Notes under the pieces: model-generated
The model's database searches: none
What the model saw: only the letters and a program-made list of their open reading frames with translations
What the model was told of the DNA's origin: nothing
Translations under genes and position numbers: made by a program
Origin: Paramecium tetraurelia
Taxonomy: Eukaryota; Ciliophora; Oligohymenophorea; Peniculida; Parameciidae
Assembly (NCBI RefSeq): GCF_000165425.1
Contig: NW_001799399.1
Coordinates: 633,336-697,335, forward strand
Direction: 5' to 3'
DNA: 64,000 nucleotides
Shown: positions 1-64,000 of the stretch, in pieces
Numbering within the stretch: position 1 is the stretch's first letter
Layout: the number at the start of each line of letters is the position of its first letter

Positions 1-3000
1 CAATTTAACTACAACTTTTTGTTACGAATGTTGATAAATCTGCCTCTTCACACGTTGATGTTACCAAATTAAATTAACAATTTGAGAGTGGATTTGTTAT
101 TTTTAAACAACCCCACTTATTAACTGGTTTATTACATGTTAATGAACTAAATTCACTTGTTGGAATTTCAAGACACTCATCCATCCAGTAAACAGCTAAA
201 TTATTTTCAACGTACATTAAACATGCCTACTTATTAAATGATAATCTATTAGACCAACTATAAAATAAAGAATATTTTGAATCAATTGGATATTCAAATT
301 TCTTACAAACATTGTTAGTATTATCATAGAAACAAGGAATATCAGTGCTTAGTGAACATGATAATGGATTTGTCTTAAATGTATTCAAACATACTGCTAA
401 AGTAGTCTAAGGTGTATCAATACAACCTAAATCTGGATCAAATTTACAATATTATCCTTTGGTTCTGATAGAGTAACACTTGTCCTTATTTACTAGACTA
501 GTGCAATTGACATTTTCATAATTATCTGTGCATTAACCATCTAAATAAATACACATTGATCCTAAAGTATTAAAGATACACCCTTTTTTATTCAAACCAG
601 GTTGTGAGCAGACTTCAGTTGAACCGTCGACAACATTACATACTTTAGTTTGAGTGTTCCATTTACATGCTTTATCAGTTGCATTCTGTCTTGTTAAACA
701 CACTACCTAATTTGTAGTTATTGATGCATCTTACAAATCCTAACACAATGTCGTATCGGGAACAGCTTAACATTAATTATCCTTAAATTGGCATTTTGCA
801 TTAATCTATATGCAGGCTGCCCAATTAAATGTAGGATCACATGTATTAGCATTAGTAAGCATTTCTCTTGTTACTGAAAGACACTGTTTATTGGTCTAAT
901 TATATTGACAATTGGCAGTTGTTTTATTTAAACATGCAAATTTATTAATTCCTAATTATGAGCAGTTAGTAATAAATGGTTCTCTATTAGTTGCTTTAAC
1001 ACATCTCATCTTTTCAAAACTGTAAACAATGCTTGTAGTTATTTTATTGTCAAAATATGAACATACTTTCATCGAATAGGGAAATTTATCACTATCTTTA
1101 ACGGTTTGATATGTAGATATGTCATATGTTTAACAAGTGTTACTAACAAATTTACAAATAGCATCTTGATTAATACAAGCTTCTACATTTAATTAATCTG
1201 AACATCCAATTGTAGTAGTCAAATCCTCAACACAAGAAGATGAAGTTGTGTCATATTTGCATTTACCGACTGCCCTATTCACACATGCATATTTATTAAG
1301 TCCAGGAGAATTACACTTCAAAATATCTGCAGAAACAGCTTCTCTGCATCTATATTATTCATCTCTAATACATGCCTTGTCAATTGCTAGCTTAGAACAT
1401 ACTAAACTATTAAATGTAACTAGATTTCTATCCTGATTACTAGAATCTATTAGTACAAAGTCATTGCACTAATTGAAATTTGATTCTTTATTAAAGCTGT
1501 AGCAAGCATTGTTTTCAGATGACCAACCACACTATTTTGATACCATATTCAAACAACCATATTAATTTGCAATACTACAGTCTGTATAATCTGTTTCTGA
1601 AGTAACTCCAACGCATTAATTATCAGTCTTTGTATTATCCCATTTGCATCTCTCGAAATTAGATTAAATGCACAATTACTTTAATTTAATATCAGCACAT
1701 TTAGAAAGTAAAGGATTAAATGGAGAACAAAGGGAAGTAGAAATATTAACATAGCAGTTTGCAGCAGTTAATTAAGGGCATGTGTATTGGTTATATATAC
1801 TGCAATCTTTACTGGTTTCATCCGACAAATTTGAAATCAATGTACATTAATTTGAATCCCATTTGCATAGAAGATTTGGAGTATTGATTAAACAAGCTGA
1901 TTAATTTAGATTTCCATCACATGAAGTAAAAGTTTCAGTCGTTACTACTGAGCATCTATAAGTAACAGGATCATATTTAACCTTAGATCCTGAACAACTA
2001 ATACAAGCCTTTTTGCTTACTTTATTGCTGATCAATTAAGCACATGTAAATCCTGTGGCATCTTCACATTTACTTGAGTAAATGCAAGATTAATCAACTT
2101 AACTACAGATTGCATCTCGATTGGCTAGTTAAAGTTTATTAACTTCATAGCATAAGTAATATTTATTAGCGCTAGTTTTTTAAGGTACTGAATCTGTCTT
2201 TTAACAATAATTAAGTTTAGTAAAGTTACAGCCCATAGCTTCACACATTGTTTTGCTCATACTTTTATCGCATTTGTCTGATAAAACATCACCTTAACCA
2301 ATACTTGGCTAACTTGATATACATTTATTGTTTGACCTACATGCATCAGTGGCAGATGCACAAATTATTGGACTGCTTTCATCTTTATAGTCATTACATG
2401 TTAATCCTAATTGGACAGTACCATTGTTGATGCATTTTCTGATGCTTCTTACTAGGGATTTGCATTATTTTCCTGGTTATTAATCTGGATCTGCTGAAGT
2501 TAGCTCACATATTACCCCAGGGGTTGAACTCACATTACATGTTTAAACTATTGAAGAACAATCAGGTAGTTTATGTTAATTATTGCTTAAAGAAAGACAC
2601 CCGCCTTAATTGATATCAAAATAACATTATTCAGAAACCATTTCTAAACATAGAGCTCTTGAATATGTATCCAAACAAATTGGTTTACTGCTTATTAAGT
2701 CTTACTCTACACATAACGATCGTGTGCAAGTAGAACTATTGCCATTTGCATCTTAGCAATTATAACTGTAGTTCGAATAAAATATATAATTATATGTCGG
2801 CTGCAAAATCTCACAAGTTTTTGTTGCTGTTTCCCAAAAGCAATATTTCTCAAAATTGCATTATTAAACATTATTAGTCGCTCCTAAACACTACTTATTT
2901 CCATCTGTTTAATCTAGATATTGACTTATTGACACACAAGCTATTTTATTGTAATAATATCCAATTGTTTGTTATGATTTAAGATTAGTGCATGTTTAAG

Positions 3001-6000
3001 TTTCAGTAATTTCAACATCAACACATTTGAGTGTATTTAAATTGAAATAACAACTGGATGGTATTTGCATACAAACTTCAACGCTGATTGCAATGGCTGA
3101 AGAGCATTTAGTTTAGTCACTATTAAATGGTTTACACTTATGACTAGATGGAGATTAATTGTAATCAAAGTAACAATTGTGACCTTGGGTATGAAATAAA
3201 CAAGCATATTCGTTTAAGTAATAAGCTTAACAATCTTTGTTTTTTGCTGATAATGAAACACATGTGTAATCAGAATCGTGATAGAAGGCACCTCCTGTAA
3301 TTGAATAACACCCTAGTCTATTATATAAATTATTCGATGAAACAAACTATTTATCTGTTAATGTTAATTTTAAGCATTTAAATTTGGTATTATCCCAATA
3401 ACATGGTTCTTTTGTTACTAATATACACAAATTCTAGTTGATATAATCTTCGCATCCCAATAATGAAATTTCAGTTTGGTTCTCGTAACATTCATAAGCT
3501 TGAGGATCCCATCTACATAACCCTCCTGTGTTTTTATAACAGGTTATAGAATTAGCTCCTGGTACAGAGCACTTATTGCTTGACATGTTTGTATACTTGC
3601 AAGTTTAAGTAGATGAATTGTATTCACATAATTATCCATCTTTAGTAATTCTTTCACAAGCAGTTGAACCCACTGGACCATTAGAGTTAAAGTAATCGCA
3701 ATCGACATCGGTAGGTGCATCAATACATTTATCAGTTGTAAATGAAAATTAGCAGGCTGTGTTTGGATTTTCAATGCATGCCTTATAATTCTGATTATAT
3801 GAACATGTATAAATTTCATCATATTCGTCAGAAGTAATTTCTTAGCATGTTAATAAAATTGGATTCCATTTACATAAAACATTTGGGGTGAATCTTAAAC
3901 ATACATTACTATTTCCTCCTGCTGCATTACAAGTAGCATAATTTGTTTAAATATTTGGTTTGCATCTTTTATTTATATCATCGTATAAAAAGTATTTTAA
4001 AGTATTTCTATTTGTGATTGTTGCTTCTATTGCTAGACAACCATATTTGTTTAGAATAGCTGGAAATTATATGAAAACATCTAAATTTCCATAATTAGAG
4101 TAATTTATATTAACACAGGATTTTCCATTGTAGTAACATAATTGCTTTGTTGACCATTCAATCATATGGCATGAATTTCTATTCATTTAAGAACATCTCA
4201 TCTAGTTTGAATTGTAGTAGTTCTTGACCACATCTGGCTTTGAAATATCAACAATATCTGAAGTCAATTGCTAACATCTTAAATTGGATCCAAAAAAGCA
4301 ATAAACACCAACAGCTTAGGATGAATATCTACTACAAGAATGAGCATTGATTCCAATCTTCTCAGTACAACAAGGTGTAGTGCATAAATCAGTATTCTTT
4401 TAACAAGTACCTGACTCAGGCATAAATTTACAATACCCTCTGTCGACATCACTATTAATTCCAATTCTGAAATCATAATCTGGAAATTCCATCTCAATAG
4501 CAGCACAAACATTAGCATTTACTTTAACATCAGTTGAGTAATTAGAACACTTTTGATTTAATAAGACTGATTAATCCAAGCATCTACTTTATCGTTCTGA
4601 CCATTAGCATAATTATCCAATAGTTATTATCTATGTGCAAACATCTCTAGTGGGGGAACTAGATTAGCATTACATGTTTTAGAGTAACTCAGTTACCTGG
4701 GCTGCACTATCAGGATTAGCAGAGTCTAATTCTTTACATTAATTCAACTCTGTATCAAAATAACAACTGCCTGATACTTAAGCACATGCATATGTATTTA
4801 ACCCAGCTGTATTGCATGTCATAGAAGAGATCACTGAATTAACACAACTCTTCTCTACCTCTAAGTATCTGCATGGTTCTTTTCCATATTCAACTAGTGC
4901 ACATGCTTGAGGATTAACAAATTGCATTTTTAAGCATTCCACTTAAGCTACATCCACCTTCTTTCTTATTTATTAACATTAACTTTGATTCCATCTGCAA
5001 ATTTATCCTTATGTAGTAATGGATGCACATGCTATTCTGTTTAATCCTATTTTTTTGTTTTAACATTCAAGAGTGTTGAGTAAATTTTAACCAATAGATG
5101 AACTTGTATCAATACTGTCACATTTAGATGTAGCTTAATTAAAATAGCACCCTATTGAAGAATTCTCATACACCTAAGAACAAGCATTGGGATTTGCAAA
5201 TTATAAACTATTACACGTAGTTTCAAGTGACTTAATTTCTATCTAAATACATCCATTTAAAGTCCATTAACAAGGTATTCCAGGTTTTGTTATACTAACA
5301 CATCCAAATAAATTTATATATGGAGATTCACACAAATCATTCACATCACTATTCACACATCGATGAGTTGATGCATTGTATTTACAAGATACATTTGGCT
5401 TTGATATTGCTTAGCATACATTTCCATTATATTTAGTAGTAGTATCACTTTTATTTAATTCACAATCTAAATCTTGATTTATAATTTATCTAATGCAACT
5501 TTATCCATCCCATTTACAATATTGATATTATGTTAATACATTCACACAAGCATCTTCATTTAGTGACATTTCACATTAAAATTATTTTAAATCTTCTAAG
5601 GTGATCGATTCGCATTTACCATTCGTAAATGTACAATATTAATTTTTCAATGATAAACAAAGTTCTTTAGTTAACCCTTATGTATTGCATGTTAACTTAT
5701 CTGCAATTGCTGGTACTTTACAAACAAAGTTTTAAGTATCAAATTTACATTTACCTTCGAATTATTAACAAACACTCTAATTTACTTCTTTAACGTTTTC
5801 ACATTTTAAATCTATTGTTTTAACAAAGCTTTAACACTTCCCTGATTTCCATTAGCACAGCAACTTTGGATTATAAATACCAAGACATCCTAGCCTATTG
5901 AAGTTCATTTCACATTTATTAATGTTTACTGATTTTATCTCTTGACACTTGTTCTGAATGAATATACCTTAAATATACTGATATTAATACATTATTGATT

Positions 6001-6668
6001 GGAAGTTGTAATTGAAATGCAAGTATCTTAGTTTATTCCTAGACCTGTGCATTTCAACTTGGCTAATCCTTATTCATTGACACTTACACATTTGTAATCT
6101 TGAGAAAAGCCGCCATTCATGCCTAATTTTAAGTTAGAAGCTTACATTTCAAATTTTAAATCTTCTAACACATAGAAGGTGTTACAGAATTTCCAAATAT
6201 AGCCTCACATTAATCTCCATCGGGAACATTACTTAAATATTCAGTGCATTTGTTTCCATTCCAAATACAATCCTTGTTAGCTACATTTGTGCATGAGTAC
6301 TTCGAGAACCTCTCATAGCAACCTAACTTTGCCAGATGAGTAGGTTTAATTGATACACATCTCTTTCCAAATATGCCTTAATTCATTATTTATAATTCTT
6401 ACATCGAGCTTCCTCCCCAATCTGATTAGTAAGTTAATTTAAGCATGCTAACTGATTTAATGTCGGTAAACAACCATGACTTGTCGATGAAGTATCCATG
6501 CAAGAACTCTCAAACTAATTGTAATAACCTAAATTAGATATTCAATTTACATTTTATTCCTTATGTTTTGCTAACACATGCAATTGAATCTAAAGGGAAA
6601 TAGTTACAAAACATCTGATGTGTTAACATAATTGAACAGCTAATTAATAGAAGCTACAATATTTTCAT
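1..6668 (-). CDS. Large cysteine-rich secreted protein, Paramecium surface-antigen-like repeats (3' end outside window)
   Basis: The start is the ATG at 6666-6668. The first residues (MKILQLLLISCSIML) form a signal peptide. Behind it lie roughly 2,200 residues packed with cysteines in short motifs of the kind C-x-[WFY]-x(3-8)-C, for example RCIFGKRC, DCIWNGNKC and LCQWKSGKC, about one pair every 30-40 residues. This is the style of the Paramecium surface antigen repeat. Coding needs TAA/TAG read as Gln and several 22-26 nt introns near the 5' end; two of these end in AAG. No TGA was met in the stretches translated. The C-terminus, where a GPI signal or membrane segment would lie, is beyond base 1. 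Likely role: a disulfide-rich coat or secreted protein. Whether it is a true immobilisation antigen or a related family cannot be told, and not all 6.6 kb was read codon by codon. Confidence 0.75.
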
Positions 6669-6808
6669 TAATAATAATAATTTAAGTCCTAAAAGTTTTT
6701 TTTTGTTTAAATTTGCGATATTAAAAAACAGGAATTACTTAATATCTGTTAATGTATTATTATTTATATTATATTTCAAAATAATGATATTTTGAATTGA
6801 TTATTATG
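6669..6808. other. Short AT-rich spacer
   Basis: These 140 bases lie between the start of the cysteine-rich gene and the stop of the phosphodiesterase gene, both on the minus strand. They should carry the promoter of the former and the 3' end of the latter. No motif was recognised. Confidence 0.5.
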
Positions 6809-9394
6809 TCATTCTAAATATTTATACTCTTGCAATAACAATAACAGTCCAGGGTTGCGTTATAAAAACTTAGCAAATGCATTAGATTCTATCTTTAATA
6901 TCGATCCCTCTCTAACTGCCTTGATTGTAGTTGTTAATTTGTTTCCCTTCAAAATAGCGTTAATTTCCCCTATAAATGAGCCAGAATCAAACTCTTCCAA
7001 TTTCTAGTTTAATCAATAATCTTACTGCCTCTTCACAGTCAATAAATGCAAATGCACCTTTTCTAATGAAAAATACAAAAGTAGCGTCATCATCTTTCTT
7101 CCATAAGATTTGACCTTTACTGACTTCCTGTTATTGCATAATCATCTCTAACTAAGTTTTTTGAGTTGGAGTCAATTGAGAAAAATGTGAATTTCTATTT
7201 AAATATATACTATAATTTCATACTTAAACAAGATCTGTATGGCTTATTGTTTTCTAGCTTCCATCAATTACATCATTTGTTCAATCACTGGTCCTTGTCC
7301 TTCAAATCCATCACCAAATATAAACCAAAAATCATGTTTGTCTAGAGATAACACCCTTAAATCAGTCACTGCTAGTACTGAGGCTCTTCTCCTACCAGTT
7401 TAGATCAAGGCTGATTCTCCAAAATAGTCTCCGGATTATAAATATCTTTAAAACTTGTTCTCTTTCTAATCAGAGAAGACCTTAGCCAAACCAGACTCTA
7501 TGATATAGAATTTATGTCCCTCTTAATTCTCTTAAATTACTAATTCACCTTCCTTATACTTTTCTAACTTTAGAGCATCCATTAAAAATTTGGCATTATT
7601 CAAAGTCAGTTTATCGAAAATGTCAATTCTACTTATTATATCCATTTTTCTATTTAATGGGATATCTTATTAGACATTTGGTCTAATTAAGATCAGAGTA
7701 TTCTCAATACCTGGTTTGGCTACTTTCAAACCAGATCCTTTGAGCACATCTTTAGCAGCAACATGAACTAAATACATTCTATTCTTCACTTGATTGGGTA
7801 ATTAGGACAATACTGTCTAAGGGGTGTGAATGGGAGGAACTCCAGCTTCATGTAAAATAATATCTTCTGTGAATTTAGGAGAATTCAATTATCTGCATCT
7901 TGCCTAATTTAAATGCCCTTATTTCTATAATTCCTCGATTTTAACTGGATCATAAAATGTGTCACCACTAAAGTATATGGATTTGTTTTGATATCTGACT
8001 CTGAATCCAATACAAGGGATTGAATGAAAAGCATAAAAGAATTCAAATTCTGCTCCATAAATATTTAAAGGGACTCCCAAAATAGCTGGTCTGAATATAA
8101 ACAGACTTTTAATCTAGTCTTATGATAAATTAGAAATTGCAGAATATTTTCTTAGAAATGAATACATGATAGTCCTTGTTGTGATTATTTCAACTTTACT
8201 ATCATCTAATATTTTGTGAAAGGCTCCTGCATCATGATCAGCATGACAATGACTTATGATAATGGCACTTATCATGATAGGTGGAATTCCCATCTTTTTT
8301 AGATGGTAACTGGTGTAGGGAGGAGGATCCACCATTATTCCTCTGCCATTGATCCAAAAAATGTAACCAGATGTAGAACCTTTAGGATCAAATCCATGAG
8401 ACTAGGTTATTTATATTGAATTACACATCCCAAAACTGTGACACCAAATTCAGGAGCTTAGAATGTGAGACCTTCATTCAATTCTATGCTTCCTTTCTTC
8501 TACAATTTAGCTTCTCCATTTTTATTCCACAATAATAAGTTTGGCATACTTCCTATATCTTGATCATCTTCATCAGAATCTACCTCTTCGAAGTTTTAAG
8601 TCAGACTTGGAGGCTTTTTCCCGTGTTACATCTTTTTCATTATTGTTAATGAAGGAGGGGCGATTTCAGATTTCCCTGAACTATCAATTTTGTGTAATGA
8701 TAATAATTTATCGTATTCTTTTGGAAAACTAAATTTATCAGGGAAACTTATCAACAGATTCTAATTGTCATATATTGTAAATTCTTTTTCTTCTTTTACT
8801 ATTTTTACTTTCCCTATTTATGCCACATTATTCTCAAAAATTATGAACTTTAGTAAGGTTTCTGAAGTAAGTTTTTCATTTAAATTCATGGGATTTTTTG
8901 CGAATATTGCCAATTCTTTCTTAAAATCCACATATTCAACTGGGTCCACATCAGAATGATAATCATTTTTGATTTACTATAAACTATATATTAAAAAATA
9001 CACTAAAATCCTATGGACCTAACAAAGTTTCCTGAAAAACAATCTTGATTGAGTTTGCAGTTTCAGTATCACATATCAATGTAACTTATCTTTTCTTGAT
9101 AAAGAAATTGAAATAAGCTGGGAATTCAAATTCTGCAACATTAATCCCAAATTATTTGTTGAATCTCTAGGAAGGTATAATGTAAAATGTTGGCACTTCC
9201 ACTCCTAAAGACATGGAATCCTTCACAGTTTCAGGAGGTAATCCAAACTGAATTGGACCTTCGCTAGTTTTGATAATAAGCCCTCCTCTGTTTAATTTCA
9301 TGGTTTGTACTGCAGGAATCTACTCTTGAGGTTTTAATTCCTAATTCAATTCTTGAACGTCTTAGTGAAACTACTCCTTGGATGTGCAAGCCAT
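6809..9394 (-). CDS. Metallo-beta-lactamase-fold cyclic-nucleotide phosphodiesterase with cyclic-nucleotide-binding domains (Dictyostelium PDE-D/GbpA-like)
   Basis: ATG at 9392-9394, stop TGA at 6809-6811; about 828 residues after removing four introns of 22-29 nt. An N-terminal region of about 250 residues is unassigned. A metallo-beta-lactamase domain follows, with the metal motif SHCHADHDAG and later FSGDTFYDP. Next come two cyclic-nucleotide-binding folds. The first has a good phosphate cassette (FGESALIQTGRRRAS), with the Arg that contacts the cyclic phosphate. The second (FIGEINAILKGNKLTTT) lacks that Arg and is probably structural. This order matches the Dictyostelium cGMP phosphodiesterases in which cGMP binding stimulates cGMP hydrolysis. 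Inferred role: hydrolysis of cGMP or cAMP under feedback by the bound nucleotide. Substrate preference cannot be read from the sequence. The start ATG is the first in frame. Confidence 0.85.
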
Positions 9395-9463
9395 AACAAA
9401 TTTCAATAAATATAATGATTTAATTAATCTTCATATCATATTTATATATAATTTTTTTAAATA

Positions 9464-10699
9464 TCATTTAGCAACAATTCCAAAGCTGATGTGATCCTGT
9501 TACACTGTAAGAATCTAGGCAATTTCATTTCGACATAGAAAGCAAGCGTCAGTATTTCCAATGCAGTAAGCACAAAATTTGCCATGTCCACAAGGCATAA
9601 AAATCTTCTCTCCCACTTTATCTTAGCATATTACACATAAGTTCTATTCCTCAGAATTCACAGATTATAAGTCGTTGCTCAACATTGGAGGTTGACTCGA
9701 TTGTCTTTGTCCAACATTTGTTATTATTGGTTTATAATAATTAGTTGATACTCTTTATAAAATTGTTGTTGCTTATTCATAAGGTTATTGCTTTTCTTCT
9801 AAGTCCTTTCCGATTTCTAGATTAAATATGAAATTTGCATAATATTATTCCAAATTTCTTCTCTCAAAATAAGTGTACACTGACAAAAGGATGAATAAAA
9901 TGGGTAAAATTATTTTCAAGGCAAAGTTATTGAAGTATAGAAAGAGATTTGTCATAGATATTGTGACTTAATATAGGACGAATTACACGTAGTAGGCAGC
10001 TTTCATATGAATAATATAAAGTACTTCTTTATTTCTCATTCTTTTTTATCAAAGATGGAATTACTTTGATTACAAAATAAAGAAGTGAGACAAAGGCTAT
10101 TACTCCATCTAATATTAGCAGAATCAAAAACAACCATAAAACCTATATCCAATCCCAAGCAACAAAATTATCCAATTTCAGAGTTACTGATAATGTTTCA
10201 ACTAATATTACTATCTTCCATAGTACATTAAACTATTATGTCATTCTTTATGCTATACGAACTATTAGAATGCAACAAATGCGAAGTATTTCTTTTTATT
10301 GCAATATATCAGCAATCTTAGGATCAACAATAATAATGGAAACAGAATGATCATCAAATAAAATTGAATTTCCAGCATAACTATCAAAATATAACACAAT
10401 TTCATTAAACAATAGATGAACGATTCTAAATAATAATAAACCCTTAATTCCGTTTGTAAACAATAACAAGTTTAAATACATCTGCCTATTATAATATTCA
10501 AAATATTACAAATATCAACAAATATTAGGCACATCACCATCTAGATAATTGATAAATAGTTTTCTAAATAAAAGGAAATTAAAAAATAAACATATAGATA
10601 TAAAATGATTTCTAAGTATTATTCTCTAACAAATTCTATTGCTAATTATTTTACTTCTGCTTCTAATTAAACTTTGTTTCGATCTTGTTATTCTTACAT
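9464..10699 (-). CDS. Multi-pass membrane protein with C-terminal C3HC4 RING finger (putative E3 ubiquitin ligase)
   Basis: ATG at 10697-10699, stop at 9464-9466; 387 residues after removing three introns (24, 26 and 22 nt), which makes the length an exact multiple of three. The N-terminus is charged (MQEQQDRNKVQLEAEVKQ). It is followed by several strongly hydrophobic segments and then a Gln-rich linker. The last 50 residues form the RING: C-V-I-C, then MPCGHGKFCAYC, then CFLC. Cys and His spacing fits C3HC4. Likely role: transferring ubiquitin to targets at an internal or surface membrane. The first exon and the third intron (starting GTG) are the least certain parts, since another frame from base 10481 is also open for 60 codons. 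The gene lies 70 bp downstream of the phosphodiesterase start, on the same strand. Confidence 0.75.
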
Positions 10700-11081
10700 A
10701 TTTTATAAAAAATTTATAAATTTTATTATCAAAAAATCTTATTTTTATTTTCTTGTAAATGTTAGAAATCAATAATTAAGGAATCCAATAAATTTAGAAC
10801 AATATTATATTTCAAATAAATAAGAAATTATTCTAATGATCTTTTCGCATATATAAGATGCTATGGCAATGATATACTAAATCAAAATGAATATTATCAT
10901 TTATAATGAATTGTTAAAAAAACTGCTATTTTGTAAATGATGACCTACAAGAGATATTCATATTTAGACCAATATTCTTCTTTAAGTCATATTTAATAAA
11001 CATAAAAATATCAAATAAAGTGATTTCCAATTTTATATTATATAATGTTAATTATTTATATTAATATTAAAAACGGATTGT
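10700..11081. promoter_or_regulatory. Divergent intergenic region (RING gene / trichocyst gene)
   Basis: About 380 very AT-rich bases lie between two start codons that point away from each other, so both promoters should be here. I saw no further open frame of quality and no recognisable control motif. Confidence 0.4.
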
Positions 11082-12225
11082 ATGAGGAAATTAGTTTCTA
11101 TACTATTGATTTCTCTCACCTTGGCAAGTCAAATTCAAGGTCCTTTATCTAATCCAATAATGAATGAATTAGAATAAACACATTTAGGGAAAGCATTCTT
11201 GAAATTACTAAGCTTAAAATCAAAGGCACAACAATTTGATTTCTCTAAATTATATGCTGCACTTGATGACTTACAAAATTCAATCAAATAAAGATTGGCT
11301 GATGAATAACAAGAGTATTAGTAAAATGAAGTGTAATATTTCACAGACAAGGAATTTTTCTCAGGTTAAATTACACAATTCTAGAATGAAGTAATCTTAT
11401 TTACTTACTTTATTAGATAGCATCATTAGAAATAGATGTTACAGATTTCACTGAAAGCAGAGACTTATTATAAATTGCTTTAAATGGAAAGGTTGATGAA
11501 TTGAAGGAAGTTTAATCGTTGGCAGACGGATTATAAGCAAGAATCACAAAAGAAGAAGGCATCTTCAAAGATCAATAGAATCAATATACAAGTGCTGTTT
11601 AAGCTCTAGATTAAGCTTTATAATTGATTGGATAACTTAGAGATGGTTCATTCATCTAGAATAGAAGTGTCTCATTCTTAGAAGAAGGTCTAAAATAACT
11701 CCAACATTAAAGAATTATGTATGGACCTTTGATCACTGCATTCACTTAAATCATGGCCCCAAGTTTCAATGATTCAGAAGCAAGTGCAAAAGTTTAAAAG
11801 TTAATTCAAAATTTGAGAGATACTATTGTTAAAAATAAAACAGACTTAGAAAATGCTTATCAATAAATTAGAGCCATCGATGATCATAATCTCAGTCAAT
11901 ATAACCAAAGAATAACCAATTTATCAACAATTGTAATTCCAACAATATAGGCTGAAATTTAAACTAGAGATGGTAATTATAGTGTGTTATTGATTAGCTC
12001 AAATTCAAACAAAGTAAAATTTACTCAGAGATGCCCAAACCAATTTCAAGAACGCTTCAGATAACTTAGATAATACTAATAACAGATGGGTTGAAAGGTA
12101 TTTATAAATTACCATATTTTAGAACCAATGAACACAATAAATTGATGGACTAGCTTTTAACTTAATAATCCCTATTTCCCAAGATTGTAAATCAATTAGA
12201 GGGAGCAGGAGTTAGAAGAAGATGA
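11082..12225 (+). CDS. Trichocyst matrix protein (TMP/Grl family), secreted coiled-coil precursor
   Basis: The start ATG at 11082 opens a signal peptide (MRKLVSILLISLTLAS). Three introns, at 11391-11416, 11973-11997 and 12098-12122, give 355 residues ending at TGA 12223-12225. After the signal comes a segment NPIMNELEQTHLGKAFLKLL, typical of the start of trichocyst and Tetrahymena Grl precursors. Long heptad-rich coiled coils, rich in Gln, Leu, Asp and Glu, follow. Family members are cut from a precursor and pack into the crystalline, calcium-responsive core of exocytic trichocysts. The length suits a classic precursor of about 40 kDa. The processing sites are not evident. The next gene starts 58 bp downstream on the same strand. 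Confidence 0.87.
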
Positions 12226-12283
12226 TTTTCTTAAGATTAGCAAATATAATATTTAATAATATATATTTATTTAGTAAATAAGA

Positions 12284-13003
12284 ATGTAGAATTTTAAAAG
12301 AGTTGTTATTTTATTGTCTAAAACTTCTGGAAGAGATAAAGTGAGTATTAAATAATAATAATATTATTAGTCTTGCAGAATTTTACAATATTTTGGTAAA
12401 TTTTGTGCAGAATAATTGAAAGAGTTAAAATAGGATGAATTATCCTTAAAGTGCAAAAACTTAAGTTCAAACATGAGTTTAACTAGAAAGGTCTTAAGAT
12501 TTGGAAGAACAATTGGAATCATAATTTCAATTATGGAATTATCAAAATAAAAAGGAAATAAAGCAATCATTCTTAATAAAATATTGATGAATATTTCTTG
12601 CTTTCTTTATTTTTTGGTTGATCACACTCATTGGTTTTGTAAAGTAAACTCCATATTAACTTTTAGATTTAAGTGATACAAAATCCATAATTAGAAGCCA
12701 AGGCAGATTATTGGAGTGATGCGCTTTGGAATTTTGAGGCGTTCTTTGATTGTGTTGCATTGATTTTAGAAATAAGGGAAGAATAAAATAAATCATAAGA
12801 AACAAAATCCTCCTAACGTCTTTTCAATCTTAAATTAGATTTACTAAGGGCTTTTATGGATTTACTGGTATCAATTTAATTTCAATAAAAAGAGTGCCTA
12901 TGGATTTATAAGTAATGGGAGAGTACCTGGTAAATGGATTGGCTTCTTTGGAACTATCAGCTCAATTATCGGATTAAAATAACAATGGGATGCAGCTAAG
13001 TGA
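12284..13003 (+). CDS. PEX11: Peroxisomal membrane protein PEX11
   Basis: ATG at 12284, TGA at 13001-13003; 223 residues after removing introns at 12644-12666 (23 nt) and 12868-12892 (25 nt). The conserved PEX11 blocks are visible: an N-terminal helix with SLTRKVLRFGRTIG, a membrane-facing segment LVDHTHWFCK, an internal helix DYWSDALWNFEAF, and the C-terminal glycine-rich stretch GKWIGFFGTISSIIGL. PEX11 binds and curves the peroxisomal membrane during elongation and division. A 30-nt stretch near residue 20 (12341-12370) starts GTG and ends TAG, and could instead be an in-frame intron. The second intron is needed to bring the C-terminal motif into frame, which supports it. Confidence 0.88.
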
Positions 13004-13041
13004 AATATAATCATTTCAAAATTGTATTAAATAACAATAAT

Positions 13042-14500
13042 TCATTTGGTTTATTCAATAAGCTAAAGCAATAATGCTTGATTCTTCATCATATTTAATT
13101 TTGGTCTTGTAAATAATGCGAAAACAGAAGTTAACAAAGTAGTATTAGAAATTTGGGCTAACATGTATCTCTTATATTCTGATTTATGATTAGCACACAA
13201 TAACTAATAAAATTATGATAATATTCTTTTCATTCTTTATTTAGAAATTAGAATAGTTGGTTAGTGTTATTTGATATTTTAAATCATTTAATTCATCTAA
13301 ATATTGAATTTGTTTCTTTATTACAGATAATATTGTTAAATCTTTCTTACCCTTAAGTAGAAATTCACAAACGATTGCTATAATTACGCTTGCTTTTGGA
13401 TGAAGCTTGTGTCTGCCAAACATATAAAGATAAGTTATGATATTTATTATTAAATTTTTTCATTCACTTAATTTGAGTATATTGAAAGGGTTAAATTGGC
13501 TTGAATTAATATTTTACTTTTTTAGCCAAAATTTTTATCATTCAATTGTTTCCATCTTTATGCATAGAGTTTTGGAGAATTAGACATGCATCTTAAAATT
13601 TTATTGATTTTAAAATGAGCATAAATTAATTCCATTTGCTAAAGGAAATTTATAGTAATAATCCATTAATGGATATATTTTTTCATCATTCTTGATTAAT
13701 TTAATTATTTATATGATTATATTAGCATTCGTTAATATCTTTGAACTACATTTTGAGAGTATAATTAAAGTTTTTTCTGTTACACTTATAAAATTCTACT
13801 TTTTAAAGGTATTGATTCGGTTTTCTATTTGAGAGTGTTAAACCTACGATTTTCACTTAAAGATTTTAATGGAGGGACATTGCCGTCACTTAAGTGAGAT
13901 TTTTCTATACAATTAGTAGTTGTAATAGTAGTAGTATTATTTTTAACAGTAATACACGATTCTTCATCTGTCCTATTGTTATTTTATGAGCAGCTTCTTT
14001 TTCTGTTTTATTCTTAACCATAATAACAAAGGAAATAGCATCTGTCTTTTTCGGATTCTTATGTAATACTAAATTATATACTTTAAAACCATGCTTTAAG
14101 TTTGACTTATGTACTAAAATCAGATAAGAGAGTAATAAATAGATATTGCTTATGTTCCTCAGGTCTCTTAATTACAATAATTTTTTATTATTTTATAACA
14201 ACATGTTTTTGATGATTTGTTTCGGATGGCTAGAAGGTTTAAAAGGAGAAGTAAGTGTTGCATTTAAATGCTCCAACATTGAAAAATATTTTTAATGGAA
14301 AATAATCTTGAATCCTTATTTTAATATATTATGGATAGCCTTTCAATATGGAGATGCTTGACCATTAATCATTTTCTAATTCTAAACACTCATATTAGTA
14401 GTCTAGCTAATCCTATTTAAGTAGATAATTCCTCTATAAAATAATATAATACTAGAGTATATTTTTTGTATTAATAAGGTTGGTAGAAACTTGAATCCAT
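13042..14500 (-). CDS. Unrecognised basic, glutamine-rich protein
   Basis: Start ATG at 14498-14500, stop at 13042-13044; 472 residues after removing a 19-nt and a 21-nt intron. The frame stays open for about 1.4 kb under the ciliate code, and the length is an exact multiple of three. Residues 30-150 are mixed hydrophobic and polar and may be beta-rich (for example QYIKIRIQDYFPLKIFF). A low-complexity Ser/Asn/Thr patch follows. The second half is basic, helical and rich in Gln, Lys, Leu and Tyr. There is no signal peptide or membrane segment, and no family was recognised. The gene sits 37 bp downstream of the CDPK gene on the same strand and is convergent with PEX11 (38-bp gap). Other frames here are also open for 60-130 codons, so exon choice could change locally. 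Confidence 0.65.
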
Positions 14501-14537
14501 AAAAGTCTTATTTTAAATAGTTTATATATTAAAACAT

Positions 14538-16129
14538 TCATTTTTTCTGAACTATGCACTCTTATAAATTAGTCTTAAACTCTTAGAATGTGATTTCGCC
14601 GTCTTTATTGATATCAAAGAAATCGAAGACTGCGCGAGTTTCATCTTCATTGATGCTTGGTTCAATTCTTTTCAACATTTACCCCATTTCTTTTAAATCT
14701 AATCTCAAATCTGCAGACTTATCAAACTAATTATATTGATAGATTATACTTTTTTGAACAAATCAATAAGTTGAATGTTGTATTTGATAATAGAAAGCTT
14801 GAGTTTTTCTATCACATAATTAGCACGTTCTTCCACAGTATTTTTTCCTAAGATAGATTATTTTTTTGCTCTATCTCTAACCTGTTTTTCTTGTTTGACT
14901 TGAATCTAATGATATTTTAATTGTATACAGAATTATCTTCCAACCACTTTTTGAACTCTTCGAAATCTATTGAATTGCTCCCGTCCTCATCAAACTTATT
15001 AAATATATATTCGATTTCATCCCTTTAGATATCTTTATCAACTCTAGTTAAGAATCGACCTAATTCATTCACATCCAGGGCTTTATCCTTCGACATATCT
15101 AATTCTGTGAACAATTAGGTGATGTCCAATTTATCCTTTATAATCATTTGTCTAATATCGTTTATCAAGTATTATGCTTTGTCTTCCAATTTGGAATTCC
15201 CCTTAACAATATCCTAAAAGTACTAGGCAACTGCAGGATGCTTGTATATTTCCTCCCATGATAGTCTTTTAGATTCATCGGCCTATAGACAACCGATAAT
15301 TAAATCTTGAGTTTCTTGAGAGATTGGTATTTTATCAGTCGGGAACTTTAATGGTTATGTTCTGATATTCTTTAGTAATTCTGGAGGAGATCTTGCAGTC
15401 CATGGGGCTAAAACATTAGAGAAATTCTACTTTTTCCAAAGAGGGCTTCATAAAAGATGAATCCAATACTCCAGACATCGGTTTTGGAGTTGTATCTTTT
15501 GTGATCTAAGATTTAGGGACTCATATATAAGGGAGTTCCAACCATTGAGGACATCATGTCTTTTTTGAAATTGTCAACGCATTTTGCAAACCCAAAATCG
15601 GCTAATTTATAGGTCTAAGGAGGAATAGGTATGTTTTGAATACTGTTTTATCTAGTAAGATATTGGCAGGTTTCAAATCTCTATGGATGATTCCATTTTT
15701 AATGAGTTATGTGAAGCCAGTTAAGACATCGACTAAAAATTTAATGGCTTCTTTTTCTGTTAGATTTTTCTTTTTTTTGAGAAATCTAGATAATTAGAGA
15801 TTATTACTCATCAAAGTCACCTCCATCGCAAAATTCCTAAACTATATAATAATTATTTGAAGTTTCCATAACATCTAAAAGCTAGACAATATTTGGACTT
15901 TTCAACTTTCCCATAATTTTGATTTCCTATATTAATCCTTCTCTTAAGTAATCATCCCTTGAGTATAAAGAGGAAGATCATACGCATTAATGACGGATTT
16001 ATTAAGCATTTTGATGGCTACTTTCTCTCCTGTTTTTTCGTTGACTCCTTTGTAGACTGTTGCATAAGATCCCTCTCCAATCTTGTGATTGATATTGAAT
16101 AGGTATTTATCAATCCTCTTATCTCCCAT
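14538..16129 (-). CDS. Calcium-dependent protein kinase (CDPK-like) with four EF-hand positions
   Basis: ATG at 16127-16129, stop at 14538-14540; 481 residues once six introns of 22-29 nt are removed. The kinase domain spans about residues 8-265: glycine loop IGEGSYATVYKG, lysine in VAIKM, catalytic loop HRDLKPANI (Ala where CDPKs usually have Glu), DFGFAK, activation segment ending GTPLYMSPQ, then DVWSIGF. A junction helix and four EF-hand positions follow. The second (DEDGSNSIDFEE) and fourth (DINKDGEITFQE) have full calcium ligands. The first (DMSKDKALDVNE) and third (DKSADLRLDLKE) are degenerate. CDPKs are switched on directly by calcium; in ciliates they are expected in ciliary or exocytic signalling. 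No myristoylation start is seen (MGDK). Confidence 0.9.
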
Positions 16130-16334
16130 CTAATAATAGATATTAATTTAATTGAATAGAGGAGATCAATAATTTATGTAATATTCTGTTGATTTGATTA
16201 TATATTAATCATATAATTCAATCTATGTCATCCTATACAAAGGATTATTATCATTATAATAGATAGCAAGGTCGATTGTAAATACTTTTTGGGTATTATA
16301 ACAATTTCTCTCTTTGTCTTGAATTCAATTTATT
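16130..16334. other. Spacer between CDPK start and giant-gene stop
   Basis: A 205-bp AT-rich spacer on the upstream side of the CDPK gene, with no open frame of quality. It should hold the CDPK promoter and the 3' end of the giant gene. Confidence 0.45.
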
Positions 16335-19300
16335 TCATTTATTCATCTAAGAATACAATAAAAAATTACTGGTCATTAAATCTGGATTGCTAACTAAATT
16401 GTTATCTGCAGTGAAATATGCTTTGTAATAAGAATTGTCAAATAACAAAGTATAGTTGAAAATAGCATGTAGCTTTTGATCATCAGTGCTTGTTTTATTG
16501 CTATATTCAAATCTGATTTTGTAGACCCATTCCTATTAAATATAACTAATAACATTACCTTCTGAACTGGATAATTATTGGAATTAAGTCCCATTGAGAC
16601 TTGTTTGGATGAAGGAGCAGGTGAATCAGCTGGTAAGACCAGAGTGTACAAATTACCAGTGTATCTCAGAGACACATTGAAATACACGGCATCTTCGGTG
16701 ACATTGATCTTAATGGGATTATACTTAAACTCTTAAGGATACTCGAAGTATTCCCAAGCAGTGTTGAAAATGTTCTGATCTACGACTTCTGGGATTTCTG
16801 ATTGCAACAGATCCAAGTTTTGTTAGATTAATCTAATATATTCGTATGGCGATAGACCACCAACAGTTGCATCTGGATTAATTTGGAATGTATATGTTAC
16901 TGTTTGGGAGTCCAGTATTGATTGTACATCAGAGTCTAACTCACCATCAATTGTATATTTCTTGGGTTTCTCAATAGTTTAAAAGCTACTAGAAGGCAAT
17001 CCAGTGACTAAACCGAATGCACTCAACAATTTGTCAATATCAACATCTTTGCCAAGAGTGATCTTGAATTAAGCAGGCTAGTATTTGGTTGCAGTTGTAA
17101 AGTCGAATTATTTGACTTCGGTATTGTTGTTGCCACTTAAATCTGTAACAAAGAAATAGAGGGAATAATCTGTTTATTCTGTCAATCCTTGGAGATCCAA
17201 ATAGACATCATTATAGATATAATCTGAGGTGACAGGAGCAATAAAGCTTTGATTATTTCCAAATTGGGTGAATACATTAGTCAGTTTTTGTTAAGATTTT
17301 ATTTGCTCCATGGTAGGTTTGGGATTGCCTTTCAAGGTCAAATAATAGTACAAGGTAACACTTTCATCAATGCTGGCTCTGAAATACATGCTGGTTCTTT
17401 TTACATTGACAGCATAATAATTTACTACTTCAGGTATTTTGTCATCAGTCTCTAAGATTTCAAAATTGACAATATTATCAAGTATTGTATATAAGGAACT
17501 GTATTTGTCAACTATTTCAAATTAGATCTGGCCTGATAAAGCAGTTTATTTGGTAGTGTATTAAAGTTGAATGGAGGTTGTGCCAGCAGGGAATTTGACT
17601 TATCCAGCTGCATTGATGGGTTCAAATACCAATGAACTATCTTGATAAGGATTGATAGTTGTGAAATTGACTAGCAAGTCTTATGCAGCTGGTTAAGATA
17701 GAGTTAAAGTCATAGGTAATGATGTTCCACCTAAGGCTACTCTGAATACTCTTGGATTGATTGTCATGTATAATTGATTAGCAGTAGGTTTATCAACATA
17801 TTAAAAGAAGGAATCAGCCATCTCTGAAAACTTGGCAGTTGCTGATTCTACTTTGAGCCAACTGAATTGTTTTAATCCAACCTCAGTGGCATCATCATTA
17901 ATAGCCTAGATTTTGAAATACATCTCAGGTCCATTTGAAGGCAAAAACACTAATTCTGGTGGACTAAATTTAAATTCAGTTGACTAAGGGGTTAATGTTA
18001 CAGTATGACTGACAGACCTTTGGAGTGTAACCTTAATTGGTTTTGTTGTTAGATATCTAGGCAATGGGTCTATGCTTTCAACTGTGATAACTAATCCTTG
18101 TTGACTATAAGACAATGTTGAATTGGGTGATAGTGTTCCAAAGGTTTAGGCCACAATGTTTTTGTTTTGTGTGTCATAGATACTCACAACAAAATTATCA
18201 GTAGGACCTGCTGAACTTGGATTCTCGATATTGTCTAGAATGTAACATAACTATGCTGGACTATTCTTATTGCCCACATAAGCAGCAGTGTGACCAGAGA
18301 CAGCTATTCTTCTTAAGGAATTTGAATTCTTGCAGGAAGGAGATGAAGTTGAATTATCGTATGGCAATAAAGCATTATTGTGATCTAAACTGATATAACA
18401 AGGATAGCTCGATGATTTAAATGTAAATTGTTGTGGGAAATCTACAAACACTTAAGCTCCTAAAGGAATACTGATGTCTGTTTAAACACATAATGTGTAA
18501 GCAGCTTTAACTTACAAGTTTGTTGAAGAAGTAGCTAATTTAACCAATTTCATAGTCGATGGAGCTGCAGTTGGATTTATTTCAGCTGCCCCACTATTAT
18601 AAGTCAAAACATTGTTGTTGGAGTCAGTTGTCAATACGTCAATGGATCCTTTGATAGCAGTTGTATCGAAATTTGGATTGGTTATTCCCACCACTGAAAG
18701 AGTGAACTCTGTGTTTTAATCAATATTGGCATTCAAACTGACAGTTAATTTTGAATTGGCAGCAGAACATGGAACAATTACATTTGTTCCATTTTTGAAT
18801 TGTAAATTACATCCTAATGATAAATCAGATCTAGTCAATCCAGAAGGATAGGTATCAGTTGGAAATTGAATTTGAATAGTGCTGCCACTTGTCATATTTC
18901 CACTTGATGTCATATTCAAAGAATAAGTTGACACTTCTCCTGCATTAGCTGGTTCCATTATGAAATTGTTAATAGTAAGTGAAGGAACAGCAGGCTTGTA
19001 AGTGAATTTCAAAGAGGAATCCAAAGGATCTGTTTAATCAAGTAAAACATTGTCATAATAGGTTTAAGCTTAAAATATTTTAGTACTTTCGAAAGAAGGA
19101 TTTTTCAGTTTCAACATTAAGAGTGTCAAAGATCCTCCTTGAGGCCAAGTGAATTGATTCTTGATTCTCAACAAATAATTATTGATGTCCGAAGCAGAAT
19201 CGATAGAGTAGGTATAAGACAAAGCATCACTTGTCCAAGAAGCCCCTAATTTAGCTAGAGTGATTGAATTGGTTACAACTGATGCCCATTCTTTAGGCAT

Positions 19301-22300
19301 CTTCAATACTATTTCTCCAGATGCTGGGACTCTATATGAATTTTGAATAACAAAAGTGTATGATGCTGTTACAGATTAAAAGTTATTGGTATTTGACAGT
19401 TTCATGTAAATGACACCTACATTTTTCTTAGCATAGAATTAAAATGGTGAAAATCCAATTTCATTTACTTTCTCTCCATTTGGATGATACATTGTCAAAA
19501 CATAATCAGAGGCTAATGTTTATCCAGCATAATCAGAATTTTTAACTCCACTTAGTTTAATTTCCAACTCTTGCTGTGCTGGAATGTCTTTTGCTACAGT
19601 TACCTTAATTCCAGTTGTAGTCAATACACAACTAGTAATGTAAACTGAATTTAACAAACTACATACAGCTGGAGGAGTACTAGATGTGACATGATTGTAA
19701 TTCAATAAACCACGATTGGGGAATGTAATATCAATTGAACCTCCAGCAGGAATCTTGTAACTTGGAGAAAATTTGAAATCGTAATCAACAAAGATATCAC
19801 CTGCAAAATAACTACTTAATAGCATTGATTATGTGCTTGGAGTTGCTACATTTGGTGGAGTGATTCCACTTATAATGCAATCCACTCTTCTGTATTGAGA
19901 TTTTACAATCCTCATTCTAATATTATATGGAGTTGAGAATTCATAAGCAGGACCTCGTAATTAAGATATCTTTAGCGTATTAGTGCAACCAGTAACAGAG
20001 GCACCTGTTGGGAATGTGAAATAGATTTCTCTTGTTAATGGATATACGATGGTGGACATCTAAATCTAGTTCCATAACGCAGATATAGCACCATTTGATT
20101 CTGATGGGAATTCAAATTCTGGTGGGAATGTCAAAACAACTTAGTCTCCTGCCTAAAGTGGTTAATATGGAGTGGCTGGAGTTGTGCAATTGATGGATAT
20201 TGGATTGATAATCACTTGCATGTAGGCTCCAACTACATTAGGGTCCATTAAAATTTCAGCACTTGTTGGACATGTGGTAAAAACTGTATAACAGAGATTG
20301 CCATAACAATTAGGATCATAAACAGGTACAAAGTCAGTTGAATCTTAAATCAGTTCCACCTTTGTGCCATCACCCTTCTTTTTATAAGCTGATAGAGTGA
20401 CATTTCCTTTATTCTAATAAAATTACCCATTCTTAATATTCAAAAAGTGAACTTCTATTAAATCACCTTAACTGATATAATCAAAACCTCTAACTTCTAT
20501 GATTGCTGGATAATCAGGAGATTATTAGCTTGAAGCAATTAATGTACATTACAATGTACCTTTCAAGTTTCCGAAACCTTGACATAGGACATCTGTACTT
20601 GATTAACCTAGATTTAATGGGAATCCTGGATATCCACTATTGACAAAATCTTTGGTATTAAATTTATATCTTAATGTTCCAATAGGAGGAGCACTTAAAG
20701 GATCCTGACCTGAAGACGAAGTATCATAACCTGCTGGAATATCAAGTGGAGCTGTGAACGTTGCTTTAATAACAGTATATTGATTGGCTTCTCTAATTGT
20801 TGATTTGATAGAGAATGTAGGATCAGTAGCTGATGTAATTGGATCAGGGACCGCATATGCTTAATTGTAATTGTATTCTCTTTACACATTACCACCAGAA
20901 TCTGTTGAATCAATAAACACTTAGAATGTGTCATCTTAAGGTGTGGATGGTAACTTAATGCCATTGCCACCAATTGCATTCTTTGTTGTTACAGTAACCA
21001 TTGAACATTCTGGCTTTAATCCATAAGTGTTATCGGTACTCAAAGTAATCTTTCTGTCTGAGGTGATTTTGCAATTAACAGAATCCAAATCTGAATGATA
21101 TTCATTACTAATTTGACAAAGTGCATCTCCACCATTTGCTAGATCATAAGCAAGTGGTAACCAGATTTGTACTTGTGTATTTGAATTATCTGTTGTAGCT
21201 GGATGACTTGTTCTAGGTAACACTCTCATATGAACTTCAGCATAATCATCTGTTTAAGCTCTTCTATTCTCATATGAGATGGTATTTCTCCAAACTCTAA
21301 AAAGATTTGGTTATTTGACAGTATTTCCTCCAACCCAAGTTTATCCATCTGTGCCTTTGGATTCATCTATTACATATGATAAATTGGTTGAACTCTCATA
21401 AGTTTTACCATACCAACTGCCAGTCCATTTCTCAGAATTTGGATTGGTTAAGTTAAAATCAATTATCATCCATTAATCTTCCCCATGTCCTTAATAAGTC
21501 TAGAAATTATCAATTTCTATAAGCCACTTGTCAATGGGAGCTGGCAATTTTGTAATGACACAAGTAATTTTATTATCTAGATCAGCAGGATCTCGACTTA
21601 CTAATCCTCTATTAACTTTACAGTCTTATATATTTTAATAGTCATTTGGTGCCCAAAGTCTGATGTGTTTCATAGCCGAAGTAGTGGTTTGGAAATGAAT
21701 TCCCATATGATGTCTTACCATAGTGTTTTAAGCATTGTCATTTGTAGTTGTTTAAGAAACAATATATAATTGCCCAGTAGTAGGAGATATCTTCCCTCCA
21801 TTGAGTTGATATGTCTGATTGCTAATCAACCTATTATTTCTCCATATGTAGATTCTTAAAGGCGATGCTTATGCAATGTTATTGCTAATTGTTGGATCGT
21901 TAGTAGGATTATTCTATTTATAAACAAAGGGAGGATTTATAAAATTACCAGATTCCCTTTACTACCATTTAATAGTAGGATCCTAAATGGCAGCACTCAT
22001 AACCCACCAATGATTATAGTGTTAAGGAGTACATGGAGACAAGTAGCCATCTGAAAAGTTGGCATTGTATCTTCTTTGTAAACAATACCCTTTCATAGGC
22101 AAAGTATAAGGATAATTGAAATCATAGACAATTGTATCAAACCATTACACATTGTTATCACCAAAATAAGATTGCTATTGGGATAGAGCCACCTATGATC
22201 TTGAAATACCCCAAGTTGAAGTGGATGCTGCTGAGGGACTTGGAGGAGCATAAAGTGATGGAGGGAGATGCCAACAATAGTGTTCGTTCTGCGGATAGAA

Positions 22301-25300
22301 TGTACCATCCTCTTAAATGACTTCTACTGAGATTTTCACATGTTGGAAGGCTCCTTGGACATAACCATTACGAAAATCAGCAATTTGGAAATGGAACCTC
22401 TCTGCTGCTGCAATAGCATCAAAATAACTTCCAACTATATAAGATGGAGTGTTATTCCACACTTTATCTTGGCCTTTGATATTGTAACATTCAATATAGG
22501 TATTACCTTTAGGTTGCAATGGTCTATTTGCACCAGTGGTCTTGTACATACCATTACAAGCTACTTGTGCTCTGTCATCAGTTGCTGCCATTCTATTAGT
22601 CAAATCCATTGGCCAAGACTCTTCTAATTCATTATGTGTTATAAACTCAAAAACTAATCTAGAATAGGTAAGTAAACTTGGATCACCAGCAGGAATTGCA
22701 TTGGTTTCAGTTTGAGCAGTAAAATTGAGAATAGTCCAAGTTGGATCACCACCAACTGTACTTGCTTCCCAACCAACACTTTAACAATCAAATCCAAAGC
22801 TATCAAATGGGCATCCTGGAATCTAGGCTTCAAACCAACCCTTGTCATTTGTATTTACACCATTCTACATAGCAAAGAATGTGATCCAATTTAAATCCGA
22901 TGGGGATCTAACAACCCATCCATCGCCACCAAATTAACCGAATGTTGTAATTACTAATTCCCATTCATCTCCTACATGTATATCTATTTCTTCAGGAATA
23001 TAAATTTGTAAGGTGCCACCATTAACTCCAGCAGTCCAATCACATCGATGAGATTTGATATTGACTAATTAGAAGTCATTCGGGTCATTGAAATAACAGA
23101 CAATGTATTTTTGAGTTGAAACTGGCCAAAATGTATTTTGCATCCATAATTCAATATAATCATTTGGATACACCAAATTTTAATCTCTCAAAATAAATCT
23201 CAATCTAATTGGTCCCTTTCTACCTCCACAAATGATATAAGGATGTTAATATCTGTCCCAAAGAGTAACAATTAAATTACCTCCTTAGATAATTTAAGTA
23301 AGTGGAGTATTCTCAAAGAAGGTTTCTTCATCAATCAACCAAGTATTCTAGTTCTGATCCCAATATGTCCTCCAAATAAATGGAACTTAAGTTTACACGT
23401 TTGTTGGATTCACAATATCAAATTTAACACTTAAATACCCATCAATATTAGGATCGTAATCATTCAACCAATCCTTAATTATGATGATTCTGCTAGCTGG
23501 AATAATATCACATCCACTGTCTTATAAATTTTAGGATACTGTGCAATATTGATCAGTGAACACCCAATCATAACTTGGTAATGGAGGGAATGTAAAGACT
23601 ATTTTACCATTCTTAGGAATTTTATTATAAGGCAAGAACTTCAATTCATAAGTTTAAGGAGCTGCAGTTTCAGCTGGAGCAGGAATAGGATCAATAGACA
23701 TTTATTTAACTGTTGTAGATGTCTAATAAGCCAGTCTGTATTATGTTGCAGTTGTGAATACACTGTATTCAGTATAAGATCGAACTCCGATCTCTATGAA
23801 TAAAGTCATTTTATAATTGACTCCAGTGGGTATCTTGTATGGCATATTTTTGAATTTCTGAATAGTCAAAGTTTATGTAGCTGACTTAGTTAGCACAACC
23901 TTAGGAACAAAGGTAATCCATTTTGCAAGTTTATAAATAATTACAATATGATTGGTTGCAGTAGTGTATTCTATGTAATTGTATGGGTATAATCCACCAT
24001 TTGAATATAGAGTACCGGTTTCTGGATTATAAGGGTGCTCAAAAATAGTTTCAACATCGTCTGTACTCAATACCCATCTGTCATGGCAATAATCTAACAG
24101 GTCATCATAAGGATTATTGACTGTGGCTGTTACTCCTGACATTGCTCCAACCATATTTACTGTGAATGTTGGGGGTGTTATGGCAGTGTAAGTAGTAAAA
24201 GCATCAGGAATTGTATGGAATGTGTAAAAGTGAACAATTTCAGAATGATTTCTAGTTGATTTAGTACTTGCTTAGAATTCATAAGCCAACATTGATATTT
24301 TGCCATATGTGTATGAAGTTGATGGTAATTTTATTTTCGGGAAGGAAATTTCAACTATTTATTATGCTACCATGTCTTATTATGGATTCAACCATATTTC
24401 TACTGGTGCTACTCTGTGACTAGATCCTTGGTACACATAACATTTGAAAAATGGTTCCAATGGATCAATATTACTAATTTGAGGACAAGTGCTGCAAAAA
24501 CAATCAATCTCTTAAGCATTCTTGGTAAATCTACCTAAACCATTAGGGAACTATGATTATAAGTTGTCATCATCCATGGTTGGCAACTTTAGAATAATCT
24601 AACCCCAATTGGTATTTAAATTGGAGGATAATGTTCTTCTTAATCTAAAGCTAACTGTAAGGTCTGTTTGAGTATCTATTGTTCCTTAATGTACAGCAAC
24701 ATTAGTCTAGTATGTAGGTACTGTTGTTTCATCAAATCGATAATTCTAATAAGTAACGTATTTTTGGTAATCCGTTGTGCCTATTGTGATTTTCTTATCC
24801 TTAATATTAGCAATAGGAACTGAATCGTCAGTATCGTCATGCCATTAATAAGTGAAATCTGTTTATCCAATTTCTTAATGTCTCCATACCATAATTTTAA
24901 TTGTTACTATATCACCTGATGCAAAACCTGTATCTGAGGGTGCATACATTGTTATTTTATCATAGTTGGCTGAAGTATCTCCATTTCTACAATTCATGGC
25001 AGCTAAATTATTCCAAAAGCAAGCAAATTGTAATCTTTTGGTATTAATAGGCTGTTTGATTGTGACAGTCATGAAATTGTTGGTATCTATTACCACAGTG
25101 TCTGTCTACTTTGTTATTGCACTAGTCAATTTAACAGTTAAAGTGATTGGTCCTATTTCGCTATCTTACAATAATATTTAAGGTGCTTTAATGTAAGGCA
25201 TAGCTAATCTCATTTTAGTAAAGTTTATTATAGTCTAAGCTGTCAAAGTGTTTGATTAAATTAGTAAAGTAGAGGTATCCAAATTATCTGCAAAAAACTT

Positions 25301-28300
25301 CACTGTGATGCTTTTGCTACCAGGTGTTGTAGGAGTTTAAACCTAGATTTTTGCTGTGATTGCTTTAGTAGCCTTGATTGGAGTATTGAATATTATCTTC
25401 TTAGTTTATGCATCTATATCTGTACAAGTAGTCGAATATTCTAGATTTGTAAGATCATCGAAAATTTTGCAATATCCACCACTCAAAGTATAATCAGTAG
25501 GGAATATGATTCTAAATTAGTAATTGGTCTTTACTGGACCCAACAGAGTCATAGGAATCAGCATGACTGACAAAAAGTCTTTCATTAAATCTGAGTTACT
25601 ACTCACAGTACCATAATTAGCAATGTTAGATTATGTGGTTGTCACTGAGGTTGTAGTAGTTGCAACCTAAACAATAGTTTTGGTTTGGTAATTGATGAAA
25701 GATGCAGTAACTGCATGAGATTTAGTAAGAACATAGCTTGGTTAAATGAGACCATTGGTTATTGCCATAGTGATTGAAGTTCCTGTAGAATAGCCTGTTG
25801 GGAATACTATGAATACATTTTGCGAATCTAATGGGTCAATTCTAGAAGCAGTGCCACCAATAGTAGCTGCAAATATAGTGTAATCTTCTCCCCATATAAG
25901 AGGATCATAAGAAATTTTGACTATTGATTCATAATTGGGATCCACATCCTTTGTGAGACTAACCTAATATTAGTAATTGATTTGGGAGAAGCATGGTAAA
26001 GGTGTGATGGTTAAAGTACCAGTAGTGGATGAGGTGGCTGAGGATGCTGGTAAGGTATAAGCAGCAGCATAAGCATAGGTGTATTCATAAGAGTCAGCTC
26101 CAGATATTCTAATTTCGTAATCCATGATTAAATCAGTTGTTGAAGGATTCTTAAGATTTTGGATCACAAATTGTACTGTAGCTCCACTACCCAAGCCTGT
26201 AAAGTTGGTCAATCTAACGAATGAATGTGGTTTTTAGAAATCAACTATTCCATAGTACAAATAACATTTAAAATAGAGACCCAAGTTGCCAACCTTATCC
26301 AAACATCCAATTCTCTATCCATTTAGTATGCCAGTATTGAGATTATTTGTATTCAAGATTTTGAGTGATCCATCACTTTGAACATCTCTGATGGGAATTA
26401 AGACATCAATATAATCAGAAGAAGCCAAGGATTAAGTGGTCTTGTATTTGACGTAGAAGTTAGTTGACTCAGAAATGTGATCAACATAGCTTTGAGTGAC
26501 TAGATCAGAAACTTGATTGTTATAGATAGTAAATGGCAATACTTGAGAATAAGTGAGTGTTGCTCCTGCAAAGAATTTAAATTTCAGTTGGTATTGTCCT
26601 TATAATGCAGGTTCTGATAAGAATTTGATAAGGTTTTGATCATATTTGATTATCAATTCATAGACCTTATCCTTAACTAATTTTGGATTCAATGTAGTGA
26701 CTGTTGCTACGCTGTAAGTAATAGTAATTTTTTTATTTGTGGTATCTACAGTACATAAAGAAGGGACATGTTTGGCTAATTAAGTAGCCTTCTCTTTAAA
26801 CATGCATTTCAATCTATTAGTTACATCAAAGTTACCCAGCCCTAAATTCGCGGACTCGATAGTAAAGGTACCACTTGATGATAGATCAGCAAGCAATGAG
26901 AACTCAATCGTTAACTATCTTTCTACACCCTTAACTATTGCTTTGAAATTATCATAAAATAATTGCAATCCAAATGGTTATTTAACCACTCCTGATAATT
27001 GATGTCCTGATGCTGTATTTGAAGCTGTTATTGAAGCTGCTGTGCAAGAGGCTATTGCTATTGGTGTAGACTGGTTCTCATAGATTGTAATAGTGAATTA
27101 AACGGATCCAGCTGCAGCGGCAGTCTTCTTTTTGTATTTGATACAGATTTGACTATTACTGTTCATTTCGAGATATTCTGACAGTCTCATCCCATATGGA
27201 TTAGAGGTAATTTATGAGAACTTAGGTGGATACCCACTGTATGGAATATATTAGTTAATCAACGAGGATCCTGAACCACAGGTCACTTCATATGACCAAA
27301 TGTCATTATATGCAGAATTTGTAGTTGTAATTTCAATATATTAATAACATGTTGAAGTAGACACACACCCATTATGGTTGAAAGTCTTGAAGTTAGAGGG
27401 AAGTGTGAACGAAAACTCGAAAGAGGTGGAATCTATTTGTTGGGCAGAGCAAGTTGCAAAACTTAGACTGCTAGCACTTGTAGATCGAGTCAATATGATT
27501 TTCTCTTTAATAGATCTATCTGTTTTATCTAAGATGAGCACAATGGCTGCAATATCAGTAAGTGAAGAAGTAGGATAATATGGCAATTCTATATTACTCA
27601 ATGTAAATGCAATATCTGATTATCCATTGGCCATCTTTCCTTCAAAATAGCCCATTCTTTAATTAGTATAAGTATTATCTAAAGTTGTAGTTGTTGATGA
27701 TGACGAGATTGTAGCTGTGGAGGAGAGCATTTTCATTTGATTATATGTACCATATTTCACTGAATAGCCGCCAATAAGTTTAATGGCAAAATAATCGTCA
27801 TCAGCGAATGAATTAATACTTTGCTAAGTGTATATTGTAGAGGATGTTATTGTGCCAATAGATTAAGCAGATCCAATATGATTCAATGATCCACTATTAC
27901 TTAATGGAGCTGAAGGATTCAATTCACTTAATTTAATTATGAAACTTTCTCCAAACTTATAGATCTAATTGTTACCCTATCCTTTAATATAAAAACCGAA
28001 CTAAAACATTTTGGTCATGATCCAATAAGTTGGTGCAGAGTATTAATATTAAAACCATATTTTAATGCTGTTGATACTAGTACTTTGTTATTCGAATTTG
28101 CTAATGATGATTCTGTTATTGAACGGATCTCTGTGAGCAGTAGCTGAACCAATTGAGTTCAATCTAAAAGCAGGCACAAATTCACAATCTGAATTCTAAG
28201 CCGAAGCATAATCACATTATTCTTTTATAATTGTAGTTGGCAAAGAAACAAAAGAACCTAATAGATCCAAAAACAATTCTCCATCAAAACCATTAAAATT

Positions 28301-31300
28301 GGTTATGGCTGGTGGATCAAAACTAATCTCTAAAATATTGCTACCTCCTCCATTAGTTGTGTGCTTAAAATTAGCTCCGAAGGATTCCATTTATTGTTCA
28401 TAGACTATCACTGAACCAGTAAATATATTTTTGACTACCCCATTGTTGTCTATTAATTAAATAGTGACAGGGAGTAAACCATAAGTGGTAATTTTAACTG
28501 TCTAGACTAAAAGATAGAATTCTTGTTAAATTGTGCTTGGGTCAATGCCTGTAATTTCCAATTTATCTGTACCTGCTACATTGCATAAAGGAGTTCCTGC
28601 AGATGAACCTTCTGCAATTGATATTGAACATGAACCAGAACCACTTATCATCCCTTCAATAAATACGTAAAGTTTAAAATTGGTTGTATCCATCGTGGAA
28701 ATAGAGGGAAGTTAGAAATGTAAATCATTATCCACATTTTTAACTCCTGGTTTCAATATTATTGACAATATTGATTATGAAGATGTAACTGAAGCGAAAT
28801 TTTATGATGATATGATAGACACTGGTGTCTTCACATCCCAAGATGGCTTAAGGGTATCTGGAGATATTTCATAACCATTATATCTATTTTTCAAGGAGAA
28901 TGTAAATGTGACAACACCTGATGCTCCAATAGTAGAGGGCAAATACCCATAAACATCGAACTTAATAGTTGTTTAGGCTTTTAAGTATGAAGATAATAAG
29001 GTGAAAGTGGTTATCGATCCTGCTGCATTTGTGTAGGTGACTGATGTTATTCCTCCTGATTTTAATTCTATTCTCTATACCTAAAACCTTGTTGGATCTG
29101 TATCTAAAATCAGTTGTCCCCCCATTGGAATATTGTGACCACAAGTGTAAACAAGTTCAAATTTATAAAATGAATATGGGAAGTATCTCGCTGCTGTTGC
29201 ATCAGCTACATACAAGGATCCTGCTGAAGCAGCCGTATATGGGAGAGTGGGATTAGATGCAGGGCTATAGGAACCACACACCCTTGTTAAACATGCATAA
29301 ACTTAAAATGCCAAATTTGTATAAGTTGTGACTGCGCTATACACTTAATTGATATTAGCCAATACAATATTTTGATTTAAAGTGCAAGCAGTAAGACCAG
29401 TGAATCTCTGTATAATCCAATGTGCATAGATTTCCAAGACACTTGTGGTTGCACATGTTCCTCCTGTTGTAACAGTTGCACTCGATATGTCGTAATAACC
29501 AACTGGGAATCTATAGGCTACGTAAGAATATCCATCAAAAGCAGTTCCTCCAAAGTTTACACCGCTAAATGTAATTAATGTTGTTCCCTAAACCGTTGCA
29601 CTGGTTGGTGTTATTGTTGTTGTCATTGTAGAAGGATCAAGCACTAAAGGAATTACAGCATCTTCAAAATAGTATGCCTCTAATTTATTATTGTTTACAT
29701 CAGCAGTGTATAAAAAGACATCTGCTGAAGCTGCAGAAGTTGGCAAAGTTACTTATTCAATTACTATTTATAAGGGTTTCCCGCTTATATCACTAGTAAA
29801 TGATTAAATTACAATCAATGTTTGGAAAAATTCACCAGAATTCTTAAAGATTCTGCAATTCAAACCATTGTTTTATAGGTCTGAATTTATTGAATAACAT
29901 CCTGGATACAGATCACCACTGTTATAAACTGCTGATTATTAAAGATTTTCTTAGAACAACTTAGTAGTACCATCGATTGCATAATTAGGGAATGCTATTA
30001 CAATCTTACCTGATTTCGGAATTAGCACTGAATTTTTAAAGGAGAATAATAGAGCAGTTTCTGTATAACCAGTAGTTTTTATTCCTGAATTTACTATTCT
30101 CAATTATGTATATGTAAATGACTCTGTTGGTAGTATTTCAAATCTTAAATTTCCAGTGTCACCATTATCTTAGGTTAAAGTTGCTGTAAATACTCCACTA
30201 GCTCCAAACATTAACCCATGATTAATACTATTACCCCTTGAACTTATTGTAACTTTGTATTAAATGCTTGCAGCAAAAGTTACAGGTGAGACTGGCATCA
30301 ACATGATAACATCAAGAGAATTAGTTCCATAACAATATGAAAATTTATGAACAAGTCCTGTTGCTCCTTCTATCGTACAATATAAAACAGCACCTGCTGG
30401 AACAGAAACTAAAGCTAAGGCTGGAAAACTTACAGTAATTTTAGTATTAGCAGTTGGAGTTGTTTTAAAAGATAAATGAAAAGTAAAAGGAGATATTTAA
30501 TTTTTTCTTGCAACTGTTGGATCTTTTGTTTTCCAATCAAGTGTTTTAAATGATGCATAAGATTACACGTTGAAAGCAGAAGCAGCAGATGTCCATAATT
30601 CAATAGTTCTACCTGTATCCTTCCAAGCTTTGAAATTCCAAAGTGCTGGACTCAAAGCAGATGAGGAAGTTTTGCAATATGTTTCAAATATTATTTTTTC
30701 TCCCACTTTTATAGGTTCCCAACCAGTTATTGTAAGTTGAGGTCTTCCAGTAAATCCAGTAATGGTGGATGATGCAATTACACTGGTCTAAAGATTGTCA
30801 GCAGTAACAAACTTTGCATTAGTATCAGAAGTACTTAAGGAGTAATCATATGCAGTGAAACCAGAGGGCAAAAAGATGTCGATAATTGAACCATATGGTA
30901 GTGTAATTGATTATGTGGGAATGGTGATTTCTACTCGTACTCTGATTTCAGTGCTTTTTGGTATCGTAGTGTTGTCAGCATAGTCAATGGGAGTGACAAT
31001 AGTATTATATGCAGTAGCAGCCAAAGTAGGTAATAGATAATCATTAATAGCAGCATAAGTATAAATTGTAGTTATAATTCTATCCTTAACAGCATAAGCT
31101 GTGCACACAATTCCTGTTGTAGGAACCTATATGGGATTGTTACTATTTTTAAACTTCAAATTAGCTTAGGCTTAAATAGTGCTCAAGGGTTTAACAACGA
31201 TCCAATTATTGCCTTAAGATACTCTACAAACATACACAGAACCTGATTCACATTGAAGATTTTAAGGTTATGGATCGAAGTATGGTTAAGTATATTCAAA

Positions 31301-34300
31301 GATAAAGAAATCATATTCTTCAGTATTTTTTAGTTGAATTGCGGATTGCATTTTCAAATCAAAGGTGACTGATTGATCAAATAAGGTATCAGAGGACTTT
31401 GTTGGTTTTGGTAGAGTTCCAGTAGTAATAGTGTAATGCTTTAATGTCATATCATAGGAAAAGCTCTAGTCAAGTAATAAATTGCTAGCGCCATTGTAGG
31501 ATTCTAGTTTCATTTCAATGTGTTTGTCATCCCCAATAACATCAGGAGTATAGAATTGATCGATATCGAATTCATAATATTTATCAGTTCCTGTGAATGG
31601 AGGACTAATAACTCTGGAAAAGAGTTCTTGGTATCCTGTTGTAAATGATGGATCAACATTCAATGAGCCAATCCACCCTTGTATTAAAATGTATGCTGGT
31701 TATCCATAGACCCTATTGCCTAGATATAATTTGCAATCCAAAACTGTGGAGGGAGGAAACCCATTTCTGGCATAGCATTAAATTGAATCGCCATCCTTTT
31801 TACCAGTCCCTAAATCATCCTAATACAGAAATTCTGATTCCTCAGAGAGAGTTGGAAATGATAATTTTAAGTAACCTCCTCCAAAAGTCCCTGTTGAAAT
31901 AGGTACAGAAGTTACAGGATTGAATCTACACAACCATCATATTCTTCGATTTCACATTAGTGATCAAGGAGACACATTCAAAATACTTAAATGCCTACTT
32001 TTATGGAACAAAGATATCACTATGTTTTAATTCAAGAGTTGTATAAATATCAAAAGTATAAGTATTCATAGCTGGCAATTAGAACCCTCTACTTCCATCA
32101 GCTGAATTCTAAGTATCAATTATGACTCTATATAAAGTATCCTTTTTGATTTTTGTACTCAAAGGTGTGTACATTGATAAGATTCTCGTACTTTTGTCAT
32201 ACAAACATTTCTCAGCAGGCAAGAAGTTATCATTATGATTATCAAACCATGGTGAATCATCCCATAAACAAAGATATTAAGAACATCTAACCTTATTGAA
32301 AAGAATTGGAAATTTGATAAACAGTATATCACCTGCTGCGAGATCATTCTATAAATTGATTCTGAATTCTATGCTTCCATACAAAGTAGTTCTTCCTCTT
32401 ACTCTGCTTCTATAAGGTGTATCCCAATATTCAATATTAGTTTATGCAGTCAAAGCAGGTGTTGCAGTATCTCCATATGTAATCAATTTATTTAGTGGAC
32501 TTTCATTCAAATACCAAGTCTTAAAGTCCCAGTGTTCAGTAATCGTCACTGTGTTATCAGGATTTTCCATTCTGACTTTTATTATTATTTTTCCAGGACC
32601 AATGAATTTGTTGAACCCAGTAATTAGAAGTTGACTATTGGCTCCATCGTATGCACATTCGAATCCCACTTTAGATAATACTGATCCACTTGCAACATCA
32701 TTTCTACATCCATTTTCTCTTATCGTAAGTCCTGTCGGTATTTTGATTGTTATTGCTCCAGTTGTAGGTATGTTTTTTGGGTTTGTGACTGTAATAGTGT
32801 AATCTGTTATTGCTTCATAGAAACACAAAGTGCAAGTAACAGCTGGAGTGACTGCAACTGCATTTAAAACTTATGTAAAATCAATCTTGTAAACATATAC
32901 TAATTTAGATCGAGTGAAGACATAAATCTTGATTGGTGGATCAGATGTTGCTACAAGTACCTTGAAGGGTGGTGTTTTAATTGTCACGGAACCAGATTAT
33001 AAAGAGTCTGCTGTGATTCCACTATCTGGGTACAACCCTATGTATGGACCCAATGGATAAGAATAACAGATATTACCAGCCGGGAAGGAACATGTAATTA
33101 GGCCATAAGGTAAATCCCAATTTGGAGGTATTTCAAACAAAATCATATCTGCTCCTCCACCCATGTTGTAATCTTTGCTTCCATATTACAATGATAGTGT
33201 TGCGACTGTATCAATTGTAGCAACAGAGAATGTAGGATTAACTGCTGCTGCCCACACATTTTATAAATCATCTTAGACCAATGCTGGTATGTCAACTGCC
33301 AATTTATTGAAACCAGGCTATTCTTTAGTCCTTCCAAAGGTTCCATTAATTAAATCATAATCAGATGATAATATGAGTTCACTTGTACCCGTAATAGCAT
33401 CAGTTTTTTAGACTTGAAGTGTAATCTTAGTTAATTCATAAGTTGAATTAGGATTGAAAATGTTTGGCAAATGTATCTCTCCATTTGTATTTACATTGAT
33501 TTGATCAAAATCAGTGATAATTACTTTGGTAGGATTTGGATAACTACCATAAAACAGTCGACATTTTAGTTAAGTAGCGCCAGGTAATAAAGTGAAACCA
33601 TCTTAAATGCAAGGTAATTATGTTCTGTGAGGCAGTCCAGTTCCTAAATCTTATTCAAATCCATTTGTGAAAGTTGGCCAAATGGTTCTATGGAAGAGAA
33701 CTATAATTGAAATTGGATCAGGATTATCTGAAGGTGGAATTGTTATAGTATTTGTAAAATATAGTCTAAACACTGACATTCCCTAAAGTGTTGCAGAGGG
33801 AGTAACAGGATCATAACCAACTTTGTTTGCAGACCAAACCCAAAATACTCTGAATTTAGGAGGATCTATTGTCATTACCTTTCTAATAAATTAATTTGTT
33901 CCTGTATTAACAGTTTCAATTTTTAATTTGTATGTTCCAGCTTTGTTGTGATGTAATCCTTCTTAATAAGTTGATGAATAATCTGCTCCTCTTGTACTAA
34001 TCATAACTAAGTGTTCTTGATTGGCTATCATTCCCTATGTTAAAGGCATAGCCATTGTTATAACACCACCTGCCCAATCGCAAAATCTAGCTAAATGACC
34101 ATCCAATCTGCAATGAGGATAAGCTCCTTATGGCATTGAAACAGCAGTAGTATTGAAGGTAAATACTAATCGAGGAGCTGTATTAGTTGTGTAATCAGGA
34201 ATATTATGATTTGTTTTTACATGCATATAGAACTCCCCCCTTGTTCCTTCTCTTGCCTTATCATTAATAATTATGAAGTCCATCCATTCTAATTTTGGTG

Positions 34301-37300
34301 GAAAACGCTTAGGACCAGTGATATCGATTCCATTTAATACAGGGTTAGGTGGATAGGCAGTATTATAAAAATTGTCTACATTTGAAGCAGTTGATGTTGG
34401 AACAGTGGCATCAAAATAGGTTTATATTCGAATAGGATTAGCAGTAGTAGAAGCCAATCCAGTTTTACCTCTGAATGATAAAGTAAATTTAGTTAGGACT
34501 GGAATCTCATTAAATTTTGTTAATTGATAATATTTTGTTCCACTTACATCCACTAAATTACATTCATGAGTGTGTCCTAATCTTTTAGGTGGACTTGTAA
34601 CTCCTGACCAGACTTCGCATGTCGTTGTATAATCTACCAATCCATTCTATACTTCTAATTCAACAAGACCATTTGCTGGAATTTTGTGGCATGTGGTAAA
34701 TGTTGCTCTGAAAATGATCCAAGAATCAAAATCCATATCTACAACCTAAGATCTATCGGCATTCATTCCCACAGCTGTTTTTGGTAAAATGTCAAATTGA
34801 GGTGGACCCAATATGCCACCATCAATAAATATGTTTGATGTTGGGAAAGTGATTCTCTTCATTTTTCTGTTTTGATTCCAGTATATCAATTTTATATCAA
34901 TTCCAGGAGTATAAATTATGGGATTATATATGTTTGACAATTACACTGGACCATTTGCTGCTACGTTTCCAGAATTAACTATGATGAAATAATAATACTC
35001 TCCTGTGAGAAAGTGATCAATTAAATAAACAGTACCTTGAGGACTAGTGGCTGTGACTCCAAACTAATTGGGAAATCTAGTTTTATCTGTAAACTTAATT
35101 AATATGTGATCTGGGGTTTAATTTGCGCAATAAGGATAGTTAGTAGTACCTGTATTGCATGCTGTTATCACTTCTGTATGCTAAAATTACAATGTCCATG
35201 TTGTTAATTCGCAAATTTATTTTCTTGTTGATAAAAATGTTGCTGAAAGTGTTAGATCTTATACATCTTTTGCCAATGTTGGAGGACTAACAGTTACATC
35301 CTTATAAACATCTCCCTGTTTAATAAATCCTACTGATTATTTTAGGTAATTCATCATATAAGGCTCATCTAATTCTGTTGTCCAAGCAGATGATACTGTA
35401 ACAAAACATTACATATCATAAGCTGTACAGGATTTAACATTTGGTATTACAACAAACACATTTGTTCCTGTGTTTACTTTTGAACTGAATCCTCTTACTT
35501 ATAAAATTGCGTATTTTCTAGTAGTTCCTCCTGAGAAAACCCAGCATTGAATATTAGGATGACTTGCTCTGATACTTACATAACATGGTATTCTCTTTTT
35601 CCCATCATTTCCTAATCCGAATCCAAGATCATTTGGCCATGCAGCAGATGACTCATAAGTTGAATTTACTGTGCTCATATTGAAATTAATTGCCCCTTCA
35701 TATGGAATTGGTAACATTACAAGCACATTTGAATAGCATACCATATCAGCATCCACTTGATCAACGGATGTACATTTTATGTAAGTGGTTGGTGCAATAA
35801 ATTAATCCGCTGCTATTTCCATTGTATATAAATCTTATTCTAATGGTGTTTAATCAAATGTGTTATATACACCATCATTAAATGTTAACACTCTGAAATC
35901 AAACCTTCCTGGGATTGGAGTGATCTAAGAAACAGCTACTGAAATTGGTAAATCGCAATTACCAAGTCCTGAGTTTGGATCATATTTCAAATAGTTTGTA
36001 GATGTTGCAGTTTTAAAACTGAACCTTTATAAGTAATAATTGCAAGTTGCTGCTATTTCTGCTCCAAAATTACAAGTAGGTGTGCTGCCAACAACATTCC
36101 AACCATTGAAGTATTATCCGCTCATTCTCCACCATAATGGGATCTAAAAGTAGATACTGCCATAACTTGTTGGTGAAGTAGTTAATTTTAATTATTTGCT
36201 AGGCATAGGGTATAATCGGAAATCCAATGGTCCGGTCTTATCCAAAGAAATATTTTGCATTTATTTATATAAATCTATTGCAACAAAGTAAGGACTCTAA
36301 ATCTAGGATATCTGAATAGATCCAGCTTCAACATTTTGATCGATTCCTTTGTAATTACTACTTGTCCCACTTACAACTGGAACTTTCCCGAAAGTAGAAT
36401 ATGTGTAAATTTGACAGTATTAGTACAATTTTGAAATTGAAGGATTGACAGCGTAAATTTTAAGAGTAATTTCTTAAGGTGAGAACGATGCAAAATCTGT
36501 TATTGTTATTTTCTGGCCGCTAGTTACACATGATATTGGGGTTGTTCCATTTTGAGATAATCCAGATATAATTCTACAAGTTGGATCCAAAGTAAAACCA
36601 TCAGGAATGATGTAATCGATTCTTCCAGTGTAAGGAATTTTGTTTTGTGGAGTGAATTTAATTGTGTAATCAATTCTTAAATTTTAATTTAAAGGAGCGC
36701 CAGCAATAGATGGATTAATAATCTAGCCAGGAGTGATATTTGTAACACCAACGTTGAAGTATTCAATTACTGTATTGACTAAAGGTTCTAATGTTTCGAA
36801 GATGAATGGATCTGAATCTCCTGATGCAGAAGGATTTATAACATTCTTCAGTTTCACTTTATGTTATCCTTTAGGCAAGGCTGCATCTATGGCACTAAAA
36901 TAAATTCTTCTTCCTTCTACTTGACAATTTAGATTTTATAAAGTATCTACTAAAACGCATTCAACATTAGATATATCGAATCCTTCAGCTATTTCAGCCC
37001 TAAACCAACTTCCTTTAATTAAATCTATTGTTGTAGTAAACTAAATCACGTAATTCGTAACATAACCTCCTAATTTTGAACCATCATTTATTATTTGACC
37101 TTCAGAAGCTAATTGATTTTAATATATGCATACCTATTGTATGTTTCTTGTAAACTGGTGCAAAGCCAACTGTACCAAAATTTAAATTTTAGTCCACTGG
37201 AACAGTATCCCTTAAAGTTATTATTTGAAGATAGCCGCTCGATTTCCCTCCTAATCCTACTGGATTTTTGTTATATTTTATTCTGACTTTCTAGCTACCA

Positions 37301-37739
37301 GCATTAAGAGGTTCTGAACCGAAAAATATTGTAATTGTTCTGTTGCTAATTGTATAGTAGTTTGTTGCTGGTATAGTCACCGCTGGCTCCACATAAGGTA
37401 TGCATGTCGTTGTAGTTGAAAATGTGTATTCGATGTAGCATTCCTTATCAATATTCGTAGCCTAGTGATATATTATTAGAAGTTCCTTACTGCCATAACA
37501 TCATCTTATAAAAGACGCAACTATGTTCCATCAAATTCCTAAGGGAATGTAATTTATAATCTTCCATTTGAAGAAATTCTTGTGCTCACAGATAAGAAAA
37601 TATCGTAAAAAGTATAAGCATCTTCATTATTTCTGTAAGGTACTATTGGATTAGCACGATCAGGGTAAATGAAATCTAAAATATAATAAAATTGAAGACC
37701 TGCTATGATTTCTGTAATAATTGCAAAAAGTAAAATCAT
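16335..37739 (-). CDS. Giant secreted modular protein of about 7,100 residues
   Basis: Start ATG at 37737-37739, stop TGA at 16335-16337, a span of 21.4 kb. The N-terminus MILLFAIITEIIAGLQF is a signal peptide. The rest is a long series of beta-strand-rich modules of about 120-160 residues. A typical module runs: a strand ending in P-x-G, a strand of the form I-x-I-x-F/I-P, a first Cys 8-15 residues on, a second Cys 15-25 residues later, then strands ending near N-P. Examples are GSTIQIQFPTDTYPSG, GRIDYIIPDGFTLDPTC and GAITIKIPTGLTIRENGC. Two paired cysteines per module suggest one disulfide each. Short introns (25-29 nt) were placed near both ends. The C-terminus has no clear membrane segment. 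I recognise no named family; a surface-coat or matrix role is inference. I translated the 5' end, the 3' end and many internal samples, not every codon; one frame problem lies near 31.95 kb. Confidence 0.75.
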
Positions 37740-37971
37740 ATTAAAAATAATTAAATAATCATCCCTATTCTCCCTGCCTAATATTAACCACACATCAGAT
37801 TTTAACAAACACACACAAATAAGGAGTACTTAATTAATAACAATTACTTTAAACAAGAGTAATTTCTAAATTAAATTAATCCTTAATAAACCCTACTCTC
37901 CTATACTTTTTTAAAAAATTTTCTTTAATAATTATAAACATCATTAAGAAATAAATTTATTATTATTATTA
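37740..37971. promoter_or_regulatory. Divergent intergenic region upstream of the giant gene
   Basis: 232 bp separate the start codons of the giant gene (minus) and the next gene (plus). The strip is almost pure A/T with short ATT runs just before 37971. Both promoters must lie here; no defined element was recognised. Confidence 0.4.
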
Positions 37972-38820
37972 ATGTAAAAAAATGTCATTTTAAATTACTT
38001 ATAAAATGGTTCTTCATTTTATCCTTTTGGAGATGAGCCTTCACAAAATGATATGAGTTTTGATCCTTTCATTCCATTTCAAAAAGAAAGAGATAAAACA
38101 GGGAAATTGATTAAGAATACAGATTCAAATTTTGTGAAAATCAAAAAGAATACGTAATAATATTATACTGACCACTCATATTCCAACATCGATTTACTAA
38201 ATTCTAATAAACTTAACACTGAAATAGATTAATCAAAATAAATTCCTTTGATAGAACCTATTATGTAATTACCTTTAATACATAAACCTCAATTATAAAT
38301 ATCAACTTAGGCTATTTCAACTTCTAAGTATACCTTAAATTAGAATTTAATTGAAATAGGCTTATAATTGAAAAAATTGAAAAAAAAATCTTCTCTTTAA
38401 AAGGTCTCACTGTTAAGCAGAAAAACCAAGTCTTTGGCTTTTTAAATACCATCTCTTGGAATTTATGATCCAATTCCTTATTCTAAACACTTGCCAAATA
38501 TTCAAATCAAATCAAAAAAAGCAAGGCAATAAATAGAGGAAATTTCTCCAAAAATCTTAATATCAATTCCTCCTGTGTAGAAAAGTAAAAAGAATGATTT
38601 TGAAATGATGTTTGCAAAATAAATGGCCTCTATTAAACGATAAGTGGATTATGAAATGTAAAGAAATCCTAACTAATTGTTTAAAGTAGAAAAATTTGAT
38701 ATATAACAAAATTTAGATCTAGAAGAGGCTGATTAACTAAAAAACCGTATGAAAAGATATTTTTAAAGCGTTAAAGATAGCTTTATAAAAATAAAAAATT
38801 TGATGAACATCAAAAAATGA
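37972..38820 (+). CDS. Unrecognised soluble basic protein
   Basis: A single uninterrupted frame runs from ATG 37972 to TGA 38818-38820, 282 residues, with TAA/TAG as Gln. The N-terminal third is acidic and polar (PFGDEPSQNDMSFDPFIPFQ). The middle is rich in Lys, Ser, Ile, Leu and Gln. The C-terminal third (from about FEMMFAKQMASIKRQVDYEM) is charged and helical, with coiled-coil character. There is no signal peptide or membrane span, and no family was recognised. A second ATG lies 10 bases further on in another frame but closes within 30 codons, so the start at 37972 is preferred. It is divergent from the giant gene. Confidence 0.65.
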
Positions 38821-39923
38821 ATATTTTAAATTTAAGTATTTTAATCAAGATATATCAAATTGTGACTTCTAAAGGTGTAATTCTAACATAAAACAATATC
38901 TAAATAGTTAAAAAATATCAAATTGTGCAATTATAAATAATTTTGTATCTTTTCTGTCAATTACAAAAAATTATTTTTTTAATTATAGTTTATTTACATT
39001 TTAATTAAAATTAATCAGATGAATCAAAATAATCCTTAATTTAACAATATACTATTCGCTATGAAAATTATACTTCTTTGAATAATGTTTCTCTATTATC
39101 CTTAGCCTTTTGTTTTTAAGACTAGAAAGATCAGATAAGAAATGTTTACTGACGCTTATATTTTTTATTAAAGATGATTGGTTTAGGTCTATGTGGTTAG
39201 AAAAGAGTATATTTATGGAGTCTCCTAGCGAAGGGAGACAAAGTAATTAATCTTTATTCAATTAGGATTAAATAGTAATTCTAATAATGAATCAATTCAT
39301 TGTTTAATTAGAAAATGAATTATTATTTTCAGAAGTATCATTATCGTTATTCTTATTCTGGATACTCCTTATTATTAATAGAGCTAATAGTTTAATTTTG
39401 AAATAATCCTAAAAAACTGACTTAAGGTAGTAAATAGTTGTACTTATTTTTTGTAGAATGAAATAATACTTATTTTATTGAAATAATCGTAACAATTCAA
39501 CAGAAATTTGGGTGTAAAGTTAAAAAGTTTTTGAATTTGAAAACTAAAAAATATAATTATAAATACAATTGAGAGAAATTGCGAATTTTTTTTTTTGAGT
39601 AATTATATATATATAATTGTTATTATTTTAATGGTTTATTATTTATTCAGTTTTTTTATTTATGAAATTTCTTAGAATTATTCGTTAGTATCTTGAGAAT
39701 ATATTTTTCGATAGATTATTATAAATTACAATTATCATATCTTATAAATAAATTTAATTTCTCTGATAAAAAAATTAAATAGTTACATCATTTGTAATAC
39801 TAAAAATATATAATTAAAAATCTTTAGCATTATTGAAATTTCGAAATATTGTGTCTTTATTCTCGATAATAATCATAGATTATGTTTCTTTATAATACTT
39901 AATATATTTTAAAATCAAATTTA
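38821..39923. other. Long AT-rich region without a confident gene
   Basis: About 1.1 kb lies between a plus-strand stop and a minus-strand stop, so this is a convergent interval and unusually long for this genome. A TGA-free plus frame of about 170 codons covers roughly 38.96-39.49 kb but has no sensible start or motif; frames that long are expected now and then when TGA is the only stop. The centre holds a small G/C-rich hairpin at 39220-39239. From 39540 onward the sequence is nearly pure A/T, including (TA)n at about 39606-39617. Confidence 0.45.
39220..39239. other. Perfect 6-bp inverted repeat (hairpin) in AT-rich spacer
   Basis: GTCTCC and GGAGAC, separated by the 8-base loop TAGCGAAG, form a perfect 6-bp stem that stands out because its surroundings are very A/T-rich. 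It could be part of a small RNA or a chance palindrome. No polymerase III boxes or other support were found. Confidence 0.35.
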
Positions 39924-41999
39924 TCAAAAATTTAAAATGTCTATATAATTAGCAATTTCTTATAAAATTTTTTGGTTGTTATTACTTCTCTAAGAATTCT
40001 ATTCTTAATTAGTCTATTAGCTAAACTGTGGTTTAGGGATGATTTTAATTAATCCTTTGTTTTGTTAAGCTTACGAATTATTCTATTAACTAAATTTATT
40101 TTCTAAATAGGACAGCAATTTCATTCCAATTGAAATATGTATAATTTTAAAATTATAATTAGAGAATTCAGCATATCTTATCTAAAAGTGTAAATTTTCA
40201 TAAGATTATTCGTTATCAGTTAAAATTAATAATTGAATTTGCTTTTTTTTTAAATGTAATTTGTCTTTCAAGGAATCTAATAAAAGTTTAAATGACTGAA
40301 ATTCGATTTTTTCAAAATCCTTATTGTTATGTATTTTGAAGTTTGTTGTAGGATTATTGTACCAATAAACCTCCATTCGCTTTTTTTGCGATATCTTAGA
40401 AAATATCTCACCATAACTTTTTAGAAATGGATCGGTATATATTTTCAATTCCTCCCTTTTATCAATTACAAAAATGAGATATTTTTCAAGAATGGATTCC
40501 TAATTGTTAAAATTAAGTAAAGGTAGGTAACTTAATTAAAAATAAGGATCTAATGGGTTCTAAATATCTAAGTCTAGAGTTGATATTTAATTGATTAATA
40601 ATTTTATTTCATTTAGGCTATTTTCAGTTTATAGCCTTTTTAAGTATCGAAAATATTCATTAATTTGAAATAATTGTTAATATTGCTCAATTGTAGAAAT
40701 ATTAAAATATTCTGAGGAAAACACTTCTTTTGACAGCTTAATTAAAGATCCTATTAATTCTTAGAGTGTTTTTTATAAAGTATTAGGAGGTAAGGCTTCC
40801 AAAACCTAAGAAATGTTCTTTATGCAATATTTAAGTATTTTAGTATATTTAAAAAAAAATTCGATTTCATATTCCTAATTTTATTTTGAATTGTTAAAAG
40901 TCAATAATATTTATAATTGGGTCTTTATATTCAGAGCAAAGTTTTGAAATTGACCTTATGATTCAGTAATTTTTGAATTATCAAGAAAATCCTTAAAATT
41001 ATTCGGGTTATCACAACTAATTAAATACTTGAACTATTCTATCTAATATTATGACGAAATGATGTCTTAATTATTATAAGCAAATTCTATTTATTCCATA
41101 ATTTTTAAAATTAAATTGACAATTTCTTGTTCTTAAGTATGTTCTGCTTTTGATTCAATGTTAATTTTTCTAACAAATTATATTGCTTGTTAAAATTCTT
41201 AAATAATCTGATCAATCTGAAGGTCTATATTGGCATAAATATTTTATATAGATTTCCGTAAAAATTACAATATAGAAATTGTTGAATTGATGCTTTCTAT
41301 TTATTGGTCCCCTATAATTATCTTTTAATCACTCCATGCTAAAAACAGTTCGTTTGATGCAATATAATTTTGAGGTTATCTTAATGTAATTGAGGTAAAC
41401 ACTTCAAAGTTGAGAAAATGCTTTTGAGGAGTCATTATTAAATTTTGACTAATTTATTGAAATGCATATTGCAATTCCTTCTTAATTTATACATAGCTTT
41501 GATAATCGGAACGGGCAATTTAAAAAAATGATTGGGTTTTGAAATCTTAATTTTAAATCGCATCCTTTAAACTATTTATTAAGGTTATTGGAAATTAATT
41601 TCCAAATGCTATACAAAGTATTTAGACTGTGAAATGTAATTTAATCTATTGGCATAATTCCATAATAGCATTAATATCAAATGGCTCTCTTCCATCTGTG
41701 ACCAATGTAATCGTTACATATTAAGTTGGAAATTCATTTTATAGCATTAATTGAAATAGTTAAGCTAGGGCCATAGTTAGATTTCCTCGTTCTTCATTTA
41801 AATATGGATGTATGCTAGTCAAATTTGTCGACCATTAATATTATATTCTTTAAGTTTCTAACAAGTATCCAAATGTTTATTCATATGCTTAAATGATATA
41901 TTTATATTCCCTATTCATAGAAGAAGTGCCATCAATAAGAGTTATTGGGATAGAAAGGACTTTTTAAATCTCTGGTGCCTAATAGAAATTAAAATTCAT
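39924..41999 (-). CDS. Von Willebrand factor A-type domain protein
   Basis: An uninterrupted frame runs from ATG 41997-41999 to TGA 39924-39926, 691 residues with no intron needed. The N-terminal 170 residues look like a vWA domain: a hydrophobic strand then IDGTSSM (a variant of the metal-site D-x-S-x-S, with Thr in the middle), later YVTITLVTDGREPF (strand plus the second acidic site), then a strand FTVQILCIAFGN. The middle is helical and rich in Gln, Ile and Leu. Near residues 545-625 a second alternating strand/helix region (KKKQIQLLILTDNE, then FKIIHISIGMKL) may be another vWA-like fold. There is no signal peptide. The role is unknown; vWA domains usually mediate metal-dependent protein binding. 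The same frame is open about 27 codons above this ATG, so the true start may be further upstream. Confidence 0.75.
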
Positions 42000-43109
42000 A
42001 AATTAATAATAAATTGATATTTTTATTGTTTAGAAATTATTAAAAAACTAATCATTTAGAATACTTTCTAAAAGGTTTTTATTTCTTTAGTGAAATCATT
42101 TCTAATATAAAGAGATACTAAAAGAAGGAATTAATAATTACAATTGTTAAATAATACCATTTGTCTCTTTTGTACTTTGATTTGAGTTATTGGCATTTTT
42201 TTTTGTAAAATATTGTTTTAATACAATTAGGTAATTTTCAGTTTCTAATTATTTTCATAATAGTTAAATCTCTAATAATTTAAGGGCCAAATATAAGGAA
42301 TTATCATAGATATAGGACTTATTTTGAGCCGTAATCCAATTTTGTTAGTCGATTCGTTATATCAATTTAAGCATATTATAATAATTATATTGTTTTTCTT
42401 TTGTTAAAATATCTAGGTACAAAAGGTTTGTTTTATTAAAGTTACTTGTTAATCAAAAATACTTTTTCCGCTGTTTGAAAAAAAAAATTGAAGATTATGA
42501 ACTAAGGTCTAGTTTTGTATTCTCTTTCGTCAATATAAATAATTGATTATGACCTAAATTAATATAGGTCAGATACACTTAAGATCTTTATTGAAGAAAT
42601 AATTCAATATTAGATCATTTAAAAATGAAATAGGATTTAAATTTTAATCCAAAAAGCTGAAAAAGGTACAATATTTTATCTTCTTGTCTATAAGATAGAA
42701 TAAATCGACTTAAGGTCAAAATTTATTTTGACAACTATTATTTGATGCATTATATTCATTTATCCTTCAAGAATATTTTTAGATTCATTTGGAATATTTC
42801 AACTCTAATACTTATTCCTATTCCATTTTAAATCAATATTTTATTGCAATTCTTTCTCAGTATTTTACCTTAAATACTGGACTTTGATTGTGTGTCACTA
42901 TTTGTCTTAAAAAGATAAAGACTTTTTTGATTACTTAACTCTCTACAAATTACAAGGCTTTTGAATTACTGAATCCTTTAATAATAGAATTTTTATGTAA
43001 TAAAGATATTGAATGAAAATTGATTTGATTCTTAAATAATTGAATTATAAGTAATGTTATAAAGAAATGATTAATAATAATAATGGGCTCATTTCACTAA
43101 TGTAATCAT
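42000..43109 (-). pseudogene. Possible decayed 5' extension of the vWA gene
   Basis: Reading from an ATG at 43107-43109, one frame gives protein-like text interrupted by TGA at 43089, 42756, 42615, 42453 and 42255, all in phase. It includes well-formed stretches such as YLDILTKEKQYNYYNMLKL and SYIYDNSLYLALKLLEIQLL. A one-base shift at the nine-T run 42196-42204, followed by an assumed 34-nt intron, would lead into the frame of the vWA gene. Against this, five TGAs in about 300 codons is close to what random AT-rich sequence would give. No homology motif supports it, and the frame may be meaningless. If real, it is the lost N-terminal third of the downstream protein. Confidence 0.3.
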
Positions 43110-43320
43110 ATTTATTAAAATTGTCATACAAATTTTAGAATCGATGAAAGATCTCAAATTTGATATATCAATTTTCTTTTAATTATCTGTATATTATTTT
43201 AGGTGGTACATAATAATAGTTGTATGAACATAAATTATTTATATAATAAATGTTTGGATTTATTGCAAAATATATATCATTTGTTAATTTTCATATTAAA
43301 TACATTAATACGCATCAAAA
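43110..43320. promoter_or_regulatory. AT-rich upstream region of the mitochondrial carrier gene
   Basis: These 211 bases precede the carrier ATG and carry only short A/T stretches. The carrier promoter must lie here; no element was recognised. Confidence 0.35.
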
Positions 43321-44317
43321 ATGGGTGAAAAACTTCTAGAGAAGCATTGGCTGACCAAACTTGCTGATACTTTGTAACCATTTGGGATCGGTGGTTTATC
43401 TGGATGTGTGGCAACGTGTTTTGTTTAACCAGTCGACTTAGTAAAAGTTAGAATCCAACTCAAATCAGAAAAATTGGGTCCTAATGCAGGCAGTGAAATC
43501 AGTCCATTTCGTGTCTTCTCTGAAATCTTAAAAGAAGGAGGCGTGTTGAGTTTTTGGAAAGGAATTGATTCAGCATTGGCTAGATAAGTATTTTACACTA
43601 CCACTCGTATGGGAATTTATAAGACAATGTATTTGAGATCAAAGTAAGCAAATAATGGAAAAGAGCCCTCATTTTTAGCTAAATCTTGGTGTTCAATTGT
43701 AGCAGGTTTCCTTGGCTCATTAGCAGGTAATCCAGCTGATTTAGCTTTGGTCAGAATTTAGGCAGATAGCACATTACCTGTTGAAGAAAGAAGAGGCTAT
43801 AAAAATGTTTTTGATGCATTTTATAAAATTGTGAAAGATGAAGGAGTAGTAGCATTATGGAGAGGATCTACTCCAACAGTTATTAGAGCAATTGTTATTA
43901 ATGTAGCAATGTTGGGACCGTATGACGAGATAAAAGAACAACTAAATCACTATTTTGGAACCAAAGATACTCAATAAACTCGATTATTGTATTTGTTTGA
44001 TATATTTCTAATAGAGCATCTGCAGCAGCTGGCTTTTTGAGTTCATTTTGTGCATTACCTTTTGATAATGCAAAAACAAAAATGTAGAAAATGAAAAAGG
44101 ATGCAGCAGGTGTATATCCTTATTCTTCAATTTTTGATGCAATGGGAAAAGTAAGAAAAATGAATATTTATAGACAGTTAAAAGAGAAGGTATTATAGGA
44201 CTTTGGGTAGGATTCCCAACATTTTATTTCAGAATTGCACCTCACACTATGATTACTCTTTTAACTTAAGATTGGCTTACAGACAAGGTTAATACATGGA
44301 GAAAAAAGAAAAATTGA
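43321..44317 (+). CDS. Mitochondrial 2-oxoglutarate/malate-type carrier (SLC25 family)
   Basis: ATG at 43321, TGA at 44315-44317; introns at 43989-44014 (26 nt) and 44151-44173 (23 nt) leave 315 residues, the normal length. The three-fold repeat of carriers is clear, each with a P-x-D-x-x-x/K signature: QPVDLVKVRIQL, NPADLALVRIQAD and LPFDNAKTKMQKM. The second repeat's shift to A-L-V-R is the hallmark of the oxoglutarate carrier branch, which also has an odd second signature. Six membrane helices are expected in the inner mitochondrial membrane. The likely exchange is 2-oxoglutarate for malate, as in the malate-aspartate shuttle. Substrate is inferred from the signatures. Confidence 0.9.
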
Positions 44318-44621
44318 AAAATTATCATTCAATATAATAATTATTAATATTATTATTTATAATAATAATAATTTACATCATTTTCTTTATTAAATCTAGG
44401 ATAACTTATTTATTTAAGAATAAGTAATAATTAGTCAATTTGTTTCTCTTGATGACTATTTTCTATTGTTATTCACATACTATTAAATTTTGATAATTTA
44501 ATTTAATGGCAACTATTTGTAATATCGTTAGTAAAAGTAAAATAGGTAATAAGGAAATATATGTAAATCAAAATTATAAATAATTGGAAGTTTTGATCTG
44601 AATAATACATCTATTAAAATC
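44318..44621. other. AT-rich convergent spacer
   Basis: About 300 bases lie between the carrier stop and the stop of the disrupted minus-strand frame. There are repeated ATT/AAT runs at 44335-44375. No gene seen. Confidence 0.4.
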
Positions 44622-45622
44622 TCAGGATTGGTTATTATCTTGATGATTTATAGATGTGGAATCTTAAATTTTTGAAGTCATTTCAAAGTAGGCAGCATTA
44701 AATTTTTGAGCTAAATGATCCCCAGTTTTTAATTCAAGAACATTCCCATTAATATCTGCAACGTTGTAAGAGTATACACCTACATTCTTTGAAAGATCAA
44801 CTATATCCCCAACAACCCCTGGAATGTATTCAGAATTAGCTTCTATTAATGATTAGTGTTTTATAAGTGTATTATCCAAATCAGCAGTAATTTGAGCCCA
44901 ATGTTCTAATGATATTTAAATAATTTACAGGCTTCCTTAGTACTTAGATGATAATCCTTTTCACCTAAATTTTCAAATTCAAAAAAGCACTGTTAAACAT
45001 TCTAGTCTTTTTATTATGTAGTTGTTTATGAGGTTTTCTAATGTGTCCTGCAAATACTGATAATAATACCGTTTTAAAAAGATCTAAATAGGTGCAAATT
45101 GAATTGTCAAAATAACCAATAAATATCGTAAAATCCTTAATTTGAAATATAAAACATCGAATTTCTTATTTCAAATTTAAATTGCATAAAGTAACAACTT
45201 CAATTCTTATTATTTATTTTTAAAAGTAATCTATTTTGCTCTTTCAAAATAATCATTATTGAATCTCAAATTAATAAGATATCTTATTACAAATAGATGA
45301 TATTGTATCCAAAAAGGAATATTGTTAAACGGTTACTAATATAAAATGACTATCAAAAATTGAAATATTGTTTTTAATTGTATTTGACTTTCCATCAAAT
45401 ATTCTTATTATTGTATGTTAGGGTTAAAAGAAATTAGCCTTTAGGTTCCATAACTGAAGGTGGCTAATATTTGATTGGACTGAGTAATCGCGAGGTCAAT
45501 TCTTTTGATTTCCAATTACTTAAAGTTAAAGTCTTTAATTTTAAGTGTTAGGTAATCTTTTTTATGACAGGTTTCTACTCTTTGAACAATAACTGAGACT
45601 TTTTTTGAGCTAATCCTAGCAT
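44622..45622 (-). pseudogene. Disrupted or unresolved coding region, unknown protein
   Basis: An ATG at 45620-45622, 38 bp downstream of the first MARCH-type gene, opens 74 good codons (MLGLAQKKSQLLFKEQKPVI...) that end at a TGA near 45395. Another frame then carries IFDGKSNTIKNNISIFDSHF and further text. It is broken by two TGAs near 45240-45260, then continues through a 20-nt and a 23-nt intron. It closes with a well-formed tail (ANSEYIPGVVGDIVDLSKN; LKTGDHLAQKFNAAYFEM) at TGA 44622-44624. No intron set that I tried joins the two halves. Either this is one gene broken by frameshifts, or two short genes with starts I cannot see. No family was recognised. Confidence 0.45.
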
Positions 45623-45659
45623 TTGAACGATTATGAATTAAGTTTATTAATTATTATAT

Positions 45660-46509
45660 TCAAGTAAAATATATTTGATTGACTCGAATGAATTGATTGG
45701 TTATCTTCTTAGTGTTCTTTTTGGGCAATGAAGCTGAAGATTTGGGTTTGTAATTCTGGAAATTCCAATTTTCAATCATTTAAATAGTATGAGCTGAACT
45801 AAAATTGAAAATTAAGTAAATAGTTAAAGATACAGTTATCAGACCAAATACAACAATAATCGCAACAGTTGCCAAAGAATTTATACCAAACCCCAAAGCA
45901 ATTTCAATAGATCCAAAAATAAATAGAATGATAAAAAACATTTGTATTAGCCAACAAAGTTTTGTTCTCTTTTTTATTCTTTAAAATTATTTGATATCAA
46001 ATCTGTCATTAAAATCGGCATCAAATTCGAATTTATGATGGCAAACCTCACAATAGAGCTAAACAAGAATTTATTTATATTAATTACCTCATCATTATAA
46101 ATTTTATTAACTCCATATTACTCAAGAATCCACATTTTTAAACACTCTTAATGAACAAACTCAGCAGTTCCTTTACATTTACAAGGAGCAATAAATTTAG
46201 AGGTTTCCTCCTCGCAAATACAGATTCTACATATTTGTTCTGTTTAATGATGCTCAAATACTTTTTTATGCTTTATATCCAGGCACAGATTCTAAATCAT
46301 TGATATATATATGGCAAGCAATCTATTTCCTTCTCACAGCATCCTTAATAAATTAAAAAGGTTACTTTTGAATGAACAGTTTTAAGCACTTTTTGACGGA
46401 ATTACGGCATTTGTATGCTTATACTTTCGTTTAGGATTTGAATTGAGGAATTCAATTGAAGAAATTTACTGTTTTATGTTGATGTATCATTGCTCTCATT
46501 ATTAGCCAT
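45660..46509 (-). CDS. RING-CH (MARCH-type) membrane E3 ubiquitin ligase, copy 1
   Basis: ATG at 46507-46509, TGA at 45660-45662; 258 residues after three introns (22, 22 and 29 nt). A polar N-terminal tail of about 80 residues precedes the C4HC3 RING-CH domain: [26 protein letters not shown], then CEVCHHKF. Two closely spaced hydrophobic helices (about 50 residues) follow, then a basic C-terminal tail. This is the standard layout of MARCH proteins, which ubiquitinate membrane proteins and steer them to lysosomes. The next gene upstream encodes a paralogue with the same layout. Confidence 0.88.
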
Positions 46510-46556
46510 ATTGAGAAAAAATTATAATAAAAAAAGTAAATAATTTAAAAAATTGT

Positions 46557-47569
46557 TCATTGTTCTGAAAGATTAGCACTTGTCATTAATTAGTTGATTT
46601 AAATTACTTAAAGACTTGTAATTTGCGGGGGACAGGTTTATAATTGAACAGTTCTCCTCCTTGCTAAAGGACTTCCAGAGATGCTATGTCCCATATGAGA
46701 TTATAACTAAAAAAAGCTGCCTTACTTGGTATCTCTTCTAGGTTTATATGGAGAAAGTGTCCAATTTTCAATCATTTCAATCTAGAGTGAAGTTAAAATG
46801 CTAGCCAAAAAATAGACAAACAATATTAAGGACAAAACTATGATTAGGGTCATCACGGCATCCACTCCTATATTGGTTAAATTGTATTCCATATATAAGG
46901 CTATGATGAGTAGGAATAATACCAACAAATCCGCTTATCAGGGAAATAATAACAAACAGATAAACTAACCAACAAATCTTCTAATGAGATGGTACTTCAG
47001 AGAATCTCTTTAAACTAACTCTGTTAACGATCTACATTCTCATTCTAAATCTATAGGAACATAATTCACATTTAATCTATTGATATTTTATAAAGAAATT
47101 ACCTTATCTTTGAATACGTCTTCAATTCCATTCTTTTATAATATCCACAATTTTAGACATTCTTCATGAACATTCATTAAGGTTCCTTTGCAAGCGCAAG
47201 GAGTTATGAATCTGGAAGTTTCTTCGTCAGCCATACAAATCCTGCATTACTCTAAGAAATAATGATTTGAATACTTCCACGCTTAGATAGTTACAATTAT
47301 TTGTCATTCATTTCATTCACATAAATGTTACATCCAATTATCTTTTTCCTTTTAATATCCTAAATATTTAAGCAATTATGTACTTCATAGTAAAATGTTT
47401 TTAGAATGCCCTTTGTTATGGTTTCTTTTTAAGGTAAAGGAACCTAATCTGTTAGATTTTCTTGGGTAATATCTGGAATGAATTATATTGATGAATTCAT
47501 TGGATTGTAATTTCTATTTGGAGATTATGTTGTAAATCTTATCTCAGTTGTCTATTGATTATCCGTCAT
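46557..47569 (-). CDS. RING-CH (MARCH-type) membrane E3 ubiquitin ligase, copy 2
   Basis: ATG at 47567-47569, TGA at 46557-46559; 313 residues after introns of 23, 26 and 22 nt. The domain order equals copy 1: a polar tail, RING-CH (CRICMADEE, PCACKGTLMNVHEECLKLW, CELCSYRF), two membrane helices, and a longer basic Ser/Arg-rich tail. Both copies share SRFI/SKFIAPC-type spacing and the phrase QMIENW or EMIENW just after the second helix, so they are tandem duplicates that have diverged. An intron inside the RING-CH domain falls at the same place in both. The 47-bp gap to copy 1 leaves little room for a separate promoter. Confidence 0.88.
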
Positions 47570-47676
47570 AAGAGTTTAATTATAATAATAATAAAATAGT
47601 AAGATTTTTTATGATAATAATATTACCATTTCATTTTTGAGAATATTTTTATAATTATAATATAATATTTTTATAA

Positions 47677-48649
47677 TCAATTTTGGGCTAAGGTCATAAA
47701 ATATTATTAGAATGCTATTAACCTGTTACATTTAGCGTTCATTATAATAGAAAAGAAAGTACCTTCATTATGAATTGGATAAGGGTCCATTACACCTAGC
47801 ACTTCGAAATGATTCAATAGGTTAGTTTACAATTCAGCCAATGATTGATCAGCAATAGTTCTTCTGGGATCATCCTAAGGGCTAGAAAACAAATAATCAT
47901 AATTGGGTTAAACCAAGTAAAGGTAGATCAAAATTATTTATCAAAAATATTAGATGAATTCTAAAAATGCAGTCTCTGCACATCTATTAATAATTGGTCT
48001 AACTTAATATTGAAGCGTTCAAACTAATTGTTAGATACATATTGAATGGATCTCTATATCTCCAGTTTTCTTCAATTGATACAACATTATATTGTAGTTA
48101 AGTATTCTGCAGTTGCTATTTAAAACAATTCTAAAAATGGATGCCATAATAATGAATCCAACATTGAACAAAGCCAATCAATTGACTCACCTAAATACTA
48201 TCCATCTTTCTTGATGATCAAATGTAAGGCAATATTTTTAGTTCAAATTGGGACTAAATCTATATTTCTTCCATGTATTATCTAATCACCAACTGATAAT
48301 AGAACCCCAGTACTTTCAGTGAATTAACCTGATATATGACCAATTTCATGGTAATATGCCGAAGCAGACAAATGTTCAAAGGTTATTTCATTTCTATTTT
48401 ATTCTTCTACAACTCCTTCTAACTCCTATGTATATTCAGGGTAATTTGTTCTTATTCCTTTTAGTCTATTGTAGTATAGTCTTCTGGCTTCAAGATAGAG
48501 AATGTATTTTTCTTATGATATTCGAAAACTGGGCCAAAAGAATTTTCATATCCGTATGATTCAATGATGATTCTGACTGCTTAATTCCATCATTATTTTA
48601 GTGCCGCACTTTAGTTGATTTCAATTTCTGGTATTTTTAATTGTAACAT
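47677..48649 (-). pseudogene. Acid ceramidase/NAAA-like amidase relic
   Basis: Pieces of the N-acylethanolamine acid amidase/acid ceramidase family appear in order but in different frames. The first piece runs from an ATG at 48647-48649. Next is YPEYTQELEGVVEEQN, then the nucleophile region ESTGVLLSVGDQIIHGRNID. The C-terminal block has VQPNYDYLFSSPQDDPRRT and NEGTFFSIIMNAKCNR. Functional relatives have Cys-Thr-Ser at the start of the nucleophile strand; here it reads Ser-Thr-Gly, so the catalytic Cys (exposed by self-cleavage in the family) is gone. There is an in-frame TGA soon after the HGRN motif, a one-base shift at the five-T run 48507-48511, and no readable frame through the middle. 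At about 970 bp it is also short. It is most likely non-functional. Confidence 0.65.
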
Positions 48650-48903
48650 GTTACAAATGACGCTAATAATACAAATATACAATATTGAATTGTAATTAAT
48701 ATTTCGTTATTTAACAGGATTTAAATGATATTTCCTAATGACTTCATTTACTAAATTGATGACTTCACTTTTAATCGATTATATCATTCCTATTTTATAT
48801 ATAAATTACCTTTTGTATAAATTTATTGAATTCTTTAATTAATATTTATCAACCTTCAGGTATTATATATGTGCTTTAACATTAAATTATAATTATATTA
48901 AAA
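48650..48903. promoter_or_regulatory. Divergent intergenic region upstream of the STE11-type kinase
   Basis: 254 AT-rich bases precede the kinase ATG. They should contain its promoter; no motif was recognised. Confidence 0.4.
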
Positions 48904-50369
48904 ATGGGTTGCTGCTTTACAAAAAAAAAGAACCAACTCAAACCAACAAAAGCTTATGAATACATGAATACTAATAATCAAAATAATAAACAATAGGAAC
49001 TTGAATAATCATTCATTCAAGATGTGGAAGTTATAATAATTGATAACAAAGAAGAAGAGCTTGAAAGACACTCACTCAAATCAGATTAAGAGTATTATTT
49101 ATAAATTATTATCCTTAGTATTCATCTTTGGGAATAAGGAGAAGTACTAGGATAAGGTGCTTTTGGAAAAGTTGTTATGGGACTCTAGAAAAATGGACAA
49201 ATCATGGCTGTGAAATAAGTTTTCATTTAAAATCAAAATGATGATGTATTATTTGTAAATATTGTAGAAAGTGAAACAATTATAAAAAGAAATTGAAATG
49301 CTGAGTAGATTACAACATCCGAATATAGTGCGTTATATAGGATGTGAATAGAGAAACCAATTCATAAATATCTTTCTAGAATATGTAAGTGGAGGCTCGG
49401 TCTAAACTTTGCTGGAGAGATTTGGATGTTTTAGAGAGAGACTTATCAAAACATATTTGAAATAAATACTGTTAGGATTAAGTTATTTGCATGCAAAGAA
49501 CGTCATTCATAGAGATATCAAAGGAGGAAACATTCTAATTGACAATTCTGGTAGATGTAAATTAGCAGGTATGTTAAATCTTTATTCTAGATTTTGGGAG
49601 CAGTAAGCAATTGAGTGATATAACTCATGATAGCATAGGATCTATTTGTGGAACTCCCAATTTCATGGCTCCAGAAGTAATTAATCAGGAACAGTATGGA
49701 AAAAAGGCAGATATTTGGAGTCTAGGTTGTACTATTATAGAAATGGCTACTGGATAACCTCCCTATTCTGAGTATAAAGATGCAATTGCTGTTATGGTCA
49801 AAATAGGTAAATCTACACAACCACCTCCTATCCCACAATAATTGTAATCTCCTGAGGCTAAAGATTTTCTATCTAAATGTCTGTAGATTGACCCTAAATA
49901 AAGAGCTACAGCTGATGAACTCTTGAAGCATTCTTTTTTAGAGGAACCTAAATAAAATTTAATGTTGAAAAAAACATCATCTTATACTTTTAATTAAAGG
50001 CAGGTCTAAAAATGTAATTATCAACAAAAAAATTCTTTTTTGCTAGATGCTGAAAATTAAGACTAATAAATTGAACCTGTCTCCCCATAATTTTAAGGGT
50101 AATAGGGTTAAAGTTCAACAGAAACGAATAAAATTGCAGTTAAGAAGAAAAAGGAGAAACCATTATATTAATTGGTTATAGAGCCAGAGTAAAACGATTG
50201 CATCTTAACAGGATAAGAAACCAATATAGTTGAGAATCGAAACAAGTTTTAATTTTCCGAGTTTAATGAAGTTAACCTCAAAGAAACCTACATAAAACCA
50301 TTTAATAAGGAGAATAAGGATAATTTATAAAAAGAGTTGGATAGAATCTTAGGATAATACATCAACTGA
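48904..50369 (+). CDS. STE11/MAP3K-type serine-threonine kinase with MGCC N-terminus
   Basis: ATG at 48904, TGA at 50367-50369; introns at 49246-49267 and 49569-49590 (22 nt each) and possibly a 27-nt in-frame one near residue 63 leave 464-473 residues. The protein starts MGCCF, the pattern for N-myristoylation plus palmitoylation, so it should sit on a membrane. A linker of about 70 residues leads into the kinase domain: [28 protein letters not shown] (the STE-type K-G-x-N loop), [29 protein letters not shown]. The wording is closest to plant NPK1/ANP and other MAP3Ks. The 170-residue tail is polar, Lys/Gln/Asn-rich and low-complexity. It is convergent with the protease gene (59-bp gap). Confidence 0.9.
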
Positions 50370-50428
50370 AAGTTTCAACATAATTGATTATATTTCTTCT
50401 CTAAATTAATATGGTATTAATAAAATAA

Positions 50429-52175
50429 TCATAATAAACGTTTCAATTAATCAGCAGTCATTGTTTCATGTTTCAATAATTCTTCCGCAAATCTTTACAG
50501 TACCTATTAATTTTACTCTAATTTGTTTCTGACTCTATTATAGGATTCCTATAAATAATTAATATCATATATAGTACTTCTAATAATTATTTCACTTGCA
50601 TGTCCACTGTGTAACTGAACTTTTTGCTCGTTTAAGCATCTGAAATCAGAGTGTCTCCCATACCTAAGTCTTTCACATATGAATAAGCCATAGCAGTAGC
50701 ATTAGCCAAATCTGAACCACAACCAGATGAAATATTATCTTTACCAAATTTGATATCTTCTGCTGCCCTGCCACCCATACAAACATCAATAGAAGCCAGA
50801 ATATTACCTCTGGTTTATGATAATGTATCCTCCTTTGGAACCATGGATGTATACCCCAAAGCACTTCCTCGAGGCAAGATAGTTACTTTATCTAAAGGCA
50901 CAGTATGTTCTGTTAAGAGATTAATTAAGGCATGTCCACTCTCATGGTATGCTGTTAAAATCTTATCTTGATCTGTCAGTTTGTATCTTATGCCCATCCT
51001 AGTTCTATCTATTGCATGTTAGAAGTCGTTAGCTTAAGCTTTTTATCTTTTCTCTTTTACTGCATTCATAATGGCTATGTTTACAATGTTTTCAATATCA
51101 GCTCCAGTCAATCCAGTAGTCTGTCTAGCCAATAACTGAGTGTCAATATCTGCATGTTTTATCTACTTCAAGTAATATTCAAACAGTTGTTTTCTTCCCT
51201 TGATATCAGGTAACATGATATGAATTGTCTTATCAAACCTTCCTGCTCTTGTAAGCGCTGCATCTAATGATTATTCCATATTTGTAGCTCCAATCACTAT
51301 GATTGCCTCATTTTATCTAAATCCATCCATCTCAGTTAAAATTTGATTTATAGTTCCATATCTCTTTGGATCATCACCTCCTCTTGATCCACCGATAGAA
51401 TCAATTTCATCAATAAAAATTATACATGGTTATTTTTATCGAGCTTCTTAAAATAATTAACGCACTCTAGAAGAACCTACTCCCACAAACATTTCATCAA
51501 ATTCAGCTCCTGATTTGTACAAGAATGTACAACCAGCTTCCTCTGCCAAGGCTCTTGCTAATAATGTTTTTCCTGTTCCTGGTCTACCTACAAGCAATAT
51601 ACCTTTTGGCAATTTTGCCCCTGATTCATGATATTTACTAGGGTTTCTAAGAAAATCAACTACTTCTTATAATTCTTCTTTGTAGTCATCTATTCCTATA
51701 ACATCTTTGAAGCCTGTTGTTTTTTTGACTTCCTTCTCTTCTGGAATAATGTTCAAACTAATTTCAATGTCGATATCAAATATCGTTGAGAATACTTCAT
51801 AAGAAATGAAAAATATGATTGGATATTTTACAAACCAAGGCAATGGTAAGTCTTATGGATTTTGGTGATAATATTCATCTTATGCTTATCGAATCCAATC
51901 TTTTATTGCTTTGTTTTTTGGTTCCCTCCAAAATTAAATTTGCTTAAACATAGGTACACTCTTTTTGGCTTATAATATTTCATCGTACATCTTTAATCTA
52001 CTAAGAATCTTAAAAAAAATATTAGGTTTGTTACTTTCATATAATTGTAATAAGACTCGAAATCTTTGCTTACTAGAAATCCCTATTTGTACTCATTTAA
52101 TTTATTTCTTTAACTTAGATTTTGATATTCAAATAAGCTGCTGAACTAGTATTTTAAGAAATTGAACTTTTTCAT
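50429..52175 (-). CDS. FtsH/YME1-type mitochondrial AAA metalloprotease
   Basis: ATG at 52173-52175, TGA at 50429-50431; about 560 residues after introns of 26 and 29 nt, with a further possible 24-nt in-frame intron near the end. The N-terminus ([19 protein letters not shown]) is basic and hydrophobic like a mitochondrial targeting signal. One hydrophobic segment ([17 protein letters not shown]) precedes the AAA domain. Walker A is GRPGTGKT, Walker B IIFIDEID, and the second region of homology includes [20 protein letters not shown]. The zinc site is YHESGHAL. One membrane span is the layout of i-AAA proteases, which degrade inner-membrane proteins from the intermembrane-space side. The member is somewhat short. 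Confidence 0.9.
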
Positions 52176-52496
52176 TAAGGTTTATTTTATATATCATTAA
52201 TTAGTTTTAGTGATTCAAAAACAGAAACATACAGGTTAGTCGATGGAATAGAATAAGAGTTTGCTACTTGATTGATTCACTTTCTTATTAAAACAGTAGT
52301 ATATACTTGAAAATGGGAGAATAAATAATGTTTTTGTATTTCTTGTTGCATTATTATCACTTGGTAAAACCTCTTTTAATTCTTATTTTTTGTATTCCTA
52401 ATGGGTTGATTATAATAATTATTATAAATAAAGGATTAAAATTAAATAGCATTACAATTACAAATATGATAATATAGAAATAATTTAAAAATATAA
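52176..52496. other. Spacer upstream of the protease gene
   Basis: About 320 bases, AT-rich, between two minus-strand genes. A 24-codon minus frame starting MQQEIQKHYL is the only thing of note and is too short to support. It presumably holds the protease promoter. Confidence 0.4.
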
Positions 52497-53423
52497 TCAA
52501 GATTGGCATTCGAAACATCTTCTAATGATTATACCGACTTACTATTGAAATTATCTTATTTGGGAGTCTCTTTATTAAATTTTTTAGATTAGTTTCATCT
52601 ACAAAATAGTTTGATTAGTCAATTGGTTCAATTAATCTAAAATGTAGGGATTGCTTTCCGATTTGATTTCTACATTCTTCAAAAACTACTAAATTTATGT
52701 GTAATTAGTTTAAAATGGTATTTCATTTATATTTATATAATTGTTCTCTTTATTGCTTTGCTTCTCAATCTCTTTAATTTCTTTGTTGGTTTTCTTGTTA
52801 AATGTAATTTAACTTTCTCTAATTTTGGATGTTACCAAATGCAAACCCATATTTAATCCCCTTAATATATTATCAGGAGCATGTTCATCATTTTGAGTTT
52901 AACTCTATTGAGATTGTAAATGGTAGCAACTTGTCTATAATTCACCTAATTGCTGACTCACCTCCTGAACAACCTTTTTCTAAATGTTGAATTCTTCGTT
53001 AGCACTTAGTTCTTTGTCTTCTGTATAGAGCTATTTTATCTATGGAATCTAAAGAACATACTTTTGAAAATTTGGCATTTTCATAAGTTGAATGCTTATT
53101 CCCAAAAGGATCCAAGATAACTATTCTAATTTTCGATTCGATTTCAACTCTTTCTCTTCTAGAAGTTTTCTTTTCACTTCTCCCCTCCAATTCATAAGTA
53201 AGTAAAATGGCTTTGCATGTGCAGGGTTTCGTTTAATATATCTATGCTACCTAGGTCTGATTCAAATTGCTACTTCTGAGAGAGGGATCTTCTCAACAGT
53301 TAAAGCATGTAAAATTTGGGCACGTAATTCTGAAGAAATTTTATTATAAGGCCGCTTAGTCCTTGCAGTATCGTCGGTTGTCTATAGAGATTATATAACA
53401 GCTCCTTTTAGATCCTATTCCAT
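52497..53423 (-). CDS. Unrecognised protein with HTH-like N-terminal helices and coiled coil
   Basis: ATG at 53421-53423, TGA at 52497-52499; 293 residues after introns of 23 and 22 nt, an exact multiple of three. Residues 30-70 (SSELRAQILHALTVEKIPLS, then EVAQIYQTKPCTCKAILL) have the spacing of a helix-turn-helix of the transposase or homeodomain-like kind: a helix with a start-up loop, EVAQIYQ, and a recognition-like helix. A very basic patch (RSEKKTSRRER) follows. The second half is Gln-rich and helical, with likely coiled coils (IQKKVVQEVSQQLGELQ). The combination suggests a nuclear DNA- or RNA-binding protein, but this is inference from pattern only. Confidence 0.6.
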
Positions 53424-53799
53424 TATGTTTATTTAATAAATGTGAATAGAGAGAGAGATTTTGGAATCGACTAATTTCCTCAGAACATCTATACACCCCC
53501 TTCTAAGAATAAAAAAAATATTCTTGTGGTATTAATGATTTCAAAATAATAAAATTTAAGGATTTATCATTTTATCAATATTTTACATAATTTACTTTTT
53601 TCTGTCCTCTTGTGCTAATTGAAGATAATCGAGATTAATAGATTTCTAAATTATTGTTTTGAAAACCTTGGAAACCTAATTAATTTATAACCTACTACTC
53701 TCAATGCTATGCCATCAATACTTGCACTATCTTCAGTTGCATATATAAAAAATAAATGATCAAAAGCACTTCAATAAAAATTTATTAAAATTTAAAATC
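53424..53799. other. AT-rich spacer
   Basis: About 375 bases between the start of the HTH-like gene (minus) and the ATG of the next plus-strand reading. A short run of CTC/CTT (GAGAGAGAG on plus, 53449-53457) lies close to the minus-strand start. No gene seen. Confidence 0.4.
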
Positions 53800-55010
53800 A
53801 TGAAACCTATGATTTCTAGAGAGTAACAGAATTTGGAGAAAACATCTTAAGAACCCAAAATACAATCTTGGCTACTATGATTGACAATTAAAAAAGCAAA
53901 TTTAAGATTTGAAATCTGTATAAAACAATCCAATATATCTTGTTGATAGCTTAAGAACAAAAAGACCAAAAGAGCAGATTAAATAAGAAGAATTCATCCA
54001 CAATAAGAAATTATGTACTCAACTTTCTGGTAGAATTCGAATAATTATGACTTATAATTAAGATGCAATCAAAAAAAAGACTGCTTAAGATGACTTACAC
54101 TCAAATATAAGAATCTAAAATAACTATTATTTGAAATCGAATAAGAATATGTGAATACCATATCAAATGATTTTATTTAAAAGTGTAGAGAATTCTTGGT
54201 ATATGAAAAAAAGAGAGATGAGGAAGTCAAAGGCTTGCAATCATTAATTATTGGATGAAAAAATTGATTTAAATATATCAAAAAGGTACTAAATATAATT
54301 ATCATAATAAATCTAATAACTTATTGATGAATTAGATTATAATTCTAATTCCTTTAATTAGGTCATAGAAAAAAATAGAAACCTAAGCAAATTAGTAAAT
54401 GAAACACAGGACAATTTAATTAGGGCTTTGAAAGAAAAGTAGATGAGAGAATGAAATATCAGATTGAAAAAACAGTATTGATTATTATGTTATTTAGTTA
54501 TTTAACCTTAAGTTATAGGTAGCAGATCAAAATATCAAATACTTACAATAATAAAATGAACAATACAAAATAATTGATTGGTAGTTTTGAGAATGAAAGA
54601 TAGACAACAAAGAAACAATAAGTCTATTTAAAAGCAATATTCTGATAGCATAAAATAACTATTATTAAAAAAATGGGATGTCAACAAAATGGTTGAAGGA
54701 AATAAGATTATTTAAGACTGAGTAATTTTATATCTGTGAAACCTATGATGAAAGCAGAGAAATCAAAATTTCTATTGAAATGACTAAATTGTAATTGAAT
54801 TTGTAAATAAATTATATCAATATTTTCGAAGAGAATCAAAAGACACTCAAAATGATTTGAAGACATCTATGAAAATTGATGGTGGATTGTTAATAGAGTA
54901 AAAAAAGAGTGAATTAAGTGATTTTTATCAAATGTCTTCGTATGTTTGGTAAACCCTGTATAGAAGATAATCAAAGGAATCGTAATAGAGCTTTTCCTGT
55001 ATGCAGAACT
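53800..55010 (+). pseudogene. Possible relic of a coiled-coil protein gene
   Basis: From ATG 53800 the plus strand carries Lys/Gln/Glu-rich, helix-forming text in shifting frames: SREQQNLEKTSQEPK, LVDSLRTKRPKEQIKQEE, VIEKNRNLSKLVNETQDNL, YICETYDESREIKISIEM, and KSELSDFYQMSSYVWQTLY near 54.95 kb. Between them are TGAs and frame changes that no short intron explains, except one plausible 23-nt intron near 54,480. The pieces share the character of one coiled-coil protein of about 380 residues. Random AT-rich frames also look Lys/Gln-rich in this code, so coding origin is probable rather than shown. The limits are approximate. Confidence 0.4.
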
Positions 55011-55170
55011 AGAAATGGAATCGAAGAGGTTAGATCAATTATTTTGAGTTGATGATTATAAAAATTTATATACCAATAAGATTTGAAAATTATTAAATAA
55101 TAGGTTCCACAACATAGAATTTGTACAAAAATCATAAAATAAAAGAAATGCAATCTCAAAAATAATAACA

Positions 55171-57115
55171 ATGTTAATATTAATATTTGCATCTCTGATC
55201 CATTTGGGATTAACAGATCATGAACTTTGCATCCAATAACTGAATGAATTTCTTAGTTTACCTTTGCCTATTAAATATGTGGTGGCACCTAAACAAATAT
55301 AAATGTCTGGAGATTGGGCTAACAAATTTGGATATTATGATATGTGCTTGAGAGAAGAGTATCATTATTCATCGGTCATGATAAGACAAAATCCAATGAC
55401 ATTCTTTTATGGATTTTGCCACACAAATATCTGTGAAGCAGATGATTTCAATTAACCGGATGCTCAAGAGATTATAAAGGATAAATTAGGAAGCAGCATA
55501 GTTTCATAAATGTTACCAGTAATCAATTAAATTTATAATCAAGATTAATCTAGGTTCTGCTAGTTATCTGTTTGCTAATCCAGTAACACATTATCCAGAT
55601 TTTAGTGTTGGTGCTTATTCAGCTGTCATTATCATTTTCATTCTTTTCTGTTTGGGATTGATTGATCCATATAAAAGATTACTTGATGCCTTAACTAATT
55701 CTGAAATCAAAAAACCTAAGGGAATAATAGGCGATTTTTCTTTAATTGAAAATTATAAGAAATTGATGAATCTTAAAACTATTGATCCAAATTTGGCTAT
55801 TTTTAATGGAGTTAGAGCTATAGCATTTATGATGGTTGTTTATGGGCATTCATCATTATTAATAATATAAGCCACGTTTCAAACTGAATTATTAGTAGCT
55901 TTATAATCTTAAAGAGCGATAATTACAGTGGACATGCTCTATTCAGTCGACATATTTTTTTGGCTCGGTGGATTTTTTATGGCATTTGTTATGTGTGAGA
56001 CAAAAAGAGCAAAAGCATTGGGTAAGAATCCAGCATCACTATTCCTTGTTATATTACACAGATTATTAAGAATTTGGCCTTGTTATATCATATGTATTAT
56101 GATTAACTCATACATATTGCCCTATTTAGGGGGAGGACCTAGATGGTGGTCAGCAATGAATTATACTGATTGTGCTGCAGGAGCTTTTAGAAATCTTCTA
56201 TTTATTGATAATTTTTTCCATGATTGGGATCTTTGTTTTGGATGGGGTTGGTATCTCACTTCAGATATCTAGTTATTTATTATTTGTTTGATTCCAATGA
56301 CTTGTTATGCTCTTGGTTATAAAAGAATTTCAAAATATTTGATCACTGGTATGATAATCTCCTCCGTAATTTACGGTATTGTTCTATGCTTTTAATATGA
56401 TTTCCTAATTCCTGCAAAAGTTACAGGAAATTAAGATTTCTATTATACTTATTATGTAAACAGTTTAGCCAGAGCTCCTCCTTATTTCTTTGGATTATTA
56501 ATGGGTATGCTTTATAGAGAATTTAAATAAAAAGAGGAAAACTGTTTTTTAGGATTATTACACGAAAAAGCAAAAGATCCAAAGTTTAGATTACTCTTCT
56601 AAATTACTTGTTATCTTTTAGGCTTTGGAATCATTTCTTGGTTAGTTTTTGGGTGGAAATCAGCCTACTTATCACCAGATCCTACATATTGGTCATATTG
56701 GTTTCAACATCTTTATAGTGCACTTTGCAGATTGACTTTTGTTTTTGGAGTTGCATGCTTATGTCTTCCAAATATGATAGGAATTTATGATATGTAATTA
56801 CTCATTTATATGTTTAGATTTAATAGGAAAGCTATGAACAATTCTATATTTAAGTTTACTGCCAAAATATCTTTTGCCTGCTATCTCATTCATTACATGG
56901 TATTATTAATACTGAATTACACATTTTATATAACTCCCACTTACATTACTTAAGATGTTATTTAATTATTTGTTGGCTGCACTGTCATCACAATGGTTGC
57001 TGGAGTATTTCTAACTTTGTTAGTGGAAATGCCATTTGGAACACTTCAAGTCAAAATAATAGATTCAATCACAAAGCCAAGAAAGCAAAAATAATAAGTT
57101 CTATTGGAACAATGA
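55171..57115 (+). CDS. NRF6-type acyltransferase-3 membrane protein, copy 1
   Basis: ATG at 55171, TGA at 57113-57115; 631 residues after introns of 25 and 24 nt. A signal peptide (MLILIFASLIHLGLTDH) leads to an extracellular NRF domain of about 130 residues (SGDWANKFGYYDMCLRE; GFCHTNIC). A first membrane helix, a cytosolic loop and a ten-or-so-helix acyltransferase-3 domain follow. The domain begins with R-x10-H in NGVRAIAFMMVVYGH, the conserved histidine motif of the family, followed by SVDIFFWLGGFFMAF. Relatives are the nose-resistant-to-fluoxetine proteins of animals, thought to move or acylate lipids or small molecules. The gene and its neighbour share domain order and the position of the intron near residue 545. 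Confidence 0.85.
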
Positions 57116-57159
57116 AAATATATATATTTATATAAATAATAGTTATCAAAATAAAATTG

Positions 57160-59184
57160 ATGATCCTGCTAATATTCAATTTAGTAATCACCATTTCTTA
57201 TGCAGCTGATAATACGTCAGTCTGTATAGAGAACTTAAAATATTTGATTTCACAGCCCATTGATGAACAACTTGAAACAATCCTACCTTATTATTCTTTA
57301 TCAGGAGATTGGATTGGGAAGTTTGGATATTATGATAGGTGTTATCGAAATGACTACTCCTATACTTCAGTTGAAATTGATTAACAGCTCTTCAAATAAT
57401 ATTATGGATTTTGCCATTCCAATATTTGTTCAGCTAAAGATTTCAATTCCAAAGATGGATAAGAAACTATTAAAAAAATATTAAATGAAAGTGGAATTTC
57501 AACTCTATTCAATGTAAATAATGCATTTCAAAATAGATAAATCCAGATACAATATAGTTAAATTTCTATGATCCTAAATCTTATATTCCACATCCTAGTT
57601 GGGAAACATATGTTACCTCTGGAATTGTAATTGTCTTACTTATTCTTGTTACTATCGATCCTATTTTGCGATTTATAGCCGCATGTAAAAGCAGACATAC
57701 TCCAGATGTTAGAGATCAAAGAACTTCTAGTCGCACTAGTTCTTTGGGACTAAGAGAAGGCTTATAGTAGAAGGATCAATATTAACCAACATCTATTATT
57801 AAAGATTTCTCAATTATTGTGAACTACAATAAAATAATCAATCTCAAAACTATAGATCCTAATTTAGCTATTTTTAATGGAATCAGAGCTATTTCGTTTA
57901 TGATGGTTGCTTATGGACATGTGAATGAAATGACTGCCATTTCCACTTATATTAGTGAAGTAAACATTTAATATAAATCCTGGGTTATTATACTTCTATA
58001 TGATATGATGTACGCAGTCGATATATTCTTTTGGGTAGGAGGTTTCTTTCTAGGTTATGTCATGTGTGAAGAAAGAAAGGCTTAAGCTCTAAATAGAAAA
58101 CCATAATCTATTATTTTAAGTATCACTCATAGATTAATGAGAATTTGGCCTTGTTATTTATTATGCATTGCCATCAACTCATATATTATTCCATATTTAG
58201 GAAGTGGGCCTCGATGGTTCTTAGAAGAAAGAGCAACCTAATGTCCTGGAGGAGCATGGAAAAATGCTCTTTTTATAGATAATTTTTATGAGGATTGGCT
58301 CATTTGTTTTGGATGGGGTTGGTATTTAACATGTGATTTTCAATTATTTTTAACATGTTTAATACCAATTTTAATTTATTGTTTTGATTACAAGGTGTTT
58401 TCCAAAATTCTTATAATTTTAATGATAATTGGAACTTTAGGATGGACTTATTATCTAAGCGTTCATTATGATTTTCTAATACCAGGTAGGAATACTTACA
58501 ATCCAGATTATTATTACAAATTTTATGTTAGTTCATATGCCAGAGCCCCTCCTTATTTTTTAGGGTTGCTAATTGGAATACTTTATAGAGAATTTAAACA
58601 ATCAAAAAAGAGTGGAAAGATAACTTATTTACATTAATTTAGAGATTATGCATAAAGTAGTGGATAGAAATTGATCATGTAATTTTTTTGTTATGGATTG
58701 GGATTTGGCATTATTGGATATCTCTTTTTTGGGTGGAAAAAGGAATTTAATACAACATAGATGAGTTGGCCAAAATGGCTCCAACATATTTATCATGCAT
58801 TTTGCAGATTTCTATTTACTTTTGGATTGACACTCATAGTATTACCAAATTTGATCGGAACATATGATATGTATAAATAATAACTATACTAGATTTAATT
58901 CTAAGTTTATGAATAACACCTTATTTAAATTGATGGCAAAGCTCTCCTTTACTATGTATCTTGTGCATTTGATGATAATTCTTATTTTGACAGAGACCTT
59001 TTATGAGACTCCAGCCTTTGCCTAATTAGACATGATCACTTGTTTTGTATGTGCTGTTGTGTTATCCATGATGTTTGGATTGTTATTGTCTTTATTAGTT
59101 GAATTACCCTTTGGAAATCTAGATACGCGAATAATAAAAATAGTTACTAGGCCAAAAAGAAAAGTAGACACTCTTTTAGATTGA
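57160..59184 (+). CDS. NRF6-type acyltransferase-3 membrane protein, copy 2
   Basis: ATG at 57160, TGA at 59182-59184; 659 residues after introns of 23 and 22 nt. It has the same plan as copy 1: a signal peptide (MILLIFNLVITISYA), an NRF domain (SGDWIGKFGYYDRCYRND; YGFCHSNIC), a first helix followed by a longer Ser/Arg-rich cytosolic loop (SRTSSLGLREG), then the acyltransferase-3 domain with NGIRAISFMMVAYGH and AVDIFFWVGGFFLGYVM. The second intron sits where copy 1 has its last one. The phrases RIWPCY, CFGWGWYLT and ARAPPYF occur in both. Only 44 bp separate the two genes, so this is a tandem duplication. The longer loop may carry regulation not present in copy 1. Confidence 0.85.
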
Positions 59185-59210
59185 TTTTTTAAATATATAT
59201 AATATATATA

Positions 59211-59555
59211 ATGAAAATTGTTGATTTCTATTTAGAAAATGAAATTGTAAAAGTTCCATGTATTGATATATAATTTGTAAATATGAATAAAATTGATCAT
59301 ACTTTTGATGTTTTCTATATGTCAACATTATAAAAAATTCTTTAAGTCTAGTATCTTTATAGAAATATCTCATTTAAATAGTGGAAATTATTCTATAGTT
59401 TTTTGAATTATTATGAAGCGTATAATCAGAAATTATACTCTCAGTTAAGGAAGGTAGATTAACATTATTCAAGCAACTAGAGTTCAATTGAGTCGTTAAG
59501 AAAGTTTTTTGAATTTTTTATTCTAACAACTAAAAATTAGAAACTACATAATTGA
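59211..59555 (+). CDS. Small unrecognised protein
   Basis: An uninterrupted frame runs from ATG 59211 to TGA 59553-59555, 114 residues. The sequence is aromatic and helical (many Tyr, Phe, Gln, Asn), for example VPCIDIQFVNMNKIDHTFD and FKQWKLFYSFLNYYEAYNQK. There is no signal peptide or membrane span. It starts 26 bp after the previous stop. A frame of this length can occur by chance in this code, so it may not be a gene, but the start position and even composition favour one. Confidence 0.45.
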
Positions 59556-59671
59556 ATAGTAGAGAATATTAATTTATAACTTAAATACCTATTGTGAAAT
59601 TGATTGTCCAAAAAACGGAACTTGTTTATATTAACTTAGTCTTTATTATTTATTATTATTTATTGATTCAA

Positions 59672-62600
59672 ATGAAGAAGTTGTAAGTTTACTTCTTTTT
59701 AATATTGATGATTGCCCTGACATGTAATATTTGCTTAATAAAATTAGTTTAAGAACAAATTAAATTTGGAAGCAATGTTTAGATTCATGATCTAGAAAAG
59801 TTGAATTCTTTAGAGTTCAGCGATTTAGATTGTGAAAAAGATTTACTTAAGTTGCAGCAATCATTACATACATGGATGGATATATTCAAAAATTAAAATG
59901 ATTTAGAGGATGATGTGAATAATCTATCAGCATTAAAACTCGTTATTACAAATATCAAAAACAATCAGAATCCTGAATTGCCAAGTATATAACACTTATT
60001 AATATAGCACTGTTCAATTACAAATAATCCTATATTGAACTCGTAGATTCAATGGGTTCAAGTGATTAAACACCATTTAATTAATGGAGACTAGAAGGAC
60101 CATAAAAACTAATATAATCCATTAACTTCATAGAGCAAGCTCAATCATTTTAAGATGTCCTTGAATATTGCACTGAAATTGAGTAAATGATCAATCTTCT
60201 TATAAACGAGAGAGAAGAAATAAAATAAGAACTCAACTCATAACAAGTAACAAATCTTCATTTCAGTCTAGATGATAGTGCAAAAACTGGATCAGAAGTC
60301 AAAGGAGGTTTAAGAAGCACTTGAATAATGCAAATTGCAAAAATAACAATAAACAATTAAATAGCCATAGCCATAACCATAACCATAACCATAAGTCAAT
60401 CAATTAATAATTGAAGATAATGGATAAATACATGAATCATCTGTTGATCAAGAAAAACCAGTCTTTGAAAACACTATAGAAAAAGAATAGGAATTCGTAG
60501 AATATGGATTTGGATATTGGTTAAGATTTTTGACTCTTTATCCAAAAAGATTAGAAAACAAGGATATACCCTGGTATTTCTTAAGCAGATTAACTTCTAA
60601 TAAGAATTATTAAAATATCGCAATGAATGATAGACTATTGGCATTATGGTTAGGTTAGGGATTCTATCATTTTACAACATGCGATGAATTGTAAAATTAA
60701 CCCAATGTCATTTAAAATGTAAATCACCATGAGGATATTGATGGATAATGGACTTATATTTATTATTCATATAGTTCTATTGCAAAATAGGCTATTGGAA
60801 TAATCCAATTTGGATAAGAATAACCATAATAAATAACTCATAATGTTCTACATACAAAGAGTAAATACTTGAGATTCCTAGTTGGTGGAAAGGACAATAA
60901 TCAATATCCTGGATTTAACGGTTAATTTTCATCAATATTCCTATCAACTAACCCTGGTGTCTTTGTTCCTACACTTGATAAATTTACTGATTCATTTAAA
61001 ACAGTTAAAATGCCAGCATCAGATTTTGAATCTATATTTAGAGTTTAATTGATAGACGAAGAAATTAATAGAAATCCCTCTCTTGAAGGAGATTACATGG
61101 CAGTAGGAGGAGGATCGAAGAAATTTCCTCTTGAATATTCTATTAGTGGTTGGTTCAAATGGGAGGAAATTGCTTAATAAGTATGGCATTCAGTCTTTCG
61201 GGTACAAATTAACAAACCATCAACAGATAAGTTTCTTGGAGACAGAACCTTGTGTATGTTCATAGGAACTGCCTAAGGAGGAATATTTCACTTTCCAACT
61301 TATTCATACAAAAACATGAAGGGAGAAGGCACTTCTAATTTAGTCAATAACATTCCCCACAAAAACAAACATCTGGATTGGTTTTTTGTGTATTTTGGCT
61401 ATTCTAAGAAATTAAAAAAGGCATTCGTATAAGTTAGATTGTCATCTGGAATTGAAACCCTAGAATACAATGATGTTAATCATTATTATACCCCTCAATT
61501 TCATACATATGTTGGAAAAGACGAACACTTCCCAGGCTTTAATGGTAAAATTGCATATGTAAACTTTGTTCTTGGATCAGGATCTTATAGAAATAAACCA
61601 GATTTCATAATAAAAGATGATTTATTTGGATATGATGTTGGAAATACAAACCTTATCAAAAAAGTTGAAAAGTAAATTGATGATTAAACTACAGTCAATG
61701 AACTAGATTGTGAAACTCTAAAATAACCTGAAGAAATAAAACCTGCACTTTAAGACAATGAAGATAGAGAAGTATCTATTGATTCTACTGAACCTGTATT
61801 TGAAAAAGAATATGAGGAATCTCCCTAAATTTATGGGTACGGTTTCTGGCTCAGGTTTATGCATGCTTATCCTCAAAGACTATTATAAGGTAGAACTGCC
61901 CCTTGGTATTTCATTTCTCGATTGACTTCAAATAGAAAATATGATAATGTGTAAATGGGGGATAGATTATTGGCTATATGGTTAGGATAAACATTTTACC
62001 ATTTCACTACTTGTGACACTCAAAAGAATTAAGCCAATATTATTTCAAATATTGATTATCCTAAAGATATTGAAGGAGTTTGGACATACATCCATTACTC
62101 TTACAACAAATTAAGTTAGACTGCAAATTCATTTATAAGTTACTCAAAATCTGATATTTAATCTGCAAGCATCTAAGCTTAACATCCAGATATCAAGTAT
62201 TTGAAATTCATATTTGGAGGCAATGATCAAAAAAGATATCCTGGATTCAACGGATTCATTTCGAAAATTATGATCACAATTTCAATGGATAACTATATTG
62301 AAAATAAAGATGAATTTGTAGCCTTTGTGTCTAAATTAGAATAACCTAATGTCGATCTTACTAATTTAATTGCTTATTAATTGATTGAAAATGAAACATA
62401 ACGATAAGACTCTGATGACTCTGTCAATTAAACTTTAAATGATAAAAATTAGAGATTCCCTAATGAATACTCTTTGAGTGGCTGGTTCAAATGGACTGGA
62501 CCTTAGAGATCAGCATGGCACAATATCTTTAGAGTCTAAATCCAAACTCCTTCAACAGATGTTTATTTGGGAGATAGGACTTTATGTATGTGGCTTGGTT

Positions 62601-64000
62601 CCATAGAAGGAGGAGTGTTACATTTTCCAACCTACTCATATGATGTCACCAATCCCAAAGGCAATCCAAATTATTATCAAAATATTAAACACAATCAAAG
62701 ACATTTGGAATGGTTCTATGTTTACTTTGGATATTAGAAAACAACTAAATTATCATATATTTAAGTAGCTTGGCCTACAGAAACACAGGATTTATTGTAT
62801 TAAGATATCAACCATTATTTGACTCCTTCTTTTTACATATTCGTTGGAAAGGATAAATTCTATCCAGGTCTATCAGGAAAGTTAGCTTACGTTTACTTTA
62901 ATCTTGGAAATGGATCCTTTAAAACTAAAAACGATATCCCAGATACAATAGAATCATACTTGAAAGGTAGTCAAGTAATAAAACCTTAGATTCCAATCCC
63001 AAAAAAACAATAATAACCTATTTAAGAAGTCAAAAAATCTGAAGTATAACAATAATAATAATAATCTCCAGTTAAAGATGTTCGTCAACCTGAATAATAA
63101 TAATAATTGAATAATTAAGAACCAGTTCCTTATGATAATTTAAATAACAATAATGTGGATAAATATTCAGATACTCCTGAATTGAATCCTAACAAGTCTG
63201 ATGATAAAATTTAATAGCCAGATTGTTAAGAATAGATTCAGGATTAAGATACTCCTCTTGTTCAACCAATTTCAAAAAAATAGGATGACATTATTATCAA
63301 ATAGAATGAATAAACATAATAAATTATAGGTAATTCTGTAGAAGAGAAAAAAGAAGTCTCTGTAAGTGAGTAAAGTAATATAATTAATCAAGAAATTGAA
63401 TAAGTTAATAAAATAATTAGTACAAAAGATGAAAAAAATCAAACAACAAATGAAACTACTAAGTAAACAAATGATGTAATATCAACTACAAATAGAGAAG
63501 CACAAAAGACAAATGAAACAATTTAACAAAGCAATAAGGTTGATCAATAAAAAGATTTGAAAATTTAATAAAATGATAAAGTTATTAATTAAACAGGTGA
63601 GACAACTTAACGAAGCAATTAGGCAAGCTAATAAACTGACTCGACAATTTAAAAGACGAATAAATCTTAACAATAAACAGATGAAATTATTTAACAAAAT
63701 AATAACTCGATTCAGTAAACAGATGAAATAATTCAATAAAGTAATAAGTCTATTTAGTAAACAAATGAGACATCTTAATAAAATAATAAAGCAGTTTAAT
63801 AAACAAATGAGACAATTTAATAAAATGAAAAATCAAATAAGTAAACAAATGAGATCAATTAATAAAACAATAAAGAGACAACTTAATAGAGTAATAAAAC
63901 TATATAGCAAACAAATGAGACAACTGAATAGAATAATAAAGTGATTCAGTAAACTAATGAAACATCTTAATAGAATAATAAAGTAGTTTAGGAAACAAAT
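59672..64000 (+). CDS. Large secreted protein with laminin-G-like modules and heptad-repeat tail (3' end outside window)
   Basis: ATG at 59672 starts a signal peptide (MKKLQVYFFLILMIALTCN). Two introns (23 nt near 59,985 and 25 nt near 60,245) join an N-terminal coiled-coil region of about 190 residues and a Pro-Gln stretch to the main part. Two homologous blocks of about 420 residues follow, near 60.5-61.65 and 61.85-62.95 kb. Each has two concanavalin/laminin-G-like halves: one with SRLTSN, DRLLALWLGQ and YHFTTC, and one with EYSISGWFKW, GDRTLCM, HFPTYSY, YVGKDEHFPGFNGKIAYV. Then comes a Gln-rich linker and a tail of tandem 14-residue repeats that runs off the window. A cell-surface or matrix role, perhaps binding sugars, is inferred. 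Confidence 0.8.
60365..60394 (+). repeat. Hexanucleotide tandem repeat CCATAR x5 (codes Pro-Gln)
   Basis: Five perfect units, one CCATAG then four CCATAA, encode (Pro-Gln)5 inside the large secreted protein, between its coiled coil and the laminin-G-like blocks. It is probably a flexible linker and a site of length variation. It is not the Paramecium telomere repeat, which is C3-4A2-3-like. Confidence 0.8.
63509..64000 (+). repeat. Degenerate 42-nt tandem repeats (14-residue double heptads)
   Basis: About a dozen units run to the end of the window with the theme TNETIQQ-NNKSIQQ. Units vary at the third, fourth and tenth positions (TDEIIQQ, TNETSQQ, SNKSIQQ, NNKAVQQ). Ile and Val recur every seven residues with polar Gln/Asn/Thr elsewhere, so the stretch could form a long coiled coil or a polar stalk. 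DNA units differ by point changes and one insertion, so the array is not freshly amplified. Confidence 0.8.

Follow-up and report, generated by a model that had tools for sequence, protein, structure and literature searches.

One open gene on the minus strand of a 64,000-nucleotide window of the Paramecium tetraurelia genome encodes a giant protein of diverged β-rich modules, which belongs to a family of paralogs, ends in a hydrophobic tail in the model that we chose, and repeats a four-module block recognisable in most of its copies. On balance we favour reading it as an anchored module chain of ~800 kDa, made from a single gene of the macronuclear genome, grown by tandem block duplication and standing on the surface as a rod. 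Its layout would comprise a signal peptide, a row of some 40 Ig-like β-sandwich modules (~150 residues each), other domains proximal to the membrane, and the hydrophobic tail.

Gene model and the two ends of the protein

The gene spans ~21.5 kb, and its frame is open under genetic code 6 outside introns of 23-29 nt (Table 1). Its glutamine codons are 178 TAA, 62 TAG, 112 CAA and 15 CAG, while the sole TGA is the stop. GC content is raised across most of the gene. The original prediction of a single reading direction, a start ATG at 37739 and tiny introns holds, with all five introns of the corrected model being predicted. The exon that follows intron 3 encodes a module type common to the paralogs (paralog-only profile match at residues 1929-1981, E 0.0013).

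We saw no sign of separate genes, and the sequence supports one single gene for the whole protein, as first proposed. A fusion of genes or a decaying pseudogene, produced by the assembly or the gene model, is a highly improbable reading: it can appeal to the lack of a close second copy in the genome and to a splicing model that is predicted, and it has against it 7,127 codons with no internal TGA, a paralog profile with matches, in order, at the two ends and along several stretches of the middle, and the raised GC.

Table 1. Features of the giant gene and protein, in window coordinates
Feature	Position	Strand	Observation
Whole gene, corrected model	16228..37739	-	ATG 37739-37737, five introns, TGA 16230-16228; 7,127 residues, spliced under code 6
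Signal-like N-terminus, first 14 residues	37698..37739	-	Most hydrophobic 15-residue stretch outside the C-terminal tail
Intron 1, 29 nt	37462..37490	-	Predicted, gene model
Intron 2, 25 nt	37109..37133	-	Predicted, gene model
Block 1 (four-module block, first copy), residues 315-984	34734..36743	-	85.7 bits, null maximum 3.6; 1 of 23 re-orderings as high
Block 2, residues 985-1589	32919..34733	-	105.5 bits, null maximum 1.7; 0 of 23 as high
Block 3, residues 1590-2234, contains intron 3	30959..32918	-	85.0 bits, null maximum 0.3; 1 of 23 as high
Intron 3, 25 nt, ends CAG, least typical of the five	31891..31915	-	Predicted, gene model
Block 4, residues 2235-2849, placing uncertain	29114..30958	-	55.4 bits, null maximum 2.7; 0 of 23 as high
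Expected block 5, residues 2850-3439, not recognised as a copy	27344..29113	-	-17.9 bits, below null mean; 16 of 23 as high
Block 6, residues 3440-4039	25544..27343	-	56.1 bits, null maximum 1.3; 0 of 23 as high
Block 7, residues 4040-4659, weak	23684..25543	-	32.2 bits, null maximum -5.9; 7 of 23 as high
Block 8, residues 4660-5274	21839..23683	-	59.5 bits, null maximum 0.5; 1 of 23 as high
Block 9, residues 5275-5899	19964..21838	-	73.6 bits, null maximum 0.7; 0 of 23 as high
Last modules, residues ~5900-6530	18071..19963	-	Collinear with paralogs (full-length profile 5270-7125)
Module used for structure prediction, 141 residues	18575..18997	-	AlphaFold2 pLDDT 83.0, pTM 0.78, all β
C-terminal region, residues ~6531-7097, other domains weakly identified	16321..18070	-	Alignment; collinear in six proteins
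Intron 4, 26 nt	16533..16558	-	Predicted, gene model
Intron 5, 23 nt (GTA...TAG)	16347..16369	-	Predicted; absent from the first model
C-terminal hydrophobic tail, GPI-signal-like or tail anchor	16231..16284	-	Holds the protein's most hydrophobic 15 residues

The first model, at 16335..37739 and ~7,100 residues, keeps its start but loses its end. Removing predicted intron 5 moves the gene end from 16335 to 16228 and adds the hydrophobic tail, and the stop at 16335 is therefore probably wrong. Spliced in this way, the C-terminus scores 55.4 bits against the paralog C-terminal profile versus 48.0 bits unspliced, a gain of only 7.4 bits, with the match then reaching position 304 of 307; the exon gained encodes a stretch plus tail that align with the five paralogs. 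A hydrophobic run forms the C-terminal end of all six core family members in the models chosen, with hand-set tails in C222 and C108 and a hand-set start in C183. Since this tail resembles those of the paralogs, the giant is probably anchored at the cell surface rather than freely secreted, which revises the initial description of a secreted protein. Through this tail the protein would be anchored, either by GPI or directly in the membrane; by eye no small-residue cleavage site stands out in it, so that it may be a plain tail anchor. The want of a textbook GPI site, together with a frame that stays open to 16335 when intron 5 is retained, would speak for a scaffold protein of a matrix, cyst or coat that is secreted outright and has no membrane anchor, its tail then being the artefact of a false intron; we regard this as unlikely, though worth keeping in mind, given the bits gained by splicing and the alignment of the added exon with five paralogs.

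At the other end, the proposed signal peptide finds its counterpart in a signal-like N-terminus and in the short hydrophobic run that, by eye, also opens the six related proteins modelled. The giant would probably enter the secretory pathway.

The last ~600 residues are not built of the ~150-residue module. A Pfam fn3 match (E 0.045, not over the cut-off) appears in one of four C-terminal regions, and a predicted fold of 198 membrane-proximal residues from a single sequence was poor (pLDDT 58.5). Foldseek with this model gave no match at E≤0.001, the first row being MscK; five rows were ectodomains of IA-2 and related receptor phosphatases (TM-score by target 0.59-0.64 in four and 0.53 in one; E 0.08-0.5), which at most suggests a SEA-like domain. 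A 1,100-residue C-terminal query found no relative among viral contigs and prokaryote genomes, in a search that reaches close relatives only.

The repeated module and its paralog family

The same genome encodes at least five paralogs (C19, C179(+), C222, C183 and C108) of 1,979-2,079 residues, an ordinary member of ~2,000 residues consisting of ~10 modules followed by the same C-terminal region and tail. A full-length profile of the five matches the giant at residues 2-866 (E 1.5e-29) and 5270-7125 (E 4.2e-99), and has no match at E<10 in the reversed giant; the giant is homologous to this family and collinear with it at both ends. One divergent protein (C179:81291-74415, minus strand) was kept out of the core family, having a single paralog-profile match at E 0.0095. 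In the literature searched we recognised nothing describing this family.

Self-BLASTP of the giant found no internal repeat off the main diagonal at E≤1, so that profiles were needed, and by sequence the modules are very diverged. For the dozens of similar modules first reported, a module profile built from the five paralogs only matches 13 stretches of the giant at E<0.01 and 16 at E<1; the reversed giant gave none, and 20 shuffles gave none at E<0.01, with one match each at E<1 in two of them. Between 13 (paralog-only profile) and 17 (joint profile) of ~42 expected modules are individually significant; the count rises to 25 when the profile is trained on the giant, a circular procedure.

Cysteines are sparse yet periodic (109 in 7,127 residues, or 1.5%, in pairs ~150 residues apart). 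The claim of two spaced cysteines per module is borne out by 42 pairs separated by 7-25 residues (shuffle mean 25.1, maximum 39) and by 23 successive pairs 120-180 residues apart (mean 2.5, maximum 9), neither figure being reached in any of 2,000 shuffles.

The module was originally described as β-rich and without a named family, and no curated Pfam or NCBIfam model claims it clearly. Neither PKD nor cadherin repeats were matched by Pfam, even at E values as high as 10, in four pieces of the giant, which together span it from about residue 200 to some 65 residues before its end and were scanned with HMMER filters that drop many weak matches. In the same pieces IPT/TIG stayed below its cut-off, a weak TIG-like stretch (13.3 bits against 20.9) lying in block 4. 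DUF2808 reached 25.3 bits against a cut-off of 25.3 (E 1.7e-5) in one of the four pieces (1,525 residues), and E 0.018 or worse against single modules (three of 30). Sequence searches of the PDB gave nothing solid.

With the predicted module as query, Foldseek retrieved 24 PDB chains at E≤0.001, including integrin alpha chains, Gram-positive pilins and MSCRAMM-type adhesins, the best TM-score among the 50 rows shown being 0.63. The ~150-residue module is accordingly predicted to be an Ig-like two-sheet β-sandwich, an assignment based on one predicted module; a module-pair alignment (A3) was poor and was left out of the structure work.

A four-module block repeat

Along the giant, the full-length paralog profile matches the N-terminus, then parts of paralog positions ~270-860 repeatedly, and then the rest through to the C-terminus. 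The giant thereby appears to repeat a four-module block of ~620 residues about nine times. In leave-one-out scoring eight of the nine blocks exceed all 50 shuffles, aligned over 73-94% of block length (Table 1). When block quarters were permuted the native order beat at least 22 of 23 re-orderings in seven of nine blocks, and a profile of paralog modules 3-6 beat one of modules 7-10, again in seven of nine; six blocks passed both controls. These stricter controls weaken block 4, for which modules 7-10 by themselves are a better fit than 3-6, and block 7, which shows no order preference, while block 5 fails all tests applied.

One module subtype, with a single strong match in each paralog, has seven matches at E<0.1 in the giant, a cut that like the block boundaries was chosen after the matches had been seen; the seven sit on a ~618-residue lattice equalled by one in 20,000 random cysteine-pair sets. 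A lag plot of BLOSUM scores has small, weak peaks near lags 650 and 1300 (five block-permuted controls), and the length fits an ordinary member with eight added blocks (2,044 + 8 x 635 = 7,124). Searches with 700-residue pieces also returned out-of-phase matches: giant 2390-2581 to C19 801-982 (E 0.0064) is better than the in-phase match at 2254-2861 (E 0.021), and the in-phase match at 4085-4693 reaches E 0.95 only.

In the origin that we propose, a four-module block of a ~2,000-residue family protein would have undergone about eight tandem duplications, long enough ago for the copies now to be barely alike, with the frame staying open throughout. The giant would illustrate how a protein can grow by duplicating a multi-module block many times over and stay intact even though the copies have drifted almost past recognition. 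If extended, ~42 modules of ~4 nm would form a long rod on the order of 170 nm, whose N-terminal part would be held out past the usual coat of surface antigens, the protein serving as a spacer or as an adhesin with long reach. Although speculative, it is tempting to think that the serotype antigens are not the only large anchored proteins on the Paramecium surface and that the family forms a second class, so far unrecognised and built on an unnamed Ig-like module; the giant, as a ~170-nm rod made by amplifying the four-module block, might then project through the antigen coat and be what the cell or ciliary surface reaches out with, to adhere, to make contact in mating, or to touch prey or symbionts.

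Comparison with known systems

In Gram-positive MSCRAMM adhesins and pilins, a binding head is carried at a distance from the cell on chains of Ig-like domains. ClfA, ACE19 and BcpA are among the best fold matches of the predicted module, at TM-scores by query of only 0.50-0.55 and identities of 9-12%; nothing points to shared ancestry or to a binding head. Bacterial β-sandwich domains of the YcnI and DUF2808 type share weak profile similarity with the module (YcnI, E 0.016) and no other link.

Giant proteins are described elsewhere. Giant1-5 of Apilactobacillus kunkeei, in the text available, are extracellular surface proteins of 3,000-8,000 residues; by description, the only basis of comparison, they differ in being bacterial and in the β-solenoid N-terminal domains of Giant1-4 (PMC12863079). 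Among ciliates, the excerpted accounts present Jotin of Oxytricha, with relatives in Stylonychia and Halteria, as a giant single-gene protein with few short introns (PMC3558436, PMC4122937, PMC7858049), its 64.6-kb ORF having titin-like best hits, again compared by description only. An intracellular or cortical giant related to this titin-like protein of hypotrichs is a very doubtful reading of the Paramecium gene: the signal-like start, cysteine pairs and hydrophobic tail of its product suggest an extracellular place. A Tetrahymena 'giant protein' was set aside, the passage concerned meaning a complex of 92-212 kDa proteins (PMC10901506).

A further comparison is with the surface antigens of Paramecium itself, which as far as the excerpted study goes resemble the giant in large size, a C-terminal anchor signal (in the giant a hydrophobic tail that may act as one), some periodicity of cysteines and conserved ends around a variable or repeated centre (PMC9788069). 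A variant of these serotype proteins, which would explain these likenesses and the signal-like start, is nevertheless improbable. Scanned against the four pieces of the giant, PF01508 gives nothing up to E 10, whereas it has at least 150 matches elsewhere in the same genome (and none in 14 control genomes), and by this domain the giant is no classical surface antigen. Those genomic matches, code 6 and the introns of 23-29 nt all agree with Paramecium as the source. Cysteine makes up 1.5% of its residues, with one pair per ~150-residue module, and its 794 kDa (from the corrected model) is well over twice the 250-300 kDa given in the quoted text for antigens of P. tetraurelia stock 51 (PMC12113882). 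The genome-scale antigen study, in its excerpted part, searched by cysteine periodicity and leaves room for antigens with different features (PMC9788069); so described, that criterion would probably miss the giant's family, which offers a concrete candidate for molecules acting beyond the antigen coat.

Gene model and paralogs of the giant

The giant, the predicted protein of a minus-strand gene in the window, is encoded in a region spanned by frames of 5,187 and 1,844 residues plus a short first frame, with UAA and UAG also read as glutamine and with introns of 23-29 nt. A simple splice model with four introns yields 7,099 residues between an ATG at 37739 and a TGA at 16335. The original prediction of one gene at 16335..37739 keeps its start and its single joined frame, but probably not its stop, which moves to 16228 if a possible fifth intron (23 nt, GTA...TAG) is removed. 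The five-intron product has a mass of 794 kDa, with 109 cysteines and 36 sequons; its most hydrophobic 15-residue stretch lies at the extreme C-terminus, and the second, counted independently, lies at the N-terminus. A 307-position profile built from the C-terminal 300 residues of each of five paralogs scored 55.4 bits on the giant with intron 5 removed (positions 21-304) and 48.0 bits with it kept (positions 21-269), a modest gain from splicing this predicted intron. As hydrophobic an end occurs at 4 of the window's 1,215 reading-frame ends, a count that may include the giant's own.

The paralogs, named after their contigs, came from a search of the 69-Mb genome (231 contigs) to which the window belongs. 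All of them have a short hydrophobic N-terminus, a series of beta-rich modules of about 150 residues (approximately ten in C19, C179 and C222), a C-terminal region that is collinear among them, and a hydrophobic tail. Among the paralog models, a low-complexity TDGGTT repeat was seen only in C183, where it lies between modules. Head to head with the core member on C179 lies a divergent relative that also matches frames on C155 (E 3.2e-10 and 0.0012); these perhaps form a second, more distant subfamily. Partial sequences of C108, C222 and this relative, used as queries, gave no further core members among the best candidates, and since only those were scored, five paralogs is a lower bound. We found no description of the family in the literature searched, whose coverage excludes most subscription journals, and the giant gene may well already carry an automatic identifier in ParameciumDB.

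With the corrected stop at 16228, a gap of about 100 bp separates the giant gene from a protein kinase gene directly downstream. Upstream, positions 38001-40000 are very rich in AT (21% GC), and beyond them sits a frame with VWA-like motifs.

Coordinates of the giant gene, its neighbors in the window and related loci on other contigs
Feature	Location	Strand	Residues	Remarks
Giant gene	window 37739-16228	minus	7,127	five-intron model
Possible fifth intron	window 16369-16347	minus
Block 5	window 27344-29113	minus		giant residues 2850-3439
Protein kinase gene	window 15165 to ~16130	minus		start read by eye
VWA-like frame	window 39924-42095	minus	723	motifs by eye; no Pfam match at 0.001
Metallo-beta-lactamase frame	window 7172-8449	minus		cyclic-nucleotide-binding domain in same frame
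FtsH-like frame	window 50473-52092	minus		AAA and M41 peptidase
Acyltransferase-3 frame	window 55400-57115	plus		adjoins next; probably tandem duplicates
Acyltransferase-3 frame	window 57489-59006	plus
Paralog C19			2,044	chosen model
Paralog C179	C179 84528-90581	plus	2,000	
Paralog C222			2,079	tail set by hand from DNA
Paralog C183	C183 433384 to ~439400	minus	1,979	start set by hand from DNA
Paralog C108			2,079	tail set by hand from DNA
Divergent relative	C179 74415-81291	minus
Frames matching relative	C155 852634-855972

The repeated module and its predicted fold

Module copies within the giant are strongly diverged, since self-BLASTP at E<=1 revealed no internal repeat. A profile trained on the giant's own sequence, a circular procedure, recovered 25 stretches, and a joint profile of five proteins, the giant among them, recovered 46, of which 17 lie within the giant. 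As an independent test, a profile of the five paralogs only, with the giant left out, matched 13 stretches at E<0.01 and 16 at E<1. The reversed giant gave no match, and 20 shuffles gave none at E<0.01 and one match at E<1 in each of two. Cysteine pairs 7-25 residues apart number 42 (shuffles: mean 25.1, maximum 39), and successive pairs 120-180 apart number 23 (mean 2.5, maximum 9), neither value being reached in 2,000 shuffles. About 42 modules are expected in total (2 + 9 x 4 + 4); depending on the profile, 13-25 of them can be seen one by one.

An AlphaFold2 model made from 16 aligned window modules, without outside sequences, consists entirely of beta strands (pLDDT 83.0, pTM 0.78). Foldseek matched it to 24 PDB chains at E<=0.001 and 8-15% identity. 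Matches include integrin alpha-V, the Bacillus pilin BcpA, the RrgA Jo.In complex, enterococcal ACE19 and staphylococcal ClfA, and also NPC2, a TRAP translocon chain and a glycosidase; the best TM among the 50 matches listed was 0.63 (Thermus TTHA1873). We read the modeled module as an Ig-like beta-sandwich without a close solved relative, and a profile match to YcnI (E 0.016) agrees weakly with this fold. Pfam DUF2808 fell exactly at the cut-off for one of four giant pieces (single modules E 0.018 or worse), further Ig-like Pfam families matched weakly (E 0.01-0.1), and NCBIfam gave no match at E<=1. The original prediction recognized no named domain family in the modules; PKD and cadherin repeats, its examples of a match that would speak against it, did not appear in the Pfam scan of the four pieces. 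The module appears to be without a name in the domain libraries searched, and the C-terminal domains of the giant are weakly identified.

Proposed four-module blocks and their controls

A profile spanning the whole length of the five paralogs (2,012 positions), with paralog coordinates given in C19 numbering, aligned with giant residues 2-866 (C19 3-860, E 1.5e-29), 980-1521 (298-825, E 4.4e-19), 1590-1981 (273-713, E 1.5e-5), 3481-4102 (363-1012, E 0.014), 4668-4877 (307-548, E 6.7e-7) and 5270-7125 (262-2043, E 4.2e-99), and the reversed giant gave nothing at E<10. Overlapping 700-residue pieces added 2254-2861 (320-965, E 0.021) and 4085-4693 (375-961, E 0.95), together with out-of-phase matches such as 2390-2581 (801-982, E 0.0064). 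By these ordered matches, the region of paralog modules 3-6 recurs along the giant, most clearly near both ends of the array. The lengths are consistent, as 2,044 residues plus eight extra blocks of 635 gives 7,124 versus 7,127.

Giant residues 315-5899 were divided into nine proposed four-module blocks (590-670 residues, numbered from the N-terminus), with cuts set after the profile alignment had been seen. A profile of paralog blocks alone scored eight of nine above the maximum of 60 shuffles, narrowly for blocks 4, 6 and 7. In leave-one-out tests, where the other eight blocks were added, eight of nine reached 32-106 bits against null maxima of at most 3.6 (50 shuffles each); block 5 failed and is not recognizable as a copy, being either heavily diverged or replaced.

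Because shuffles cannot separate block order from mere module content, two controls were added. When the quarters of each block were re-ordered (23 re-orderings per block), the native order was equalled at most once in blocks 1, 2, 3, 4, 6, 8 and 9, and was not preferred in block 7 (7 of 23 as high) or block 5 (16 of 23). When a profile of paralog modules 3-6 was set against one of modules 7-10, the former was better in blocks 1, 2, 3, 6, 7, 8 and 9 and the latter in block 4, with block 5 fitting neither. Six of the nine blocks (1, 2, 3, 6, 8 and 9) passed both controls. One module subtype, with a single strong match per paralog (other matches E 0.066 or worse), has seven matches at E<0.1 in the giant and none below E 3 in five shuffles and the reversed giant. 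With hand-picked cysteines these seven fall on a 618-residue lattice; when seven cysteine pairs were drawn at random 20,000 times, one draw did as well.

Probable surface anchoring and comparison with known systems

In the chosen model the giant has a signal-like start and a hydrophobic end, and it is likely anchored at the surface. Ig-like modules are about 4 nm long, and the module chain, if extended, would span roughly 170 nm. Rods of this kind elsewhere keep a binding surface off the cell, and a role as adhesin or spacer is our best guess among several. The tail may be a GPI signal, or else a plain membrane anchor; the GPI reading is suggested because Paramecium surface antigens are GPI-anchored, according to PMC9788069.

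The Paramecium surface-antigen domain PF01508 has at least 150 matches in the genome (all 150 that were scored out of 1,370 candidates) and none in 14 control genomes. Along with the glutamine code and the short introns, this identifies the genome as a macronuclear one of Paramecium. Neither this domain, which gave no match up to E 10 in the four pieces of the giant scanned, nor size makes the giant a classical surface antigen: its 794 kDa compares with 250-300 kDa for those of P. tetraurelia stock 51 in PMC12113882. If our inference is right, it would work like other giant surface rods; Jotin of Oxytricha, a still larger ciliate giant, has titin-like best matches according to PMC3558436.
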